DNA from: an uncultured Bacteroidales bacterium
GTDB taxonomy: Bacteria; Bacteroidota; Bacteroidia; Bacteroidales; FEN-979
Assembly (NCBI GenBank): GCA_903837605.1
Contig: CAILVF010000087.1
Span: 62,001 to 126,000, forward strand
Length of the DNA stretch: 64,000 bases
Direction: 5' to 3'
Shown here: positions 1-64,000 of the stretch, in pieces
Numbering within the stretch: the first letter of the stretch is position 1
How the letters are laid out: each line of letters starts with the position of its first letter
Program-made: the position numbers and the translations under genes
Notes under the pieces: model-generated
Databases searched by the model: none
The model's input: only the letters and a program-made list of their open reading frames with translations
What the model was told of the DNA's origin: nothing

Positions 1-1476
1 AAGAACCACGAGATCGGCTTCGACTTCGACTTCCTGTCCAAGTTGACCGTCTTCCCCGCGGACCATAAGCTTCTCCCCTTTCTGGTAGATCTTTGAAACA
101 CGGCCGCGGAGGTATACCGCCCCGGTCTCAACCTGAGCCCTGTTCACGAATTCCTCGTACCCCTTCCCTGCCGCGCGTATATCCATATAGAAAATATAAG
201 CCCTCGAATCATGCACTTTATGGTGCAGGAGGATGGCATGCTTGGCTGTATACATGCAGCAGATCTTCGAGCAGAATTCAATGCCCTTGGCCTTGTCGCG
301 CGACCCGACGCATTTGATGAAAACCACGGTCTTGGGGACTTTCCCGTCGGATGGCCTGACAGGCAATCCCCCGGTAGGGCCGTTGGCCGATACCATGCGC
401 TCGAATTCCAGGGAGTTGATGATGTCCTTGTAACGCCCGACCCCATATTCTTCATAAGGCGTGGCATCCCAAAGGTCATAGCCGGTTGCAACAACAACGG
501 CGCCTATCTCCCTTTCGATGACCTCATCCGTCATCTTAAAATCAATAGCGCCTTTTTCGCAGAATTTTGCACATATCCCGCATTTCCCTTTCAGCAGCAT
601 TGTGCAGTGCTTTGCATCTATAACAGGTTTGTTAGGAACCGCCTGGGGGAAAGGAGTGTAAATGGCTTTGCGTGTATCGATCCCCATATTATACTCATTC
701 GGGACTTTGACCGGGCATTTCTGCCAGCAGGCTCCGCAACCTGTACATGACTTGAAGTTCACGTATGAGGCTTTCTTCCGGATCTTGGCCTTGTAATTGC
801 CCACGTAACCGTCGAGTTCAATAACTTCCGAATAGGGGATAAGTTCAATAAAAGGATGTGAGGCTACATCCACCATCTTTGGAGTGAGGATGCACTGTGA
901 ACAGTCCAGCGTTGGGAAGGTTTCATCGAGCTGAGCCATGCGGCCCCCGATTGACGGGCTTCTTTCAACAAGGGTCACCGGGATGCGTGCATCGGCAATG
1001 TCCAGGGCAGCCTGTATGCCGGCAATCCCGCCGCCGATGACAAGTGCTCGTTTGGTAACGGGGACCGAGATCTCGTGCAGCTGTTCGTTGGCGATGGATT
1101 TGGCAACAGCCATTCTCACCAGGTCCCCCGCTTTATCGGTAGCAGCTTTTTTATCTTTCTGGTGGACCCAGGATGAATGTTCGCGGATATTGGCCACTTC
1201 CAGCAGGTACGGGTTCATCCCGGCATCGCTGAGCGCCTTGCGGAAGGTCTTCTCATGCATACGGGGGGAACAGGCCGCCACGACGATCGATGTAAGCCTG
1301 TACTGCACAATGGCGTCCCTGATCATCTGCTGTCCGGGATCGGAACACATGTACTTGTAATCAACGGCAAACTTGACTTCCCTGATCTTTTTGGCTTCCT
1401 CAACAACGGTCGGGACGTCCACAAAGTCGGCAATGTTAGCGCCGCAGAAACAAACGAATACTCCTACTCTTGCCAT
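1..1476 (-). CDS. hdrA: HdrA-like heterodisulfide reductase subunit A (partial, C-terminus off the left edge)
   Basis: An open frame of 492 codons runs from an ATG at 1476 to the window edge; family members are about 650 residues, so the C-terminal quarter is missing. The N-terminus has the HdrA-typical VFVCFCG start and a YMCSDPG segment, followed by a Rossmann FAD site (VIGGGIAG) about residue 137. Then come LDCSQCILTPKM and two Fe-S cysteine groups (CTGCGACWQKCP, and CGICAKFCEKGA). HdrA is the flavin subunit that in characterised systems bifurcates electrons between ferredoxin and a disulfide or other acceptor. The start codon overlaps the hdrB stop by one base (TAATG), so the genes are translationally coupled. 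The electron-donor partner (MvhD, FlxABCD or other) would lie beyond the left edge and cannot be seen. Confidence 0.93.
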   Translation of the reverse strand, partial: MARVGVFVCFCGANIADFVDVPTVVEEAKKIREVKFAVDYKYMCSDPGQQMIRDAIVQYRLTSIVVAACSPRMHEKTFRKALSDAGMNPYLLEVANIREHSSWVHQKDKKAATDKAGDLVRMAVAKSIANEQLHEISVPVTKRALVIGGGIAGIQAALDIADARIPVTLVERSPSIGGRMAQLDETFPTLDCSQCILTPKMVDVASHPFIELIPYSEVIELDGYVGNYKAKIRKKASYVNFKSCTGCGACWQKCPVKVPNEYNMGIDTRKAIYTPFPQAVPNKPVIDAKHCTMLLKGKCGICAKFCEKGAIDFKMTDEVIEREIGAVVVATGYDLWDATPYEEYGVGRYKDIINSLEFERMVSANGPTGGLPVRPSDGKVPKTVVFIKCVGSRDKAKGIEFCSKICCMYTAKHAILLHHKVHDSRAYIFYMDIRAAGKGYEEFVNRAQVETGAVYLRGRVSKIYQKGEKLMVRGEDGQLGQEVEVEADLVVL

Positions 1477-2420
1477 TATTCAACCTCACTTTCTGCCTTT
1501 ACGGCTTTTTTGCCTTTGGCGGTTTTTTTTGGTTCTTCTATCACTTCGCCGATATGGGCCAATGCACCGTCGACAGGGACGATATGCTTGGAAAACATCA
1601 TTTTATCTTTCGGATAGCCGAAAGCCATAGCCATCAGCTGGGTGAGATAAAAGATCGGGAGATCATATCTGACTTTAAATTTCTTCTCAATATCAGGCTG
1701 TCTCATATCGAGGTTCGACTGGCAGAGCGGGCAGGCTACAACAATGGCATGGGCCCCGCTTTCTTTTGCCATTTCGAGGATCTTTCCGCTAAGCTGCAGT
1801 ACCACATCGGTATCGGAAATGGAAAAAGAAGCTCCACAGCATTCGGTCTTGAAATCGAAGGGCATTGCTTTTGCGCCTAAAGCCTCCACTATCCGGTCCA
1901 TCGACATGGGGTATTCTGGTGAATCGAACTGGGTGATGGCTTTTGGCCGGGTCAGAAGGCAGCCGTAATAGCAGGCGATCTTCATCCCGCTGATAGGACT
2001 GGTAACCTTGGTCTTGATGGCTTCAATCCCGACATCCTCATAACAGTACTGGAGCATGGATTTTACAGCTACCCTGCCCTGATACTGGCCTTCGCCTACA
2101 ACAGCGGTATTGATCTTCCTGGCCAGTTCAGGGTTCTCATCCATATGTATTTTAGTGAATTTCATGCGCTGGTAACAGGAAGCGCAGGGGACGGTCATGG
2201 TGTCATTACTGAGTTTTTCGGCAAGCACCAGGTTGCGCAAAGGCAGGGCATATGCCAGGCTTTCGTTCATGGTGTGTGCGGATGTGGCGCCGCAGCAATT
2301 CCAGTCGGGGATCTCTTCCATCTCGACATCCAGGGTCTTCATGACCATTTTAACGGTCTGGTCAAACTCCTCGCTGGTGCCGTGTGCAGAACAACCCGGG
2401 AAATAGGTTACTTTTTTCAT
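1476..2420 (-). CDS. hdrB: HdrB-like heterodisulfide reductase subunit B (CCG-domain Fe-S protein)
   Basis: A 314-residue protein when started at the ATG at 2420 (MKKVTYFPGC). A longer frame adds 24 residues that overlap hdrC and do not look like the family N-terminus. Two CCG domains are present: FPGC...NCCGA near the N-terminus and CYYGC...ECCGA...CPLC in the second half. In HdrB these cysteines bind the non-cubane [4Fe-4S] clusters that reduce the disulfide substrate. It starts 10 bases after hdrC and overlaps hdrA by one base. The C-terminal tail is Lys/Glu-rich, outside the family core. Bacteroidota do not make CoM-CoB, so the actual substrate is unknown. Confidence 0.93.
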   Translation of the reverse strand: MKKVTYFPGCSAHGTSEEFDQTVKMVMKTLDVEMEEIPDWNCCGATSAHTMNESLAYALPLRNLVLAEKLSNDTMTVPCASCYQRMKFTKIHMDENPELARKINTAVVGEGQYQGRVAVKSMLQYCYEDVGIEAIKTKVTSPISGMKIACYYGCLLTRPKAITQFDSPEYPMSMDRIVEALGAKAMPFDFKTECCGASFSISDTDVVLQLSGKILEMAKESGAHAIVVACPLCQSNLDMRQPDIEKKFKVRYDLPIFYLTQLMAMAFGYPKDKMMFSKHIVPVDGALAHIGEVIEEPKKTAKGKKAVKAESEVE

Positions 2421-2430
2421 CTTTAACTTC

Positions 2431-3003
2431 TTATTTGCTCTGTTGTTCAAGTTTATCGGCCATTTCGTACATTTTCTTAATGGCTTTTGCACTTTTCATT
2501 GATTTCACTCCCAAAGGAATTTTTCCTTTCAGCAGGGCCTTGGGGGCAAGGTGCATATCCTTGAAAAGATTTCGCGTACGGATATTGAATTCGGCCATCA
2601 TGCGCAGCTCATAATTCCTGCCGTATCGCCTGATCATATCCAGGAAGATCTCGTGGAATTTCCTGATGTTCTTTACCTGTTTTGAATCCGGATGGAAATT
2701 CTCCTCAATAGCCATGTGCCGCACAGCTTCCATGACTGCAGGGATATTGATCTCCCTCGGGCAGCGGCCGGAACAGGCAGAACAGGTAAGGCAGAACCAG
2801 GTGGAGTTAGCCATCTGGCATTCTTCCTTAAGTTCCAGCTTGATCATCTGCATGATCTCCCTGGGTGGAAAATCCATGAAATTTGAGACCGGGCAGGTCG
2901 ACACGCATTTGCCGCACTGGTAACATTCCAGGACGTCTGAGCCGCTCTTTTCATTCACGGCTTCCAGGAAGGTGTTTTTCCCTTTGTATGAGAGTGTTAT
3001 CAT
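2431..3003 (-). CDS. hdrC: HdrC-like heterodisulfide reductase subunit C (2x[4Fe-4S])
   Basis: A 190-residue cytosolic Fe-S protein with two ferredoxin-type clusters: CYQCGKCVSTCP around residues 27-38 and CLTCSACSGRCP around residues 71-82. This is the normal HdrC layout, and the protein relays electrons from HdrA to HdrB. It is the first gene of hdrCBA. A -7 box and a palindromic operator lie 14-42 bases upstream (3017-3045), so redox control of the whole operon is likely. Confidence 0.92.
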   Translation of the reverse strand: MITLSYKGKNTFLEAVNEKSGSDVLECYQCGKCVSTCPVSNFMDFPPREIMQMIKLELKEECQMANSTWFCLTCSACSGRCPREINIPAVMEAVRHMAIEENFHPDSKQVKNIRKFHEIFLDMIRRYGRNYELRMMAEFNIRTRNLFKDMHLAPKALLKGKIPLGVKSMKSAKAIKKMYEMADKLEQQSK

Positions 3004-3016
3004 ATAAAAACCTCGT

Positions 3017-3045
3017 GCTGTTAAAATATTAACAGCCCAAAGTTA
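3017..3045 (-). promoter_or_regulatory. hdrCBA promoter with Rex-like operator
   Basis: Reading the minus strand, a Bacteroidota -7 box TAACTTTG (3045-3038) is followed two bases later, after GG, by a perfect palindrome with 8-base arms, GCTGTTAA-N4-TTAACAGC (3036-3017), ending 14 bases before the hdrC ATG. The core TGTTAA-N4-TTAACA has the Rex operator architecture, with one arm base differing from TTGTTAA. A CRP/FNR-family factor is the alternative. No clear -33 TTTG is seen. Confidence 0.6.
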
Positions 3046-3122
3046 CTAAAGATTTCTTTTGGATAGAATCTAAATTACAGCTGATTTTCAAGGAAGAGAA
3101 TTAAACCCTTATCTAAGTTTCC

Positions 3123-3149
3123 AGTCACTGGTCACTAGTCACTAGTCAC
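3123..3149. repeat. Heptad tandem repeat (GTCACTA) at the acyltransferase stop codon
   Basis: About four imperfect units of GTCACTA with period 7 (one 8-base step). The minus-strand stop codon of the upstream acyltransferase gene (3146-3148) lies inside the last unit. It is too short to be CRISPR and has no spacers. Confidence 0.7.
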
Positions 3150-4279
3150 ATTCCCCTTCCTCCTGTCAGCATACCGTAAATCCTTGGTGCCATGCTCCGG
3201 ATTATAACACCGCTGCCGATGCAAAATACAAGAATGGTCAGAGGCAGCAGGATGTAAGCGAGGAGGGCCGGAGCCTGCAGTGGGGAGAGCAGGGTGAGTG
3301 CAGGGTTGATAAGGTATGCGACGAGCGGGGCATGCATGGCATAGATCATGAAAGCGAAAGACGACAACCATATAAACCAAGGGCGTTCCATGCACCATGC
3401 TGCGAGGGGATCCAACCCGTACCAGCAGGCGATCAGCCCGCTCAGGACCACGGTCTTATGCATCAGGGTCAGCACGGGAAACATCGCATTTTCCAGGTAT
3501 GCCTGCCCCTTCAGCGCAATCAAAGTCTTTATCAGTGCAAACGAAATGAACACTATGCCCCAGGCAGCAGGTTTCAGTCCGCGTGATGGATGCTCGATAT
3601 TGAAACCTGTCTTTTGCATCCAGATTCCAAGGGAAAAGAACAGCAGCCCCTCTCCTTCGATTAGACCCAGGTTGATCGTGGCAAGCCACATAAGAATGGT
3701 GAACGAAAAAAAGACCCAACGGCCAACCCTGTTCGTAACGCACCAGCGTATTGCAGGATAGGCAAGGTTGTAAATAAACAGTACACGGATGAACCAGAGC
3801 TGGTAGGGCACGGGCAGCAGGATCCAGCGGGCAAGCAACTCATACCATTGATAATCATGGATCAGCATCCTGGTATTGTCAATCTGGACCACATGCGAGG
3901 AGGACACCAGCTCACGTGTATATGGGAACATCTCAAGCCCGTATGTGAAGGCCAGTCCCAGGGCACTCCAGATCAGGTAAGGGAGAAACAGGGTGCGGAA
4001 CCGCTTTCCTGCCCTTGCCTTATAGGGCCGGTCGTCGTGCATCGCGAATAAAAATCCTGAAATGATAAAAAGCATAGGTATCCTGAAACGGAAGATCCCG
4101 TTAGAGAGGAAGTATTCAATGAAACCTGTTATTGACCATCCCTCGTCAGGAATGGTCCATGGTTGCAGGTAACGCTCATGCATATTATACCCGTGCACAA
4201 ACACGAGTAAAGCCATTGAGATGAATGACCAGAATTTGAACTTGCTGCTGGTGAATGACGACAGGATCTGTGATGTCAT
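3146..4279 (-). CDS. Acyltransferase family 3 membrane protein
   Basis: A 377-residue polytopic membrane protein with about ten hydrophobic segments. It has the family-3 acyltransferase signature near the N-terminus: a His in the first membrane segment (VFVHGYN), then FRIPMLFIISGFLF and the R-x10-R type cytoplasmic stretch (KARAGKRFRTLFLPYLIWS). Family members transfer acetyl or other acyl groups to surface polysaccharides, peptidoglycan or lipids; the acceptor here is unknown. It lies downstream of tonB but is separated from it by a strong terminator-like hairpin, so it may be transcribed by read-through or by its own promoter. Its stop codon sits in a heptad repeat. Confidence 0.85.
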   Translation of the reverse strand: MTSQILSSFTSSKFKFWSFISMALLVFVHGYNMHERYLQPWTIPDEGWSITGFIEYFLSNGIFRFRIPMLFIISGFLFAMHDDRPYKARAGKRFRTLFLPYLIWSALGLAFTYGLEMFPYTRELVSSSHVVQIDNTRMLIHDYQWYELLARWILLPVPYQLWFIRVLFIYNLAYPAIRWCVTNRVGRWVFFSFTILMWLATINLGLIEGEGLLFFSLGIWMQKTGFNIEHPSRGLKPAAWGIVFISFALIKTLIALKGQAYLENAMFPVLTLMHKTVVLSGLIACWYGLDPLAAWCMERPWFIWLSSFAFMIYAMHAPLVAYLINPALTLLSPLQAPALLAYILLPLTILVFCIGSGVIIRSMAPRIYGMLTGGRGM

Positions 4280-4288
4280 TTCATTATG

Positions 4289-4359
4289 AAAAAAAGAACC
4301 CTTAATTTTTCTCCTCTACCCTCCATAGTACATGGAAAGTTCGGAAAAATCAAGGGTTC
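4289..4359 (-). terminator. Long terminator-like hairpin between tonB and the acyltransferase gene
   Basis: On the minus strand, arms GAACCCTTGATTTTTC (4359-4344) and GAAAAATTAAGGGTTC (4311-4296) pair at 15 of 16 positions around a 32-base loop that holds a smaller CCAT/ATGG stem. Seven T residues follow (4295-4289). It begins 22 bases after the tonB stop and its T run ends 9 bases before the acyltransferase start. Either it ends the exb/tonB transcript or it attenuates the acyltransferase gene. Confidence 0.7.
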
Positions 4360-4380
4360 CTGGTTAAGTTTGTTTCAGGT

Positions 4381-5163
4381 TTACTGCAACGTAAACTTGA
4401 TTGGTAAGTTAAACTGTACACGCACAGGTTGTCCGCGCTGCTTGCCTGCAGCCCATTTGGGCATGGCTTTCACGATACGGATTGCCTCTTCGTCGCAGCC
4501 GCCGCCGATACCACGTTTCACAACCACATTACTGGTCGATCCGTCAGGTTCAACAACGAAAGCAACGAAAACACGTCCCTGGATGCCAAGTTCTTTGGCT
4601 TCTTCAGGGTATTTAAGGTTTTCGCCCAGCCATTTGTACAGGGCAGCTTCGCCGCCAGGGAATGTTGGAGGTTCCTCAACGATGAGGAACACTTCAGCTT
4701 CCACTTTCTGTTCGATAACCTGGGTCTTTACCTCTTTCTCTTCCACCTGGACTTCCTCGCTGGGTACTTCAGTGTTTCCTTTCTGGGCAAGCAGGTCCTG
4801 CTTACCGAAATCAGATTCCACGTTGGTGTCTTCCACAACTTTAGGCGCAGTGAACTTTACCTTTTCCACAAGTGCTTCAGGGGGAGGGGGCGGCGGCGGA
4901 GGTGGTGGCAGATCTTCCTTGGGCATGTTCAGCATTTCTGCCGTTACTGATTTTTCCTTTTCCCTGAGCAATTTTTCCTTGTTCAGGTATGCATTGATTA
5001 AAGGATAGGCAGCGGCGGACATAATGACGAGGAGGCCAATGATCAGGGAAATCGTAAGATACCGGCGGTACTTCTTGCGAAGCACATAAGATCCGTATTC
5101 CTTGTTACGATTCTTGAAGACGATTTCCTCCAGCGATTCTACACGCTGATTTTCAATTGCCAT
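4381..5163 (-). CDS. tonB: TonB family energy transducer
   Basis: 260 residues. One N-terminal membrane segment (about residues 35-57, LTISLIIGLLVIMSAAAYPLI) is preceded by a cytoplasmic 30-residue stretch typical of Bacteroidota TonBs. A run of ten prolines (about residues 86-95) and an acidic Val/Glu-rich periplasmic linker follow. The C-terminal TonB domain (about residues 165-260) has PTFPGGEAALYKWLGENLKYP and a YPEEAKELGIQGRVFVAFVVEPDGS core. It passes proton-motive energy to outer-membrane TonB-dependent receptors. It is the last gene of exbB-exbD-exbD-tonB. Confidence 0.95.
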   Translation of the reverse strand: MAIENQRVESLEEIVFKNRNKEYGSYVLRKKYRRYLTISLIIGLLVIMSAAAYPLINAYLNKEKLLREKEKSVTAEMLNMPKEDLPPPPPPPPPPEALVEKVKFTAPKVVEDTNVESDFGKQDLLAQKGNTEVPSEEVQVEEKEVKTQVIEQKVEAEVFLIVEEPPTFPGGEAALYKWLGENLKYPEEAKELGIQGRVFVAFVVEPDGSTSNVVVKRGIGGGCDEEAIRIVKAMPKWAAGKQRGQPVRVQFNLPIKFTLQ

Positions 5164-5192
5164 ACGTTATATTTTTAAACGTTCATTAAAAC

Positions 5193-5831
5193 TTATTTAG
5201 GAGCAGTTTTCAACATATCCTTTTCAAGTGGGCTCATATCTACAATTGCATAACTGGCAATGTTGCAGATAGCCATCTCGTCGATAATATTGACAATGTC
5301 CTTGTACTTTGCTTTCTCGTCGGCCTTGATCAGAACGATGGGGCCTTTTTTATCGTCCCTTTTCATCTTCTTGATCTCGTTCTCGAGTGTAGTATCAGCC
5401 ACCACAATTTTTCCTGTAACCCTTTTATCGCGGTATTCGGCAATCTTAGTAAACAGGTCGCGGTTCTTGTCCAACAGGATTTTACGGATTCCATCCTTGC
5501 TGAAGTTTGTTTTAACCAATGCAGGCAGAGGGGGCTTTTTAGGGTCGGCCATACCGATGTAATAATACACCTTGTCGCCTTCTGAAAGAATAATGTTCAG
5601 GGTACGGAAAGCCGAGATCTGGGGCTGATTTTTATCCTGATTTTGATTATCCTTTTCAGGCATGGTAATGACCATTACTTTAGCCTTGCTGAAAGCGGTA
5701 GTCAGCATGAAAAAAGTGATCAGCAAACACATCAGGTCGACCATAGGGGTCATGTCGATGCGTGTGCCATGCTTCTTAGGCCTGCGTTTACCACCTTTTT
5801 TACCTTTTTCTTCTTGAATTATTTCGGCCAT
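5193..5831 (-). CDS. exbD: ExbD/TolR-family biopolymer transport protein (second copy)
   Basis: 212 residues with a basic N-terminus, one transmembrane helix starting with the conserved IDMTPMVDLMCLLITFFML (the Asp in the helix is the proton-carrying residue of ExbD/TolR), and a longer periplasmic domain than E. coli ExbD. The C-terminal IDEMAICNIASYAIVDMSPLE matches the family fold. It is the downstream of two tandem, diverged exbD genes, 29 bases before tonB. Paired ExbD paralogues are common in Bacteroidota energy-transduction operons. Confidence 0.93.
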   Translation of the reverse strand: MAEIIQEEKGKKGGKRRPKKHGTRIDMTPMVDLMCLLITFFMLTTAFSKAKVMVITMPEKDNQNQDKNQPQISAFRTLNIILSEGDKVYYYIGMADPKKPPLPALVKTNFSKDGIRKILLDKNRDLFTKIAEYRDKRVTGKIVVADTTLENEIKKMKRDDKKGPIVLIKADEKAKYKDIVNIIDEMAICNIASYAIVDMSPLEKDMLKTAPK

Positions 5832-5861
5832 ATAGGATTTTCTTTAACGTTTGGTTTCTCT

Positions 5862-6506
5862 TTACTTGGTTGCAGGCGGAAGATCCTTCAAGGCAACTTC
5901 TTCCTTTTGCAGGTTGGTAACGAGATTAAATTTATTCACCTTGTTGTCCTGTAACAAGTCCATGACCTTCTTGACTAGTTTATAGTCAGTGTCAGCATCA
6001 CCCTTGATAGCGACTTCAGCTCCGACATTTGTAAGGCGCGCCTCGCGTACCCACCATGCAAGCTGGTTATCTGTTGAATCCATTGGGATGCCTGTTTGCA
6101 GTTTCTCCTTCTCTTTGGAATCTTTCGAATTAAGCCATGTTTTCAAGTCCTTAATAGGTAATCCAAATGACGACATGGTTCCAAATTTGGCAATTTCCGC
6201 TTTGGTGAAAGTGATCTTATACTGCTCCCCGATTTTTCCCAGCAGCTTGCTGCGGAAATGAGTCGAAGTATCTCTACCGTTGTCAATATTGAAATAGACC
6301 TTACCATCCTTTGCAATGAAGATGGTCATAAGGTCTGCATCAGGGGCCTGTTTTTCCGAGATCGATTGAGGTGTTGTAATGACAGCAGCCTCTTGAGGAC
6401 GGAATGAAGCCGTAAGCAACAGAAAGATCAGTAGCACAGAAAACAAATCCACCATGGGTGTCATGTCTATATGCGGTGTTCTAACCGGTGGTTTTATCTT
6501 TGGCAT
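5862..6506 (-). CDS. exbD: ExbD/TolR-family biopolymer transport protein (first copy)
   Basis: 214 residues; a short N-terminus is followed by HIDMTPMVDLFSVLLIFLLLTASF, the ExbD membrane helix with the essential Asp. The periplasmic domain carries DADTDYKLVKKVMDLLQDNKVNKFNLVT, the end of the TolR/ExbD fold. It diverges clearly from the neighbouring ExbD, which suggests a heterodimeric arrangement in the motor. It sits between exbB and the second exbD, 30 bases from the latter. Confidence 0.93.
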   Translation of the reverse strand: MPKIKPPVRTPHIDMTPMVDLFSVLLIFLLLTASFRPQEAAVITTPQSISEKQAPDADLMTIFIAKDGKVYFNIDNGRDTSTHFRSKLLGKIGEQYKITFTKAEIAKFGTMSSFGLPIKDLKTWLNSKDSKEKEKLQTGIPMDSTDNQLAWWVREARLTNVGAEVAIKGDADTDYKLVKKVMDLLQDNKVNKFNLVTNLQKEEVALKDLPPATK

Positions 6507-6572
6507 GGAATTCTGGTTTTAAATTATAAATACACAGTATTATGTACATAATTTGTTGAAACGCCAAAAATA

Positions 6573-7391
6573 TTACTTGGCAGAAGCTGCAAATGACTGT
6601 ACAAGGCTGAATCCTGCCTCATCAATTTTATAGGTAAAACTATCGATTTGTGTTGAGAAACTATTGTAAAGAACAATGGCCAGCAATGATCCGGTGATAC
6701 CGAAAGCAGTATTGATAAGGGCCTCAGAAATACCGGTTGCAAGTGCAAGTGCATCAGGGCTGCCGGCCTGGGCCAGAGCTCCGAATGCGCGGATCATCCC
6801 AAGTACTGTTCCCAAAAGTCCGATCAACACTGAGATCGAAGCAATGGTTGAAAGGATGACAAGGTTCCTCGAAAGCATCGGAAGCTCAAGAGCTGAAGCT
6901 TCTTCAAATTCCTTCTGCAGGGCAACGATCTTCTGGTCTTTAACCAGGGTTTTATCGTCCTGGAGAGAGCGGTAGCGAACAAGACCAGCTTTCATAACAT
7001 TTGCCAGCGAACCTTTCTGCTTATCGCAAGCTACGATAGCATCTTCGATTTTGTTGGAATCCAGAAGGCCCTGTAAGTTCTTTACAAATACATTGATACG
7101 GCCCTTTCCCTGTGCACGGGTCAAAGTAATCAGACGCTCGATTGAGAAAATGATCAGGATAAGGTTAACAGTCATCAGGAGAGGCACGATCATTCCCCCT
7201 TTGTAAATGATCCCGAGATAGTTGCCAGGCAGCGGAGTGCCATTATGGTTTCCGCCTTCGAAGTTGATAGGGTTACCCATCACATACTTGAAGATTAAGT
7301 AAGATACGATAAGGGCTATGATCATTGCTCCTAACGTAAACACCGATCTTAAGGCGTCCATTAATCCGCCTTTGCTGCTTTTGTTGCTCAT
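6573..7391 (-). CDS. exbB: ExbB/MotA/TolQ proton channel family protein
   Basis: 272 residues with three or four hydrophobic segments, the main ones around residues 13-30, 58-75, 170-195 and 220-245. The ExbB signature is visible in LSTIASISVLIGLLGTVLGMIRAF and ALATGISEALINTAFGITGSLLAIVLYN. It forms the inner-membrane proton channel with ExbD that drives TonB. It is the first gene of its operon and has a good -33/-7 promoter upstream (7458-7489). Confidence 0.95.
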   Translation of the reverse strand: MSNKSSKGGLMDALRSVFTLGAMIIALIVSYLIFKYVMGNPINFEGGNHNGTPLPGNYLGIIYKGGMIVPLLMTVNLILIIFSIERLITLTRAQGKGRINVFVKNLQGLLDSNKIEDAIVACDKQKGSLANVMKAGLVRYRSLQDDKTLVKDQKIVALQKEFEEASALELPMLSRNLVILSTIASISVLIGLLGTVLGMIRAFGALAQAGSPDALALATGISEALINTAFGITGSLLAIVLYNSFSTQIDSFTYKIDEAGFSLVQSFAASAK

Positions 7392-7457
7392 CGTTAATTG
7401 AATTTAAGTTATAAAATACTTGAATTTATTAGTTTTTTGTCATCTTTTGCTTGGTCA

Positions 7458-7489
7458 CAAAAGTATAAAAATATTGATTGATTACCAAA
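7458..7489 (-). promoter_or_regulatory. Promoter of the exbB-exbD-exbD-tonB operon
   Basis: On the minus strand, TTTG (7489-7486) and TACTTTTG (7465-7458) are separated by 20 bases, which fits the Bacteroidota sigma-ABfr consensus (TTTG at -33, TAnnTTTG at -7). The exbB ATG lies 66 bases further on. This makes exb/tonB a transcription unit distinct from the TPR gene just upstream. Confidence 0.65.
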
Positions 7490-7494
7490 ACCCT

Positions 7495-9192
7495 CTAATT
7501 CACAAATTTTTTCAGGTTATCAATGATCTGTTTCGCTTTATCGGCTTTCTCGTCTTTCGGGTCTATTGCCAGAACTTTATTGCTGTATGCTATTGCCGTT
7601 ACTGCGTATTCCTTATTCTTGGTCCCGGCATACTGAAGGAAATAATAATATGCAAGGTAATAAAAAGCTTCTATGCGCTCTTTGGCATATTTTGCCGTAT
7701 CGCTCTGGGTTTTGGCAATGATAGTTTCATAGATGGGTTTTGCCAGGCCCTCTTTGCTGGTTGAGTCAATATTCGACCTGGTGCGGGCCCTCCAAACAAA
7801 ACCTGTAATATGATCAGGCTGCATTTGATTGAAAATTGCCAGGTTCGTATCGGCCTGCTGAAAGTCCCTGACATTGTAAAAGATTTTGCCAAGGTTGTAG
7901 TAATCCATCGGCACTGCTTTTTTCAAGGCTATCTTCTTTTGATAGGTTTCAATAGCTTTATCGTACTTTTTTATCTTGGTAAGGCATAACGCTGCTTCTG
8001 ATAAAAGCTCCGGCTTGGTAGAATCAAGTTCAAACCCCTTAAGCAACTGCTCATAGGCCTGCTCGTCCATTTTATTCCTGGCCAGTATCCTGCCATAGTA
8101 AATGTAATCTGCTGAACGGATCTTTTCAGGCTTCTCGTTGGTAATAAATTTCTTGATATAATATAATGCTTTATCGTATTGTGAAGTTTCAAAATATGCG
8201 TAGGCAAGAGCCCTGTTCAGGTCATTGTTTGTTGAATCGACCTTGTAAACTGCATTGAGCTGGTTGATGGCTTCTTTGTATTCCTGCAAGTCGAACAGGA
8301 TATTCACAAATTGGATCCTTGCAGTGGTATTTCCGGCCGAAAGCTTAAGGAACTTTGCAAAGTCCCGCTTGGCATCATCATTCCGGTTGGCCTTTGCAAG
8401 AAGGAATCCTCTTTCCCTGTAAGCGGGAGCATAACTGGAGTCGATTTTAATGGCTTCATCATAATATGTGAGCGCGCTCTTGTATTGCTTGGCTCGCATC
8501 CAGAGCTGCCCTATGCGTACTTTGGCGAAAGGTGACTGGGGATTGAGGCTCTGTGCAATATTATAATTGGTGATCGCATTGGAACCGTCATTCAGCAACA
8601 TGATATATGCATCTCCCTTGACTATAAACAACAAATAGTTTTTTGGATCAAGCTTTTCGGCAGCCTTTAATAAAGAAAATATCTGGGCAGTATCTTTTAT
8701 AAGGGCTTTTACGTATCCGTTGGCCATCCTGATAAGGACATTGGCTTGTTTCACAGGCTCCATGACAATACTTTTATTTGCCTTGCTCGGCAGCAAGGCT
8801 GAAGCCTTTGAATAATAATCCAGGCCGGTTGCCTTGTCTTTATTAAGTAATGCTATTTCCCCCATACCTACCAGGTTCAGCGGATTGGCCGGATCTTTCT
8901 GAATGCCAAGCTGAAAGATGATCTTGGCAGAGTCAGAGATCTCTTTCAGCGAATAATTCGAAGTGTCGGAAAAGTATTCGTTGATGAAATTTTCGCCATA
9001 ATTGTAATATGCATCCCCATCAGCCGGATTCTGTTTTATCAAGGCCTTATATGCAGAAGCAGCTGCCTTAAACTGTTCACTGCGCATAAGCCATATAGCG
9101 GCTTTGAGATCCTGGGCACGGACTTCCGTCAACAAGGTGCAAGCAAGCAATAAAATGATAACCAGTCCTGTCTTTTTTAAATTGCTCATCAT
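7495..9192 (-). CDS. Periplasmic or outer-membrane-associated TPR-repeat protein
   Basis: 565 residues with a cleavable signal peptide (KKTGLVIILLLACTLLTEVRA then QDLK). The rest is alpha-helical with many tetratricopeptide repeats; clear ones include YKSALTYYDEAIKIDSSYAPAY, YDKAIETYQKKIALKK and a final AIAYSNKVLAIDPKDEKA. It starts 19 bases after the PstS-like gene. TPR proteins of this size often accompany TonB/ExbBD genes in Bacteroidota and are thought to act as scaffolds, but the precise role is not known. Two adjacent ATGs (9192 and 9189) are possible starts. Confidence 0.85.
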   Translation of the reverse strand: MMSNLKKTGLVIILLLACTLLTEVRAQDLKAAIWLMRSEQFKAAASAYKALIKQNPADGDAYYNYGENFINEYFSDTSNYSLKEISDSAKIIFQLGIQKDPANPLNLVGMGEIALLNKDKATGLDYYSKASALLPSKANKSIVMEPVKQANVLIRMANGYVKALIKDTAQIFSLLKAAEKLDPKNYLLFIVKGDAYIMLLNDGSNAITNYNIAQSLNPQSPFAKVRIGQLWMRAKQYKSALTYYDEAIKIDSSYAPAYRERGFLLAKANRNDDAKRDFAKFLKLSAGNTTARIQFVNILFDLQEYKEAINQLNAVYKVDSTNNDLNRALAYAYFETSQYDKALYYIKKFITNEKPEKIRSADYIYYGRILARNKMDEQAYEQLLKGFELDSTKPELLSEAALCLTKIKKYDKAIETYQKKIALKKAVPMDYYNLGKIFYNVRDFQQADTNLAIFNQMQPDHITGFVWRARTRSNIDSTSKEGLAKPIYETIIAKTQSDTAKYAKERIEAFYYLAYYYFLQYAGTKNKEYAVTAIAYSNKVLAIDPKDEKADKAKQIIDNLKKFVN

Positions 9193-9211
9193 AAAATAAT
9201 TTCTACAAAGT

Positions 9212-10168
9212 TTAATGTTTAATTTGGACTATCCTAACCGGCATGGCTGCTGGCACCATCCCGGATCTTAATACGATCAGCTGGCCTTTCTCACCCGCAA
9301 TGAATGAAGACAGCCCGAAGGCAAGGCCATGGTATGTCTGCCTGTTGATACAGTATACATTCCTTGTAAATGGGTAATCTCCCTGCGCAATATACGCCTG
9401 GTAGGGTTTGTAAAAGCTGGAACCGGGATCATTGGTACCCGGAGTACTCACACCTGCAACTTTCACCTGTTTCAGGAAACGGTTGGAAACAGTATCTTCC
9501 TTGTCACTGATCCAGTTCACGCTGATAACACCTATGGCATTAGGGTTGTTTGTGACAAATGAAATGACATCGGCATTGGAATTCACGGCAAAACAACTTG
9601 AAGGCAGGTTGGATAGATTGAATTTTTCTTTGATATACCTTGGGTTACATGACTTATAATTATCAAATACCACCTTGATATCCCCCAGTTTTGATTTTGG
9701 GTTCATCTGTTTCCATGTCCTGACCTCTCCTTTGAATATGCCTTCGATTTTATCATAAAAGAGGTTTGTGTCAGGATTTTCCGGATTGACAATAAACACA
9801 ATCCCGTCAAAAGCGATCAGGGTTGTCTTTGGAACGAATTGCCTTTCGTTCAGATATTTCTCTTCCTCAACCGAAAGTTTTCGGCTGACAATCACCAGGG
9901 GCACCGAATCTTTCAAGAAAAGGTTGATAATATCGGATTCGTTTCCGTAAACCGCATCGACCTTCGCATATTTATAGATCACTCCGAAAGTATAGATCTC
10001 GGTATCCAGTAAAAGGCGGTAGGAATCGTCAATACCGACTTTGATACTTCCGTGCGTTGGATTGTCGGCCTCCTTGATACCGCTCCCTCCTCCGCAGGAA
10101 GCAAAAAACAGCAGGATTATCAACCCTGCCGCTCCGATTACCATGGTCCCGGTTTTTTTCGTCTTCAT
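9212..10168 (-). CDS. PstS-like substrate-binding lipoprotein
   Basis: 318 residues with a lipoprotein signal (LIILLFFASC, lipidated Cys about 26). The body resembles the phosphate-binding (PstS-like, type 2 periplasmic binding) fold: a SIKVGIDDSY first strand, an LVIVSRKLS segment, FVPKTTLIAFDGIVFIVN and a C-terminal YPFTRNVYCINR segment that is typical of PstS-like proteins. No pstCAB genes are nearby. It is followed by the TPR gene and, in a separate unit, ExbBD/TonB, an association seen in other Bacteroidota. It probably serves the TonB system rather than a standard ABC importer, but the ligand cannot be told from sequence. Confidence 0.8.
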   Translation of the reverse strand: MKTKKTGTMVIGAAGLIILLFFASCGGGSGIKEADNPTHGSIKVGIDDSYRLLLDTEIYTFGVIYKYAKVDAVYGNESDIINLFLKDSVPLVIVSRKLSVEEEKYLNERQFVPKTTLIAFDGIVFIVNPENPDTNLFYDKIEGIFKGEVRTWKQMNPKSKLGDIKVVFDNYKSCNPRYIKEKFNLSNLPSSCFAVNSNADVISFVTNNPNAIGVISVNWISDKEDTVSNRFLKQVKVAGVSTPGTNDPGSSFYKPYQAYIAQGDYPFTRNVYCINRQTYHGLAFGLSSFIAGEKGQLIVLRSGMVPAAMPVRIVQIKH

Positions 10169-10215
10169 CAGATCATTAAATGCTTAAAATCAGCATGTTT
10201 ATCAAAACACAAACA

Positions 10216-10223
10216 CAAATTTA
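10216..10223 (-). promoter_or_regulatory. -7 promoter element upstream of the PstS-like gene
   Basis: TAAATTTG on the minus strand (10223-10216) matches TAnnTTTG, 48 bases before the ATG of the PstS-like lipoprotein. No convincing -33 box is visible. Confidence 0.45.
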
Positions 10224-10298
10224 TAAATAATATTATTGCGTCCTTAAAATTAATAGGCTAAAATAAACGGAATCAGCTGAAAATGCAAGAAAAATCGG

Positions 10299-10496
10299 TC
10301 ATTCATCCTCTTCTTCCCGCGAATTGGACCATATCCGGGCCAGGCGGAAAGCACCATACAGGAAAAGAAAAACAGCGAAAATGACTTTGACCGTCTGGGG
10401 AAGGTATTTGAAATAAGGACTTGTGAAGACAAAAACCGCAAGTACAAAGTACAGGGCTGCAACGGTGTAAGCGAAATATTTGTAGTACCTTTTCAT
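10299..10496 (-). CDS. Small two-helix membrane protein
   Basis: 65 residues: MKRYYKYFAY, a first membrane helix (about residues 9-28), a short loop (SPYFKYLPQ), a second helix (about residues 36-54) and an acidic tail ending EEEDE. The positive-inside rule puts both ends in the cytoplasm. No function is recognised. It lies between a heptad-repeat region and the PstS-like gene; length and coherent topology support a real gene. Confidence 0.65.
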   Translation of the reverse strand: MKRYYKYFAYTVAALYFVLAVFVFTSPYFKYLPQTVKVIFAVFLFLYGAFRLARIWSNSREEEDE

Positions 10497-10499
10497 GAA

Positions 10500-10546
10500 T
10501 TTACGAAGTGCGATTTACGATTTACGATTTAATCTGAGATTTACGA
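10500..10546. repeat. Heptad tandem repeat (CGATTTA)
   Basis: Three exact units of CGATTTA (10511-10531) with period 7, flanked by degenerate copies (TTACGAA before, ATTTACGAT after). Further single copies of the word occur at about 10938-10954 and 11003-11010. It lies between two short minus-strand genes, starting 54 bases past the stop of the upstream one. Confidence 0.75.
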
Positions 10547-10599
10547 TGTTCAAAATTCAATCGTAAACCTGGCTTCGGGCCTCGTAAATTGTTTCAGGT

Positions 10600-10926
10600 C
10601 TATCTCTGAACCTGGTAATATGGAATGTCCCAGTCCTGGTCGGGCCACTGGTTCCAGTAAGCAGGGTTGAGCACATGGCCATCTTTTCTTACAAGCCTTC
10701 TTTCATACAGGTTGATCATGGCGTTGAAAAGGATGTCGGTAACTCCGATCACTGAAGTTGGCAGGGCAGTGCCATCCTTTGCTTTTTCTTTTTCAGTTTT
10801 TACCACAAGACCGTTAACCTCCAGTATCCCTTTCAGGAATGTAAGCCTTTCATCAGAAGCGCCGGTCTCAACAACTGTACAACGCACCCCTTCAATTTCT
10901 GTAACCGTATGTTTCCCTTTAAGCAT
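10600..10926 (-). CDS. Hypothetical protein downstream of nuoN
   Basis: 108 residues, no signal peptide or membrane segment. The N-terminal half looks like a small beta-rich domain (KHTVTEIEGVRCTVVETG...ERLTFLKGILEVNGLVVKTEKE) and the C-terminus is aromatic-rich (NPAYWNQWPDQDWDIPYYQVQ). I do not recognise a family. It follows nuoN by 124 bases and could be carried on the same transcript, so a link to complex I is possible but unproven. Confidence 0.65.
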   Translation of the reverse strand: MLKGKHTVTEIEGVRCTVVETGASDERLTFLKGILEVNGLVVKTEKEKAKDGTALPTSVIGVTDILFNAMINLYERRLVRKDGHVLNPAYWNQWPDQDWDIPYYQVQR

Positions 10927-11020
10927 AATATTGTTATTTACGATTTACGTTCAGCCAAGCCGAAATGAGCACCGTTAAAATTTACAATTCTGCGAATAGT
11001 TCCGATTTACGAATTAATCC

Positions 11021-11052
11021 TGCATCCCGACATCTCGTTATCCCGCTATCTT
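11021..11052. repeat. Octad repeat overlapping the nuoN stop codon
   Basis: Four degenerate units of period 8 on the plus strand (TGCATCCC, GACATCTC, GTTATCCC, GCTATCTT), with the pattern ATCYCG recurring. The nuoN stop codon (11053-11051) touches the last unit. Confidence 0.55.
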
Positions 11053-12460
11053 AATATAGTCCGAAACTCAGTCCGTTGATCATCTCGAACACCGCGCTGA
11101 AGATACCGATTGCAAATATACCCGCCAGGCAGAGAATCAGGCCAAGGCTTGAATAGAAATCGCTTTTGATCTTAGGTATCGGCCTGTCGCTGCGGTTCAG
11201 GAACATTGCCTTGATGACCAGTAAATAATAGTATAATGATATGATCGTGTTGATAATTGCTATCAGGACCAGTATATACAAGCCGTGATTGGCGGCGGCG
11301 GCGAAAAGGAAGAACTTGCCAAAGAAGCCAGCTACCGGGGGGATCCCAGCCAGTGAAAAGAGTGACAGCATCATCACCATGGCCAGCCTGGGGTTAGTCC
11401 TGTATAAACCATCGTAATCATTGATCGTTTCGAATCCCGTACGGTTCGAAATGATGGCGACAACACCGAAGGCGCCAAGATTTGAGAAGATATAGACAAG
11501 TACAAAATAGATCACGGTGGCCATACCGTATTGGCTCTGCCCTATAATTCCAAGCAGGATGAAACCGGCCTGTGCGATTGACGAAAACGCCAGGAACCGT
11601 TTAAGGTTTTGCTGGCGGATGGCAAAGAGGTTACCCAGCGTGATGGTCAGAATAATTATAATGTACAGCATATTGCTCCACATCAGAGCAATCTTGCTGA
11701 ATACGGTAAATAAAAGAATTGTTAAAATAAATGCAGCTGCTCCTTTGGAAACAACCGACAGGTATGAGGTAATATTTACTGGCGCTCCTTCGTAAACATC
11801 GGCAGTCCATAAATGGAACGGAACCAGGGAGATTTTAAATGCCATGCCTGCAAAGAAGAAGATAAATCCCAGGACCTGCAGAGGGGTGCCGGTGAATGCC
11901 GGTCCCACTTCAGCGAAATATAAGGTGCCTGTGGTTCCATAGACCATCGACAATCCGTAAAGAAGAATGCCTGAGGAAAGGGCTGATGAGAAAATGAGTT
12001 TCACGCCTGCTTCAGCTGATTTCTCCTTGAAACGTTCGAAAGCGGCAAGCGCGGCCAGGGGAATTGTCGCAAGTTCCAGTCCGAGGTAGAACATCAGGAA
12101 ATCGCCGGAGGAGATCATATACTGCATCCCGATAAGAGTGGAAAGCATAAGGATGTAATATTCGCTGATCTTTTCCTTGTTCTCGGGTTTCCTGAGCCAG
12201 TCGGCGCTCTGTATCATAACGATCAGCGCCCCGATATTCAGGATATTCTTAAGCATCAGTGTCAGAGCCGTGGTCTGGTACATCCCGCCGAACAATATCC
12301 CTGTAGGCCCCGGAATAAAACCAAGGATCAGAACAGCCGTCATCAGGAGGATGGCTGCTGTAATGACATTATGCTTTTTATCAGCGGGAAGGAAAATCTC
12401 AACAAGCAAAAGAATCACCGTGATGGCAATCAGCAGTAATTCGTGTCTCATGATCAACAT
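11051..12460 (-). CDS. nuoN: NADH-quinone oxidoreductase-type subunit N
   Basis: 469 residues, about 14 membrane helices. It belongs to the antiporter-like (Mrp/NuoN) family, with YEGAPVNITSYLSVVSKGAAAFIL and NLKRFLAFSSIAQAGFILLGI carrying the proton-channel Lys residues and the helix-breaking motifs. It is one of three distal proton-pumping subunits of complex I. It is last in the nuo operon, 36 bases after nuoM. ATGs at 12460 and 12451 are both possible. Confidence 0.95.
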   Translation of the reverse strand: MLIMRHELLLIAITVILLLVEIFLPADKKHNVITAAILLMTAVLILGFIPGPTGILFGGMYQTTALTLMLKNILNIGALIVMIQSADWLRKPENKEKISEYYILMLSTLIGMQYMISSGDFLMFYLGLELATIPLAALAAFERFKEKSAEAGVKLIFSSALSSGILLYGLSMVYGTTGTLYFAEVGPAFTGTPLQVLGFIFFFAGMAFKISLVPFHLWTADVYEGAPVNITSYLSVVSKGAAAFILTILLFTVFSKIALMWSNMLYIIIILTITLGNLFAIRQQNLKRFLAFSSIAQAGFILLGIIGQSQYGMATVIYFVLVYIFSNLGAFGVVAIISNRTGFETINDYDGLYRTNPRLAMVMMLSLFSLAGIPPVAGFFGKFFLFAAAANHGLYILVLIAIINTIISLYYYLLVIKAMFLNRSDRPIPKIKSDFYSSLGLILCLAGIFAIGIFSAVFEMINGLSFGLY

Positions 12461-12496
12461 GGGTCAGATATTTATTTGTTTCTTACTTTTTTCGAT

Positions 12497-14008
12497 TTAA
12501 TGAAGAATGGGACCTGCCAGTAATATTCTCTGCATGACCGGTACCAGTCCGTTATTGATCATATCGCTCAGCCAGAGTGGCGCCATCCCGATAGCCGTAA
12601 TCCCCAGGATGAGGGTCACTACGCTCATACGGTCAAACCATTTTGCATCAATAATATGATTGAATTCAGGGTTTTTTATTTTACCCAAAAGCAGGATTCC
12701 TACCACACGCAGAATATAAACGGCGGTAACAACAATTGAAGAAGCTGCGATGATGGTACATACCCTGTGGAATACATCATTATGCTGGAATGAACCCACG
12801 AAGATTGTCATTTCTGCGACGAATCCACTGAATCCGGGAAGGCCGAGCGAAGCGAGGCCGCCGATCACATATGCAACACCGAGAAACGGCATGACTTTCA
12901 TCAGTCCGCCCATTTCGTTGATAAGCCTGGTGTGAGTACGCCCGTAAATCATGCCGATCAATGCAAAGAAAAGGGCTGTCATGATACCGTGGGAGATCAT
13001 CTGCATAATGGCCCCGTTCATTGCAGTCTGGTTCATCATCAGTACCGCGAAAAGGACGAGGGCACAATGGCTCACAGAGGAATATGCGTTGATATATTTA
13101 AGGTCTTTCTGCCAGATAGCGCCGAATGCGCCGTAAATCACGCCGATAGTCGTAAGGATCAGGAATATCCAGGCCATTTCATGTGCTGCTCCCGGAAGAA
13201 GGAATACGGCAACGCGATAGCAACCGTACCCCCCGAGCTTCATCAGAACGCCTGCATGAAGCATTGATACGGCAGTAGGTGCCGAAGCGTGACCATCGGG
13301 CGACCATGTGTGGAAAGGGAAAAGAGCTCCAAGAACCCCGAATCCTATGAAGAGAAATGGGAAAAAGAAGCGTTGTGCAGGCATCGGAATAGCCACTTTG
13401 GATATCTGGATCAGGTTAAATGTAAGAGGACCTCCACCGGGGGCAGAATTAAAATACAGGCCCAGTAAGCCCAGCATGATCAAAGCCGAACCGCCCATCA
13501 GCATCAGGGTTAGCTTCATTGCCGAATAATGCCGCGGGCCGCTCCCCCAGATACCAATTAGCAAATACATCGGGATCACTGCAATTTCATAGAACAGGAA
13601 TAGGGTGAAGAGGTCAAGAGAGATAAAAAAGCCGAATACACCGGCAGCAAGAAGGATAAGAGAAGTAAAAAATTCCCTGGGCAGATCCGTGACATCCCAG
13701 GAAGCAAAGATCCCTGCAAAGATCACTATCGAAGTCAGGCCTATCATAGCGACCGAAACCCCATCCACACCTATAAAGAAATGTATATTCAGGTTCTTGT
13801 ACCAGACCATATCCTGGGAGAAAAGTATTTCGGCAGTATTCCCTGCAGCCCTTGCAGCCAGGAAAAGATAAATGAGAAACCCGGCCAGGATCAGCTGACA
13901 GCTCATACCGACAACAGCGGTCCATTTGACCTGCATATGGGTCTTGCTGAAAAATATCCCAATGACAGTGAGGACAGGGATTACGATGAACAATAACAGA
14001 AAGCTCAT
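12497..14008 (-). CDS. nuoM: NADH-quinone oxidoreductase-type subunit M
   Basis: 503 residues, polytopic. NuoM signatures are clear: FLFYEIAVIPMYLLIGIWG with the essential membrane Glu, FPFHTWSPDGHASAPTAVSMLHAGVLMKLGGYG, and QKDLKYINAYSSVSHCALVLF. It is an antiporter-like proton-translocating subunit of the membrane arm. It starts 12 bases after nuoL. Confidence 0.97.
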   Translation of the reverse strand: MSFLLLFIVIPVLTVIGIFFSKTHMQVKWTAVVGMSCQLILAGFLIYLFLAARAAGNTAEILFSQDMVWYKNLNIHFFIGVDGVSVAMIGLTSIVIFAGIFASWDVTDLPREFFTSLILLAAGVFGFFISLDLFTLFLFYEIAVIPMYLLIGIWGSGPRHYSAMKLTLMLMGGSALIMLGLLGLYFNSAPGGGPLTFNLIQISKVAIPMPAQRFFFPFLFIGFGVLGALFPFHTWSPDGHASAPTAVSMLHAGVLMKLGGYGCYRVAVFLLPGAAHEMAWIFLILTTIGVIYGAFGAIWQKDLKYINAYSSVSHCALVLFAVLMMNQTAMNGAIMQMISHGIMTALFFALIGMIYGRTHTRLINEMGGLMKVMPFLGVAYVIGGLASLGLPGFSGFVAEMTIFVGSFQHNDVFHRVCTIIAASSIVVTAVYILRVVGILLLGKIKNPEFNHIIDAKWFDRMSVVTLILGITAIGMAPLWLSDMINNGLVPVMQRILLAGPILH

Positions 14009-14020
14009 TATCTTATCGTT

Positions 14021-15940
14021 TTAATTGGTCCATAAATAAATGAATAACAAAGCAAGGGCAATAACCCCCGAAATGAAAGCAAGGGCATACTGCTGGAGCT
14101 GCCCGCTCTGGAATCCCTTGATCCTGTCGGAAACCACATTGGTGACATAGGCAAACTGGTTCATGGTCCCGTCGACAATATGGCGGTCGAACCATGCAAC
14201 CGGGCGGGATACATAGTTGAATAATATTTTTTTTGTGATGAAAAGATACACTTCATCAATATAAAACTTGCTGTAAGCGGCTGTATAAAACCCGCCGAGA
14301 GCAGTTGCAATTTTTTTCGAGGTGTCGGAACTTTTCATATACAGCATGGTGGCAATCCCGATCCCTATTAGTGCAATAAAAATTGATGGGATTGCAATGC
14401 CCCATTCGGTATGGGCCTCGAACGGCATGCTGTCGGATGTTACAAGTTTGGTAAAAGGAATAAAACCTGCAAATGTTGAACCGATAGCCAAAACGATCAG
14501 CGGCAAGGTCATGGTCACCGGGGCTTCGTGCGGTGTATGATGATAATGCTGGTCTTTCCCCCAGAACACATTGAAATAAAGACGGAACATATAAAAGGCT
14601 GTCATGCCTGCAACCAGGTACTCCATGGCAAACAAGGCTTTGTTATGATGGAAAGCCGCAACGAGGATCTCATCCTTGCTGAAAAAACCTGCAAACGGCG
14701 GTATACCGGAAATGGCCAGGCATGCGATAAGGAAGGTCGCATGCGTTATGGGCAGGTATTTCCTCAGCCCTCCCATCTCGTTCATATAATTCGAATGGAC
14801 AGCATGGATTATGGCGCCGGCCCCGAGGAAAAGCAAGGCTTTGAAGAAAGCATGTGTGAACAGGTGGAACATCGAAGCCATATAACCCAGGCCTTCTTCA
14901 CCACCATATCCTGAAACACCAAGCGCAAGCATCATATAGCCGATCTGCGACATGGTGGAATAGGCAAGGACACGCTTGATATCATACTGGGTGCAGGCTA
15001 TCACAGCTGCAAATAATGATGTAAACCCTCCTACCCAGGCCACAATCTCAAGGGCCGATTGTTCATGATGGAAGATCGGGAACATACGTGCGACAAGATA
15101 AACACCTGCAACAACCATGGTTGCCGCATGGATAAGGGCCGAAACAGGAGTCGGGCCTTCCATGGCATCAGGCAGCCAGATATGCAAGGGGAACATGGCC
15201 GATTTACCGGCGCCGCCCATAAAAATAAAGAGCATAGCCCAGGTCATGGTCGACATGCCCAGGAACATGATACCCTGCCCCGATGTGAAAGCCGGGCTGT
15301 TCGGGCCTGTCAGTGTGATGAAATCAAAAGTGCCTGTGGTATAGGAAAGTACCAATATGCCGATGAGAAAGCCAAGGTCGGCAAAGCGGGTTACTATGAA
15401 AGCTTTTTTGCTTGCAGCGACCGCCGAATCTTTTTCATAGTAAAATCCTATCAGCAGAAATGAAGAGACCCCGACGAGCTCCCAGAAAATATACATCTGG
15501 AAAATGTTGGTTGCGATAACAAGGCCAAGCATCGAAAAGCTGAACAGGGAAAGAATTGAGAAGAAACGAGCAAATCCCTTTTCCCCTTTCATATATCCTA
15601 AGGAATAAATATGCACCATGAACGATACGGTAGTGATAACGATCAGCATCATCACCGAAATGGGGTCAAGCAGAACGCCTATGTCGATATGTAGCTTATC
15701 GGTGAGGTGAAGCCAGGTGTAACTGATCCCGATCACTTTCTGAAAAGCGCCGCCAACCTTGTCAAGTACGAAAAAATATTTGTAGGCTGTAAATAATGCA
15801 AGGCAAAAATTGATACCGAGTCCGGTGGTACCAATAATTCCCGTCACTATCGGTTTAAACCTGTTGCCGGTAAGCCCGGTGATCACAAATACCAGCAGGG
15901 GTATCAGCAGTATCCAGATGGTGTAACTGAAATCGATCAT
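14021..15940 (-). CDS. nuoL: NADH-quinone oxidoreductase-type subunit L
   Basis: 639 residues, normal length for NuoL, including the long C-terminal lateral helix region. Motifs include FWELVGVSSFLLIGFYY, FPLHIWLPDAMEGPTPVSALIHAATMVVAGVYLV and YDIKRVLAYSTMSQIGYMMLALG. It is the most distal proton-pumping subunit. It is separated from nuoK by 78 bases that contain a perfect four-unit heptad repeat, the widest gap but one in the operon. Confidence 0.97.
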   Translation of the reverse strand: MIDFSYTIWILLIPLLVFVITGLTGNRFKPIVTGIIGTTGLGINFCLALFTAYKYFFVLDKVGGAFQKVIGISYTWLHLTDKLHIDIGVLLDPISVMMLIVITTVSFMVHIYSLGYMKGEKGFARFFSILSLFSFSMLGLVIATNIFQMYIFWELVGVSSFLLIGFYYEKDSAVAASKKAFIVTRFADLGFLIGILVLSYTTGTFDFITLTGPNSPAFTSGQGIMFLGMSTMTWAMLFIFMGGAGKSAMFPLHIWLPDAMEGPTPVSALIHAATMVVAGVYLVARMFPIFHHEQSALEIVAWVGGFTSLFAAVIACTQYDIKRVLAYSTMSQIGYMMLALGVSGYGGEEGLGYMASMFHLFTHAFFKALLFLGAGAIIHAVHSNYMNEMGGLRKYLPITHATFLIACLAISGIPPFAGFFSKDEILVAAFHHNKALFAMEYLVAGMTAFYMFRLYFNVFWGKDQHYHHTPHEAPVTMTLPLIVLAIGSTFAGFIPFTKLVTSDSMPFEAHTEWGIAIPSIFIALIGIGIATMLYMKSSDTSKKIATALGGFYTAAYSKFYIDEVYLFITKKILFNYVSRPVAWFDRHIVDGTMNQFAYVTNVVSDRIKGFQSGQLQQYALAFISGVIALALLFIYLWTN

Positions 15941-15976
15941 ATGTTGGTTATATTATGCGTTAGTCATTTTTACAAA

Positions 15977-16004
15977 GCCATGGGCCATGAGCCATGAGCC
16001 ATGA
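15977..16004. repeat. Heptad tandem repeat (GCCATGA) between nuoK and nuoL
   Basis: Four consecutive 7-base units, GCCATGG followed by three exact GCCATGA. On the transcribed strand the array reads TCATGGC, placing an ATG in each unit and therefore in every reading frame. It starts 14 bases after the nuoK stop. Confidence 0.85.
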
Positions 16005-16018
16005 TTTTTCCCTTAGGG

Positions 16019-16336
16019 CTAATACTTCATTTCATTCATCTTCTCCACATCAATATTTACCAAACGGCGGTATATGTTGATGATAATTGCTATTGCTACG
16101 GAAGCTTCAGCGGCGGCAACGGCAATGATGAAGAGTGTAAAAAACATCCCCTCCAGGTGCCCGGGGAAGAGGATTTTGTTAAAGGCCACGAAATTGATAC
16201 AAACCGAATTCAGTATGAGTTCGATCGACATCAGCATGGTGATCAGGTTTTTCCTTACCAGGAAACCGTAAATCCCGATAAAAAACATTGTCGTGGACAA
16301 CACAAGGAACCAGTGAATAGGAACGCCTTCAAACAT
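16019..16336 (-). CDS. nuoK: NADH-quinone oxidoreductase-type subunit K
   Basis: 105 residues, three membrane helices, with the conserved SIELILNSVCINFVAF (functional Glu in helix 2) and VAAAEASVAIAIIINIYR (functional Glu in helix 3). Proton-translocating subunit of complex I. It follows nuoJ by 17 bases. Confidence 0.97.
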   Translation of the reverse strand: MFEGVPIHWFLVLSTTMFFIGIYGFLVRKNLITMLMSIELILNSVCINFVAFNKILFPGHLEGMFFTLFIIAVAAAEASVAIAIIINIYRRLVNIDVEKMNEMKY

Positions 16337-16353
16337 AGCGGAATATTTTTAAA

Positions 16354-16866
16354 TTAATCTTTTCTTTTCTTTGCCAGTATAATAGAGCCGATCATGGCTG
16401 CCAGCAGCAGCACGCTGATGACTTCGAAAGGCAGGGCATAACCGTATTTACCGGTACTTAGCATGCCCTCGCCTATAGTCCTGATATTAGTTCTTGCAGG
16501 GTCAAAGTTTTTTTGTATAAACTGGGTCTGCAAAATAGTGAGTATGCACAAAATAGCGCCAGCAACGGCAGCAACAGCGGCATATATCCTCTTTGTAACC
16601 GGCGGGATAGCCAGCTTTTCGCTGATATGGCTGGTCAGCAGAACTGAGAAGATGATCAGGACCACGATTCCTCCTGCATACAAGGTGAGCTGGATCGCTG
16701 CAAGGAAGTTAAACCCGAGCAGGAAATACAGTCCCGATGTGGAGACCAGGACGAAAAGCAGGAACGTAGCGGCCCGGAGGATGCGGCGGCTGGTCACTGT
16801 CAGCAGTGAAAAAACTACGATCACTACCGAAAATAGCAAAAACATAAATTGATTGTTCGTCATCAC
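16354..16866 (-). CDS. nuoJ: NADH-quinone oxidoreductase-type subunit J
   Basis: 170 residues with five membrane helices. The conserved FLLGFNFLAAIQLTLYAGGIVVLIIFSVLL region carries the NuoJ pi-bulge helix TM3. It overlaps nuoI by 4 bases (ATGA type), consistent with coupled translation of the membrane arm. Confidence 0.95.
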   Translation of the reverse strand: MMTNNQFMFLLFSVVIVVFSLLTVTSRRILRAATFLLFVLVSTSGLYFLLGFNFLAAIQLTLYAGGIVVLIIFSVLLTSHISEKLAIPPVTKRIYAAVAAVAGAILCILTILQTQFIQKNFDPARTNIRTIGEGMLSTGKYGYALPFEVISVLLLAAMIGSIILAKKRKD

Positions 16867-17342
16867 TCTACACCTTTAATAATGGATGAACCGGGTTGAT
16901 TTAACACTTTTGTCAGTTTGGAACGGTCGAAAACCGCATGTTCAAACTCCTGTCCGAAACCAAGGGCATTTGAAGGGCAATTCTTTACGCATAATCCGCA
17001 GAAAGTGCACATTCCAAGATGATAGATGTGCTTGTCGATGATACGTTTCGGTTTGCCGTCTTCGCCTGTAACCTTTACCGGGATGACCTCGATTGAACCG
17101 TTCGGGCAGTTATTTTCGCAAATACCGCAGCCATTGCAGCGATGCTGGTTGTTCCCGTCGTGAAGCATGATGACCTCACCCTTGAACCGTTCGAACATTT
17201 GCAGGTTTTTCCTGTTTTCAGGATATTGCTGCGTTACTATCTGCCCGGGGCTGAAGAAATACCGGCCTGTGACCGACATCCCGATAAGCAGGGATTTCAC
17301 CCCGTGGAAAATATCTGAAAAATACTTAAAGAAGCTGTTCAT
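16863..17342 (-). CDS. nuoI: NADH-quinone oxidoreductase-type subunit I (2x[4Fe-4S])
   Basis: 159 residues with two ferredoxin motifs, CNGCGICENNCPNGSIEV about residues 69-86 and CTFCGLCVKNCPSNAL about residues 112-127. They bind clusters N6a and N6b, which connect the electron-input end to NuoB. Because nuoEFG are missing from the operon, NuoI is the natural docking point for an alternative donor such as ferredoxin. It starts six bases after nuoH ends. Confidence 0.97.
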   Translation of the reverse strand: MNSFFKYFSDIFHGVKSLLIGMSVTGRYFFSPGQIVTQQYPENRKNLQMFERFKGEVIMLHDGNNQHRCNGCGICENNCPNGSIEVIPVKVTGEDGKPKRIIDKHIYHLGMCTFCGLCVKNCPSNALGFGQEFEHAVFDRSKLTKVLNQPGSSIIKGVE

Positions 17343-17348
17343 AGTATG

Positions 17349-18437
17349 CTAAAAATGCCAATGCATTAATACTAAAAATGCCATAAATAGAATGTTGACC
17401 AGGTTAATCGGAAGCAGATATTTCCACTCCAGAGTCAGCAGCTGGTCGATACGAAGACGCGGGAAGGTCCACTTGAACAACATCATCAGCCAGATGATAA
17501 AAGCGGTTTTACCGATATACCATACAAAAGGCGGGATGTAATCCATTATAGTGTTGAACCCAGCCCATCCTGAAACATGAAAAGGCATCCAGCCGCCCCA
17601 GAATACAGTTGCTGCGATTGAGGCGACGAGGAACATATTCATATATTCAGCCAGGAAGAAAAATGCAAACTTGATCCCTGAATATTCGGTATGGAAGCCT
17701 GCAGTAAGCTCCGATTCGGCTTCAGCAAGGTCGAAAGGCCCTCGGTTTGTTTCGGCCGTGCTGGCGACCAGGAACACTATAAAGGCTATAATTGCCGGGA
17801 TATGTCCTTTGAATATGAACCAGCCGTTTCTTTGCATTTCAACAATCTCCGAGAACTGCATAGTGCCTGCAAGAACGATGATGGTTAGCAGTGAAAGGCC
17901 CACCGAAAGCTCGTAACTGACAATCTGTGCGCCGCTTCTCATGGCGCCGATCAGCGAATATTTATTGTTGGACGACCATCCTGCAAGCAGTATACCCACG
18001 ACTCCAAGGGAGGAAACAGCGATCACGTAAAGTATTCCGATATCTAAATCAATGGCATGCAGGCCTTTCGCAAACGGTACGGCCGAAAGGGCCATGAAAG
18101 AGGCGATGATCACGATAAAAGGGGCAAGGTTGAACAACAGTTTATCGGAATCTTTGATATATACCAGCTCTTTCATCAGCAGTTTGATAAAGTCGGCAAT
18201 AGTCTGGAAGATGCCGTAAGGCCCCACCCGGTTCGGCCCGACACGGTTCTGCATGAAAGCACAAACCTTTCGTTCGGCATATACCAGGAAAAGACCGACA
18301 ACTGCATAGAAAAGCAGGAAGACTATCCCGATGATAGCCATCTCGGTAATCATCGCCCAGGTAGGCGGCATGATGCTGTTCAGCCCCTCGTCGATCCACC
18401 TGTTAAATGATGTAAAATCGTAAATATTAAAGGTCAT
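17349..18437 (-). CDS. nuoH: NADH-quinone oxidoreductase-type subunit H
   Basis: 362 residues, about eight membrane helices. NuoH signatures: FLVYAERKVCAFMQNRVGPNRVGPYGIFQTIADFIKLLMKE and ASTAETNRGPFDLAEAESELTAGFHTEYSG, the acidic loop that lines the quinone chamber. It joins the peripheral arm to the membrane arm. It follows nuoD directly, the place where nuoE, nuoF and nuoG would be in a 14-gene operon. Confidence 0.97.
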   Translation of the reverse strand: MTFNIYDFTSFNRWIDEGLNSIMPPTWAMITEMAIIGIVFLLFYAVVGLFLVYAERKVCAFMQNRVGPNRVGPYGIFQTIADFIKLLMKELVYIKDSDKLLFNLAPFIVIIASFMALSAVPFAKGLHAIDLDIGILYVIAVSSLGVVGILLAGWSSNNKYSLIGAMRSGAQIVSYELSVGLSLLTIIVLAGTMQFSEIVEMQRNGWFIFKGHIPAIIAFIVFLVASTAETNRGPFDLAEAESELTAGFHTEYSGIKFAFFFLAEYMNMFLVASIAATVFWGGWMPFHVSGWAGFNTIMDYIPPFVWYIGKTAFIIWLMMLFKWTFPRLRIDQLLTLEWKYLLPINLVNILFMAFLVLMHWHF

Positions 18438-18449
18438 ACTACCTTGTTT

Positions 18450-19577
18450 TTATCTGTCAATATCAGGAATTACTAAGTCAAGGGATGCGCCGATGGCAAC
18501 CAGGTCGGCAATTTTCATACCGCGGCTGATATGGTCAAGTACGCTGAGGTTGGAAAAGCTCGGGGTGCGGAATTTCATCCTGTAGGGGGTCTTGTTACCG
18601 TCGCTCACAACGTAAAGCCCGAGCTCACCCCTTGCCGACTCAACCCTCTGAAAATATTCACCAGCAGGCAGTTTAATCACCGCCTTCATTTTGGCTGAAT
18701 GATCCCCTTCGGGAATGTTGTCGATGAGCTGTTCAATGATGTTCATCGACTCATGCATTTCCTGCATCCTGACCATGTACCGTGAATAGGTATCGCATTC
18801 GTAACGCAGAACCTCATTGAACTGCACCTGGCCATACATGCTGTATGGCTCCGTTTTGCGAACATCACATGACCAGCCAGAGCCTCTTCCCGAAGGGCCT
18901 GTGACCCCGTAACTGATGGCGTCTTCTTTTGAAAGAACACCCACTCCCTGGCTGCGATTCTCGAAAATCACATTGCCTGAAAGGATACGGTCGTAATCCT
19001 TTATTTTTTTCTTGAAAGTTTTAAGGAAAGCATGCACTTTCTTCTGGAAATTCGGATGTATGTCCTGCATCACGCCACCGGGACAGTTGTAACTTTGAAG
19101 AAACCTGCTCCCTGTTGTTTCTTCCCAAATGTCAAGGATCATTTCACGGTCACGGAGGCCATAAAAGAAACAAGTAAGTCCTCCGAGGTCCATCCCAAAA
19201 CTTGACCACCAGAGCTGGTGCGATTGTATCCTGGCCAGTTCATCCATGATGGTACGGATATACTTTACACGCTCGGGCACTTCAACTTCCAGGGCTTTCT
19301 CAACAAGAAGGCAAACAGCATGATTGTTGATGTGAGCCGAAAGGTAATCTATCCTGTCGGTAAGGTGGATGACCTGGGGATAAGTGTCTTTTTCACACAT
19401 CTTCTCAATGCCGCGATGAATATAGCCGCAATGCGGTTTCAGGCTTTTGACAATTTCGCCCTGGAGGGAAACAAGCAGCCGCAGAACCCCGTGAGTGGAG
19501 GGATGCTGTGGCCCCATGTTGATATGGTATTCCTCCTCCTCTATATTGCTGACCGGCAGGTTTATTATCTCTTTCAT
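18450..19577 (-). CDS. nuoD: NADH-quinone oxidoreductase-type subunit D
   Basis: 375 residues, related to hydrogenase large subunits but without the Ni cysteines. Motifs: MGPQHPSTHGVLRLL (quinone-site His), HRGIEKMCE, and ESARGELGLYVVSDGNKTPYRMKFRTPSFSNLSVL near the C-terminus. It lines the quinone-reduction site together with NuoB. It is a separate gene from nuoC, unlike the fused nuoCD of enterobacteria, and starts 3 bases after the nuoC stop. Confidence 0.97.
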   Translation of the reverse strand: MKEIINLPVSNIEEEEYHINMGPQHPSTHGVLRLLVSLQGEIVKSLKPHCGYIHRGIEKMCEKDTYPQVIHLTDRIDYLSAHINNHAVCLLVEKALEVEVPERVKYIRTIMDELARIQSHQLWWSSFGMDLGGLTCFFYGLRDREMILDIWEETTGSRFLQSYNCPGGVMQDIHPNFQKKVHAFLKTFKKKIKDYDRILSGNVIFENRSQGVGVLSKEDAISYGVTGPSGRGSGWSCDVRKTEPYSMYGQVQFNEVLRYECDTYSRYMVRMQEMHESMNIIEQLIDNIPEGDHSAKMKAVIKLPAGEYFQRVESARGELGLYVVSDGNKTPYRMKFRTPSFSNLSVLDHISRGMKIADLVAIGASLDLVIPDIDR

Positions 19578-19580
19578 AGA

Positions 19581-20039
19581 CTAAAATTCAACGATGTTTA
19601 CTTCATCAATATAATCCTTACGGAGGGGGTAACCTTTCCAGTCTTCTTCCAGGAAGATCCGGCGCAGGTCGGGATGGTTGTTGAACCTTATACCGAACAT
19701 GTCGTAAGTTTCACGCTCATGAAATTCGGCGGTACGCCAGACATCGCAAACCGTGTCGAAGTTCGGATTTACCCGGTCGTCGGTCTTAACCTTGATGACC
19801 AAAGCATGCTTGTGCTGTGTGGATCTCAGGTGGTAAACCACCGCCAGCTGCTTGATGTAGTCAACCCCGCTGAGGCAGAACAGGAAATCGAAGGCGAGAT
19901 CCGGGCTGTTTTTAAGTTTAATGGCCAGATCATGAAGCCTGGCTGCAGGCAGAAGCAGCGTCAGGAACTGCTTGTTTTCCTCCTGCTGTGCGTCAGGCGC
20001 AATCTCAAGGATCCTGGCTTTTAAGGTTTCGTTATCCAT
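19581..20039 (-). CDS. nuoC: NADH-quinone oxidoreductase-type subunit C
   Basis: 152 residues when started at the ATG at 20039 (MDNETLKARI); a TTG three codons upstream is less likely. The NuoC family core is visible as HERETYDMFGIRFNNHPDLRRIFLEEDWKGYPLRKDY. It is a structural subunit of the connecting module. The C-terminus ends at the end of the family motif with the short tail IDEVNIVEF. Confidence 0.96.
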   Translation of the reverse strand: MDNETLKARILEIAPDAQQEENKQFLTLLLPAARLHDLAIKLKNSPDLAFDFLFCLSGVDYIKQLAVVYHLRSTQHKHALVIKVKTDDRVNPNFDTVCDVWRTAEFHERETYDMFGIRFNNHPDLRRIFLEEDWKGYPLRKDYIDEVNIVEF

Positions 20040-20040
20040 A

Positions 20041-20070
20041 AATATCAAATGATGATATAGTGAGATAGTG
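20041..20070. repeat. Weak octad repeat after the nuoB stop
   Basis: Two period-8 units, GATATAGT (20054-20061) and GAGATAGT (20062-20069), with degenerate flanks. It fills the 33 bases between nuoB and nuoC. It is short enough that chance cannot be excluded. Confidence 0.4.
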
Positions 20071-20072
20071 GG

Positions 20073-20615
20073 TTATTGTTTTCCTAAGATCATGGTTTGC
20101 TCGGGACGCGTGATGGTTTCCAGTTTGATTTTTCTCTGGAGCTGCATGATCCCGTAAAGCAGTGCTTCCGGACGGGGAGGACAACCCGGGATATACACAT
20201 CAACAGGGATGACATGATCCACACCCCTTACGACATGGTAGGAATTATAATAAAATGGTCCGCCGGAAACTGCGCATGCACCCATGGCTATAACATACCT
20301 GGGCTCCGACATCTGGTCGTAGAGGCGTTTGAGGACCGGGGCCATCTTGTTCACGATGGTACCTGCAACAACGATAACGTCAGCCTGGCGCGGACTGGCA
20401 CGGTAAACTTCAATGCCGAAACGGGCAAAGTCATGCCGGGATGCACCCGTAGCCATCATTTCGATGCCGCAACAACTGGTTGCAAAAGTGAGAGGCCAGA
20501 CTGAATTGGATCGCCCCCAGTCAATGACGGCATCAATTGATGTCATCAATACATTTCCGCCTGTCCTTTTGAACAAATCAAGGGTTTCGTTATCACGGAA
20601 ATCCTTTTCCTTCAT
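20073..20615 (-). CDS. nuoB: NADH-quinone oxidoreductase-type subunit B
   Basis: 180 residues from the ATG at 20615, five bases after the nuoA stop; ATGs at 20630 and 20651 in the same frame overlap nuoA. It has the N2-cluster ligands: adjacent cysteines in [13 protein letters not shown], then [19 protein letters not shown] and [17 protein letters not shown]. The cluster gives electrons to quinone. Confidence 0.97.
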
Positions 20616-20620
20616 GCTTT

Positions 20621-20971
20621 TTATTCCCATTTCAAAGCTCCTTTCTTCCATGCATAAAGTAGTCCGATACCTAAAACGAAAAAGAAAATTACAATTTCGA
20701 TAAAGGCTTTCATCCCAAGGGATTTCATCATTATGGCCCAGGGAAAAATAAAGACGGTTTCCACATCGAATACCAGAAAAATGATTGCAAAAAGATAATA
20801 CCCGACATTAAACTGCAGCCAGGTAATTCCTTCAGTGGGAATCCCGCACTCGTAAGCTTCTGCTTTCTGAGGGTTGGTTGATGTAGGTGGGACTAAACTC
20901 GAAAATAGCAGGGCTATACCAACTAAAAATGCCCCGACTATGAAAAATAGAATCAGGCTTTCAGCACTCAT
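20621..20971 (-). CDS. nuoA: NADH-quinone oxidoreductase-type subunit A
   Basis: 116 residues, three membrane helices, with [13 protein letters not shown] in the loop that locks the quinone chamber (conserved Cys) and [22 protein letters not shown] in the second helix. It is the first gene of the operon nuoABCDHIJKLMN. A -7 box and Rex-like palindrome lie directly upstream. Confidence 0.97.
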
Positions 20972-20973
20972 AA

Positions 20974-21007
20974 TGTTAACTTGTTAACAGATCTGGGCGC
21001 AAAATTA
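20974..21007 (-). promoter_or_regulatory. nuo operon promoter with Rex-like operator
   Basis: On the minus strand, the -7 box TAATTTTG (21007-21000) is followed ten bases later by TGTTAA-N4-TTAACA (20989-20974). The palindrome ends two bases before the nuoA ATG (20971). The core is the same as at hdrC and nrfH. It can also be read as two overlapping GTTAAC palindromes, so the spacing of the true site is uncertain. Confidence 0.55.
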
Positions 21008-21150
21008 AAAATTTATCTGACTTAACCTAACCAATGGCAAACATGAAACTATGTAAATAAATAGTATTTTACTTATTAACAAGACAATACACAATAGCTT
21101 CCGTAATATATCATTAGGGGAGTTGAGATTTGTCAACGGCTCGTTTTCGG

Positions 21151-21432
21151 TCAACGGTAAAGACAGAGATAAGCTGAGTCGGAATTAATCCTGAGATTGA
21201 ATTTTGAATCTTTCGGAACTACAAAGGTGTCGAAAGGCTTAAAGACCTTCCAATCAGTTTCACCCGGGAGTTTAACCGTCATCTCGCCTGACGTTACAGT
21301 CATGTATTCAACCGTGGAAGTCCCGAATTCATACTCCCCGGCGGCCATGACCCCTATTGTTGCAGGCCCGTCGGCTGTTGTAAAGGCTATGGATTTTACC
21401 TTTCCTTCAAAATATTCGTTTGTTTTGAACAT
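21151..21432 (-). CDS. ppnP: Pyrimidine/purine nucleoside phosphorylase (cupin, PpnP family)
   Basis: 93 residues from the ATG at 21432 ([17 protein letters not shown]). The longer open frame adds 29 residues that do not fit the family. The single-domain cupin matches Ppn[44 protein letters not shown] and [16 protein letters not shown]. Family members split nucleosides to base and ribose-1-phosphate. It is a stand-alone gene, divergent from the cyclase-family gene. Confidence 0.9.
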
Positions 21433-21567
21433 ACCAGAAATTGTTTTGGTAAACAGGACTGCAAAATAAAACAAAAAATGAATGGAGTTGAAAGAGCCGG
21501 GCGGAAGTTTCCGATTCATTCTTAACTGATGATCAACAGCGGGCTTGTATGATGTGAAAAAATAAAG

Positions 21568-21575
21568 TAACTTTG
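21568..21575 (+). promoter_or_regulatory. -7 promoter element of the cyclase-family gene
   Basis: TAACTTTG matches TAnnTTTG and lies 22 bases before the ATG at 21598. A CTTG about 20 bases upstream (21544-21547) may serve as the -33 box. Confidence 0.5.
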
Positions 21576-21597
21576 GATTTCATCAAGTTCCTATCAA

Positions 21598-22401
21598 ATG
21601 AAAAAGGTTTTTATTGCTTTGCTTTGCATACTTTGTTTTGCCTGCACCCGGCCTGACCTTACCAGCCAGCTTCAGATGGCACACTGGATCGACCTGACCC
21701 ATGATTTTGATTCCACTACGGTTTACTGGCCTACCGATGTGAATTTCAGGCATGATACCGTTTTTTGCGGACTGACTGATAAGGGATATTTTTATTCGTC
21801 GTTCAAATATGCAGCCGAAGAGCATGGGGGGACCCATTTCGACGCCCCTATCCATTTCCACCAGGGCGGGAATTCCATTGAAAAAGTTCCTGTAACACAA
21901 TTGCACGGCCCGGCCGTTGTAATCGATATCAGCGAAAAATGTTCCGCGAACAGGGACTACCTCATCACCACCGATGATGTGAATAACTGGGAGCACCAGC
22001 ATGGGAGGATTCCCCAGGGTGCGATCATTCTTTTATACACTGGTTATGAAAATTACTGGAATGACCACCTCAGATATACAGGCACCCTTAAAAAAGGCCC
22101 GGAAGGGGTGGCAGAACTTCATTTTCCCGGTCTTTCACCAGAAGCATCAACCTGGATCACAACAAATCGTAAGGTCAATGCGATCGGACTGGATACACCG
22201 AGCATTGATTTCGGACAGTCAAAAGATTTTCAGACCCACCGTATACTTACCGCCGCAGGCCTTACCATGTACGAGAATCTTTGTAACCTCAGCCAACTCC
22301 CCGCTACAGGGGCATATATCGTTGCCTTGCCGATGAAAATCAAAGGCGGAAGCGGCTCCCCACTGAGAATCGTAGCTATCGTTGAGAAGACCGATAAATG
22401 A
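21598..22401 (+). CDS. Cyclase-family (kynurenine formamidase-like) lipoprotein
   Basis: 267 residues with a lipoprotein signal (IALLCILCFAC, Cys about 16). The body is of the cyclase/kynurenine-formamidase family: WIDLTHDFDSTTVYWPTD, the metal-binding HGGTHFDAPIHFH, and GLDTPSIDFGQSKDFQTHRILTAAGL. These enzymes hydrolyse N-formyl or cyclic amides with a divalent metal. The lipoprotein signal puts this one in the cell envelope. Its last bases overlap the next start (ATGA), so it is co-translated with the DUF3109 gene. The substrate is unknown. Confidence 0.88.
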   Translation: MKKVFIALLCILCFACTRPDLTSQLQMAHWIDLTHDFDSTTVYWPTDVNFRHDTVFCGLTDKGYFYSSFKYAAEEHGGTHFDAPIHFHQGGNSIEKVPVTQLHGPAVVIDISEKCSANRDYLITTDDVNNWEHQHGRIPQGAIILLYTGYENYWNDHLRYTGTLKKGPEGVAELHFPGLSPEASTWITTNRKVNAIGLDTPSIDFGQSKDFQTHRILTAAGLTMYENLCNLSQLPATGAYIVALPMKIKGGSGSPLRIVAIVEKTDK

Positions 22402-22955
22402 TCCAACTCGATAAAACTATCCTCTCCGATGATATCCGTGACAGCTTTTTCTGTTGCGACCTTCAGCAATGCAAGGGCGCCTGTTGCGTGGAAGGAGATG
22501 CCGGTGCTCCATTGGAGGAGGAAGAGATCTCCCTGCTTGAAGACTACAGGGAGTATCTCTTACCCTATATGCTTCCCGGCGGGATCCAGGCAGTTAAAAC
22601 ATCCGGAGTTTTCGATTATGATGCCGAAGGAAATTTTGTAACCCCCCTTGTCAATGACAAGGAATGTGCTTTCGTGTATTATGAGAATGGCATTGCATGT
22701 TGTGCGATTGAGAAGGCGTTCATTGAAAAAACCATACCTTTTGCCAAACCCCTTTCCTGCCACCTCTATCCTATCCGTATCAAACAACTTTCAAACGGGA
22801 ATGAGGCTTTGAACTACCATAAATGGTCCATCTGCAAAAAAGCTCTTGAAAAAGGATACAGGGAGAAACTTCCCCTTTACCGATTCCTTGACCAGGCCCT
22901 GATCAGGAAATACGGGCGTTCCTGGTATAACAGGTTATTGAAATTGTTGGAGTAG
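22398..22955 (+). CDS. DUF3109 family cysteine-rich protein
   Basis: 185 residues, cytosolic. It has conserved cysteines in CDLQQCKGACCVEGDAG near the N-terminus, then CAFVYYENGIACCAIEKA and PLSCHLYPIRI, plus CKKALEKGY. This matches DUF3109, related to YkgJ-like zinc- or iron-binding proteins of unknown function. It overlaps the cyclase-family gene by 4 bases and converges on ferritin with only 4 bases between the stops. Confidence 0.85.
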   Translation: MIQLDKTILSDDIRDSFFCCDLQQCKGACCVEGDAGAPLEEEEISLLEDYREYLLPYMLPGGIQAVKTSGVFDYDAEGNFVTPLVNDKECAFVYYENGIACCAIEKAFIEKTIPFAKPLSCHLYPIRIKQLSNGNEALNYHKWSICKKALEKGYREKLPLYRFLDQALIRKYGRSWYNRLLKLLE

Positions 22956-22959
22956 GCCC

Positions 22960-23499
22960 TTACTTTGCCTGGGTCATCCCGCCGGCTGCCGCTAATGCAG
23001 CACGTTTTGTTACAGCCCGCGTACTGAATTCCTTATCCATTAGGAAAAGCCCGCCCTGCTCTGTCCCGGCCAGTTTAATCTGGTCGAGTATGCTGCGTAC
23101 CGTGCTTTCTTCCTCCACCTGTTCGTTAATATACCATTGCAGGTAGTTGGCCGTTGTGAAGTCTTTTTCCTTAACACAGATGGCATAAAGTTCGTTGATG
23201 GATGCGGAAATAAATTCCTCGTGCTTCAGAACGTTCTGGAACACATCCAATAGGGATTTAAAGCTTGCTTTAGGCGCTTCAAGCGCGGGGATTACGGCAT
23301 TCCCGCCGCGATCGTTCAGATAATGAACCAGCTTGAGCATATGCAGGCGTTCTTCCTCGGTTTGGGCATAAAGCCAGTCGGCAGCTCCGGGGTAGCCGGC
23401 ACGTTCAGCCCAGGAGGCCATTGCTAAATAAAGGCGCGAAGAATGCTCTTCTCTTTTGATTTGATCGTTCAGCGCCTTTTCAACATTCTTGGTAATCAT
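22960..23499 (-). CDS. ftn: Ferritin
   Basis: 179 residues from the ATG at 23499 (MITKNVEKALNDQ); an ATG seven codons upstream (23520) is also possible. It has ferritin ferroxidase ligands: Glu-His in KREEHSSRLYLAMASW, EEERLHMLKLVHYLND, and later Glu residues in NVLKHEEFISASINELYAIC and NEQVEEESTVRSILDQIKLAG. It stores iron in a 24-subunit shell and limits Fenton chemistry. The roughly 15-residue C-terminal tail is longer than in short bacterial ferritins. Confidence 0.92.
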   Translation of the reverse strand: MITKNVEKALNDQIKREEHSSRLYLAMASWAERAGYPGAADWLYAQTEEERLHMLKLVHYLNDRGGNAVIPALEAPKASFKSLLDVFQNVLKHEEFISASINELYAICVKEKDFTTANYLQWYINEQVEEESTVRSILDQIKLAGTEQGGLFLMDKEFSTRAVTKRAALAAAGGMTQAK

Positions 23500-23562
23500 A
23501 TCCTTAGTGTTTAAAATCATTATAAATTAAAAAACGAATGGTTCAGATCTCATTATCCGAAC

Positions 23563-23597
23563 TTCAACATTTAAAATTCAATATTCGAAATTCAAAT
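23563..23597. repeat. Heptad repeat after the atpG stop
   Basis: Five degenerate 7-base units in register: TTCAACA, TTTAAAA, TTCAATA, TTCGAAA, TTCAAAT. The array begins 3 bases downstream of the atpG stop codon on the transcribed (minus) strand. Confidence 0.65.
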
Positions 23598-23600
23598 CCA

Positions 23601-24491
23601 CTATCCCTTCAGGGCTTCAGCCCCCGACACGATCTCAATCAGTTCGTTGGTGATCTGGTTCTGCCTTGCCTTGTTGTAAGTGATGTTGAGATTTTTCAGC
23701 AGTTCTCTTGCATTGTCGGTTGCCTGCTGCATTGCTGTCATCCTGGCTCCCATTTCGGCTGCAAAGGAATCCAAAACGGCTTTGAACACCTGGATGCGCA
23801 GGGTTTTGGGGATAAGTTCCCTTACAACAGTTTCATTATCCGGTTCAAAAATATAATCGGCCGATAACTGGTTCTTCACTGCTTTCCCCGGTACTACGTC
23901 CTGAACTACAGGAAGGAACTGCTCGTTGACCAGCTTTTGTACGGCGGCATTTTTAAACTGGTTGTACACAATTTCTATCCGGTCAAATTCCTTTTTAACA
24001 AAAGATTGCATCAGGTATTCGGCAAATGGTGAAATGTTGGCAAATGTGAGATTGTCAAAGAATTCATCATGATGGCCGATTACTTTAAAGTTGCGCTTTG
24101 TGAAATATTCAGTAGCCCTTTTGCCTATGGTGATAAGGTTTACATTGCCTTTTTCGAACTGGGCCTGGTATTTTTCTCTGATCAGGGCCAGGGCGGCCTT
24201 CATTACGTTAGAATTGAACGCACCGCAGAGACCCCTGTTTGAAGAGATCACTATAATCAGGATCTTTTCGGGTTCCCTTTGCTCAGAATAAATGCTCTCA
24301 CCAGAATCCCCAATACTGCCACTCAGATTTTGCAGAAGTTCCCTTAGTTTTGCAGCATAAGGCCTGAGTTTGATAATGGAATTCTGGGCCTTTCTCAGCT
24401 TGGATGCAGCCACCATTTTCATGGCAGAAGTAATCTGCTGCGTCGATTTTACAGATGCAATACGTATTCTGACTTCCTTAAGTCCGGCCAT
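23601..24491 (-). CDS. atpG: F-type ATP synthase gamma subunit
   Basis: 296 residues. The gamma signatures are clear: an N-terminal helix MAGLKEVRIRIASVKSTQQITSAMKMVAASKLRKAQ and a C-terminal helix EMGARMTAMQQATDNARELLKNLNITYNKARQNQITNELIEIVSGAEAL. These form the coiled coil that turns inside alpha3beta3. It is the last gene of the atpBEFHAG unit. Confidence 0.97.
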   Translation of the reverse strand: MAGLKEVRIRIASVKSTQQITSAMKMVAASKLRKAQNSIIKLRPYAAKLRELLQNLSGSIGDSGESIYSEQREPEKILIIVISSNRGLCGAFNSNVMKAALALIREKYQAQFEKGNVNLITIGKRATEYFTKRNFKVIGHHDEFFDNLTFANISPFAEYLMQSFVKKEFDRIEIVYNQFKNAAVQKLVNEQFLPVVQDVVPGKAVKNQLSADYIFEPDNETVVRELIPKTLRIQVFKAVLDSFAAEMGARMTAMQQATDNARELLKNLNITYNKARQNQITNELIEIVSGAEALKG

Positions 24492-24500
24492 GAGCTTTCC

Positions 24501-26090
24501 TTATTTCTTTTCTTCGTATTTTTTTGAAACTTCCTTTGCTGCCTGTTCCAGGACCTTCAAATCTTCATCGAGCAGAAGCCCTTTTCCAAGGTTATTGAGA
24601 ACGACCTTATGCATTGTTTCCATATGATGGAGGAACTCGACTTCAAAATTTGAAACATTCCTTGCAGGAATATTTCTCAGAAGGTTTTTTGTACCGCAGT
24701 AAATGATCGCGATCTGTTGGCTTACATGCATTGGCGAGTACTGCGCCTGTTTCAGGATTTCCACATTGCGGGTGCCTTTTTCAATAACCTGCTTGGTGGC
24801 CGGATCCAGGTCGGAACCGAATTTGGCAAAAGCTTCAAGTTCGCGGAACTCAGCCTGGTCAAGTTTCAGTGTTCCTGCGATCTTTTTCATGGATTTGATC
24901 TGGGCGTTTCCACCTACGCGGGAAACGGAGATACCAACGTTGATGGCTGGCCTGATCCCCGCATTGAATAACCCCGTCTCGAGAAAGATCTGCCCGTCGG
25001 TGATTGATATCACATTCGTTGGGATGTATGCCGAAACGTCACCCGCCTGGGTTTCAATAATAGGAAGAGCGGTCAGGGAACCCCCTCCTTTCACAAGATG
25101 CCTTATCGAATCGGGAAGATCGTTCATCTGCCTTGCGATTTCATCCGAAGAGATCACTCTTGCAGCACGTTCAAGTAATCTTGAATGCAGGTAAAACACG
25201 TCTCCGGGATAGGCTTCGCGTCCGGGAGGGCGTCTCAGGAGAAGGGAGACTTCCCGGTAGGAAACTGCCTGTTTCGACAGGTCATCATAAATTACCAGCG
25301 CAGGGCGTCCCGTATCCCTGAAAAATTCCCCGATGGCAGCACCTGCGAAAGGCGCATAAAACTGCATTGCGGCAGGGTCTGAAGCGGTCGCAGTGACGAT
25401 AACCGTATACGCCAGGGCTCCTTTGTCTTCAAGTGTTTTAACAATGTTAGCAACCGTTGAGCCTTTCTGGCCTACAGCCACATAAATACAAAAAACAGGT
25501 TCGCCTTTTTCGTAAAAATATTTCTGGTTGATGATGGTGTCGATGGCAATAGCCGTTTTCCCGGTCTGGCGGTCGCCGATGATCAGCTCACGCTGTCCGC
25601 GTCCGATAGGGATCATGGCATCAATTGCCTTTAAGCCCGTTTGAAGTGGCTGGTTCACGGGCTGGCGGAAAATTACTCCCGGGGCCTTACGCTCCAATGG
25701 CATCTGGTAAAGTTCACCTTTTATAGCACCTTTCCCGTCGATAGGCTGGCCTAATGTATTAATTACACGCCCTAGCAATCCTTCTCCCACATCAATGGAT
25801 GCAATCCTGCGGGTTCGTTTTACCTTGTCACCTTCCTTGATATCAGAGTATTCGCCAAGAATAACCGCACCTACGTTATCCTCTTCAAGGTTAAGGGCTA
25901 TGCCCATTACGCTGTTCTTTTCAAACTCGATCAGCTCGCCTGAACCTACATTGTTCATTCCGTATATGCGGGCGATTCCGTCGCCCAGTGTCAGCACAGT
26001 ACCGATTTCTTCAAGTTCGGTCACATTCTCGTACCCTGCAAGTTCCTTGCGTAGGATCGCGGTGACTTCAGCGGGTTTAATGTCTGCCAT
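24501..26090 (-). CDS. atpA: F-type ATP synthase alpha subunit
   Basis: 529 residues. It has the Walker A of the non-catalytic site [15 protein letters not shown] (about residues 169-183), the beta-barrel N-terminus, [48 protein letters not shown] and [34 protein letters not shown]. It overlaps atpH by 14 bases. It needs AtpD (beta), which is not in this window. Confidence 0.98.
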
Positions 26091-26649
26091 GTTCTATTCC
26101 TTTTACGTATAAATTAATTCTTGCCAGGCCTTTTTTCATTCTTTCAATCTGCTTGCGGATGCTGGCATCATATTGTTTGTCTTCCCAGCTTAAAACAAAA
26201 CCACCGATCACGGTTTCGTCGACTTCTTCAATGATCTCAATATTGGCTTTGGTATAGCCGGCCATCACGGTATTCATCTGTGAGCGCAGGTCAGCGTTTA
26301 GAGGAACAGCTGTCCTGACCCTGAGAACGATAATATTTTTATACTGGTTATACTGTTCTATGAATTGGATAACTATCTCAGGTATAACTGACTCCCTCCT
26401 CTTTTTTATCAAAAGGTTGATAAAGGCGACAGTAACGGGATTGAATCCTTTTAGGATCTCATCCATTGCACTGCGCTTCTTGCCGGGGTTAATAATAGGG
26501 GCCCTGAGAAACAGTTTTAATTGCCTGCTTTCCCTGATAAGACCTGCAAGGCGTATCATGTCCCTGCTTACTTCCTCCAGGGCTTTTTGCTCCAAAGCCA
26601 TTTCAAACAGGGCTTTGGCATAACGTTCGGCGATCAGGGTAACGTTCAT
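26077..26649 (-). CDS. atpH: F-type ATP synthase delta subunit
   Basis: 190 residues with the OSCP/delta pattern: N-terminal [28 protein letters not shown] and C-terminal [38 protein letters not shown]. It links F1 to the peripheral stalk. Its 3' end overlaps atpA by 14 bases. Confidence 0.95.
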
Positions 26650-26659
26650 CTCCGTATTC

Positions 26660-27154
26660 TTAGTTAAGCTTTATTTCTTTCAGGAGCTGGCGTGCAAATT
26701 CTTCCTGCTTCTTCGGATCTGACAATTCCCTTTGGAGTATTTTGGTTGCAATTTCCAGAGAAAGTTCTCCTACCTCGTTTTTCAGTTCGGTAAGAGCAGC
26801 CATTTTTTCATTCCTGATATTCTCCAGCGCGCTGGCCATGATGTTACCGGCCTCTTCGCCGGCTTTCAAACGGGCTTCCTCTATGATCTTTTCCTTGATC
26901 TTTCTCGCCTCGTTCAATATGCTGTCCCTTTCGTTCTTGGCTTCTGCCAATAGCTGTTCATTACTGAACTGCAGCTGCTTCATTTCCTCTTTCGCCTTGT
27001 CGGCGGATGACAACGCATCGGTGATGGCATCTTCCCTGTCTTTCAACATCTTGAGAATAGGAAGCCAGGCAAACTTCTTCAGCAGGAAAAGCAGGGCCAG
27101 GAAGACCAGGGTCATCCAGAAAATCAGGCCCAATCCGGGGGTAATCAGTTCCAT
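26660..27154 (-). CDS. atpF: F-type ATP synthase b subunit
   Basis: 164 residues: one N-terminal membrane helix (GLGLIFWMTLVFLALLFLLKKFAW) and a long charged coiled coil (DREDAITDALSSADKAKEEMKQL...). It forms the peripheral stalk. It is separated from atpE by 78 bases that contain a 19-bp hairpin. Confidence 0.96.
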   Translation of the reverse strand: MELITPGLGLIFWMTLVFLALLFLLKKFAWLPILKMLKDREDAITDALSSADKAKEEMKQLQFSNEQLLAEAKNERDSILNEARKIKEKIIEEARLKAGEEAGNIMASALENIRNEKMAALTELKNEVGELSLEIATKILQRELSDPKKQEEFARQLLKEIKLN

Positions 27155-27179
27155 AATCGTTGTGTTTTTTAGTTATTTG

Positions 27180-27222
27180 AGGATTTACACGAAATGACCA
27201 ACCGTCATTCCGTGTAAATCCT
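27180..27222 (-). other. Intercistronic hairpin between atpE and atpF
   Basis: Arms of 19 bases (27180-27198 and 27204-27222, each starting or ending in AGGATTTACACG/CGTGTAAATCCT) pair with one mismatch around the loop CAACC. On the transcribed strand it starts 11 bases after the atpE stop. No T run follows, so it does not look like an intrinsic terminator. mRNA stabilisation or processing for extra c-subunit synthesis is a reasonable guess. Confidence 0.75.
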
Positions 27223-27232
27223 GCCGTTTGCG

Positions 27233-27493
27233 CTAAATGAAAAGGATAAGCAGGCAAACGACGATAGCAAAAAATGCTACTCCTTCGACGAGAGCGGCAG
27301 CAATGATCATGTTAGACCTGATATCGCCTACTGCTTCCGGCTGGCGGGCAATGGATTCAAGAGCGCTGCCGCCGATCTTACCGATACCGATACCGGCACC
27401 GATAACTGCGATCCCTGCGCCCAAACCAGCTCCCATCTTTGCGATCGGAACCAAATTGGCTGCGACCTGAAGAATAATTGCTAAAAGAGTCAT
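27233..27493 (-). CDS. atpE: F-type ATP synthase c subunit
   Basis: 86 residues forming two membrane helices with a Gly-rich first helix (GAGLGAGIAVIGAGIGIGKIGGSALESIARQPEA). The carboxylate of helix 2 is in IIAAALVEGVAFFAIVVCLLIL. No PxxxxE/ES-type Na+ signature is evident beyond this, so H+ is the default ion, not proven. It forms the rotor ring. Confidence 0.97.
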   Translation of the reverse strand: MTLLAIILQVAANLVPIAKMGAGLGAGIAVIGAGIGIGKIGGSALESIARQPEAVGDIRSNMIIAAALVEGVAFFAIVVCLLILFI

Positions 27494-27523
27494 GATGTTT
27501 GTATTAAGGGTTATTACTAAAAT

Positions 27524-27544
27524 TTACGAATTATGAATTACGAT
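27524..27544. repeat. Heptad repeat after the atpB stop
   Basis: Three period-7 units, TTACGAA, TTATGAA, TTACGAT, start 5 bases after the atpB stop codon on the transcribed strand. The word is close to the CGATTTA unit at 10500-10546. Confidence 0.6.
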
Positions 27545-27549
27545 TTCAT

Positions 27550-28707
27550 TTAATGGTGCTCCGGTTCAATTGTTGCCAATCCGAAATACAGGGCCGACAA
27601 CAGGGTGAATACATAAGCCTGGATGAAAGCAACCAGCAGTTCCAGGAGGTTCATGAAGATCATGAAAGCTACCGCCCCTACCGAAACGCCATAACCCAAA
27701 ACCACATTCATCGCACCGAAAATGAAGATCAGGCTGACAAATCCCAGGGCGATAATATGGCCAGCAGCCATATTTGCAAAGAGTCGCACCATGAGGACAA
27801 AGGGTTTTGTTATAACACCGATGATCTCAACAATCGGCATCAGCGGAATCGGAAGTTTTAGCCACCAGGGAACTCCCGGTGTATTTATTATATCCACCCA
27901 GTAATGCTTGTTCCCGTTTACCGTAGTAAGTATGAATGTGAACACCGCCATCACCATGGTAACGGCAATGTTCCCCGTTACATTCGCCCCTCCCGGGAAA
28001 ATCGGGATAATCCCGAGTACATTATTCAGGAAGATGAAGAAAAAGATGGTGAGCAGGTAAGGCATATATTTTTCATAATTCTTCTCGCCTATGGAACTTT
28101 TGGCAATGTCGTCACGTACAAAAATGATCAGTGGCTCAAGCATTGATTGCATTCCTTTAGGCGCCTTATTCAGGTTGCGTTTGTAAGCCCTTGCTACCGA
28201 AATAAATACAAACAGCATGATGAAGGCGCTGATAAATATGGCAAGCACGGTCTTGGTGATCGAAAAATCATACACTTTAGGACCTCCGGGCATAGCAGCA
28301 GTCCTTACGATCCTGCCTTTTCCGGGCCCCTCTTCGGGAAGGCTGAAGCCTTTGTAGGAATGTTCCTCATTATGAAACCGCGATGAAGAAAAAGAATAAA
28401 GATTCCCATCGTAATACAGGATTACAGGTAATGGGATACTAAGCTTAAAATTACCAATCTCCAGGATATGCCATTCATGATTATCGACCACATGTTCCAT
28501 GATCATGTCGCCGGCATTGAAGCCTTCTGCTTTTTTCTCTTTGGCCTCTTTCGCAAATGCGCTGTCTGTGGCCGGGACCAGGCTTACATTCTCCTGGACC
28601 GCAGCAAATGAAGTAATTCCATGAAAAAAGAAAAACAGGGAAATCAGGATAATACCCCTGTAAGAGAACTTTGCAAATGACTGGAAATGTCTTCTCATTT
28701 TTAGCAT
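27550..28707 (-). CDS. atpB: F-type ATP synthase a subunit, Bacteroidota type
   Basis: 385 residues from the ATG at 28707; a TTG three codons earlier and an ATG at 28698 are alternatives. It has an N-terminal signal-like helix (FSYRGIILISLFFFFHGITSFA) and a roughly 130-residue periplasmic region absent from E. coli subunit a. The normal multi-helix core follows, with the essential Arg in KPFVLMVRLFANMAAGHIIALGF and FIQAYVFTLLSALYFGLATIE at the end. The extra N-terminus is typical of this phylum. It is the first gene of atpBEFHAG. Confidence 0.95.
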   Translation of the reverse strand: MLKMRRHFQSFAKFSYRGIILISLFFFFHGITSFAAVQENVSLVPATDSAFAKEAKEKKAEGFNAGDMIMEHVVDNHEWHILEIGNFKLSIPLPVILYYDGNLYSFSSSRFHNEEHSYKGFSLPEEGPGKGRIVRTAAMPGGPKVYDFSITKTVLAIFISAFIMLFVFISVARAYKRNLNKAPKGMQSMLEPLIIFVRDDIAKSSIGEKNYEKYMPYLLTIFFFIFLNNVLGIIPIFPGGANVTGNIAVTMVMAVFTFILTTVNGNKHYWVDIINTPGVPWWLKLPIPLMPIVEIIGVITKPFVLMVRLFANMAAGHIIALGFVSLIFIFGAMNVVLGYGVSVGAVAFMIFMNLLELLVAFIQAYVFTLLSALYFGLATIEPEHH

Positions 28708-28752
28708 AGAAATCAAGGCTGCAATGATAAGAATTTTTCTGATGTAAAACAG

Positions 28753-29121
28753 CTATTTTTTGGACCCCAGAGGGTTATTTACGTAAAGGAGAGCCGTTTG
28801 GTCAATCCCGGCATAAACCTGCGTTGCCCCGTAATTTTCCCAGTGCTCGGTATCATAAAAGGTAATAATCGGCGCAAGGTCATGAAAATATGCCCTGCCG
28901 TTGGCATCCGTGTAAAGTGAATTCATCCAGATATGATTTTTAAGGTTCTGGTAGCTCGTGGCTATATAAACCAGTTCATTTGGGACTACCGTATTTGAGG
29001 TGTAATCATAGACGATAACGGTGAGTGTACCGGTGGATGGGTTCTTGGAATTGCATCCCGAAAACAGCATCAGGGAGGTAAATGTAATGGCGCTGAGCAC
29101 CATAAAAAAACTTTTACGCAT
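28753..29121 (-). CDS. Small lipoprotein with a beta-sandwich (carboxypeptidase-regulatory-like) domain
   Basis: 122 residues from the ATG at 29121. It has a lipoprotein signal (MVLSAITFTSLMLFSGC) and a single Ig-like/regulatory-domain pattern: TGTLTVIVYDYTSNTVVPNELVYIATS and LYTDANGRAYFHDLAP. No specific function is recognised. It lies 45 bases upstream of atpB, in the place where some relatives carry other small atp-linked genes, but nothing ties it to the ATPase. Confidence 0.75.
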   Translation of the reverse strand: MRKSFFMVLSAITFTSLMLFSGCNSKNPSTGTLTVIVYDYTSNTVVPNELVYIATSYQNLKNHIWMNSLYTDANGRAYFHDLAPIITFYDTEHWENYGATQVYAGIDQTALLYVNNPLGSKK

Positions 29122-29212
29122 ATCCTTCAATTTTAAAGTAGAAAATCCAATATACCTGATTCAAGTATTGTATTGAATCCCATAACAATAATAGGGATTT
29201 TTTATGTTCCGG

Positions 29213-29220
29213 CAAAATTA
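29213..29220 (-). promoter_or_regulatory. -7 promoter element upstream of the lipoprotein/atp unit
   Basis: TAATTTTG on the minus strand (29220-29213) matches TAnnTTTG. It is about 90 bases before the lipoprotein ATG and could drive the lipoprotein and atpBEFHAG together, as no other such box is obvious before atpB. Confidence 0.4.
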
Positions 29221-29303
29221 AGGATTTTTTTGCGGGGCGCAAGTCATTTCTGTAACCTTTAGGTCAAATTCACGTCTTAATGTACCATTCAAGGGAAATT
29301 GAC

Positions 29304-29311
29304 TAATTTTG
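29304..29311 (+). promoter_or_regulatory. -7 promoter element of tolC
   Basis: TAATTTTG, matching TAnnTTTG, sits 42 bases before the tolC ATG in the divergent intergenic region. The -33 position holds no clear TTTG. Confidence 0.45.
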
Positions 29312-29353
29312 AGGTTCCCATTCCTGGCTTAACACTTTATAAAATCAAACGTA

Positions 29354-30805
29354 ATGCGGGTAAATAAAATTTTTAAATCGGGCATTTTCGTACTTGCCTT
29401 TCTGATGGTTACTGCATTCCAGGCCCGGTCGCAAAAAATCTGGACCTTGGAGGACTGTATCAACTATGCCCTGGAAAACAACCTGGATATCCAAAAGCAG
29501 ATCCAGTCGGTAGAATCCAATAAGGCAAATCTGACCCAGAGTGCGCTCAGCATGCTTCCGAATCTGAATGCAAATGGCTCAAATTACTGGAATTTCGGCC
29601 AAACAATTGACCAGTATACCAATACTTTTGCAACCACCACCGTGCGCTCAAACAATTTCTACCTCTCCAGCAGCATGGTGCTTTTTAATGGCCTGCAGAA
29701 GCTTAACACCGTGAAACAATATAAGATCATGGTGCTGGCCAGCCAATATGACCTGGATGTTATCAAGAATAACATTTCCCTTTCTGTGGCTGGATATTAT
29801 CTTGACATCCTCTTTAATAAAGAGCTACTGGATGTAGCTAACGAACAGTTAAGGATAACCAAACTCCAGGTCGACCGTATGCAGAAAATGGTGGACGCCG
29901 GTTCATCGGCAAAGGGAGACCTCCTGAATATCCAGGCCCAGAGGGCGGCAGAGGAACTCTCACAGGTACAAGCCTCAAACCAGTTGTATATTGCTTATCT
30001 TTCGCTTCAACAACTGATCGATATTCCCGTTGCCAAGGATTTCAATATTGAAAAACCAAATCTTAAAACTGTTGAAGCCCCAAAGCAGCCTGTCACAGCT
30101 GAGGTTATTTTTGAGCGTGCACTGAAAACACGGCCCGAGATCAGGGCAGCCGAACTGAGAGTTGATGCAGCACAGAAACGCCTGGCAATTGCAAGGGGGA
30201 TCATAACTCCCACACTTTCAGTCAGCGGGTCCTGGGGAACAGGATATTCGGGTGCGGCAAGGGAGATCGACCCTAATGTCAATCCGACTATCTCCAGCTA
30301 TAATATGGGAATCACCCAGCTGTCCCATGATACTGTTCTTGGATACCAGGTGAATTATGCTACCCGTGTCAAATCTTTTGGAGACCAGCTTAAAACCAAC
30401 AACAACCAGAGCGTTGGCTTCAACCTGAGCATCCCTATCTTTAACGGTTGGCAGGGCCGGACCAATATCACCCAGGCCAAAATAGCAAGAAACCAGGCTG
30501 AACTGGACCTTGACATTGAAAAAAGGTCACTTCGCAAACTTATTGAACAGTCATATGCTGATGCGGTTGCTTCGCTTCAGAAATACAACTCATCCCTTGA
30601 AAAGGTTAACGCCCAGACGGAATCGTTCAAATACACCCAGCAGAAATTCGATGTGGGGCTCATGACATCCTTCGATTATAACAACAGCAAAAAGGACCTT
30701 ACAAAAGCCCAGTCTGACCTGCTGCAGGCAAAATATGACTTTATCTTCAAAACCACAATTCTGGATTTCTATGCGGGCAACCCGATTCGAATCCAGCAGA
30801 ATTAG
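29354..30805 (+). CDS. tolC: TolC family outer-membrane efflux protein
   Basis: 483 residues with a signal peptide (MVTAFQARSQ then KIWTLEDCINYALENNLDIQ). It has two outer membrane efflux protein repeats, with long helices (about residues 30-230 and 240-470) of the TolC alpha-barrel. SVGFNLSIPIFNGWQGRTNITQAKIARNQAELDL marks the second beta-strand pair. It exports substrates delivered by an inner-membrane pump through the fusion protein encoded 30 bases downstream. Confidence 0.93.
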   Translation: MRVNKIFKSGIFVLAFLMVTAFQARSQKIWTLEDCINYALENNLDIQKQIQSVESNKANLTQSALSMLPNLNANGSNYWNFGQTIDQYTNTFATTTVRSNNFYLSSSMVLFNGLQKLNTVKQYKIMVLASQYDLDVIKNNISLSVAGYYLDILFNKELLDVANEQLRITKLQVDRMQKMVDAGSSAKGDLLNIQAQRAAEELSQVQASNQLYIAYLSLQQLIDIPVAKDFNIEKPNLKTVEAPKQPVTAEVIFERALKTRPEIRAAELRVDAAQKRLAIARGIITPTLSVSGSWGTGYSGAAREIDPNVNPTISSYNMGITQLSHDTVLGYQVNYATRVKSFGDQLKTNNNQSVGFNLSIPIFNGWQGRTNITQAKIARNQAELDLDIEKRSLRKLIEQSYADAVASLQKYNSSLEKVNAQTESFKYTQQKFDVGLMTSFDYNNSKKDLTKAQSDLLQAKYDFIFKTTILDFYAGNPIRIQQN

Positions 30806-30835
30806 TACTAGTTTAATAAGTAAAATACTCTTTGC

Positions 30836-32215
30836 ATGAGCTCATTAAAATCCAGGAAAAAATTATGGATCATCATCGCAGCAGTTGCTGTTCTAGCGGT
30901 TATTGTAATTTTCGCCGTTCTGAAGGGAAAAGGCAATGATGCCCAGAAGATCTCGACCGAGAAAGTGATCAAACGTACCATAATCCAAACTGTATCTTCA
31001 AACGGGAAGATCCAGCCCGAAAAAGACATTAAGATCAGTCCGTATATCTCGGGTGAAGTGGTCGAACTAACTGTAAAAGAAGGCGAACAGGTGAATAAAG
31101 GCGACCTCTTAGCCAAGATCGACCCCGAAATTTATATTTCCGCTTTTGACCAGAGCGAGGCTTCAGTGAATACGCAGAAAGCCAACCTGGCTAATGCAAA
31201 GGCAAGGCTTGCCCAGTCAAAAGCTACATTTGAAAATGCAAGGCTGACCTTTGAGCGCCAGGAAAAACTTTTCCAGCAGAATGTAATTTCCAAAGCCGAA
31301 TATGACCAGTCCAAAGCTTCTTTCCAGGTATCTCAGGCACAGGTAGCTGCAGGTGAGCAGGATATCAACGCATCAGAATTCATGGTGAAAAATTCAGAAG
31401 CTGCATTGAAAAGGTCAAAGGAAGACCTGACCCGCACGGCGATTTTCGCACCGAATGACGGAACAGTTTCAAAACTCAGTGTTTTGAAAGGTGAACGCGT
31501 AACCGGCGCATCGCAGTTTTCAAGCGGTACCGAAATTATGAGAATTGCCAACCTGAACGAAATGCAGGCTCTTGTTGAAGTCAACGAAAACGATATTGTC
31601 AGGGTGAGGATGGGCGATACTGCCCTTATTGAAGTTGACGCCTACCTGAACAGGAAATTCAAAGGCATAGTTACCGAAATAGCCACTTCTGCAAATACCA
31701 CAGGTGTAAGTGTTGACCAGGTCACCAACTTCAATGTCAAGATCCACCTGCTGAAAGAAGCTTACCAGGACCTGCTTGACCCTGCAAGACCTGATTTTTC
31801 TCCATTCCGGCCAGGTATGTCGTGTACAGTTGAAATACAGACTGAAACAGCTGTCAATGTGCTTTCAGTTCCTATCCAGGCCGTGACAACCAGGGTCACT
31901 AAGGACAGCCTCGATAAAATGAATGCGAAGACCCAAAAGACCCAGGATAATGGTGATGATAAAACTATTATCGTCAGTTCGAAGAAAAAAACTGATGAGG
32001 TCAAGGAATGTGTATTTAAGTTTGTCGATGGCATAGCCAAAAAAGTTGATGTGAAGACCGGCATCCAGGACAATACCAACATCCAGATACTTACAGGCCT
32101 TAAAGAAGGCGATGAAGTTATCGTTGCACCCTATTCTCTTGTCTCAAAGACCCTTAAGGACGGGGATAAGGTAAAGAAGGTCGACAAGAAAGATCTTTTT
32201 GAAAAGGAAAAATAG
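30836..32215 (+). CDS. Membrane fusion protein (HlyD/MacA-like periplasmic adaptor)
   Basis: 459 residues. One N-terminal membrane anchor (LWIIIAAVAVLAVIVIFAVL) is followed by a biotinyl-lipoyl half (SSNGKIQPEKDIKISPYISGEVVELTVKEGEQVNKGDLLAKIDPE) and a long coiled coil (about residues 100-185). The second lipoyl half is TAIFAPNDGTVSKLSVLKGERVTGA, and the beta-barrel and C-terminal domain follow. It should bridge an inner-membrane transporter (MacB-type ABC or RND) and TolC. No transporter gene is adjacent, since tsaB follows 3 bases later. Confidence 0.92.
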   Translation: MSSLKSRKKLWIIIAAVAVLAVIVIFAVLKGKGNDAQKISTEKVIKRTIIQTVSSNGKIQPEKDIKISPYISGEVVELTVKEGEQVNKGDLLAKIDPEIYISAFDQSEASVNTQKANLANAKARLAQSKATFENARLTFERQEKLFQQNVISKAEYDQSKASFQVSQAQVAAGEQDINASEFMVKNSEAALKRSKEDLTRTAIFAPNDGTVSKLSVLKGERVTGASQFSSGTEIMRIANLNEMQALVEVNENDIVRVRMGDTALIEVDAYLNRKFKGIVTEIATSANTTGVSVDQVTNFNVKIHLLKEAYQDLLDPARPDFSPFRPGMSCTVEIQTETAVNVLSVPIQAVTTRVTKDSLDKMNAKTQKTQDNGDDKTIIVSSKKKTDEVKECVFKFVDGIAKKVDVKTGIQDNTNIQILTGLKEGDEVIVAPYSLVSKTLKDGDKVKKVDKKDLFEKEK

Positions 32216-32218
32216 ACT

Positions 32219-32917
32219 ATGGGCTCTGTCCTTTGTCTTGAAACTTCCTCGGGCATTTGTTCCGTTGCCATTGGCAAGGATGGCGTAATAATCAGCTGTC
32301 ACGAATCGGACCAGAAAAATGCCCATTCCTCCCAGCTTACATCCCAGGTTGATTGTGTTCTGCAGGAAGCAGGTTTAACCCTGACTGAGCTGGACGCCAT
32401 TGCAGTGAGCATGGGCCCTGGATCATACACGGGGTTAAGGATAGGGGTTGCTGCAGCCAAAGGTTTTTGCTACGCCCTGGGCAAACCCATGATTGCAATC
32501 CCCACGCTAAAAGCCCTTGCACTCGGGATGCGTGAACTGATTCAAGACGAAGGTCCTTTCCTTCTCTGTCCCATGCTTGATGCGAGAAGAATGGAAGTTT
32601 ACACTGCGGTTTACGACAGGAACCTTTCGGAGATCCGCCCTGTTTCGGCTGAAATCATAAACGGAGAGTCATTTGCCGATCTTCTCAATTCCTTCACTGT
32701 AATTTTTGGCGGAGAAGGAGCTGAAAAATGCAAACCTCTTCTGGGGTTCATGAAAAATGCCGTTTTCATTGATGATTTCAAGCTATCGGCCCGTTTTTTA
32801 TATCCCCTGGCACTTGAAAAGTTCAGGCTTGGGTCTTTTGAAGAGCTTGCTTATTTCGAACCGTATTATCTTAAAGATTTTATTGCCGGGAAACCGAGGG
32901 TGAAAGGGCTGAAATAG
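32219..32917 (+). CDS. tsaB: tRNA threonylcarbamoyladenosine biosynthesis protein TsaB
   Basis: 232 residues. ASKHA-type fold with LCLETSSGICSVAIGKDG at the start, ELDAIAVSMGPGSYTGLRIGVAAAKGFCYALGKPMIAI in the middle, and PMLDARRMEVYTAVYD. It acts with TsaD (and TsaE) to make t6A37 in ANN-decoding tRNAs. It is only 3 bases after the adaptor gene, an unrelated process, so the operon is one of convenience. Confidence 0.94.
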   Translation: MGSVLCLETSSGICSVAIGKDGVIISCHESDQKNAHSSQLTSQVDCVLQEAGLTLTELDAIAVSMGPGSYTGLRIGVAAAKGFCYALGKPMIAIPTLKALALGMRELIQDEGPFLLCPMLDARRMEVYTAVYDRNLSEIRPVSAEIINGESFADLLNSFTVIFGGEGAEKCKPLLGFMKNAVFIDDFKLSARFLYPLALEKFRLGSFEELAYFEPYYLKDFIAGKPRVKGLK

Positions 32918-32954
32918 TCTTCCCGCTTGCAACCATACATCGCGTCTGCGCCTG

Positions 32955-33120
32955 TCGCTCGTATAAATGCAACGCTGCTGCGCCTTCTGCGTCGCTCACA
33001 TTAGCATTCCCCATTTAGAATCTTTTTTCAGGTTCGCTCCTTGAAGCCAAGGCAGCTTATGCATTATACTTCGCTCATCACAGTCAATGTAGCTTTTGCG
33101 TACTGTATCGCTCAATAAAT
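32955..33120. repeat. Degenerate ~37-base tandem repeat upstream of ispG
   Basis: The word TCGCTC occurs at 32955, 32992, 33034, 33071 and 33108, giving steps of 37, 42, 37 and 37 bases. Units 3 and 4 also share the pattern GYCAAKGYAGCTTWTGCRT. The period is not a multiple of 3 and all frames are broken, so it is non-coding. It fills most of the 219-base gap between tsaB and ispG. Confidence 0.65.
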
Positions 33121-33124
33121 TCAC

Positions 33125-33132
33125 TACTTTTG
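33125..33132 (+). promoter_or_regulatory. -7 promoter element directly before ispG
   Basis: TACTTTTG matches TAnnTTTG and ends only 4 bases before the ispG ATG (33137). If used, the transcript would be leaderless or nearly so. The closest TTTG upstream (33095-33098) is 26 bases away, more than the usual ~20. Confidence 0.4.
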
Positions 33133-33136
33133 TATC

Positions 33137-34327
33137 ATGTCGGTATCAAAATACAGCAGGTTCAAGACCCGGGTCGTTGACATCGGAGGGGTTCCAATGG
33201 GCGGCAACTATCCCGTCAGGGTGCAGTCCATGACCAATACCGATACACTTGACACCCGTTCAACGCTTGCTCAGTGTGTGAGGATGATAACTGCGGGATG
33301 CGAGTATGTGCGCATTGCGGTTCCGGGGATAAAGGAAGCCGGAAATCTGAAAAACATCAGGAAATTACTTAAGAAAGAAGGGTTTGACACCCCCCTGATA
33401 GCCGATGTACATTTCAATCCTGCAATTGCAGAACTCGCCGCCCGTATCGTTGAGAAAGTCAGAATAAATCCCGGGAATTATACCGGTAAAAAAGGGAAGC
33501 CGGCCGAGGCGGGATACTGGATGGAAGAGAAAAATTATAACAGGGAATTAGAGATTATTTCTGAAAGGATCTCTCCTTTGCTTAAGATCTGCCGGGAAAA
33601 CGGTACTGCGTTGAGAATAGGAGTCAACCACGGCTCCTTATCGGAGCGTATCAAAACGAGGTTTGGCGATACTCCGAAAGGGATGGTTGAATCGGCCCTC
33701 GAATTTGCAAGGATCTGTGGTTTTCACGGCTTTAGCAAGCTGGTGCTTTCACTAAAAGCCAGCAACACCAGGGTTATGATACAGTCCAACCGCCTTCTTG
33801 TTAAAGAATTGAAATCGGCCGGCATGGATTATCCTGTTCATCTCGGTTTAACTGAAGCCGGATCGGGTGAAGACGGTCGTCTGAAATCGGCTATCGGCAT
33901 TGGAAGCCTCCTCTCCGACGGCATCGGGGATACGATCAGGGTTTCAATAACTGAAGATCCGGAGTTTGAAATCCCCGTAGCTTATGGCATTCTTCAGGCT
34001 ACAGGGGTCAGGATCACACGTACCGAATTCATTTCATGCCCCTCCTGTGCAAGGACTTTGTTTAATATCCAGGAGGCGGTGGAAGACGTTAAAGCGGCTA
34101 CAGCCCATCTTAAAGGCCTGAAGATCGCAATCATGGGATGTATTGTGAACGGTCCGGGCGAAATGGCCGATGCTGACTACGGTTATGTGGGTGGTGCGAA
34201 AGGGAAAGTCATGCTCTATAAAAACCAGGTCCTCTCAAAGAAGAACATCCCTGAAAGCAATGCTGTGGAGGAACTGGTAAAGCTGATCAAAGAAAGCGGC
34301 GACTGGGTCGACCCGGTGAATGCCTGA
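33137..34327 (+). CDS. ispG: 4-hydroxy-3-methylbut-2-enyl diphosphate synthase IspG, large-type sequence without insert domain
   Basis: 396 residues. It catalyses MEcPP to HMBPP in the MEP isoprenoid pathway using a [4Fe-4S] cluster and reduced ferredoxin/flavodoxin. The N-terminal TIM barrel (about residues 1-280) carries VRVQSMTNTDT, RIGVNHGSLSERI, GMVESALEFARICGF and LGLTEAGSGEDGRLKSAIGIG. The C-terminal Fe-S domain has CPSCARTLFNIQEA (Cys about 300 and 303) and IMGCIVNGPGEMADADYGYVGG (Cys about 335). These words are those of the three-domain IspG of plants, Chlamydiae and Bacteroidota, which is about 600 residues or more. The large insert between the barrel and Fe-S domain is absent here, making it E. 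coli-sized. The frame is intact. Confidence 0.95.
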   Translation: MSVSKYSRFKTRVVDIGGVPMGGNYPVRVQSMTNTDTLDTRSTLAQCVRMITAGCEYVRIAVPGIKEAGNLKNIRKLLKKEGFDTPLIADVHFNPAIAELAARIVEKVRINPGNYTGKKGKPAEAGYWMEEKNYNRELEIISERISPLLKICRENGTALRIGVNHGSLSERIKTRFGDTPKGMVESALEFARICGFHGFSKLVLSLKASNTRVMIQSNRLLVKELKSAGMDYPVHLGLTEAGSGEDGRLKSAIGIGSLLSDGIGDTIRVSITEDPEFEIPVAYGILQATGVRITRTEFISCPSCARTLFNIQEAVEDVKAATAHLKGLKIAIMGCIVNGPGEMADADYGYVGGAKGKVMLYKNQVLSKKNIPESNAVEELVKLIKESGDWVDPVNA

Positions 34328-34330
34328 GGC

Positions 34331-35266
34331 CTAACCAACAACGGTCCTTATCCCCAATGGTATAATATCAAATGTAAACGGGGTATGCCCAAGTGACTCC
34401 CCGTCGGTTTCCAGGTAAATACTGCCTGTTGAACGAATCCTGATCTGTTTTCCCCTGAATGTTTTGACTATGGGCAAATCAACAAGCGAACCGTCATAGA
34501 GTTTACGGGCATGCTGTATCACTATGTATTTAGGCGCTTTCTTGATCAGGGTAACATCGAGGAGCCCGTCATCCGGAATGGCAAAGGGCACTTGTTTCAT
34601 ACCCCCTCCGTTAAATTTACATATCCCAACATTCATCGAGAATATCTCCCCTTTGAAAACCATTTCCCCGTCCACTTCAATTACGGCTTCCATGAAATTA
34701 TACTGAAAAAGGCTGGCAAAGACAAAATAAAAATAGGTGAATGTGCCGCCCCTTCCTTTTTCTTTTAAAACATTTGTCTTTTTTGCCACCAGGGCGTCAT
34801 AGCCCAGTCCTGCAACGTTCATGAAATACCGGGTTTCGGGCTTGTCATGATGATAATGGATTACCTTTCCAACATCCTGTATAAAAGTCTTTCCATTCCT
34901 GAGGACTTCCAGGGCTTTTTTATAATCAAACGGAATATTGAACGACCTGCACCAGTCGTTTCCGGTGCCAACAGGTATCATCCCAAGGAGGATCTCCTTC
35001 GGATCTGCCACCTTCTGGGTGAAAATACCGTTCAGGACTTCATTCAGAGTTCCGTCACCTCCTACAACAGCGATCCGCCGGTAACCATTTTTTATACACT
35101 CGGCGCTCAGGTCGATAGCATGTCCGCGATGGGTTGTAAGGACCGTCTCATAAGAAATGCCCGACTCATTGATAAGCCTGGAAATCTTGGGCCAGTCACG
35201 GACTCCCTTCCTGCTTCCTGCATTAGGATTGACTATAAAAAACCATTTCGTTATATCTTCTGGCAT
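34331..35266 (-). CDS. Diacylglycerol/lipid kinase family protein
   Basis: 311 residues, cytosolic, with the DAGK catalytic signature: FFIVNPNAGSRKG at the N-terminus and RRIAVVGGDGTLNEVLNGIF (GGDGT ATP-binding loop) about residues 76-95. GMIPVGTGNDWCRSFNIP follows, then the C-terminal beta-sandwich with DDGLLDVTLI. It phosphorylates diacylglycerol or a related lipid. It is convergent with ispG, with 3 bases between stops. Confidence 0.92.
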   Translation of the reverse strand: MPEDITKWFFIVNPNAGSRKGVRDWPKISRLINESGISYETVLTTHRGHAIDLSAECIKNGYRRIAVVGGDGTLNEVLNGIFTQKVADPKEILLGMIPVGTGNDWCRSFNIPFDYKKALEVLRNGKTFIQDVGKVIHYHHDKPETRYFMNVAGLGYDALVAKKTNVLKEKGRGGTFTYFYFVFASLFQYNFMEAVIEVDGEMVFKGEIFSMNVGICKFNGGGMKQVPFAIPDDGLLDVTLIKKAPKYIVIQHARKLYDGSLVDLPIVKTFRGKQIRIRSTGSIYLETDGESLGHTPFTFDIIPLGIRTVVG

Positions 35267-35346
35267 AAAACCTGCAGGTCAATTTTTCAAACGGTCGGGC
35301 AAGTTAATTATTTTTTATTTTACCTTTATGGAATAATTGGATCCCT

Positions 35347-36003
35347 ATGTTTAAAATCCCGCTTACAGGCTTGCTGACCGCCGCTCTTTTTATTCTTTTT
35401 CTGAACGTTTACTCCCAGGAAAGGGACACGGCATCCAACACCTTAAAGTACTTTAATAAAACCGAGTTGGGGGTTTCGTTCGGGATAGGGTCCTACCCCA
35501 ACAATATATATAATGGAGTAGCATACAAATTAAAAAATGATGAGATCGTCGCCACACTGCAAACGGTCAATGGGATTATGTACAACAATCGCTGGCTGCT
35601 TGGCGTAAGTGTAGGTGTGGAGAAATGGAGATATGGTCTGTTCTGGCCGGTTTACGGTTACCTGGGATACAATTTCAAAAGGTCTGACAATACTTTCTTT
35701 GCTAATATTTACCTCGGCTATGCAATAGGCACAAGGTATTCGCACGGAGGAGGCGAATATGACCGTTCGTCCGTTGCCGAAGGCAAGGGGGCATTTGCAC
35801 TTATGATAGGTGTGGGCTATAAAATGAAAGTTTCAAAAAGCATTAAATTCGGTTACGAAATCTTCTATAAATACCAGGCGCTGAACACCAGTTACCAGAA
35901 TATTTATCAGAAGAGCGACACCTCGAAAGTTTTGAGCAGTACCGTCGATTATAAGCTGGGACTGCATTTTGCCGGTTTTAAGATCGCAATTTTTTTCCCC
36001 TGA
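35347..36003 (+). CDS. Outer-membrane beta-barrel protein of unknown function
   Basis: 218 residues. A signal peptide (LLTAALFILFLNVYS then QERD) is followed by alternating amphipathic strands with many aromatic residues: TELGVSFGIGSYPNN, WLLGVSVGVEKWRYGLFWPVYGYLGYNF, ANIYLGYAIGTRYSHGGGEY. The terminal strand ends in IAIFFP. An 8- to 10-stranded barrel is likely. It is flanked by genes on the opposite strand and no function is recognised. Confidence 0.72.
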   Translation: MFKIPLTGLLTAALFILFLNVYSQERDTASNTLKYFNKTELGVSFGIGSYPNNIYNGVAYKLKNDEIVATLQTVNGIMYNNRWLLGVSVGVEKWRYGLFWPVYGYLGYNFKRSDNTFFANIYLGYAIGTRYSHGGGEYDRSSVAEGKGAFALMIGVGYKMKVSKSIKFGYEIFYKYQALNTSYQNIYQKSDTSKVLSSTVDYKLGLHFAGFKIAIFFP

Positions 36004-36018
36004 TAAATTTACCTTTTT

Positions 36019-37677
36019 CTATATCCGGTCATACTCTTTCCTTCCGAACAGGAAGAAACAGTAGAAAAATGTAAAGAAAGTAACGCCCATCTGGGATTCC
36101 AGGGTGTCTTCGGTAAGCATTGACAGGGTCGCGATGATAAAAAATACCAGGAAAAAATAGTCGGTAATCCCTCTCAGCCTCCAGGCGGGATAAAACAATG
36201 CGATCATGAACCAGATGAATCCAAAAACACCAAACCCGACAAATATTGAAAGGAACTGGTTATGTGATCTCCAGCGCTGGTCGGGGGGCAGTTTGGAATT
36301 CATCCTCACATACTGTTGTTGAAAAGCTTCATTCATGTCACCTGTTCCCACCCCGGTAAGCCAGTGTTCGCTGATAATGCCAAACGAAGCTTTCCAGAAT
36401 TCTATTCTTTGCATCAGGGTATAACCTGTGGGATCTCCTGTTCGCTTGTACATTTCATACCCCCACAGCAGTTCATATATCCTTGAGCGCATGCTGAACT
36501 GATCGAGGAAAAGATAATTCGGCACCCCTCTTTCGATGGCCAGGATCTCTTCAGGGCTCAGTGCATTCACCCCGTCGGCATCTTTTCTCAGGTTTTTGGA
36601 GGTAAGAAAACGGATAAGCGTAAATGTGATCTTTTCGCCGTTGACGCCATTGCTGTCAAATGGTATTTTGCTTCTCAGGTTCCATGCATCCTTAAGCTCC
36701 CCGAACTGGCAGTATAGGTAAAGATAGTTCCCATTTTCGGTCATATCGCTTAACCTGTTATGCACATAAGGATTTCCCCTGGAAGAAAGGCTGTCGAGCC
36801 GGGTTTTGTCAACCGGCCTGACTGCATAAAAATCCCTGACAACTTTTTGCATATAGAACGCCATGCCCAGCGGAATCAGGATCATCGCGACGGCAAGCAG
36901 CACCTTCAGGCCTGGCCGTTTTTGCCTGAATACAAGTACAGGAAGGAGTATGATGGCCGTAAAGGCAAAAACGGCCAGGCCGGTAAACGACCTGCTTTTA
37001 AAAATATAAAAAATAAACCATGCTGAAACCAGGAGAAAAAGAACCTTGCTCCAGGCAGGAAATGAACGCCGGAAGATGAACCAGGCCATGATAAACAAGC
37101 CCAGTGCCAGTTCCAGGCCCAGGATTATATGGGAAACGTTTCTTGAAACATCCCTTATATCGATGTATTTCAGATGGTAGATTTTCCAGGAATACATCAG
37201 GGTGCCGATTACCAGTGCAAGCAGGAACAGGAAGATGTAAGAATTGAACAGGTTCCTGCTGACAGGTTTTGAAGTCCCCAGGAACAAAGGGATAAGAAAA
37301 ATCGGGGCCTTGGTCCTGAGGTCTTTCAGGGCATAATCAAAATCTGTTGTAAAGATCAGCCCGGCAATATGAAGCAGGTAAAGGGACAAAAACACAAGGG
37401 CGGGTTTGTTCCTGTAAAGATCCCTGAAACCCCTGCCAATGCCTTTGAAAAGATACATCAGGGCGCAGGGAAGTATTAATCCAATCCTGCCCGGCACTGA
37501 TTGCTTCTCAAGCAGCCTCCCTAAACCGGCGGTATCGAACCTTTGGAGTATCCATGATCCTGCAAGAACCATTTCCGACATGCTGATCACATACTTCGAA
37601 AACGGCAGCATGGAAATCAGCCCGGCAAGGGCTAACAGGAAGGAGAACCGGCAAAGATCAGCAAATGTTATTTTCAT
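36019..37677 (-). CDS. O-antigen ligase family protein
   Basis: 552 residues, about ten to twelve membrane helices. A large periplasmic loop (about residues 270-430) ends in the Wzy_C/WaaL-type motif WLTGVGTGDMNEAFQQQY, and SHNQFLSIFVGFGVFGFIWFMIALF follows, with the conserved His. Members ligate or polymerise surface glycans. It is the third gene of a run with a glycosyltransferase and a polysaccharide deacetylase, 6 bases after the latter, supporting a surface polysaccharide role. Confidence 0.87.
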   Translation of the reverse strand: MKITFADLCRFSFLLALAGLISMLPFSKYVISMSEMVLAGSWILQRFDTAGLGRLLEKQSVPGRIGLILPCALMYLFKGIGRGFRDLYRNKPALVFLSLYLLHIAGLIFTTDFDYALKDLRTKAPIFLIPLFLGTSKPVSRNLFNSYIFLFLLALVIGTLMYSWKIYHLKYIDIRDVSRNVSHIILGLELALGLFIMAWFIFRRSFPAWSKVLFLLVSAWFIFYIFKSRSFTGLAVFAFTAIILLPVLVFRQKRPGLKVLLAVAMILIPLGMAFYMQKVVRDFYAVRPVDKTRLDSLSSRGNPYVHNRLSDMTENGNYLYLYCQFGELKDAWNLRSKIPFDSNGVNGEKITFTLIRFLTSKNLRKDADGVNALSPEEILAIERGVPNYLFLDQFSMRSRIYELLWGYEMYKRTGDPTGYTLMQRIEFWKASFGIISEHWLTGVGTGDMNEAFQQQYVRMNSKLPPDQRWRSHNQFLSIFVGFGVFGFIWFMIALFYPAWRLRGITDYFFLVFFIIATLSMLTEDTLESQMGVTFFTFFYCFFLFGRKEYDRI

Positions 37678-37683
37678 GCTTTC

Positions 37684-38499
37684 TCAGGCAAAGATCTTGG
37701 CCCTGCCTTTCCTGAGTTTTGTTTTAAAAATAAAAAACGAATCCGTCCCCTTGATGTCAATCCTCTTCACCTCATACTTCTGTGCTAAAGGAAAAGGATT
37801 TATCCGGTTCCCGATACGGAACGCAAATTCAATTCCCGATTCACTCAACACTCCGAACATCTCCTTTTTAAATATAAGGTCTTTCTTCGGGTAAGAACCG
37901 TACGGATAAGCCAGGGCGCTGAAATAAGGGATCTTGTAATATTCGAGCGACTGCCTGCAGTTTTTCAGGTCTTCCCGTATATCATCGGCGTTCATCTCAT
38001 TGTAAGAACGGTGGAGGAACGAATGCAGCCCTAATTCTATATGCGGATTTCGGGATACTTTTTGCAGGGATTCGGCTGACATAACAGGAACGCCACCATC
38101 ATCCCAAAGGTTGGATTTCCCTATAAAAGCCACTGGCACAAACACAACGGCAGAGAAACCATACCGTTCAAGAAGGGGAATAAGCTTGTTCTCCAGGCTC
38201 ACATACGAATCATCGAAAGTCAGTAAAAATGAGCGTTTTGGAAGCTTTCCCCCTGTATTCATCAGGACCGACAACTGGTTCAGCGATATACTGTTGTACC
38301 CTTTCTCCTTCAGGTACATGAACTGAAGTTCCAGTTCGTTATAAGGAATGTTCAGCCCATCGGCCTTCCCTTCAGAAATATTGTGATACATCAGCACGGG
38401 CAGGCCTTTCTTTGGAGGGATCAGCAGGCTGTATTCTATGGTCAGGTAAACAAGCGCCAGGAAAAATAAAACCGGTATAATAATTTCCAGTAAGGTCAT
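37684..38499 (-). CDS. Polysaccharide deacetylase family protein
   Basis: 271 residues with one N-terminal membrane anchor (LLEIIIPVLFFLALVYLTIEYSLL). The NodB-type carbohydrate esterase 4 domain has PVLMYHNIS, SFLLTFDDSY (the metal-binding Asp pair), GLHSFLHRSYN (metal His) and LAYPYGSYPKKDL. It removes N-acetyl groups from a cell-envelope polysaccharide. It overlaps the glycosyltransferase gene by 4 bases. Confidence 0.9.
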   Translation of the reverse strand: MTLLEIIIPVLFFLALVYLTIEYSLLIPPKKGLPVLMYHNISEGKADGLNIPYNELELQFMYLKEKGYNSISLNQLSVLMNTGGKLPKRSFLLTFDDSYVSLENKLIPLLERYGFSAVVFVPVAFIGKSNLWDDGGVPVMSAESLQKVSRNPHIELGLHSFLHRSYNEMNADDIREDLKNCRQSLEYYKIPYFSALAYPYGSYPKKDLIFKKEMFGVLSESGIEFAFRIGNRINPFPLAQKYEVKRIDIKGTDSFFIFKTKLRKGRAKIFA

Positions 38500-39251
38500 T
38501 TTGTTTTCTGTAGTTCGACGGTTTTCACTATTTTCAAAGTGGTATAGAAAGCCGCAAGATAAGACCAGACAAAGCCCGGATAACCGTCCAGAATACCTCC
38601 CTTAAGAAAATAATAGATAAAGAAGCTGAGAGGAAACTTAAACGCAGCGGAAAATCCGGAATATCTTTTACCCCTTTTCGTAAGTTCTTCTGCCGCCTGT
38701 GATGTATAGATGTTTATCTTTTCAAGGTGATGGCTGATGTCCCTGTAAGAATAATGCAATATGCGGTTTGTAAGTTTGCCTGCAATCCCGTCACATACAA
38801 TGCCTTCATGAACAGCAGTTGTGGTAAATCTTCCTTTGCTGCGGTTGAACAGCCTGAGATGCATTTCATGGCCAAGCCCGCTATGCTTCATTATCCTTCC
38901 CAGATAGACCAGTGAGAAGGGTATTGAATAAGCATCGTACTTCAGACCCCCCGGTCCTGACATCCCGGCAAGTTCTTTCTGAAGCCCTGGGGTAAGAACC
39001 TCATCTGCATCTACCGAGAGCACCCAGTCATTGACAGCATGGTCAACAGCAAATTGTTTCTGGCTTCCGTAACCGTCAAATTCCCTGGTAAACACCCGGC
39101 ATCCCTGCTCACGGCAAATCTCGGCCGTGCGGTCTGTTGACCCGGAATCCACTACCACTATTTCGGCAGCAAATGATTTCAGCGAATCGAGGCAGCGCCT
39201 GATCTTATCCTCTTCGTTTCTTGCTATAATGACTGCTGAAATCGATGGCAT
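38496..39251 (-). CDS. Family 2 glycosyltransferase (lipopolysaccharide core type)
   Basis: 251 residues with a GT-A fold: ISAVIIARNEEDKIRRCLDSL, VVVDSGSTDRTAEIC and WVLSVDADEVLTPGLQ (DxD-like). It resembles WaaE/KdtX-type transferases that act on the LPS core. The C-terminal region has a membrane-associated amphipathic stretch (FKFPLSFFIYYFLKGG). It is first in a glycosyltransferase-deacetylase-ligase run and 4 bases downstream of the nitrilase-family gene. Confidence 0.9.
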   Translation of the reverse strand: MPSISAVIIARNEEDKIRRCLDSLKSFAAEIVVVDSGSTDRTAEICREQGCRVFTREFDGYGSQKQFAVDHAVNDWVLSVDADEVLTPGLQKELAGMSGPGGLKYDAYSIPFSLVYLGRIMKHSGLGHEMHLRLFNRSKGRFTTTAVHEGIVCDGIAGKLTNRILHYSYRDISHHLEKINIYTSQAAEELTKRGKRYSGFSAAFKFPLSFFIYYFLKGGILDGYPGFVWSYLAAFYTTLKIVKTVELQKTK

Positions 39252-39255
39252 ATAA

Positions 39256-40050
39256 CTAAAGTTCTATTTTAAACCTGTCCCAGTCCATTCCAACTGTAAA
39301 AGATCCCCTGTATACTTCAAGGTCCTGCTTTGAAAGTGTAACAATATTCACCGCCTCTTCCCCCGGGGGTGCTGACGAGAGAATATTCCCTTTGCTGTCA
39401 ACAGCCATTGAATCTCCCGAATGAAATGTGCCGTGACCGTCTTCCCCTATCCTGTTAACCCCGATACAGTAAACCTGGTTCTCCATGGCACGGGCGGCAA
39501 GAAGTGTTTTCCATACATGCGAGCGGCTTGCAGGCCAGTTGGCCACATACACAAGTACATCATATTCGTACTTGTCGTCAGTATACGAATTCTTGCTCCA
39601 TACCGGGAACCTGAGGTCATAACATACAAGGGGGCGTATATTCCAGCCTTTTACTTTCACAACCAGCCTTTGACCCCCCCCGCTGATGATCCTGTATTCT
39701 TCGCTTAAACGGAACAAATGCCGTTTATCGTACATTTCCACTTTCCCTCCGGGATGGACAGCAACAAGGCGGTTGAAAAATCCCTCTCCGGTTTTTACAA
39801 GAAGACTTCCAATGATGACAGCATCGAGATCCCCTGCTTTTTTCAGGAGATAGGCGACTCCTTCACCCTCCATACCCTCTGCAAAGGCTTCAGGGTTGAT
39901 CGAGAACCCGGTATTGAACATCTCGGGCAGGATGATCAGGTCGGCCTTTTCATTCAATTTTGCAAAATGCCCATCGAAACGTTTCAGGTTAGCGGTTTTG
40001 TCTTCCCAGCTAAGCCCGGTCTGAATATAGGCCACTCTTAAATCAGGCAT
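39256..40050 (-). CDS. Nitrilase-superfamily amidohydrolase (omega-amidase-like)
   Basis: 264 residues from the ATG at 40050 ([18 protein letters not shown]). The longer open frame to 40365 runs across the pgk promoter and start and is not believed. The catalytic triad of the family is visible: Glu in [13 protein letters not shown], Lys in [10 protein letters not shown], and Cys in [15 protein letters not shown]. Omega-amidases hydrolyse alpha-ketoglutaramate and similar amides; other small amides are possible. It is divergent from pgk. Confidence 0.9.
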
Positions 40051-40111
40051 GAAGAATTGATTGAATTTCAGGGTAAAATTAAAAAGATATGCATTGTGCG
40101 GGGTAAAAATT

Positions 40112-40119
40112 TTAATTTT
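40112..40119 (+). promoter_or_regulatory. -7 promoter element of pgk
   Basis: TAATTTTG matches TAnnTTTG, 24 bases before the pgk ATG at 40144. ATTG 16 bases upstream (40092-40095) may serve as the -33 box. Confidence 0.5.
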
Positions 40120-40143
40120 GCCGGAGTTTATAAAACTAATACT

Positions 40144-41334
40144 ATGAAAACTATTGATGATTTTAATTTTGCTGGTAAACGGGCGCTGATCAGGGTCGAT
40201 TTCAATGTTCCCCTTGATGCCCAGTATAATATAACAGACGGGACAAGGATAGATGCTACTATCCCCACGATCAACAAGATCCTGAGCGGGGGAGGTTCGG
40301 TTATTCTCATGTCGCATCTTGGCAGGCCTAAAGGCGGCCCGGAAGAAAAATTTTCCCTGAAGCATATCCTTCCTTATTTGTCGGATAAACTGAAACGCCC
40401 GGTCCAGTTTGCCGATGACTGCATCGGTGAATCGGCTCTTACGCTTTCAGCGGCCCTTAAACCTGGAGAGGTTCTTCTTCTCGAGAACCTGAGGTTCTAC
40501 AAGGAAGAGGAAAAAGGTGACGAGGCCTTCGCAGGCAAACTCGCCAAACTGGGCGACATGTATGTGAATGATGCTTTCGGTACAGCCCACCGTGCACATG
40601 CTTCCACAGCCATCATCGCCAAATTCTTCCCTGAAACGAAAATGTTCGGGTATGTTATGAGTAGCGAAATCCTTAACCTGGATAAATGTGTAAAGGATGC
40701 AAAGCGACCCTTTACAGCCATTCTTGGCGGTGCAAAGGTTTCAACCAAAATTGAGATCATCAATCACCTGATGGACAAAGTCGACAACCTGATCATTGGC
40801 GGCGGCATGATGTTCACATTTATCAGGGCCCTCGGCGGGGAAACAGGAGCCTCCCTCGTTGAAGACGAATACATAGAACTTGCAAAGAACATCATTGAAG
40901 GCGCCAAATCGCTCGGAGTGAACCTTTATATTCCTCCGGATGCCATTATTGCCGATGCTTTTTCCAACGACGCCAATAAAAAACTGGCCAGCGCTTATGA
41001 TATCCCGTTACCATGGCTCGGCCTTGACATCGGACCTTCATCTATCGCGAAATTCCGTCATGTCATTGAAAAATCCTCCACCATCTTATGGAATGGCCCG
41101 ATGGGTGTTTTTGAGATGACTAATTATGAAGAAGGTACCAAAAGCATTGCGCTGGCCATCGCTGAGGCTACTGCGAATGGTTCATTTTCACTCGTTGGCG
41201 GAGGGGATTCCGTGGCTGCCGTAAATAAATACGAACTGGCCGACAAAGTCAGTTATGTATCTACAGGCGGCGGTGCCATGCTGGAATACATTGAAGGAAA
41301 GGAATTACCCGGCATCAAAGCCATTCTGGATTAA
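40144..41334 (+). CDS. pgk: Phosphoglycerate kinase
   Basis: 396 residues from the ATG at 40144 ([25 protein letters not shown]). An upstream extension in frame (40057) reads through the promoter and is rejected. It has [16 protein letters not shown], the hinge region, [11 protein letters not shown], the nucleotide-site WNGPMGVFE and the terminal VGGGDSVAA...[10 protein letters not shown]. It makes ATP from 1,3-bisphosphoglycerate in glycolysis. It stands alone, convergent with cvpA. Confidence 0.97.
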
Positions 41335-41345
41335 AGACTCCTTTT

Positions 41346-41876
41346 TTACCTGGAATTTCCGGGCTTCATCTCATCATTCAGAAACGGGAAATGAATATTT
41401 GTTCCCAGTCCTGACATTATCTTAGGAAAGACCTGCTCGACGGTAATCATTGTCAGGGACCCTTTGCGGTCTTCAGCCGTGATCCATTTCTGCTTTTTAT
41501 CTATGGCAAAGAGGATGAACAGTATGATGCTTGCAAGGACAACCCCTTTTACCAGCCCAAGTATTGCGCCGGCCAGTTTGTTTAGGAACCCCATACCGAC
41601 AAGATCCACGATCTTTTCCATCACTTTGGCCACCATCAGTACCAGGATGACCACGACAAGGAAAGTAAGCGTGAATGAAAGAATCGGAAGCCAGGTCCTG
41701 GAAGGATGAAAATTGTCCTGCAGCAAGGCCTGTATGAAGTTTGAAAAATGGACCGCGAGATAAATCCCGAGGATGAGCGCGGCCAGTGAAGCCAGGCTGA
41801 TGATAAAACCTTTCCGGAAACCGTTTATTACAAACAAGGCCAGGAAGCCCAGGATAAGAACATCAAAAAAATTCAT
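41346..41876 (-). CDS. cvpA: CvpA family membrane protein
   Basis: 176 residues, four membrane helices, with the CvpA family start FDVLILGFLALFVINGFRKGFIISLASLAALILGIYLAVHF. A C-terminal soluble tail of about 30 residues follows. CvpA proteins are linked to colicin V production and envelope integrity, but the biochemical role is unclear. It overlaps the MlaF-like gene by 4 bases. Confidence 0.88.
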   Translation of the reverse strand: MNFFDVLILGFLALFVINGFRKGFIISLASLAALILGIYLAVHFSNFIQALLQDNFHPSRTWLPILSFTLTFLVVVILVLMVAKVMEKIVDLVGMGFLNKLAGAILGLVKGVVLASIILFILFAIDKKQKWITAEDRKGSLTMITVEQVFPKIMSGLGTNIHFPFLNDEMKPGNSR

Positions 41877-42619
41877 TTTCTAAGTCTTTTGGTTAACTCT
41901 GTCCCGAATACAAAATCATTCAATTCCTTATTCCCCATATGGAGGATCTCCTCCTTGTTGCCCGACCACCATATCTGGCCCTGGTAGATGAATTCAATGG
42001 AATCCCCGATTGAAAGGACTGAATTCATATCATGGGTATTGACAATGGTCGTAATGCCGTATTCATAGGTAAGCTCCTGGATCAGCAGGTCGATCACATT
42101 GGAAGTCTGCGGATCGAGGCCTGAATTCGGCTCATCGCAGAACAGGTATTTCGGATTCATGACTATCGCCCTTGCAATTGCAACACGCTTTTTCATCCCC
42201 CCGCTCAGTTCCGAAGGCATCAGCTTATTCCTGTTTTCAAGGTTGACCCGTTTCAGCACGAAATTCACTCTCTCAATTTTTTCCTCTGCTGATTTTTTAG
42301 TGAACATGTTCAGCGGGAACATTACGTTACCTTCGACGGTCAATGAATCAAATAATGCGGCGCCCTGGAACAGCATTCCGAGTTCCTGGCGGATCTCCTT
42401 TCTCTGTTCAATATTCATGGCCGAGAAGTTCCTGCTGTCATAAAGCACCTGGCCGCTGTCGACTTCAAACAAGCCCACCAGGCATTTCATTAAAACGGTC
42501 TTGCCCGACCCGCTCTGGCCGATGATAAGGTTGGTCTTCCCGGGATGGAATGTACATGAGACATCCCGGAGCACGTGGTTGTCGCCGAAAAACTTGTTGA
42601 TGTTCCTTCCTTCTATCAT
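41873..42619 (-). CDS. mlaF: ABC transporter ATP-binding protein, MlaF type
   Basis: 248 residues. Walker A is LIIGQSGSGKTVLMKCL, the signature LSGGMKKRVAIARAI and Walker B YLFCDEPNSGLDP, followed by the H-loop VNTHDMNS. It pairs with the MlaE-like permease (4-base overlap) for phospholipid traffic across the envelope. No MlaD-type MCE gene is adjacent here, so that component is encoded elsewhere. Confidence 0.93.
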   Translation of the reverse strand: MIEGRNINKFFGDNHVLRDVSCTFHPGKTNLIIGQSGSGKTVLMKCLVGLFEVDSGQVLYDSRNFSAMNIEQRKEIRQELGMLFQGAALFDSLTVEGNVMFPLNMFTKKSAEEKIERVNFVLKRVNLENRNKLMPSELSGGMKKRVAIARAIVMNPKYLFCDEPNSGLDPQTSNVIDLLIQELTYEYGITTIVNTHDMNSVLSIGDSIEFIYQGQIWWSGNKEEILHMGNKELNDFVFGTELTKRLRK

Positions 42620-43359
42620 CCCAGCAGGAGTTGAGTGAGCACAAGGTTGAACAGGATGATTACGATACTGCTGACCACCACCGCTTTGGTACTGGCCTGC
42701 CCTACTTCAAGGGCTCCTCCCTGGGTCTGGTAACCGAAAAATCCGGAAACCGTGGCGATGATGAAAGCGAAAAAGATCGTCTTCGTGAGGGCATAAAAAA
42801 TCGTGAAGGCCTCAAAATCAATCCGGATCCCGTGAATGTAGTCATGCATGCTCACCAGTTTCGAAAACATCATGGCAGCCCCTCCGCCAATAATTCCAAG
42901 CCACATGCTGAACACAATAAGCACCGGGTATATCAGGACGGAAGCAACAACCTTTGGAAAAATAAGGTAGTTGGCCGAATTTACCCCCATGATCTCGAGG
43001 GCGTCGATCTGCTCGGTAACCCTCATGGTGCCTATCTGCGAGGCTATGCGCGACCCGACTTTGCCGGCCAGGATAAGACAGATTACCGTGGGGGAAAACT
43101 CGAGGATGATCGATTGCCGGGTGGTGAACCCAACCATCGACATAGGGATAAGGGGGCTGTCGATATTATATGCCGTCTGAATGGCAACGACTGCGCCCAT
43201 GAATACTGAAATGAAGGCTACTATGCCCAAAGAATCCAGCCCCAGCTGGTCGATCTCAAAAAAAAGCTGCTGCCAGAACAGCTTGCCTTTCTGGGGCTTT
43301 GTGAGAACGCGCCGCATCAGCAGCACGTAACTTCCTAGGGTTGAGAGGGGTCTTAACAT
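42616..43359 (-). CDS. mlaE: ABC transporter permease, MlaE type
   Basis: 247 residues, five or six membrane helices. MlaE core motifs: EIDQLGLDSLGIVAFISVFMGAVVAIQTAYN, and ILAGKVGSRIASQIGTMRVTEQIDALEIMGVNSANYLIFPKVVA with the conserved EQIDAL. It works with MlaF to move phospholipids between membranes. It is first in a mlaE-mlaF-cvpA operon with 4-base overlaps. Confidence 0.94.
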   Translation of the reverse strand: MLRPLSTLGSYVLLMRRVLTKPQKGKLFWQQLFFEIDQLGLDSLGIVAFISVFMGAVVAIQTAYNIDSPLIPMSMVGFTTRQSIILEFSPTVICLILAGKVGSRIASQIGTMRVTEQIDALEIMGVNSANYLIFPKVVASVLIYPVLIVFSMWLGIIGGGAAMMFSKLVSMHDYIHGIRIDFEAFTIFYALTKTIFFAFIIATVSGFFGYQTQGGALEVGQASTKAVVVSSIVIILFNLVLTQLLLG

Positions 43360-43439
43360 AATTCCACTGCTAAGATACCATTTTTATTAAAATTAACGTT
43401 TTAATGGAGAATCTGGTATTTTTATACTGTTGATAAACT

Positions 43440-43619
43440 ATGCGGAAGTTTTTTATTCGGTGGTGGTTTTTCCTGATCTTTGCAGCGGTGCTCATCGTTG
43501 CGGCTTCTTCCTGTTCATCCCAGCGATACCCATCCCGTTCAAAACAAAAACATCCGAAAAATTGCAACTGCCCTTCATTCGGCTATTTGAAAGCAAGGCC
43601 GACAACCTTTACCTGCTGA
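43440..43619 (+). CDS. Small lipoprotein (59 aa) overlapping the SprT-like gene
   Basis: ATG at 43440, stop TGA at 43617-43619. The 59-residue product starts MRKFFIRWWFFLIFAAVLIVA and has a lipobox-like ASSC, then a basic Ser/Arg/Lys/His stretch and a cysteine pair (KNCNCPSFGYL). It overlaps the SprT-like frame by up to 58 bases in another frame. The signal peptide, lipobox and Cys-x-Cys-Pro tail suggest a real short gene of the kind often missed. The function is unknown. Confidence 0.6.
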   Translation: MRKFFIRWWFFLIFAAVLIVAASSCSSQRYPSRSKQKHPKNCNCPSFGYLKARPTTFTC

Positions 43620-44293
43620 GCCCTGCAAAAATTGAAAGGCTGTTCGGAAATTTTATCCCGGAGGCAGCCATGGATATGCTCATTGTGTGCCTGCAGGGAC
43701 ATTCTCTTGATTGCAGGGTCGTAAGCAAGAGATCAACAAAGGCAGGGGATTTTCGTCAACCACGAAACGGCCAGCCATCCAGGATCACGATTAACGGGGA
43801 TCTCAATCGTTACGCTTTCCTTCTCACTCTGATTCATGAAGTAGCCCATTTCTTCGTATACCTTGATACGGAAAAGGCTAATACTTTTTTAATACGTAAA
43901 CACAGGCCCCTGCCTCATGGGAAGGAATGGAAAAAACGTTTTACCGGTCTGATCCAGCCATTTTTAAGCATGAATGTATTCCCGCTGGAAGTTGAAAAAG
44001 CCCTTGTCTCCTATTTTGAGGCGCCTAAAGCTTCAGCTTCTGCCGACAGCAGGCTTCAGAGGTTATTGCAGGCTTACGACCCGCCCGGGGAATTTATAAG
44101 GATCACCGACATTCCTGAAGGGGGACTGTTCATGACAGGATCCGGAAGGGTTTTCGTGAAAATGGACAGGTTGAGAAAGCGCTACCGCTGCAGGTGTTAC
44201 AAATCCCGGAAGATGTATCTTTTCAGCCCTGAAGCAATGATTTTACCGGTAAAAAGCGAGAGGGAGGAAAAATATTGTAATTCCTCGGGATAA
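43562..44293 (+). CDS. SprT-like domain protein
   Basis: About 243 residues when started at a TTG at 43562. The frame is open to 43430 but that part overlaps the small lipoprotein gene, and no ATG occurs before residue 81 of the long frame, so the true start is uncertain. SprT-like zinc-metallopeptidase features: LTLIHEVAHFF (HExxH) and a downstream HGKEWKKRF. A C-terminal basic CRCYKSRKMYLFSP may be a degenerate zinc ribbon. Family members include DNA-protein crosslink proteases (Spartan), but the function in Bacteroidota is not established. Confidence 0.82.
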   Translation: MQLPFIRLFESKADNLYLLSPAKIERLFGNFIPEAAMDMLIVCLQGHSLDCRVVSKRSTKAGDFRQPRNGQPSRITINGDLNRYAFLLTLIHEVAHFFVYLDTEKANTFLIRKHRPLPHGKEWKKRFTGLIQPFLSMNVFPLEVEKALVSYFEAPKASASADSRLQRLLQAYDPPGEFIRITDIPEGGLFMTGSGRVFVKMDRLRKRYRCRCYKSRKMYLFSPEAMILPVKSEREEKYCNSSG

Positions 44294-44297
44294 TAAT

Positions 44298-44305
44298 TAA
44301 GTTTG
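44298..44305 (+). promoter_or_regulatory. -7 promoter element of manC
   Basis: TAAGTTTG matches TAnnTTTG and starts 5 bases after the SprT-like stop codon, 19 bases before the manC ATG. An AGAGGA just before the ATG (44316-44321) is one of the few Shine-Dalgarno-like sequences seen in this window. Confidence 0.45.
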
Positions 44306-44324
44306 CAATAGAATAACAGAGGAT

Positions 44325-45422
44325 ATGGCAAAATCTAAGCACAATTTCTGCGTGATTATGGCCGGCGGTATCGGCGCCCGCTTCTGGCCCATGAGCAGGA
44401 CCACCCACCCTAAACAGTTTATCGACATCCTTGGCACGGGCGAAACCCTGATCCAGCAAACGTTCAGGCGGTTCAAGAAGATCTGCCCCCTGGAAAACAT
44501 TTATGTCGTTACGAACGATATTTATTTTGACCTTGTAAGGCAGCAGATCCCTGAGATGCTGCCCGACCAGATCCTCCTGGAGCCATCCCGGCGAAATACG
44601 GCTCCCTGCATTGCTTATGCAAATTACCGTATTCTCCTGCGTGATGAAGAGGCCAGGATTGTCGTAGCCCCTTCCGATCATATCATCCTCAAGGAAGACA
44701 TCTTCATTGCCAACATCAAATCGGCCCTGGAAGCTTCTTCGGATCACGACTGGCTCCTGACCCTGGGGATCAGGCCAAGCCGCCCCGATACGGGTTACGG
44801 ATATATCCAATACCTCGAAGGGACTGTTTATCCGAAAGACCCGCATATCAGGCGAGTTAAAACATTTACCGAGAAGCCCGATCATGGCCTCGCCGTAACC
44901 TTCCTGAAGTGCGGTGACTTCCTATGGAACTCGGGGATTTTCATTTGGTCGGTTAAAAGCATAATGAAAGCCTTTGAAGAACACCTTCCCGAGGTGGACA
45001 TCCTGTTTAAAAAAGGGGCCAAAGTGTATAATACCCCAAAAGAAAAAGCCTTTATCAGGGACACCTATACTATCTGTAAAAGCATTTCCATCGATTACGG
45101 GGTAATGGAAAAAGCAAGCAACGTATATGTTCTCGCTGCTGATTTCGGCTGGTCGGACCTGGGGACCTGGGGCTCTTTATTTGAGAACCGGCCCAAAGAC
45201 AAGCATTCGAATGCTGTTGTGGGAAAGAATGTCATACTGTATGATTCCACGAACTGCATAGTGAACCTGCCGAATGACAAGGTTGCGGTTCTGGAAGGTC
45301 TTACGGATTACATCGTGGTGGAAGCCGACAATGTGCTTCTTGTTTGTCGCAAATCGGATGAGCAGCAGATACGCCAGTTTGTTAATGATGTAAGACTGGA
45401 GAAAGGCGAGAAATACGTTTAG
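44325..45422 (+). CDS. manC: Mannose-1-phosphate guanylyltransferase
   Basis: 365 residues. Nucleotidyltransferase signature MAGGIGARFWPMSRTTHPKQF at residues 11-31, then PSRRNTAPCIAYANY, VVAPSDHIIL, the FTEKPD motif, and C-terminal FGWSDLGTWGSL. It makes GDP-mannose from mannose-1-phosphate and GTP for glycan synthesis. It has only the transferase domain, with no isomerase fusion. It fits with the nearby surface-glycan genes. Confidence 0.93.
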   Translation: MAKSKHNFCVIMAGGIGARFWPMSRTTHPKQFIDILGTGETLIQQTFRRFKKICPLENIYVVTNDIYFDLVRQQIPEMLPDQILLEPSRRNTAPCIAYANYRILLRDEEARIVVAPSDHIILKEDIFIANIKSALEASSDHDWLLTLGIRPSRPDTGYGYIQYLEGTVYPKDPHIRRVKTFTEKPDHGLAVTFLKCGDFLWNSGIFIWSVKSIMKAFEEHLPEVDILFKKGAKVYNTPKEKAFIRDTYTICKSISIDYGVMEKASNVYVLAADFGWSDLGTWGSLFENRPKDKHSNAVVGKNVILYDSTNCIVNLPNDKVAVLEGLTDYIVVEADNVLLVCRKSDEQQIRQFVNDVRLEKGEKYV

Positions 45423-45443
45423 AATGCCGGGGCTCCGGGGAAA

Positions 45444-45487
45444 AACAGCAGAGGCCGCCGCGGGGATCCGCGGCGGCCTCTGCTGTT
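45444..45487. terminator. Strong GC-rich bidirectional terminator hairpin
   Basis: Perfect 20-base arms (45444-45463 and 45468-45487, core CAGCAGAGGCCGCCGCGG) around the loop GGAT. It lies between the convergent manC and S9 peptidase genes. On the minus strand it is followed by a T run (AAAAA at 45441-45445 on plus), so it terminates the S9 peptidase transcript. On the plus strand the tail TTAATT is weaker. Confidence 0.9.
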
Positions 45488-45508
45488 AATTCAGATAAAA
45501 CCAGGAAA

Positions 45509-47425
45509 CTATTTTTTCAGGTGTTCCCCAAGGAACTTCTCCATCCCCCTGTAAAAATCAAAGCGGTTCTCTTCATTGTGGAAACCATGGCCTTCATTAT
45601 CCTTAACCATGTATTCGACAACAACGCCTTTCTTTTTCAAAGCTTCAACCATCTGGTCTGATTCGGCCTTGTTAACCCTGGGGTCGTTGGCGCCCTGGGC
45701 TATGAATAAAGGCGTCTTGATCCTGTCGACATGGAAAACAGGAGAAATCGAAGCCAGCAATGCACTGTCTTTCTTGGGGTCCCCCACCATCTCGTGGAAC
45801 ATGTCGAGCATAGGTTTCCAATACGGAGGAATGGTGTTCATAAAAGTGAACATATTGGAAACACCCACATAATCAACAGCTGCAGCATACTGATCAGGGT
45901 CTTTAACTATGCCCATCAGTGTTGCATATCCACCGTAGCTACCGCCATAAATGGCGACCCGTTTTGGATCTGCAATGCCTTTGTCAACCAGCCACTTAAG
46001 CCCGTCACTAACATCATCCTGCATAGTCAGCCCCCATTGTTTGAACGAATCTTCCCAGAACTTTTTTCCGTATCCCGTCGATCCCCTGAAATTCATCTGT
46101 AAAACAGCATAACCGCGGTTTGCAAGGAACTGTATCTCGGGATTGAACCCCCAGCTGTCGCGGGCCCATGGACCTCCGTGAGGGTTGACCACCAGCGGCA
46201 GGTCCTTTGCAGTTTCCATGGTATACCCGTTCGGAAGGGTAAGGTACCCCTGGATGGTAAGGCCGTCGCGCGATTTGTACTCGATCGGGTTCATCTCCGC
46301 AAGTTCTTCTGCTTTGAGCCATGGCCCGATATCAGCGATCTTTGTGAGTTTGTCGGCCGTCTTGTCATAAATGTAATATGCCCCGAGGGACCTGTCACTG
46401 TATACCCTGACGATAAACTTATCTTCAGCTTTTGTAGACCAGGGAATATTTACCCTGAGGTCGCCTACTTCTTTCTGTACGCGGTCGTATACTTTTTTTG
46501 TTTCTTCGTCAAAGAAAAACCTCTCCGCCTTGGAAGATTCATAATCGGCCGATGTGAGTACCTTGCGTTTCTTCGAGTAATTAAGCCCTGTCACATCAAA
46601 ATTAGGATTCTCATAAAGCGTCTTTATCTCCTTGCCATTGGCAATATCAAACTCACATACTACCGCTTTGTCCCTTCCCAGGTTGGAAATAGCATAAACG
46701 TTCTTGTTGTCGAAGGTGAAAAATGCCGGAGAAACAGTTTCCTTAAAACTCGTGGTCAGCACCGGCTTGAATTTGTCGGTTTCTTTTTCCCGGTAAAGAA
46801 TTTGTGCGTTAACTCCATCCACAATTGCAGTGGCCACGCGGAGTTTCCCTTCATGGTCCATCATCCAGCCCTGGATATTGCCCGGGTTCTCGGCAAGTTG
46901 TTTCATGTCACCCGTCACGATGTTCAGGCGGAAGGGGTCAAAAACCTGGGGATTCCTTTTATTCAGGCCAATGAGCACTTCATCGGGGAAATTCTCCATC
47001 TCGTCAAATATCTCAGTGCGAACCTTGGGAAAATCAGTAAAGCATTTCAGGTTGCTGCCGTCAACATTAACTCCGTAAAGACGGAAATTCTCATCCCCTC
47101 CTGTATCCTTCAGGAATAGGATACGGGTCGGATTCTTCCAGAAATAGTTTGAAATATCACGGTCGGTCTCAGAAGTCAGCCTCATTGCACTGTCTTTGCC
47201 GATCTCCTGTACGTAAATATTCATCCTTTTCTGATACGGTGCCATATAGGAGAAGTATTTCCCGTCGGGCGAAATCTGGTAACGTGCTTTTTCGGGATTC
47301 TTAAAGAAGTCCTCCAGCGGGATCTGGCGCACCTGCGCAGGTTTACCCGGCTTGCATCCCTGCATCATAAATGACAGGGCTAATATCCCTGAAAACATCA
47401 GGGATAACATGAATTTTTTTCTCAT
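45509..47425 (-). CDS. S9 family (prolyl oligopeptidase-like) peptidase lipoprotein
   Basis: 638 residues with a lipoprotein signal (SLMFSGILALSFMMQGC). An N-terminal beta-propeller (about residues 40-380, repeated YQISPDGKYFSYMAP-like blades) is followed by a C-terminal alpha/beta hydrolase. The hydrolase has nucleophile GGSYGGYA (Ser about 496), Asp in ANDPRVNKAESDQM (about 578) and His in NEGHGFHNEE (about 613). It cleaves short peptides in the periplasm or at the cell surface. A -7 box lies upstream (47452-47459). Confidence 0.93.
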   Translation of the reverse strand: MRKKFMLSLMFSGILALSFMMQGCKPGKPAQVRQIPLEDFFKNPEKARYQISPDGKYFSYMAPYQKRMNIYVQEIGKDSAMRLTSETDRDISNYFWKNPTRILFLKDTGGDENFRLYGVNVDGSNLKCFTDFPKVRTEIFDEMENFPDEVLIGLNKRNPQVFDPFRLNIVTGDMKQLAENPGNIQGWMMDHEGKLRVATAIVDGVNAQILYREKETDKFKPVLTTSFKETVSPAFFTFDNKNVYAISNLGRDKAVVCEFDIANGKEIKTLYENPNFDVTGLNYSKKRKVLTSADYESSKAERFFFDEETKKVYDRVQKEVGDLRVNIPWSTKAEDKFIVRVYSDRSLGAYYIYDKTADKLTKIADIGPWLKAEELAEMNPIEYKSRDGLTIQGYLTLPNGYTMETAKDLPLVVNPHGGPWARDSWGFNPEIQFLANRGYAVLQMNFRGSTGYGKKFWEDSFKQWGLTMQDDVSDGLKWLVDKGIADPKRVAIYGGSYGGYATLMGIVKDPDQYAAAVDYVGVSNMFTFMNTIPPYWKPMLDMFHEMVGDPKKDSALLASISPVFHVDRIKTPLFIAQGANDPRVNKAESDQMVEALKKKGVVVEYMVKDNEGHGFHNEENRFDFYRGMEKFLGEHLKK

Positions 47426-47451
47426 AAAAGGTTCATTTTAAGTTCCTGTCA

Positions 47452-47459
47452 CAAAAGTA
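47452..47459 (-). promoter_or_regulatory. -7 promoter element of the S9 peptidase gene
   Basis: TACTTTTG on the minus strand (47459-47452) matches TAnnTTTG, 26 bases before the ATG at 47425. No clear -33 TTTG is visible. Confidence 0.45.
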
Positions 47460-47539
47460 AATATATTTGTTTTCCAATTCATTATACCCTTTGGAAAAAA
47501 TAAAATGGGTTTTCGGCCGTTATAAATAAAAAGCGAATA

Positions 47540-49060
47540 GTGGACATATACCTTAGAAAAAGACGCTGGAAGCTCTTTCTTTTTACGATCGCAATAATTA
47601 TCGTGGCGGCCTCATTGTATTATACCAGAATCCTGGTGAACGAGATCCGCAGGGACGAACGCAAAAACGTTGCGATCTGGGCCGATGCCATCCACCATAA
47701 AGCTGATCTTGTTAATGTTACGAATAAACTCTTTGAACAGATCAAGGAAGAGGAAAGGCGAAGGGTGATGATTCTTGCCGAAGCACAAAGGAGGCTCATT
47801 ATTACAACGTCCAACAACGAGCTTACATTTCTGCTTGACATCATCGGCAACAATACAAACATTCCGATCATTGAAACCGACGAACTTGGTATAATCTGCA
47901 GTTCCCGTAACATCCAGCTGGGGAAAGACACCCTTGTAAAATTTGATGGAAGGAAACTTGAAGGAAAACTGCTGAAGGATTTCACCAAATATCCCCCGAT
48001 CGAGGTAAATTATTACAGGGATAAAAAACATTACCTTTATTATAAAGATTCAAACATATTCACTGAACTTAAAAAGGTCATTGACGAACTGATCGACTCT
48101 TTCTTTTCTGAAGTTGTGCTGAATTCTGCATCAGTCCCGGTCATCGTTACCGACAGCACGGGAAAAAACTGGACCAGTTACGGCAATATTCCAAAGAAAA
48201 ACATGGAAGACCCGCGCTTTGTTGAAAAAACGCTTAATTCCATGGCTTCTGAGAATCCGCCCATTGTTGTTAATCTTGCCAATACCGGCGTTCATTTAAT
48301 ATATTTTGAAGACTCCTTCCTCCTGAAACAGCTTCAATACTATCCTTATGTTCAGCTTGCGGTGATCGCTCTTTTCCTTTTTATCGCCTACCTTCTTTTC
48401 AGTTATGCCAGGCAGTCGGAACAGAACCAGGTCTGGGTGGGGATGGCCAAGGAAACAGCTCACCAGCTGGGAACCCCGCTCTCATCAATGGTTGCATGGA
48501 TTGAGCTGCTTAAATTAAAGGGGCTTGATAATGAAACCGTTATTGAAATCGAAAAAGACGTGCAGCGATTGGAAACCATCACCGACCGGTTTTCAAAAAT
48601 AGGATCTGCGGCCAAACTTGAAAAACTGAATATTGTCCAGGTTGTTCATCAGGCCGTGGGATATATCAGTACAAGAACATCCCAGAAAGTGAAGTTCGAG
48701 GTCAGTCCTCCGCCAATGAAAGTAATTGAAATCCCGCTGAACCTGCATCTTTTTGAATGGGTCATTGAGAACCTCTGCAAGAATGCCGTGGATGCCATGG
48801 AAGGGAGCGGACTTATCAATGTTGAAATCAGCGACGATGTCGACCATATCCATATCGACATCAGCGATACAGGCAAGGGAATTCCCAAATCCAGGTTTAA
48901 AACCATTTTTCATCCGGGCTTTACAAGTAAGTCAAGGGGATGGGGACTGGGGCTCACTTTGTCAAAAAGGATCATCGAAAACTACCATAACGGCAAGATC
49001 TTTGTCAAATCATCCACCCTCGGAAAAGGAACCACTTTCCGTATCATCCTGAAAAAATAG
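47540..49060 (+). CDS. Membrane-bound sensor histidine kinase
   Basis: 506 residues, GTG start at 47540. Membrane helix 1 is about residues 12-30 and helix 2 about 272-292, enclosing a periplasmic sensing region of about 240 residues. The cytoplasmic part has H-box KETAHQLGTPLSSMVAWIELLK (His about 306), N-box ENLCKNAVDAM, G1 DTGKGIP and G2 GWGLGLTLSKRI. No response regulator is adjacent, so it is an orphan kinase. It is 4 bases upstream of hemW. Confidence 0.92.
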   Translation: MDIYLRKRRWKLFLFTIAIIIVAASLYYTRILVNEIRRDERKNVAIWADAIHHKADLVNVTNKLFEQIKEEERRRVMILAEAQRRLIITTSNNELTFLLDIIGNNTNIPIIETDELGIICSSRNIQLGKDTLVKFDGRKLEGKLLKDFTKYPPIEVNYYRDKKHYLYYKDSNIFTELKKVIDELIDSFFSEVVLNSASVPVIVTDSTGKNWTSYGNIPKKNMEDPRFVEKTLNSMASENPPIVVNLANTGVHLIYFEDSFLLKQLQYYPYVQLAVIALFLFIAYLLFSYARQSEQNQVWVGMAKETAHQLGTPLSSMVAWIELLKLKGLDNETVIEIEKDVQRLETITDRFSKIGSAAKLEKLNIVQVVHQAVGYISTRTSQKVKFEVSPPPMKVIEIPLNLHLFEWVIENLCKNAVDAMEGSGLINVEISDDVDHIHIDISDTGKGIPKSRFKTIFHPGFTSKSRGWGLGLTLSKRIIENYHNGKIFVKSSTLGKGTTFRIILKK

Positions 49061-49064
49061 CAGG

Positions 49065-50198
49065 ATGGCCGGGATCTACCTGCATATCCCTTTCTGTAAA
49101 AGCAAATGCCCGTATTGCAATTTCTTTTCAGTGGCTTCCCTCGGCTCGAAAGATCTGTTCCTGGAGGCTTTGCATAAGGAGATCAATATTCAAAGCAAAT
49201 ACCTGGGCAAGCAAAAGATAAGTACTATATATTTCGGAGGAGGGACCCCTTCCCTGCTGAACCCTTCCGAAATCAGTCATGTCCTGGAAAAGATTATTTC
49301 TGTTTTTTCAGTTGAAGAAACTGCCGAGTTCACACTGGAATCCAATCCCGATGATGTCACGGCCCTAAAACTCCGGGAGTGGAGAAAAGCCGGCATAAAC
49401 AGGCTCAGCATCGGCATCCAGTCCTTTGCAGATGAAGACTTGAAATATCTTGGCCGGATACATAACGGAGCCCAGGCTGAAGCATCCTTACAACTTGCGC
49501 TGGATCATGGTTTTTCAAACCTGTCGGCCGATTTCATATACGGAATGCCTACCCTTTGTGATAAGGTTTTCACCCTCAACCTGGAAAAAGCCGTGCATCT
49601 TGGCGTTCCTCATATTTCGGCTTATGCACTGACCCGGGAATCCAAAACAGCCCTTGATGTGATGATAAGGAAACACCAGACCGAGGGGCCCGACGAGGAC
49701 AGGTCCGTATCTCAATTCCGCTTGCTGATGGATTACCTCGGTTCCCTTGATTATCAGCACTACGAAATATCCAACTTCTGCCTTCCCGGCATGTACTCAA
49801 GACATAATTCCTCCTACTGGAAAGGCAATCATTATCTCGGCCTGGGCCCTTCGGCCCATTCCTTTAATGGTGTTTCAAGGCAATGGAACCTCAGCGGAAT
49901 AAGCCGGTATGCCACTCTTATTCAAGCTGGCAGGCCCCATTTTGAAAACGAATCTCTTTCACCTTCCCAGAAGTACAATGAGTATGTGATGGTCTCCATC
50001 AGGACGATGTGGGGGACCGGCATTGCACACATCAGGAAAGAATTCGGCACAGGCCCTGAACAATATTTCAGAAACCAGGCCTTGAAATTCCTTGTAAGCG
50101 GAGACATCCTGGAGAAGGAAGGAATTTATATTTTAAGCGATAAAGGAAAACTGTTTGCCGATAAAATCAGTTCAGATCTTTTTCTGGATATTGATTAA
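49065..50198 (+). CDS. hemW: Radical SAM family heme chaperone HemW
   Basis: 377 residues. N-terminal YLHIPFCKSKCPYCNFFS carries the CxxxCxxC of radical SAM plus the extra Cys position seen in HemW/HemN. It is followed by YFGGGTPSLL, ESNPDD, GIQSFADEDLKYLGRIHNG and a HemN C-terminal domain. HemW binds and delivers heme rather than oxidising coproporphyrinogen. This fits the multiheme NrfA and NrfH encoded nearby. Confidence 0.9.
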   Translation: MAGIYLHIPFCKSKCPYCNFFSVASLGSKDLFLEALHKEINIQSKYLGKQKISTIYFGGGTPSLLNPSEISHVLEKIISVFSVEETAEFTLESNPDDVTALKLREWRKAGINRLSIGIQSFADEDLKYLGRIHNGAQAEASLQLALDHGFSNLSADFIYGMPTLCDKVFTLNLEKAVHLGVPHISAYALTRESKTALDVMIRKHQTEGPDEDRSVSQFRLLMDYLGSLDYQHYEISNFCLPGMYSRHNSSYWKGNHYLGLGPSAHSFNGVSRQWNLSGISRYATLIQAGRPHFENESLSPSQKYNEYVMVSIRTMWGTGIAHIRKEFGTGPEQYFRNQALKFLVSGDILEKEGIYILSDKGKLFADKISSDLFLDID

Positions 50199-50224
50199 TA
50201 TTGCTGTTCGTAAAACTCCCTGCC

Positions 50225-52825
50225 ATGAAAAAAATTTATGCGTTTGTATTTGCCTTTGCTTTGATCTTTTCCAATCTTACTGCTGTAAAAGCAGGGAATC
50301 TCATAAGCCCGGAGGAATTTTTCGGTTTCAAACCGGGAACCGACCGTAAATTGTTTAATTATGAAAAACTGATCGATTACCTGAAGCTGCTGGAACAATC
50401 CTGCCCCCGCGTAAAACTGGCACAGATCGGCAAATCCCCCATGGGAAAACCTATGTATGTTGTGTGCATCTCATCCGCCGACAACATTGCAAATCTTGAT
50501 AAACTGAAGGAGATCAACCGCCAGCTGGCCCTTAACCCGGATCTTTCCGGGGAAGCGATAGCGAAAATGTCGGCAGAAGGAAAAGTCTTTGTTCTGGCTA
50601 CCCTGTCAATGCATTCCAACGAAGTGGCTCCTTCACAGTCCCTGCCGCTGATTGCCTGGGAACTGGCGACCACAAACGATCCCGGGAAGCTGAAGTCACT
50701 GAACGAGGTTGTATACATGGCTGTTCCCTGTCATAACCCCGACGGAATGGATATGGTTGTGGAGAATTACCTGAAATATCTTGGGACTGAATTTGAAGGA
50801 TGTACCCTTCCCAGGGTGTACCATAAGTATGCAGGCCATGACAACAACCGCGATTTTATCTCCCTTACCCAGGAAGACACCCGGGCTATCGACGGTTTAT
50901 ACAGCAAGGACTGGTTCCCGCAGGTGATGGTCGAAAAACACCAGATGGGTTCCGAAGGGGTGAGGTATTTCATCCCCCCTCCTCACGACCCCATCGCCGA
51001 AAACGTGGATGCCGGCATCTGGAACTGGATAGGCGTATTTGGTTCCAATCTCATGAATGATATGACTGCGGATGGCCTTAAGGGAATAAGCCAGAATTAT
51101 CTCTTTGATGATTACTGGCCGGGTTCAACCGAAACCTGTATCTGGAAAAATGTGATCGGGTTCCTTACCGAAGCTGCAAGTGTGCATGTTGCAAGCCCGA
51201 TCTATTGCGAAGAAAATGAACTGGAGACCGGGGGCAAAGGGCTTTCGGAATACAAGAAAAGCATCAACTTCCCAGAACCCTGGAAAGGGGGCTGGTGGAG
51301 ACTTGGCGATATCGTCAACCTTGAAACCTCTTCGACCTATTCCATATTGAAAACTGCAGCTGCAAACAGGGCAGCAATACTGCAGTTCCGGAATTTTATG
51401 TGCAGGAACGAGGTTAAAAAAGGCATGACCGGGGCGCCGTATTATTATATTATGCCTGCTTCCCAGCACGACCGAAGCGAACTGGTTGCATTGGTAAACC
51501 TGCTTATGGAGCATGGAATATCAACATACCTGTTGCAGGAGAACATCCTAATCAACGGCCAATCCATTGCGAAAGGGAGCATCGTGGTCCCGCTTGCACA
51601 GCCTTTCCGCTCCCTTATTAAGGAGATCCTGGAAAAGCAGAAATATCCCGTACGCCATTATACCCCCGATGGGGAAGTTATGAAACCTTACGATATTGCC
51701 AGCTGGTCACTGCCTCTTCACCGGGGAGTGAATTGTTTCGAGGTCGATTCCCTTATCCCTGGTCTTCCATCCCGGATGAAGCTTATTAATGAACCGTTCA
51801 GGTTAAACAGCCCTATGCCTGAAAACTATGCAGCAGCATGCTTCCCTGCCGGGAATAATGAAAGTTATAAAGCCGTCTTCATGGCCAGGTCAAAAGGTCT
51901 CGAAGTAACGCGCAATGCCAAGGGTGACTTTTTCATCAAACGCGATGGGGGAAAAACTCCAAAACTCGACAGCCTTGTTAACCTGATGGGGGTTTCACCC
52001 CAGTTCGTTGCCGCCGGTTCGGATATCCCTTCAAAACAGGTGAAAATTGCTAGGATTGCCCTTGTTGAAACCTATATGCATGATATGGATGCAGGCTGGA
52101 CCCGGTATGTTTTCGACACATATGGAGTACCTTATAAGGTATTGCGCCCCGGGGAATTCGAAAAAACCGATTTCACCAGGGACTTCGACCTGGTTATATT
52201 CCCAAGTAACGAGAAATCGATTCTCATGGAAGGGAAAAATGAATCTGACGGCCAGACCTATCCTACCTCTTACCCTCCTGAATTCACCAAAGGCATTGGC
52301 AAGAAAGGGATGGCCCGGCTCATCGACTTCTTTAACCAGGGCGGGAGGATTCTTTCCTGGGGGAGCTCAACAGAACTGTTTACCGGCCTTCTGAGTACAA
52401 AAGCAAGTGACACCGGAAGGGAATTCCGGCTACCGGTAAGGGATATCTCCAAACGCCTTGCAAAAGAAGGCCTGTTCTGTCCGGGCTCCTTTGTAAGCAT
52501 GGACCTGGTGCCCGATAATCCTATCACCATGGGGATGCCTGCCACGACCGGCATTTTCTTCCGCGGGGAACCTGTGTTTGCAACATCCATTCCTGCATTT
52601 GATATGGACCGCAGGGTGATAGGGAAATTCCCTGAAGACAATATCCTGTTAAGCGGATATTGCGAAAAACCCGAAAAACTCTCCGACAAATCGGTGATGG
52701 TGTGGTTGAAAAAAGGGAAAGGCGAATTAGTTCTTTACGGGTTTGAACCCCAGTTCAGGGCTTCGACCCAGGCTACCTACAAATTGTTGTTCAACCCGCT
52801 TCTGATGCCCTGGGCCGCAAAGTAA
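50225..52825 (+). CDS. M14 family zinc carboxypeptidase, secreted
   Basis: 866 residues from the ATG at 50225. It has a signal peptide (FVFAFALIFSNLTAVKA then GN). The peptidase M14 core has zinc ligands in LSMHSNEVAPSQS (His about 130, Glu about 133) and VPCHNPDGMD (His about 169), with a candidate catalytic Glu in LTEAASV (about 315). The second half (about residues 400-866) looks like an additional glutamine-amidotransferase-like domain (about 600-760) of the kind seen in large Bacteroidota M14 proteins. It should act on peptides outside the inner membrane. Confidence 0.88.
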   Translation: MKKIYAFVFAFALIFSNLTAVKAGNLISPEEFFGFKPGTDRKLFNYEKLIDYLKLLEQSCPRVKLAQIGKSPMGKPMYVVCISSADNIANLDKLKEINRQLALNPDLSGEAIAKMSAEGKVFVLATLSMHSNEVAPSQSLPLIAWELATTNDPGKLKSLNEVVYMAVPCHNPDGMDMVVENYLKYLGTEFEGCTLPRVYHKYAGHDNNRDFISLTQEDTRAIDGLYSKDWFPQVMVEKHQMGSEGVRYFIPPPHDPIAENVDAGIWNWIGVFGSNLMNDMTADGLKGISQNYLFDDYWPGSTETCIWKNVIGFLTEAASVHVASPIYCEENELETGGKGLSEYKKSINFPEPWKGGWWRLGDIVNLETSSTYSILKTAAANRAAILQFRNFMCRNEVKKGMTGAPYYYIMPASQHDRSELVALVNLLMEHGISTYLLQENILINGQSIAKGSIVVPLAQPFRSLIKEILEKQKYPVRHYTPDGEVMKPYDIASWSLPLHRGVNCFEVDSLIPGLPSRMKLINEPFRLNSPMPENYAAACFPAGNNESYKAVFMARSKGLEVTRNAKGDFFIKRDGGKTPKLDSLVNLMGVSPQFVAAGSDIPSKQVKIARIALVETYMHDMDAGWTRYVFDTYGVPYKVLRPGEFEKTDFTRDFDLVIFPSNEKSILMEGKNESDGQTYPTSYPPEFTKGIGKKGMARLIDFFNQGGRILSWGSSTELFTGLLSTKASDTGREFRLPVRDISKRLAKEGLFCPGSFVSMDLVPDNPITMGMPATTGIFFRGEPVFATSIPAFDMDRRVIGKFPEDNILLSGYCEKPEKLSDKSVMVWLKKGKGELVLYGFEPQFRASTQATYKLLFNPLLMPWAAK

Positions 52826-52827
52826 AA

Positions 52828-53736
52828 TTAATTTGTAAGCCTGAGCATTGTGCCCAGGGGAAGTTTTCTTGAACTCCTGTCGGGGAAAAAGAGTTCGGCA
52901 GTTTCTGTGTTAATGCCTGTTTTAAACTGTGTCCTTACCAGGTTCTCGGCTATCAGGGCCGAAAAACCCATGGAATACAGGCTGAAGATCATAAAACTGC
53001 CCGAAGGCATGAGGATATCCCTGCAATAGGAAATCATCTCGTCAATACTGTCCTGCAACATCCATTTTTCGCCTTCCGGTCCCCGCCCGTAAGCAGGAGG
53101 GTCCAGGATTATCCCGTTGTATTTATTCCCTCTTTTTGCTTCCCTGCGGATGAATTTCAGTGCATCTTCGGCAACCCAGCGGATCCCGTCTAATTTCGAC
53201 AATTCCATGATCTCTTTAGCCCAGGTCAGCGTAGGTTTTGAGGAATCGACATGGACCACATCGGCTCCTGCTGCTTTTGCTGCAAGCGAGGCGCCGCCGG
53301 TATATGCGAAAAGATTAAGTACCCTGAAGTCCTTATTGCCAGCCTGCCCGGAAATGAAATCATAAATAAATTCCCAGTTCACCGCCTGCTCCGGGAAAAC
53401 CCCAATATGCCCGAAAGAAGTGAGGCCCAGGCGGAACCTGAGGTTCATGCCATTATAATTAAAAGCTATCATCCATTGATCAGGCATCTTTTTATATTTG
53501 ATCCACTCCCCTTTTTCAGGGTTCTCAGATCTTGCCTGGTCCGTTCCTTTCTGCCTTCGGTACCTGGCATGGGCGGTCTTTTCCCATTCGCTCTCAGGCA
53601 GGGCTTTTTTCCATACGGCCTGGGGTTCGGGACGGGCCAGTATGAACTGCCCGAACCTCTCCAGCTTTTCCATTCCGCCTGTATCTATCAGTTCGTAATC
53701 CTTCCAGGAATGTGGGGTGAGAAACTCCATGATCAT
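52828..53736 (-). CDS. Class I SAM-dependent methyltransferase (rRNA m5C/RlmI-like)
   Basis: 302 residues. The SAM-binding Rossmann fold has NLFAYTGGASLAAKAAGADVVHVDSS (motif I) and DALKFIRREAKRGNKYNGIILDPPAYGRGPEGEKW (catalytic DPPAY motif). The domain matches RlmI/RlmK-type 23S rRNA methyltransferases, but the N-terminal PUA domain is not evident, so the substrate is uncertain. It overlaps yqeY by 4 bases. Confidence 0.85.
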   Translation of the reverse strand: MIMEFLTPHSWKDYELIDTGGMEKLERFGQFILARPEPQAVWKKALPESEWEKTAHARYRRQKGTDQARSENPEKGEWIKYKKMPDQWMIAFNYNGMNLRFRLGLTSFGHIGVFPEQAVNWEFIYDFISGQAGNKDFRVLNLFAYTGGASLAAKAAGADVVHVDSSKPTLTWAKEIMELSKLDGIRWVAEDALKFIRREAKRGNKYNGIILDPPAYGRGPEGEKWMLQDSIDEMISYCRDILMPSGSFMIFSLYSMGFSALIAENLVRTQFKTGINTETAELFFPDRSSRKLPLGTMLRLTN

Positions 53737-54185
53737 CCGCCCAGCAGGCGTTTTAAAATCTCCGATATCATCTTGTTGTCGGCCCTTCCTGCAAATTCCT
53801 TACTGGCCATCCCCATCACTTTTCCCATGTCCTTCATCGAAGCCGCCCCGGTCTGGGTAATGATCTGCCTGATCTTTCCTTCAACCTCATCCTGGCTAAG
53901 CTGCTGCGGAAGGTACGCTTCAATGATAGAGGCTTCAAAGATTTCCTTTTTTGCAAGGTCCTCCCGCTTCCCGGCCGTATAAACTTCCGCCGATTCCTTC
54001 CTTTGCTTTACAAGTTTCTGCAGAATACGCAGTTCGGCCGCTTCATCCATGGCCCCTGTCCCGCTTTCCTTTGATTTTTCAAGCAGAATAGCTGCCTTAA
54101 CGGCGCGGACAGCTTCCAGCTTTTCAGGTTCCCTGGCTAGCATGGCCGCCTTGATGTCGCTGTTGATCTTTTCTTCCAAACTCAT
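53733..54185 (-). CDS. GatB/YqeY domain protein
   Basis: 150 residues from the ATG at 54185 (MSLEEKINSDIKAAMLAREPEKLEAVRAVKAAILLEKSK); a TTG two codons upstream is not preferred. The helical YqeY domain matches the C-terminal region of GatB, the tRNA-dependent amidotransferase subunit. Stand-alone YqeY proteins probably bind tRNA, but their role is not settled. It starts 2 bases after the nrfA stop. Confidence 0.92.
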   Translation of the reverse strand: MSLEEKINSDIKAAMLAREPEKLEAVRAVKAAILLEKSKESGTGAMDEAAELRILQKLVKQRKESAEVYTAGKREDLAKKEIFEASIIEAYLPQQLSQDEVEGKIRQIITQTGAASMKDMGKVMGMASKEFAGRADNKMISEILKRLLGG

Positions 54186-54187
54186 AA

Positions 54188-55669
54188 TCAATCCTTTTCG
54201 TTTTCTGGTTTAACCCATTTGTTTTCTCTTTCTTTCGCTTGCTGCTCCCAAACAGGAATAACAGTTTTGATAAATTCCTGCTTCTCCCTGTATAAAGCAT
54301 CCATCTGCAAACCTATGAATTTTTGAGCTTTCTCTTTTGTTGCAATATCGGGATACGATATCTCAGAGTTTTTGCCGTATTTATATAGTATCCGGGTCAG
54401 CTCTATCCTGGCCTCCTTGGCTTCATTGATAGCCAGGCCGGTGATCCTGGAAACTTCAACGGGTGAATGGAATGAAGCTCCGTGGCTTGCGGCAGAATAA
54501 TCCCAGTACCATTGTGCGTTCCTTATATGCTTCAAACCGGCCTCCATTTCCTTATCATTGGCACCTGCATCCCAGGCAGCTTTTGCCTCAACATGGGCCT
54601 TGACGAGTTCAACCTCAGCCATGTCCCTGATCTGTTTTACCTTGTCCTGCCGTTCATATACATTATCCCTCAGGGTTTTTTCGCTTTCCCTGTGGCATAC
54701 CTGGCAGGTATTCGAAATATTTGCCAGCGGACTGGTGATCTTATGGCTTGTGAATTTCTGCCCGCCTTCCTTGATATACGGCATATGGCAGTCGGCACAA
54801 GCCACTCCCCGTTCAGCATGGATCCCTGTGAGATAGATCTCGTAATCGGGATGCTGGGCCTTTAGCATGGGGGCCCTGCTGAGCTGGTGGGTGAAATCCG
54901 AAAAACCGGTTTCATTATAATACTTCAGGGCCGAATCGGCAGAGGTTCCGTATTTCCACGGGAAAGTCAGGTATGCCATATCAGGTGCATCGGTCCTGTG
55001 CTTATCGAAATAATATTCAACATGGCATTGCGCACAAACCAAAGACCGCATCTCCTGGTGCGTTGCCTTGCTGATGTCTTTGCCCATAGCTTTAAACGCT
55101 TCGATCAAAGCCGGCCTCGTTATCCTCAGGTCCATGGTCCCGGGATCGTGGCAATCGGCACAACCTATATAATTGGCAATCTCGTTTCCTTTGGACGCCC
55201 ACTTCCCTTTGTAAAAATCCTTTGGCCCCGTCTTTTCCATTAATCGCGGCACATCCGGACTCTTGCAGGTCCAGCAGGTAGCCGGCTGGGGTCCGTCATC
55301 CGGCCCTTTAGGGGCGCCTGTCCTCAGGGTATTCCTGATGTCGGTGATGGCATAATAGTGACCCCGGCCCTGGCTGTAATCCTTTGAAAAAGCATAACCG
55401 GCCCAAAGCACGACCATACGGGGATCCCTGGCAAGCATGTCGATGAACACACTGCCATTGTATTTGCTGGTAAAACCTGTATCGGCCGTTTGAATATAGC
55501 TCTGGTATTCCCGGGGGAAATTTTCTCCCCAAAGTGAATTTCTTGGTTCGTACTCGTCAAGTTTAACTTTTGGTTTATACACGTATTCCGTTTCGGCCTT
55601 GCGCTGGGTAATGGAAGAAGCCAGCAGGCCGAGTAAAAATACAATGAGCATGGTGGCAAAAAACAGCAA
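54188..55669 (-). CDS. nrfA: Ammonia-forming cytochrome c nitrite reductase NrfA (N-terminus probably frame-disrupted)
   Basis: Frame from a TTG at 55669 gives 493 residues. Pentaheme signature: CWTCK (Lys-ligated active-site heme), CADCH, CAQCH, CADCH and CQVCH, in the order of NrfA. It reduces nitrite to ammonium with six electrons in the periplasm. The N-terminal membrane segment (FFATMLIVFLLGLLASSI) begins right at this start, and no ATG precedes it in frame. An ATG at 55757, one base past the nrfH stop, is in another frame. Removing one A from the six-A run at 55735-55740 (T on plus) would join it to give MPSADRKRNKQIVQSIWKLF. See finding. Confidence 0.93.
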   Translation of the reverse strand: MLFFATMLIVFLLGLLASSITQRKAETEYVYKPKVKLDEYEPRNSLWGENFPREYQSYIQTADTGFTSKYNGSVFIDMLARDPRMVVLWAGYAFSKDYSQGRGHYYAITDIRNTLRTGAPKGPDDGPQPATCWTCKSPDVPRLMEKTGPKDFYKGKWASKGNEIANYIGCADCHDPGTMDLRITRPALIEAFKAMGKDISKATHQEMRSLVCAQCHVEYYFDKHRTDAPDMAYLTFPWKYGTSADSALKYYNETGFSDFTHQLSRAPMLKAQHPDYEIYLTGIHAERGVACADCHMPYIKEGGQKFTSHKITSPLANISNTCQVCHRESEKTLRDNVYERQDKVKQIRDMAEVELVKAHVEAKAAWDAGANDKEMEAGLKHIRNAQWYWDYSAASHGASFHSPVEVSRITGLAINEAKEARIELTRILYKYGKNSEISYPDIATKEKAQKFIGLQMDALYREKQEFIKTVIPVWEQQAKERENKWVKPENEKD

Positions 55670-55758
55670 CCAGTTTTTCCCAGGGTTTTCTTTTTGGAAC
55701 AGTTTCCATATACTTTGAACAATTTGTTTATTTCTTTTTTCTGTCGGCGGATGGCATT

Positions 55759-56346
55759 CTACCTCTTTTCTTCCTCTTCGTCTTCATCCCTTTCGGTTCG
55801 GCTTTTGATCTTTGTTTTTACCAGGGCATTTGGGGTTGAAGAAAGGCCGTTAACCCGTTTGTGCGGGGTTTCCCTGTGGCAATCCAGGCATGTCCTGTCT
55901 TTAAGGTAATTATGAAAATTCGGCTGTACCGAATATATGAATCCGGTTCCCACAGTTTTTTCATGGCAGCGGATGCAATTTGCCTGCACCGCCTTCCGCC
56001 CGGCTTCCCTGATGTAGATCACCTGGGGTTCGGTCCTCAATGTGAAAATAGTGGCGTGCCGCAACCCGTCTTCCGCCTTGAAAAGGTATTTTTCAAATAC
56101 ATTGCCATGAGGCACATGGCAATCATTGCATGTTGCTGTATTCCGGTGGGAACTGTGAGCCCAGTCATAGAACTGGGGATTCATCACATGGCAGTTGATA
56201 CAGGTTTCAGGATTGTCGCCCAGGTAGGATGGGGCTTTCGATATATAGATCGCATACGCTGCCAGTCCGAAGAAAATCCCGAGTAATATGATCACCGGTT
56301 TCATCCAGTTTTCGGGTGGAAGAAATTTTTGAACAAATTGTTTCAT
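55759..56346 (-). CDS. nrfH: NrfH, tetraheme cytochrome c quinol dehydrogenase
   Basis: 195 residues. An N-terminal membrane anchor (KPVIILLGIFFGLAAYAIYIS) is followed by four c-type heme motifs CINCH, CNDCH, CIRCH and CLDCH. This is the NapC/NirT/NrfH family: it takes electrons from menaquinol and passes them to NrfA. The C-terminal tail is charged (EDEEEEKR) and ends next to nrfA. It is first in the operon, with an operator-like palindrome upstream. Confidence 0.95.
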   Translation of the reverse strand: MKQFVQKFLPPENWMKPVIILLGIFFGLAAYAIYISKAPSYLGDNPETCINCHVMNPQFYDWAHSSHRNTATCNDCHVPHGNVFEKYLFKAEDGLRHATIFTLRTEPQVIYIREAGRKAVQANCIRCHEKTVGTGFIYSVQPNFHNYLKDRTCLDCHRETPHKRVNGLSSTPNALVKTKIKSRTERDEDEEEEKR

Positions 56347-56365
56347 ACACGACCTGTACAGCGTC

Positions 56366-56388
56366 TTGTTAATCAGTTAACAAAGCTA
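56366..56388 (-). promoter_or_regulatory. nrfHA promoter overlapped by a perfect Rex-like operator
   Basis: On the minus strand, -7 box TAGCTTTG (56388-56381) overlaps a perfect palindrome TTGTTAA-N4-TTAACAA (56366-56383; spacer TCAG on the plus strand). The site ends 19 bases before the nrfH ATG. The arms match the TTGTTAA form of the Rex consensus exactly. Overlap with the -7 box fits repression by polymerase exclusion. Confidence 0.65.
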
Positions 56389-56410
56389 ATCAGATCCCGG
56401 GGATTTTCCA

Positions 56411-56448
56411 AAAAAAAGAGGCTGTCCCCAAAATTACGGGACAGCCTC
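56411..56448 (-). terminator. Intrinsic terminator of the giant secreted protein gene
   Basis: Arms GAGGCTGTCCC (56418-56428) and GGGACAGCCTC (56438-56448) pair perfectly around a 9-base loop. On the minus strand a run of eight T residues follows (plus-strand A run 56410-56417). It starts 20 bases after the stop at 56469 and insulates nrfHA from the upstream gene. Confidence 0.9.
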
Positions 56449-56468
56449 CTGGAAAAATAACTGAACTG

Positions 56469-59400
56469 TTAATGTTTCAAAATGAGTTTCTGGGTCACTT
56501 CCTGGTCATCGGTAATGATCTTTACAACATAAGATCCTTCAGGAGCGGAAGACAGGTCAAAATTCAGATCCGGTTTTTCCCAGCAAACTTTTTTCAGTAC
56601 GGTTCTTCCGCTGATATCCATGATGGATACCGTCATTGAACTGTACTTCATTGAGCCTGCGTCAATACGGAATGTTCCCTTTGACGGATTCGGGATGATG
56701 CGGAAGATATCCGCTGTATGTTCATTGACCGAAACAGTCGATTGGGCCTGGGTAACTGTAACCGATTGTGGTGTAAGTCCGGCTACCGTAACCGTGGCAG
56801 TAGCAACTCTGGCAACATGGTATGGATTCTCCAGGTAGGCGGCATTTATGGTGCCGTTGCCTGTTCCCGAAGGGGTAACAGTAAGCCATGCCGAGTCACT
56901 GACAACAGTCCATGCAGCATTGGAAGCAACCGTGAAAGTTGTATTCCCTGCGGTGTAAACCACATTCCGGTTAGGAGGAGTTACCAGGAGGGTCGGAATA
57001 ATACCGGCCTGTGTAACGGTTACTGTGATTGGTGAAAGACCTGATACAGTTACGGTTATTGTAGCAACCCGGTCGGAAGAAGCATCGTTTACAGTATAAT
57101 TTGCAACGATGGCGGCATTTCCGGTTCCTGTTGGGTCAACAGTACACCAGGGCTGGTCTGAAACTACAGTCCATGTGGTGTTTGAAGTGACGTTGAAATT
57201 GGTATAACCTGCAGGGGATGACGGAACGTTCTGGTTAGGCGGTGTAACTACAAGTGTAGGTACAGCTGCATCCTGGGTCACGGTCACTGTCACCGGTGTT
57301 ACAACCCCGGTTCCTGTAACGGTTATAATGGCAACGCGGCCTACAAGGGATGTGTTCTCGGCATAAGATGCGGTCAGTGTTCCGCTTCCGGTGCCGGAAG
57401 GAGTCACTGTACACCAGGTTGAATTACTGGATGCGGCCCATGCGGTATTGGCGTTAACTGAAAAATCAACAGTACCAGAAGGAGTAAAAGCTACGTTCTG
57501 GTTAGCCGGGACTACCGATAAAGTTGCGGCACCTGCAGCCTGGGTCACGGTAACAGTAATCGGAGACAAGCCGGTAACTGTCACGGTAATGTTTGCAACC
57601 CTGCTTGAGGTGTTTGGATTTACTGCATATACTGCAGATATTGTTCCGTTTCCGCTTCCCGAAGCCGTGGGTACGCACCATGTCTGATCGGAAACAACAG
57701 TCCAGGTTGTATTGGAAGTCACTGTGAATGCTGCTGTTCCTGCAGGAGTAGCAGGTACGTTCTGATTAGCGGGTGTTACTAAAAGGGTAGGGGCAATTCC
57801 TGTCTGGGTTACAGTTACTGTTGAGGTAGGTGCGCCGGAACCTGTTACTGTAATTGTGGCAACCCTGCTTCCAACTCCGGCAAATGCAGTATATGTAGCA
57901 GTTATTGTTCCGTTATTGCTCCCGGAAGGTGTTACTGTACACCAGCTCTGGTTACTCGATGCATTCCATGTTGTATTTGAGGTCACCGTAAACGGGGTTG
58001 TGCCTGCTGCTGATGCAACATTCTGATTAGGGGGGGTTACAGCAAGCGTACTTGAAGTGGTTCCGGTAACAGAAATGTTATCAATTCCCCACCACCATCC
58101 CCAGGAACCTGAATAATTCCATTTGAACTGGACAGAAGACTGGTTTGCAGCGCCTGTAATAACATTGCTGTATGCCACGGGGTTGGTTGCTGATGTTGTG
58201 TTGTAGGTATTAAGAACGGTCCAGGTAGAGCCCCCGTTGATACTGTAAGACAAAGTCCCTGTTTCAGCAGAATATTCTCTGAAATAATGACTGAACGCAA
58301 GGGTTATATTTGTATATCCGGAACAATTTAAAACCGGGGTTACGAGATCGGCATTCTGAACACCTCCGCTGGCATAACCGTCGCTGTTAAGGTATGCATA
58401 GTTCCCGGTAAGGTTAGGCGCATTGGTACTGCTGATAGTGCCAAACTGCCATACCTGTGAGTTCCCCTGGTGGTCAACCTGTGACCAGCAGCCTGGAATA
58501 CTCGTGCCATTGAAATTTTCGGTGAACGGCAGGGAATAAATACCGCACAAGGTTGTAAAGGTAAGATCGTCACCGTAAAAGGTTCCGGCACTGTTCGTTG
58601 CATAGGCCCTTACATGGTACAGAGTGCTTGATGTCAAACCCGTAATGGAACTTGAAAATGTTCCGAGTCCTGCGCCGTCGGTCGTGTGACTGCCTGCTGT
58701 TGTAGGATTGGCTGTTATGCTCCAGCAAACTCCCCGCGCCGTCACTGATGAACCGCCGTCGGCCACTACGTTGCCTCCGCTGGTTGCGGAAGTGAGTCCG
58801 ATGGCTGAAGCAGCTGTAGTAGTAACAACGGCTGCACCAGGAGTTACCATCATATCGTTGCCATTTGTCGTACCTTCAATATTCACACCAACAAGGCGGA
58901 AATGATAGGTGGTACCTGGTGTAAGTCCCGATATCGGGGCATTTACGGCAACATTTGATGTTCCTGAACCTGCGTTGGCAGTGGTTGTATTATTGCCATA
59001 TCCTGTAGTAGTTCCCCATTCGAAATGATAGTCTGAACTGTAACCGTTGGGGTTGATCAATCCGTTTAATGTAGCGGAGGTCGTGGTGATTGCAGTAGCT
59101 GCCGTTGTTGTAATGGCCGGGTTATTGCTGAATTTAAAGGATGCAATACGTGTTTGCCATGGCCAGGCAGTTTCATTCCAGGTTAAAATATATTCATTGG
59201 TATACCAGAATGTAATATCATCTGAAGGATCAACCGTCATCCCTGAATAATCTCCCCATCGTCCATAGGAGGAGTTCGTTTGGGAGGCAGCTCCGTTGAC
59301 CACGGTTTGTTCGGGGATAGTCATCAGGCCCGGTGTGTCTGAGGCACGGCGACCGGTATAACGCACTGACGGGTATACCGAAACAGCATCAGAAGCTGTA

Positions 59401-60761
59401 TACCCGAGGGCTATATCTCCCTGTGCATTCATTGCCGCACTGCCCATCCAGCGGGAAGTTGTGTTTGGAGCATAAGTCCCCTGCTGGTAGATGGTCCATA
59501 AGCCGGTTCCTGAACTTCTTAATTCATACCACCTCATACCTGCATTTCCGAGTCCATCTGCGTTAACAGAATGACTGGTCACCAGGGTCTGGTAAGAGCC
59601 GAAGTTTCTGTATTGTACACGAAACATCAGGCGGTCTGACAAGGATTCCAGTTTGAGCGTGGTTCCAGGCTGGGGAATACAACGTCCGCGGCTTGCCGAG
59701 CAGAAATATGAGCTGAAAGTTGCAGGCGTCAGGTTGGATGTTTCAGTGATCGTTGAATTGGCAGGAGTGGTCCAGTCGGTATGAAATGACCAGATTTTAA
59801 GGTTGGCGCCACTGATAAATGAAAAATAGTTTGCTTCACCGGCATAAGGAGCTGTAGGACCATCCCAATCGGAAGGGATCATAACCCCGCCTGCGGCCGA
59901 ACAATTTTTATAAATAAAGCCGGCGGTCGGGTCCCCTGTCAGCATTTTGTTGCGTTCCCATACGCAGGCTGCCGGACCGGTGGCACCGGTAAACTGGTTT
60001 ACCGACATATAATAACCGTCGGGCCAGATACCGAATTTCGGATAATCGGGCATGATGGTATTAAAATTATAAACATACCTGTACCAAGCACCCGTTGGAT
60101 CAGAGGTCTGTGAAACAGCAACGAGAACACCCATATTGCTGCTGGGATATCCTGGTAATGAGAACTGTGAAATCATCCATTTTCCTGCAGCCTGGTCATA
60201 AAGTACGATAGGATCCCCGTCGTCAGTGCCTTCCCATGGCGAACCAATGCCGGTCCAGATGGTATGCAATGCTGCCGGCCCCAATATAGGGGTGGGCGAA
60301 CCGGTCTTTGGATATATCGCAAAATATGAATTGATAACCTGGATGTACTTGTCAGGCCCAACATCACCGTTGGGGTCGGGAGGCATTACGCCATCAAGGT
60401 TACCGATCCCTTCAATATTCACAATGGGCCCGGAAGAAGCAGGACGATTAGTATTGACTTCCTGCTTTTGCCATACAGGGTCTTCCCTGAAGTTCGCCGG
60501 AGCGGTCCCCTCCATGTTACTTACATAGTTTGGGATCTCCCTGTTTTGCTTTTCTTTCTTTTCTTTCCCTGGCTTTAAGAATTTCATATCCTTTAACGGA
60601 GGAGAAATGTCAAAGTAAACAGGAGTTGAATAATAGGTTTCGACACCGTCGGGTGTATGCAACCTCTGTGTATTACTGCTTTTATTCTGGCCGTTTGCCG
60701 TCCAGGAAATAAAAGCTAATACCAACACTACAGCATAAAATAAAGTTCTTTTCATAATCAT
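56469..60761 (-). CDS. Giant secreted protein with BACON repeats and type IX secretion sorting domain
   Basis: 1430 residues. A signal peptide (LFYAVVLVLAFISWTANG) is followed by a large N-terminal region (about 110-545) with GIGNLDGVMPPDPNGDVGPDKYIQ and several PDGYYMSVNQ-like strands. Next come two fibronectin-III-like domains (about 549-735; TTSATLNGLINPNG and GLTSATSGGNV) and a MAM-like jelly roll (about 739-900; SLPFTENFNGTSIPGCW). Five tandem BACON domains (about 904-1340) each have TLLVTPxNQNV and Wxxx(C)TVTPSGTGNGT words. A C-terminal sorting domain (about 1347-1430) with IPNPSKGTFRID and GSYVVKIITDDQEVTQKLI directs export by the type IX system. It likely binds or acts on extracellular carbohydrate or protein. 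ATGs at 60761 and 60755. Confidence 0.9.
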   Translation of the reverse strand: MIMKRTLFYAVVLVLAFISWTANGQNKSSNTQRLHTPDGVETYYSTPVYFDISPPLKDMKFLKPGKEKKEKQNREIPNYVSNMEGTAPANFREDPVWQKQEVNTNRPASSGPIVNIEGIGNLDGVMPPDPNGDVGPDKYIQVINSYFAIYPKTGSPTPILGPAALHTIWTGIGSPWEGTDDGDPIVLYDQAAGKWMISQFSLPGYPSSNMGVLVAVSQTSDPTGAWYRYVYNFNTIMPDYPKFGIWPDGYYMSVNQFTGATGPAACVWERNKMLTGDPTAGFIYKNCSAAGGVMIPSDWDGPTAPYAGEANYFSFISGANLKIWSFHTDWTTPANSTITETSNLTPATFSSYFCSASRGRCIPQPGTTLKLESLSDRLMFRVQYRNFGSYQTLVTSHSVNADGLGNAGMRWYELRSSGTGLWTIYQQGTYAPNTTSRWMGSAAMNAQGDIALGYTASDAVSVYPSVRYTGRRASDTPGLMTIPEQTVVNGAASQTNSSYGRWGDYSGMTVDPSDDITFWYTNEYILTWNETAWPWQTRIASFKFSNNPAITTTAATAITTTSATLNGLINPNGYSSDYHFEWGTTTGYGNNTTTANAGSGTSNVAVNAPISGLTPGTTYHFRLVGVNIEGTTNGNDMMVTPGAAVVTTTAASAIGLTSATSGGNVVADGGSSVTARGVCWSITANPTTAGSHTTDGAGLGTFSSSITGLTSSTLYHVRAYATNSAGTFYGDDLTFTTLCGIYSLPFTENFNGTSIPGCWSQVDHQGNSQVWQFGTISSTNAPNLTGNYAYLNSDGYASGGVQNADLVTPVLNCSGYTNITLAFSHYFREYSAETGTLSYSINGGSTWTVLNTYNTTSATNPVAYSNVITGAANQSSVQFKWNYSGSWGWWWGIDNISVTGTTSSTLAVTPPNQNVASAAGTTPFTVTSNTTWNASSNQSWCTVTPSGSNNGTITATYTAFAGVGSRVATITVTGSGAPTSTVTVTQTGIAPTLLVTPANQNVPATPAGTAAFTVTSNTTWTVVSDQTWCVPTASGSGNGTISAVYAVNPNTSSRVANITVTVTGLSPITVTVTQAAGAATLSVVPANQNVAFTPSGTVDFSVNANTAWAASSNSTWCTVTPSGTGSGTLTASYAENTSLVGRVAIITVTGTGVVTPVTVTVTQDAAVPTLVVTPPNQNVPSSPAGYTNFNVTSNTTWTVVSDQPWCTVDPTGTGNAAIVANYTVNDASSDRVATITVTVSGLSPITVTVTQAGIIPTLLVTPPNRNVVYTAGNTTFTVASNAAWTVVSDSAWLTVTPSGTGNGTINAAYLENPYHVARVATATVTVAGLTPQSVTVTQAQSTVSVNEHTADIFRIIPNPSKGTFRIDAGSMKYSSMTVSIMDISGRTVLKKVCWEKPDLNFDLSSAPEGSYVVKIITDDQEVTQKLILKH
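56740..58060. repeat. DNA repeat block encoding five BACON domains
   Basis: About 265-base near-repeats with shared stretches such as GTAACGGTTACTGT and CATTCTGATTAGG-type words encode the five BACON domains. The repeats are diverged enough to be stable, but may cause assembly or recombination problems. Confidence 0.8.
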
Positions 60762-60809
60762 TCAGGGGTTTTGTTAATTGAATCGGTTTGGGAAATTACC
60801 ATTGAATTA

Positions 60810-60839
60810 CAAAAGTACAATAAAACATTTAAAATCAAA
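60810..60839 (-). promoter_or_regulatory. Promoter of the giant secreted protein gene
   Basis: On the minus strand, TTTG (60839-60836) and TACTTTTG (60817-60810) are separated by 18 bases, a good fit to the Bacteroidota promoter consensus. The ATG is 48 bases downstream. Confidence 0.6.
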
Positions 60840-60904
60840 CATTGTGGCAAGAATTAAGCTGCAAATCAGAAAATAAAGTGTTGAATGGCAAGAGTAATCC
60901 CTGT

Positions 60905-61534
60905 TTACTCAAGCTCTTCTCCGAGAACTTTTCCCTGAATGCTGATATAGGCTTTTATTATGGGTATATCGCACTTTGCATTGTCCCTGGCCATTTTGGC
61001 CATTTGAAGCAAGCCCCCGCAACAAGGTACTTCCATCATTACCACGATCAATGAATTTATTTTTGCACCGGCTATCATGGACCCGAGTTTCTCAATGTAG
61101 GCTTCTTTGTTACTGTCGAGTTTCGGGCAGGCAATAGCCAGCGATTTGCCCTTTAAATACCGGGAATGAAAGTTCCCCATTGCAAATGCGGCGCAATCTG
61201 CTGCAAGAACAACATCGGCATTCCTGAAATACGATGCCTGAGGATTCAGTAAATGCAGCTGAACAGGCCATTGCATAAGCTCCGATTGAACAATTTCAGG
61301 TGATCCGGCTTCCGGTTTGCCTTGTGAAACAGCCGGTTCAGCTTCCCTTTCAGTGATCTCTATTGCACCTTCGGGGCAATGTCCAATGCAATCTCCCAGG
61401 CCATCGCAATACATATCGCTGATGAGGCGGGCCTTGCCGTCAATGAGCCTGAGGGCTCCCTCATGGCAGTTCGTGATGCAGTTTCCGCAACCATTGCATT
61501 TTTCTTCGTCTATCCGGATGATCTTTCTTAACAT
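60905..61534 (-). CDS. 4Fe-4S ferredoxin-domain protein next to an Rrf2 regulator
   Basis: 209 residues. Two [4Fe-4S] motifs at the N-terminus (CNGCGNCITNCHEGAL and CDGLGDCIGHCPEGAI). A linker of about 25 residues leads to a C-terminal domain with VVLAADCAAFAMGNFHSRYLKGKSLAIACPKLD and MMEVPCCGGLLQMAKMA, which look like additional Cys-based cluster or thiol sites. I recognise it as a family often found beside Rrf2 regulators and hybrid-cluster proteins, but no enzymatic role is established. It lies 52 bases after the Rrf2 gene. Confidence 0.82.
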   Translation of the reverse strand: MLRKIIRIDEEKCNGCGNCITNCHEGALRLIDGKARLISDMYCDGLGDCIGHCPEGAIEITEREAEPAVSQGKPEAGSPEIVQSELMQWPVQLHLLNPQASYFRNADVVLAADCAAFAMGNFHSRYLKGKSLAIACPKLDSNKEAYIEKLGSMIAGAKINSLIVVMMEVPCCGGLLQMAKMARDNAKCDIPIIKAYISIQGKVLGEELE

Positions 61535-61542
61535 GATTTTAT

Positions 61543-61558
61543 TTGAGTATTTGAGTAT
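61543..61558. repeat. Octad repeat (TTGAGTAT)2 between Rrf2 and the Fe-S gene
   Basis: Two exact 8-base units TTGAGTAT (61543-61550, 61551-61558) followed by TC. It lies 28 bases past the Rrf2 stop and 8 bases before the Fe-S protein start on the transcribed strand. Confidence 0.5.
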
Positions 61559-61586
61559 TCATATGCCTCTTTATGATGAAAAAAAA

Positions 61587-61988
61587 TTAATTCAGGTAAG
61601 CACTAAGGGTTTGATCCTGAAGGAACTTCCTGAACTCAGAAGTGAGTTTGTTGATCACATTACCCATCAGGCATCGATCAAAATTGCATATTTCGTAAGC
61701 AAGGGGGCAATCGGTCAATTCTATAGGACCTTCAATAGCCTGGTAAATGTCAAGCAGGGTAAGGTCTTTGGGATCTTTTTTCATTGTAAATCCGCCTGAA
61801 GGGCCCCTTACCGATCTTAAGAGGTCACTTTTTACGAGCCTCTGCAAGACTTTTGCAATATGATTTTTGGAAAATCCAGTAAATTCAGCAATTTTCACAG
61901 CATTGATTCCTTCGGTATTCCGTGAAATTAAAACCATACTGTGAATTGCAATTGAAGCAGCTTCGGATAATGCAAAAATCTTGGACAT
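61587..61988 (-). CDS. Rrf2 family transcriptional regulator
   Basis: 133 residues. Winged-helix Rrf2 domain with AVKIAEFTGFSKNHIAKVLQRLVKSDLLRSVRGPSGGFTM, then the C-terminal cysteine triad in LTDCPLAYEICNFDRCLMG, spaced like the [2Fe-2S] ligands of NsrR/IscR. It probably senses NO, redox state or Fe-S status and controls the following Fe-S protein gene and itself. A -7 element sits at 62014-62021. Confidence 0.9.
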   Translation of the reverse strand: MSKIFALSEAASIAIHSMVLISRNTEGINAVKIAEFTGFSKNHIAKVLQRLVKSDLLRSVRGPSGGFTMKKDPKDLTLLDIYQAIEGPIELTDCPLAYEICNFDRCLMGNVINKLTSEFRKFLQDQTLSAYLN

Positions 61989-62013
61989 AAAATATTTGTG
62001 GTACTTGAATGCG

Positions 62014-62021
62014 CAAATTTA
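62014..62021 (-). promoter_or_regulatory. -7 promoter element of the Rrf2 gene
   Basis: TAAATTTG on the minus strand (62021-62014) matches TAnnTTTG, 25 bases before the ATG at 61988. No strong -33 box is seen, as expected if the promoter is activator- or repressor-controlled. Confidence 0.45.
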
Positions 62022-62167
62022 ATAAGATTTTCATTACCCAATATATTCAGGGGGAAAATTTTCCATAAACCTTTGCCTGTTTTTTCTTAATCCGCTCTTT
62101 TCGAACCCTGAAAATCTAATATGCCGGTTTGGCGATTTACATTATGAATTATTTGTACCTTCGGCAT

Positions 62168-62971
62168 ATGATACGCCAGATAACAAGCCTTCAAAATCCA
62201 TTTATAAAAACCGTTCTTTTACTCAGGGAGAAATCCAGGGAAAGAAAAACCCAGGAACTTTTTATAATTGAAGGTCTGCGTGAGTTCAACCTGGCCGTTT
62301 CGGGAGGTTTTCTGATCCAGTCTGTCGCATTTTGCCCCGACCTGCTATCTCCTGAAGAGGTAATAAAATTGTCGGGATACTCCTTCAGTTCCAATCTTTT
62401 TGAAGTATCCAGGCAGGTATATAATCGCATTGCCTTCCGGCAGGATGCTGAAGGGATCATTGCCCTGTCGAGGCCCCGCCTATATGGATTGAACGATCTG
62501 CGCCTCCCTCCCAACCCGCTTATCCTGATACTGGAGTCTGTTGAAAAGCCGGGCAACCTGGGTGCTGTGCTGCGCACTGCCGACGCGGCAAATATTGACG
62601 CCGTGATAATTTGCGATCCTCTTACCGACGTGTATAACCCGAATACTGTACGTTCGAGCATAGGCTGCATTTTCACAGTACCTTTATCGGTTAGCACAAC
62701 CCAGGATACGATAGCCTGGTTGAGCTCCAGGGGTATAAGTTCGTATGCCACTTCCCTGGGAGCTGAGTTGTTTTATCACACCCTGGATTTCAGGGGTCCA
62801 ACAGCATTTGTAATGGGGACAGAATCTACCGGCCTTAGCGAATTGTGGCTTTCAAAAGCCGATCATACGATAAAGATTCCGATGGGCGGAAAAATTGATT
62901 CCATGAATGTCTCCGTTTCCGCAGCCATTGTTATTTTTGAAGCAAGGCGGCAGCGGGATTTCAGCTCCTGA
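62168..62971 (+). CDS. TrmH family RNA methyltransferase (SpoU class)
   Basis: 267 residues from the ATG at 62168 (MIRQITSLQNPFIKTVLLLREKSRERK), with the usual start of the substrate-binding domain; the open frame starts 13 codons earlier. The SpoU SAM-knot motifs are present: LILESVEKPGNLGAVLRTADAANIDAVIIC, FVMGTESTGLSE and IKIPMGGKIDSMNVSVSAAIVIFEARRQR. It 2'-O-methylates rRNA or tRNA; the target is not known. It converges on the pseudouridine synthase gene, with 5 bases between stops. Confidence 0.93.
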   Translation: MIRQITSLQNPFIKTVLLLREKSRERKTQELFIIEGLREFNLAVSGGFLIQSVAFCPDLLSPEEVIKLSGYSFSSNLFEVSRQVYNRIAFRQDAEGIIALSRPRLYGLNDLRLPPNPLILILESVEKPGNLGAVLRTADAANIDAVIICDPLTDVYNPNTVRSSIGCIFTVPLSVSTTQDTIAWLSSRGISSYATSLGAELFYHTLDFRGPTAFVMGTESTGLSELWLSKADHTIKIPMGGKIDSMNVSVSAAIVIFEARRQRDFSS

Positions 62972-62976
62972 TGCGG

Positions 62977-63864
62977 TTATTTGTATTTTTCATGTTCCGG
63001 TTTTAAAACCAGGAACCCCCTTGGAAGGTCACTGTGAAATTCAAGCCATTCGTCTGTTTTTGGGTGCCGTATCTTCAAAAAACAACCATGAAGCCTTATC
63101 CTGCGTTCCCACTTTGCATCTGCACCATATTTCCTGTCACCTGTAACCGGATGCCCCATATCTGAAAGCTGAACCCGTATCTGGTTTTTCCTCCCTGTAA
63201 CAAGGTGTAGTTCTACCAGGGTATGTTTTTCCAGTGTCTTCAATACTTCCCAGCTGGTTTCGGCATATTTTGCCCCTTCCCGCTCCCTGCCTGAATGAAC
63301 TTTGAATTCAGGGCCATCCGATAACCAGCTCCTGGCAACACCGCTTGCAGTTTCAAGGATCCCTTCCACCAGGGCCCGGTATTTTTTTGTAAAATCATGC
63401 CAGTTCTCTTTCAGTTTATCCTGGGCTTCTTCAGTTTTTGCAAACAACAGCAAGCCCGAAACCTCCCTGTCAAGCCGGTGAACCACAAATAATTCCGACC
63501 TGCTTTTAGAAGCCGCACTGAGATACTCCTTCAGCTCCTTGTATGCAGAAGAACCGCTGAGCCCTTTCTCACCATATGTGAGCATCCCGGCGGGCTTGTC
63601 GATAACAATCAGCTGGGGATCCTCATAAATGATCCTGAAAGGAGCATGGGCCCTTACCACAACACTATGTCTCCTGTATGTGACCTCGTCATCCTTGTGA
63701 AGCACGGCAGCAGGATTTTTGACAGTTTTACCGTTCACCCCTATGCTGCCATGTGAGATCATTTTCTTAATGCTTGTTTTCGATGACTGCGGATATTGCG
63801 CTGCCAGGAAATCAAGCAAAGTTGATTCAGTTTTTACATTGTATTTTTCGGCCTGGCTTAACAT
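62977..63864 (-). CDS. rluA: RluA family pseudouridine synthase with S4 domain
   Basis: 295 residues from the ATG at 63864 (MLSQAEKYNV); the open frame extends to 63954 but that part overlaps the next gene. An S4 RNA-binding domain (TSIKKMISHGSIGVNGKTVKNPAAVLHKDDEVTY) is followed by the catalytic domain with ELFVVHRLDREVSGLLLFAK (catalytic Asp) and HLVTGRKNQIRVQLSDMGHPVTGDRKYG. It makes pseudouridine in rRNA or tRNA. It starts 10 bases after the stop of the upstream gene. Confidence 0.93.
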   Translation of the reverse strand: MLSQAEKYNVKTESTLLDFLAAQYPQSSKTSIKKMISHGSIGVNGKTVKNPAAVLHKDDEVTYRRHSVVVRAHAPFRIIYEDPQLIVIDKPAGMLTYGEKGLSGSSAYKELKEYLSAASKSRSELFVVHRLDREVSGLLLFAKTEEAQDKLKENWHDFTKKYRALVEGILETASGVARSWLSDGPEFKVHSGREREGAKYAETSWEVLKTLEKHTLVELHLVTGRKNQIRVQLSDMGHPVTGDRKYGADAKWERRIRLHGCFLKIRHPKTDEWLEFHSDLPRGFLVLKPEHEKYK

Positions 63865-63874
63865 GATTATAAAA

Positions 63875-64000
63875 TTAAAATGAAGAGTTTCCTTTCTGAT
63901 TGCCGGTCTGCAGCCTGAACTTCGCAAAAACCGGATTATGGTCGGAGTTCGCAAATCCCCTGTCCGCAGTGAAACAAGTTAACACCTCTACATTAGGAGA
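63875..64000 (-). CDS. Endonuclease/exonuclease/phosphatase-type protein (C-terminal end only)
   Basis: The last 41 codons and stop (TAA at 63877-63875) run from the right edge. The sequence ends with ADRGFANSDHNPVFAKFRL, the conserved terminal SDHxPV motif of the exonuclease III/DNase I-like hydrolase fold. The rest, including which member of the superfamily it is, lies outside the window. Confidence 0.75.
   Translation of the reverse strand, partial: SPNVEVLTCFTADRGFANSDHNPVFAKFRLQTGNQKGNSSF

Follow-up and report, generated by a model that had tools for sequence, protein, structure and literature searches.

Nitrite ammonification retains nitrogen in the ecosystem, and the signal that induces nrfHA in environmental Bacteroidota is poorly known. 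The locus examined here, part of a 64,000-nucleotide stretch of DNA from an uncultured Bacteroidales bacterium (hereafter the window), poses this question in a specific form. An 18-base palindrome lies 19 nt upstream of the nrfH start codon, and one must ask which factor would bind it and to what that factor would respond. The palindrome is very likely an operator bound by the Rex protein that the genome itself encodes, which would repress nrfHA in its NAD+-bound form and release it upon binding NADH. If so, the operator predicts that internal NADH, and not nitrite, is the signal for nrfHA.

The palindrome and the nrfHA promoter

The first-pass annotation had described a palindrome, exact on both arms, that overlaps the only good -7 box before nrfH. 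Both the exact arms and the overlap are borne out (Table 1), and a pattern search found no other match with 0 mismatches either in the window or in the 4.15-Mb genome. The nrfH -33/-7 pair fits the TTTG / TAnnTTTG consensus of Bacteroidetes promoters (PMC7366714), and the overlap between operator and -7 element is also kept in orthologues from the same genus. The earlier choice of promoter was right because a second TAnnTTTG lies within the loop formed by the upstream terminator hairpin, but the chosen box is not the only match to this consensus. That hairpin is predicted to fold with -30.2 kcal/mol (z -4.0). The terminator closes the upstream gene, whose secreted product of 1430 aa combines several BACON domains with a Por secretion tail at the C terminus. 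The T tract of this terminator supplies the -33-like TTTG of nrfH. A comparable arrangement of hairpin and T tract is visible in three sister genomes.

Table 1. Features of the window that bear on the nrfHA, hdrC and nuoA promoters
Feature	Position	Strand	Sequence	Remarks
Rex-type operator, nrfH	56366..56383	.	TTGTTAATCAGTTAACAA	perfect palindrome TTGTTAA-N4-TTAACAA
-7 element, nrfH	56381..56388	-	TAGCTTTG	Bacteroidetes TAnnTTTG type; 3-bp overlap with operator
-33-like element, nrfH	56409..56412	-	TTTG	20 nt from -7 box; putative role
Intrinsic-terminator hairpin	56418..56448	-	GAGGCTGTCCC / GGGGACAGCCTC	followed by T tract; ends upstream BACON gene
Second TAnnTTTG	56429-56436			within terminator loop
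nrfH, cytochrome c nitrite reductase small subunit	55759..56346	-		NCBIfam TIGR03153, 163 bits (cut-off 134)
nrfA, ammonia-forming cytochrome c nitrite reductase	54188..55669	-		NF008339, 649 bits (cut-off 595); Pfam Cytochrom_C552, 586 bits
BACON/Por-secretion-tail gene	56469-60761			neighbour of nrfHA
Rex-type operator, hdrC	3018..3035	.	CTGTTAAAATATTAACAG	2 mismatches; ATG 14 nt on
-7 box, hdrC	3038-3045		TAACTTTG	operator follows directly
hdrC-like Fe-S protein gene	2431..3003	-		Pfam Fer4_8
hdrB-like CCG protein gene	1476-2438			Pfam CCG; next after hdrC
Rex-type operator, nuoA	20973..20990	.	ATGTTAACTTGTTAACAG	2 mismatches; ends 1 nt before ATG
-7 box, nuoA	21000-21007		TAATTTTG	operator lies downstream
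nuoABCDHIJKLMN, 11-subunit complex I cluster	11051..20971	-		Pfam; no NuoEFG between nuoD and nuoH

Motif enrichment and the Rex regulator

Within the window alone, the motif is only slightly above chance (9 matches with up to 3 mismatches, versus a mean of 4.65 in shuffled sequences), and thus the strength of the case comes from conservation rather than from this count. The whole genome carries 15 sites with at most 1 mismatch, versus 2 for a reversed-pattern control, and the excess is diluted when 2 mismatches are allowed (59 versus 38). A Markov model built on the intergenic DNA of the window, only 3.5 kb in all, predicts about 0.1 perfect sites and 1.3 sites with at most 1 mismatch in 600 kb of intergenic-like sequence, versus the 1 and 15 found. 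All 15 sites are intergenic, two of them (L012 and L013) once over-long open reading frame calls are replaced by orthologous starts. Matches with at most 1 mismatch are thus not randomly placed, and sister genomes carry them in front of orthologous genes of redox metabolism and fermentation. Across the family, an excess of the palindrome is present in 43/43 genomes, with a summed count of 432 versus 91 for the reversed-pattern controls.

The distinct sites share a 7-4-7 palindrome. Every half-site keeps G3 and A6 (92/92); position 5 varies between T and G (75/17), and position 1 is unconstrained. These features define the consensus TTGTKAA-N4-TTMACAA (the K/M pattern), of which the nrfH operator is a perfect copy. 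The K/M pattern is found 27 times in the window's genome versus 6 times when reversed, and it shows no excess (528 versus 680 reversed) in 93 Bacteroidota genomes without detected Rex, drawn from an even sample of the phylum. Enrichment of the motif thus co-occurs with rex, as judged from the enriched family genomes versus the unenriched Rex-less Bacteroidota. A distant Rex (31-36% identity) is encoded in five further Bacteroidota genomes, which likewise show no motif enrichment, and so these proteins may recognize a different sequence or have only a few sites.

The genome encodes one clear Rex of 213 aa (L001:1015-1656), which is recognized by its N-terminal winged-helix domain (PF06971, 52.7 bits, cut-off 27), by the NCBIfam family profile (NF003995, 201 bits, cut-off 126) and by a PDB sequence search that matched Rex chains (2vt2, E 8e-35). 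Rex is present in 40/43 genomes of the family and in 125/197 genomes sampled in the order. An ungapped alignment with Rex from the T. maritima Rex-NAD-DNA complex (PMC8836258) shows that this protein retains roughly half of the residues that contact DNA, most of those that contact NAD, and the switch pair Tyr100/Asp191. Identical residues include R12, S33, Q46, R48, G58 and Y64 among the DNA contacts, and N92, A96, Y100, D115, K120 and D191 among those for NAD and switching. The two proteins differ by E34H, K43T, K49R, S52M, R60L, G61R, I93L, F108L, I190Y, I192M and T200A, the last three of which are switch positions and count against assignment of the site to Rex. The T. maritima structure has Arg48 and Lys49 reading Gua5 and Ade8 (PMC8836258), which correspond to G3 and A6 of the operator. 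The base-contacting Lys49 is Arg here, as it is in the aligned Rex proteins of B. subtilis and S. agalactiae.

A gene for a fusion of response regulator and histidine kinase (L001:1647-2780) has a 10-bp overlap with rex, and the two are probably cotranscribed. A palindrome with 2-3 mismatches (for example, ATGTGATTTTATTAACAT) is located at the start codon of the kinase-rex pair in G034 and in the genus of the window, and not elsewhere. Autoregulation of rex is common but not universal, and this degenerate site might possibly serve that purpose.

Distribution of the nrfHA operator and alternative readings

An operator with at most 2 mismatches is found in 10/18 nrfH promoters of the family, spread over several genera, although two of these (G008 and G014) have only the weaker TTGAGAAACTATTCCCAA. 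Outside the family but within the same order, the count falls to 1/28 promoters even though Rex is common in the order, and a general order-wide link between nrfHA and Rex was rejected for this reason. Chance would yield 0.4 operators in all 46 promoters. The 8/18 family promoters that are devoid of the site belong to genomes that still carry Rex. The nrfHA operator therefore looks like a lineage-specific element that has been gained and lost under a conserved regulator.

From the conserved Rex residues and the promoter geometry, we infer derepression by NADH. Rex-NAD+ would block transcription by occupying the -7 element of nrfHA together with its start region. As NADH rises, Rex would bind it and leave the operator, and nrfHA would be expressed, sending electrons to nitrite and forming ammonium as an electron sink. 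The nrfHA site would be one of a set that, in this family, is positioned on redox, hydrogenase, propionate- or butyrate-type and ammonium-handling genes.

Rex might instead occupy the site to little effect or as a secondary control, with nrfHA driven chiefly by a sensor of nitrite or nitrate. This alternative overlaps with the preferred explanation because Rex is the binder in both. It draws on the nrfHA orthologues outside the family that do without the operator, and on Desulfovibrio, where nrfHA is under the control of NrfS-NrfR (PMC5701242). The operator nevertheless overlaps the -7 box and has been preserved in several genera, and a merely secondary role seems unlikely.

Still less probable is control by a CRP/FNR-family regulator, either HcpR-like or a Bacteroidales CRP, that would act on nrfHA via NO, cAMP or redox state. 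Such a factor must be considered because TTGTTAA-N4-TTAACAA can also be read as TGTTA-N6-TAACA, which shares its geometry with the CRP-type site TGTGA-N6-TCACA. The genome encodes four CRP/FNR-like proteins, one of which (L021) has a CRP-like SRE...R recognition helix. Furthermore, Rex and HcpR1 of Desulfovibrio are said to share sites (PMC5701242), and a site might be shared in the same way here. Against this stands the lack of motif excess in Bacteroidota without detected Rex, a comparison made on Rex content. The mapped sites also lie over or next to the -7 element, not at the activator positions -41/-61, the half-site mostly has T rather than G at position 5, and the genes targeted agree with a role in NADH balance. 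When CRP/FNR alternatives were scored, no conserved FNR, CRP or HcpR2 box fit the nrfHA promoters better. Boxes of the HcpR2 (GTAACnnnnGTTAC), FNR and TTGAC types are 2-5 mismatches off in nearly all nrfH promoters of the family, and neither GTAAC-N4-GTTAC nor TTGAT-N4-ATCAA is conserved at these promoters, with best matches at 2-5 mismatches nearly throughout. HcpR2 and FNR boxes were rejected as nrfHA control sites on these grounds.

The sole exact HcpR2-type box among the nrfH promoters of the family (GTAACCAAAGTTAC) occurs in one genome (L036), 87 nt before nrfH and beside an intact Rex-type operator. This gene might be under double control.

A chance palindrome in promoter DNA is scarcely credible: intergenic DNA is AT-rich, and the TTG of one arm belongs to TAGCTTTG, so that part of the palindrome is fixed by the promoter, but conservation extends to the far arm TTAACAA (in the 8 clear nrfH cases, the arms carry 1.77 bits versus 0.89 for N4 and 0.48 for the following flank), perfect sites are expected as rarely as estimated above, every family genome is enriched, and this phylogenetic footprint led to rejection of chance as the origin of the site.

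Predicted targets and relation to known systems

The first-pass annotation had also noted the same core at hdrC and nuoA and had proposed a redox regulon on this basis. Both sites are real and conserved across the family, and the regulon gains support from conserved sites before other redox and fermentation orthologues. Relative to the K/M consensus, the hdrC palindrome has at most 2 mismatches in 30/30 family promoters, and the nuoA palindrome has at most 2 in 25/30 and at most 3 in 28/30. In these promoters the arms carry 1.6-1.8 bits and N4 carries 0.5-0.9 bits, and spacer and flanks drift. Without NuoEFG, the complex I cluster has no NADH-oxidizing module of its own there, and nonetheless its promoter has a conserved Rex-type operator.

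In G000 and sister genomes, the same orthologues are preceded by sites with at most 1 mismatch, and the distance to the gene is almost constant. The targets of these sites are genes for an ammonium transporter (Amt), nrfH, a NuoE/HydC-like protein, methylmalonyl-CoA epimerase, a crotonase, an acyl-CoA ligase and biotin carboxylase. Four sister genomes carry a perfect site 4-5 nt before the start of a gene for an HdrA-like protein. Some targets have 2-mismatch sites in G000 and 1-mismatch sites elsewhere, including an [FeFe]-hydrogenase-like protein and GdhA (in a sister genome), and a PAS histidine kinase and an mmdA-like / PycB-like pair (in sister genomes). Overall, sites are conserved across species before orthologous genes of NADH balance. 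One-mismatch sites are also located before genes with no obvious redox role, encoding MgsA/RarA, a TonB receptor and an amylase.

Promoters with a recognizable TAnnTTTG mostly have this box 5-16 bp ahead of the operator (nrfH, epimerase, gdhA, pycB), or directly behind it at amt and the NuoE-like gene, which places the operator in the -33/-7 region. Most promoters surveyed have no TAnnTTTG match near the site, and therefore the geometry rests on a subset. For that subset, the mapped operators are inside or abutting the predicted core promoter, which are positions suited to a repressor.

Several individual promoters deserve mention. The amt operator stands directly before TAnnTTTG in 5/6 genus genomes examined (L015:1501-1518, L109:1992-2009, L115, L128 and L139). 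The start codon of the PAS-domain histidine kinase gene, which is divergent from that for apolipoprotein N-acyltransferase, follows a Rex-type palindrome by 1-2 nt in three genus genomes (L126, L140 and L159). A conserved one-mismatch palindrome, with extra TTTTAACAT-like repeats, separates the gene for an MgsA/RarA ATPase from a small gene (L010, L105 and L119).

The presence of Rex-type operators at nrfHA, amt and the gene for glutamate dehydrogenase raises the prospect, which we consider tentative, that Rex couples nitrite ammonification to the capture and assimilation of ammonium. If this is true, a high NADH level would induce the reduction and the assimilation of nitrogen together, as a single electron sink, and the hydrogenase, Hdr and the NuoEFG-less complex I would respond alongside nrfHA, amt and gdhA. 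The predicted co-regulated genes form a short list that could be read in metatranscriptomes.

Rex regulons, the TTGTTAA-type motif and binding of Rex near nitrite and nitrate genes in S. aureus (PMC2883068) are already known. No Rex regulon for Bacteroidales was found described in the open-licence papers searched, and thus the motif and target list given here are available for testing. Two reports give the general Rex half-site as TTGTGAA and the clostridial one as TTGTTAA (PMC5317091, PMC8457756), and the sites described here, with G or T at position 5, agree with both. HcpR/HcpR2 and FNR-type systems (PMC1274295) likewise control nitrogen-oxide metabolism, and the HcpR1 site has a CRP-type geometry like that of Rex, but the HcpR2 motif is not what the nrfHA promoters conserve.

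The closest parallel is the clostridial Rex regulon, studied for C. thermocellum Rex_2471 by DAP-seq and EMSA (PMC8457756). It shares with the predicted system an identical consensus, TTGTTAA-N4-TTAACAA, the same regulator family, and fermentation, hydrogenase and central carbon targets. In contrast, the host here belongs to the Bacteroidota and uses TAnnTTTG promoters, and the predicted targets include nrfHA, the NuoEFG-less complex I, Hdr-like genes, Amt and GdhA. The canonical Rex regulons of S. aureus, T. maritima and others (TTGTGAA-N4-TTCACAA) have the same 7-4-7 architecture, fixed G3 and A6 and repressor placement, whereas position 5 here is mostly T and not G. Among the loci bound by Rex in S. 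aureus are nirC, nirR and narG (PMC2883068). Unlike NirC/NirR in that organism, the predicted nitrite target in this Bacteroidales lineage is the periplasmic NrfHA.
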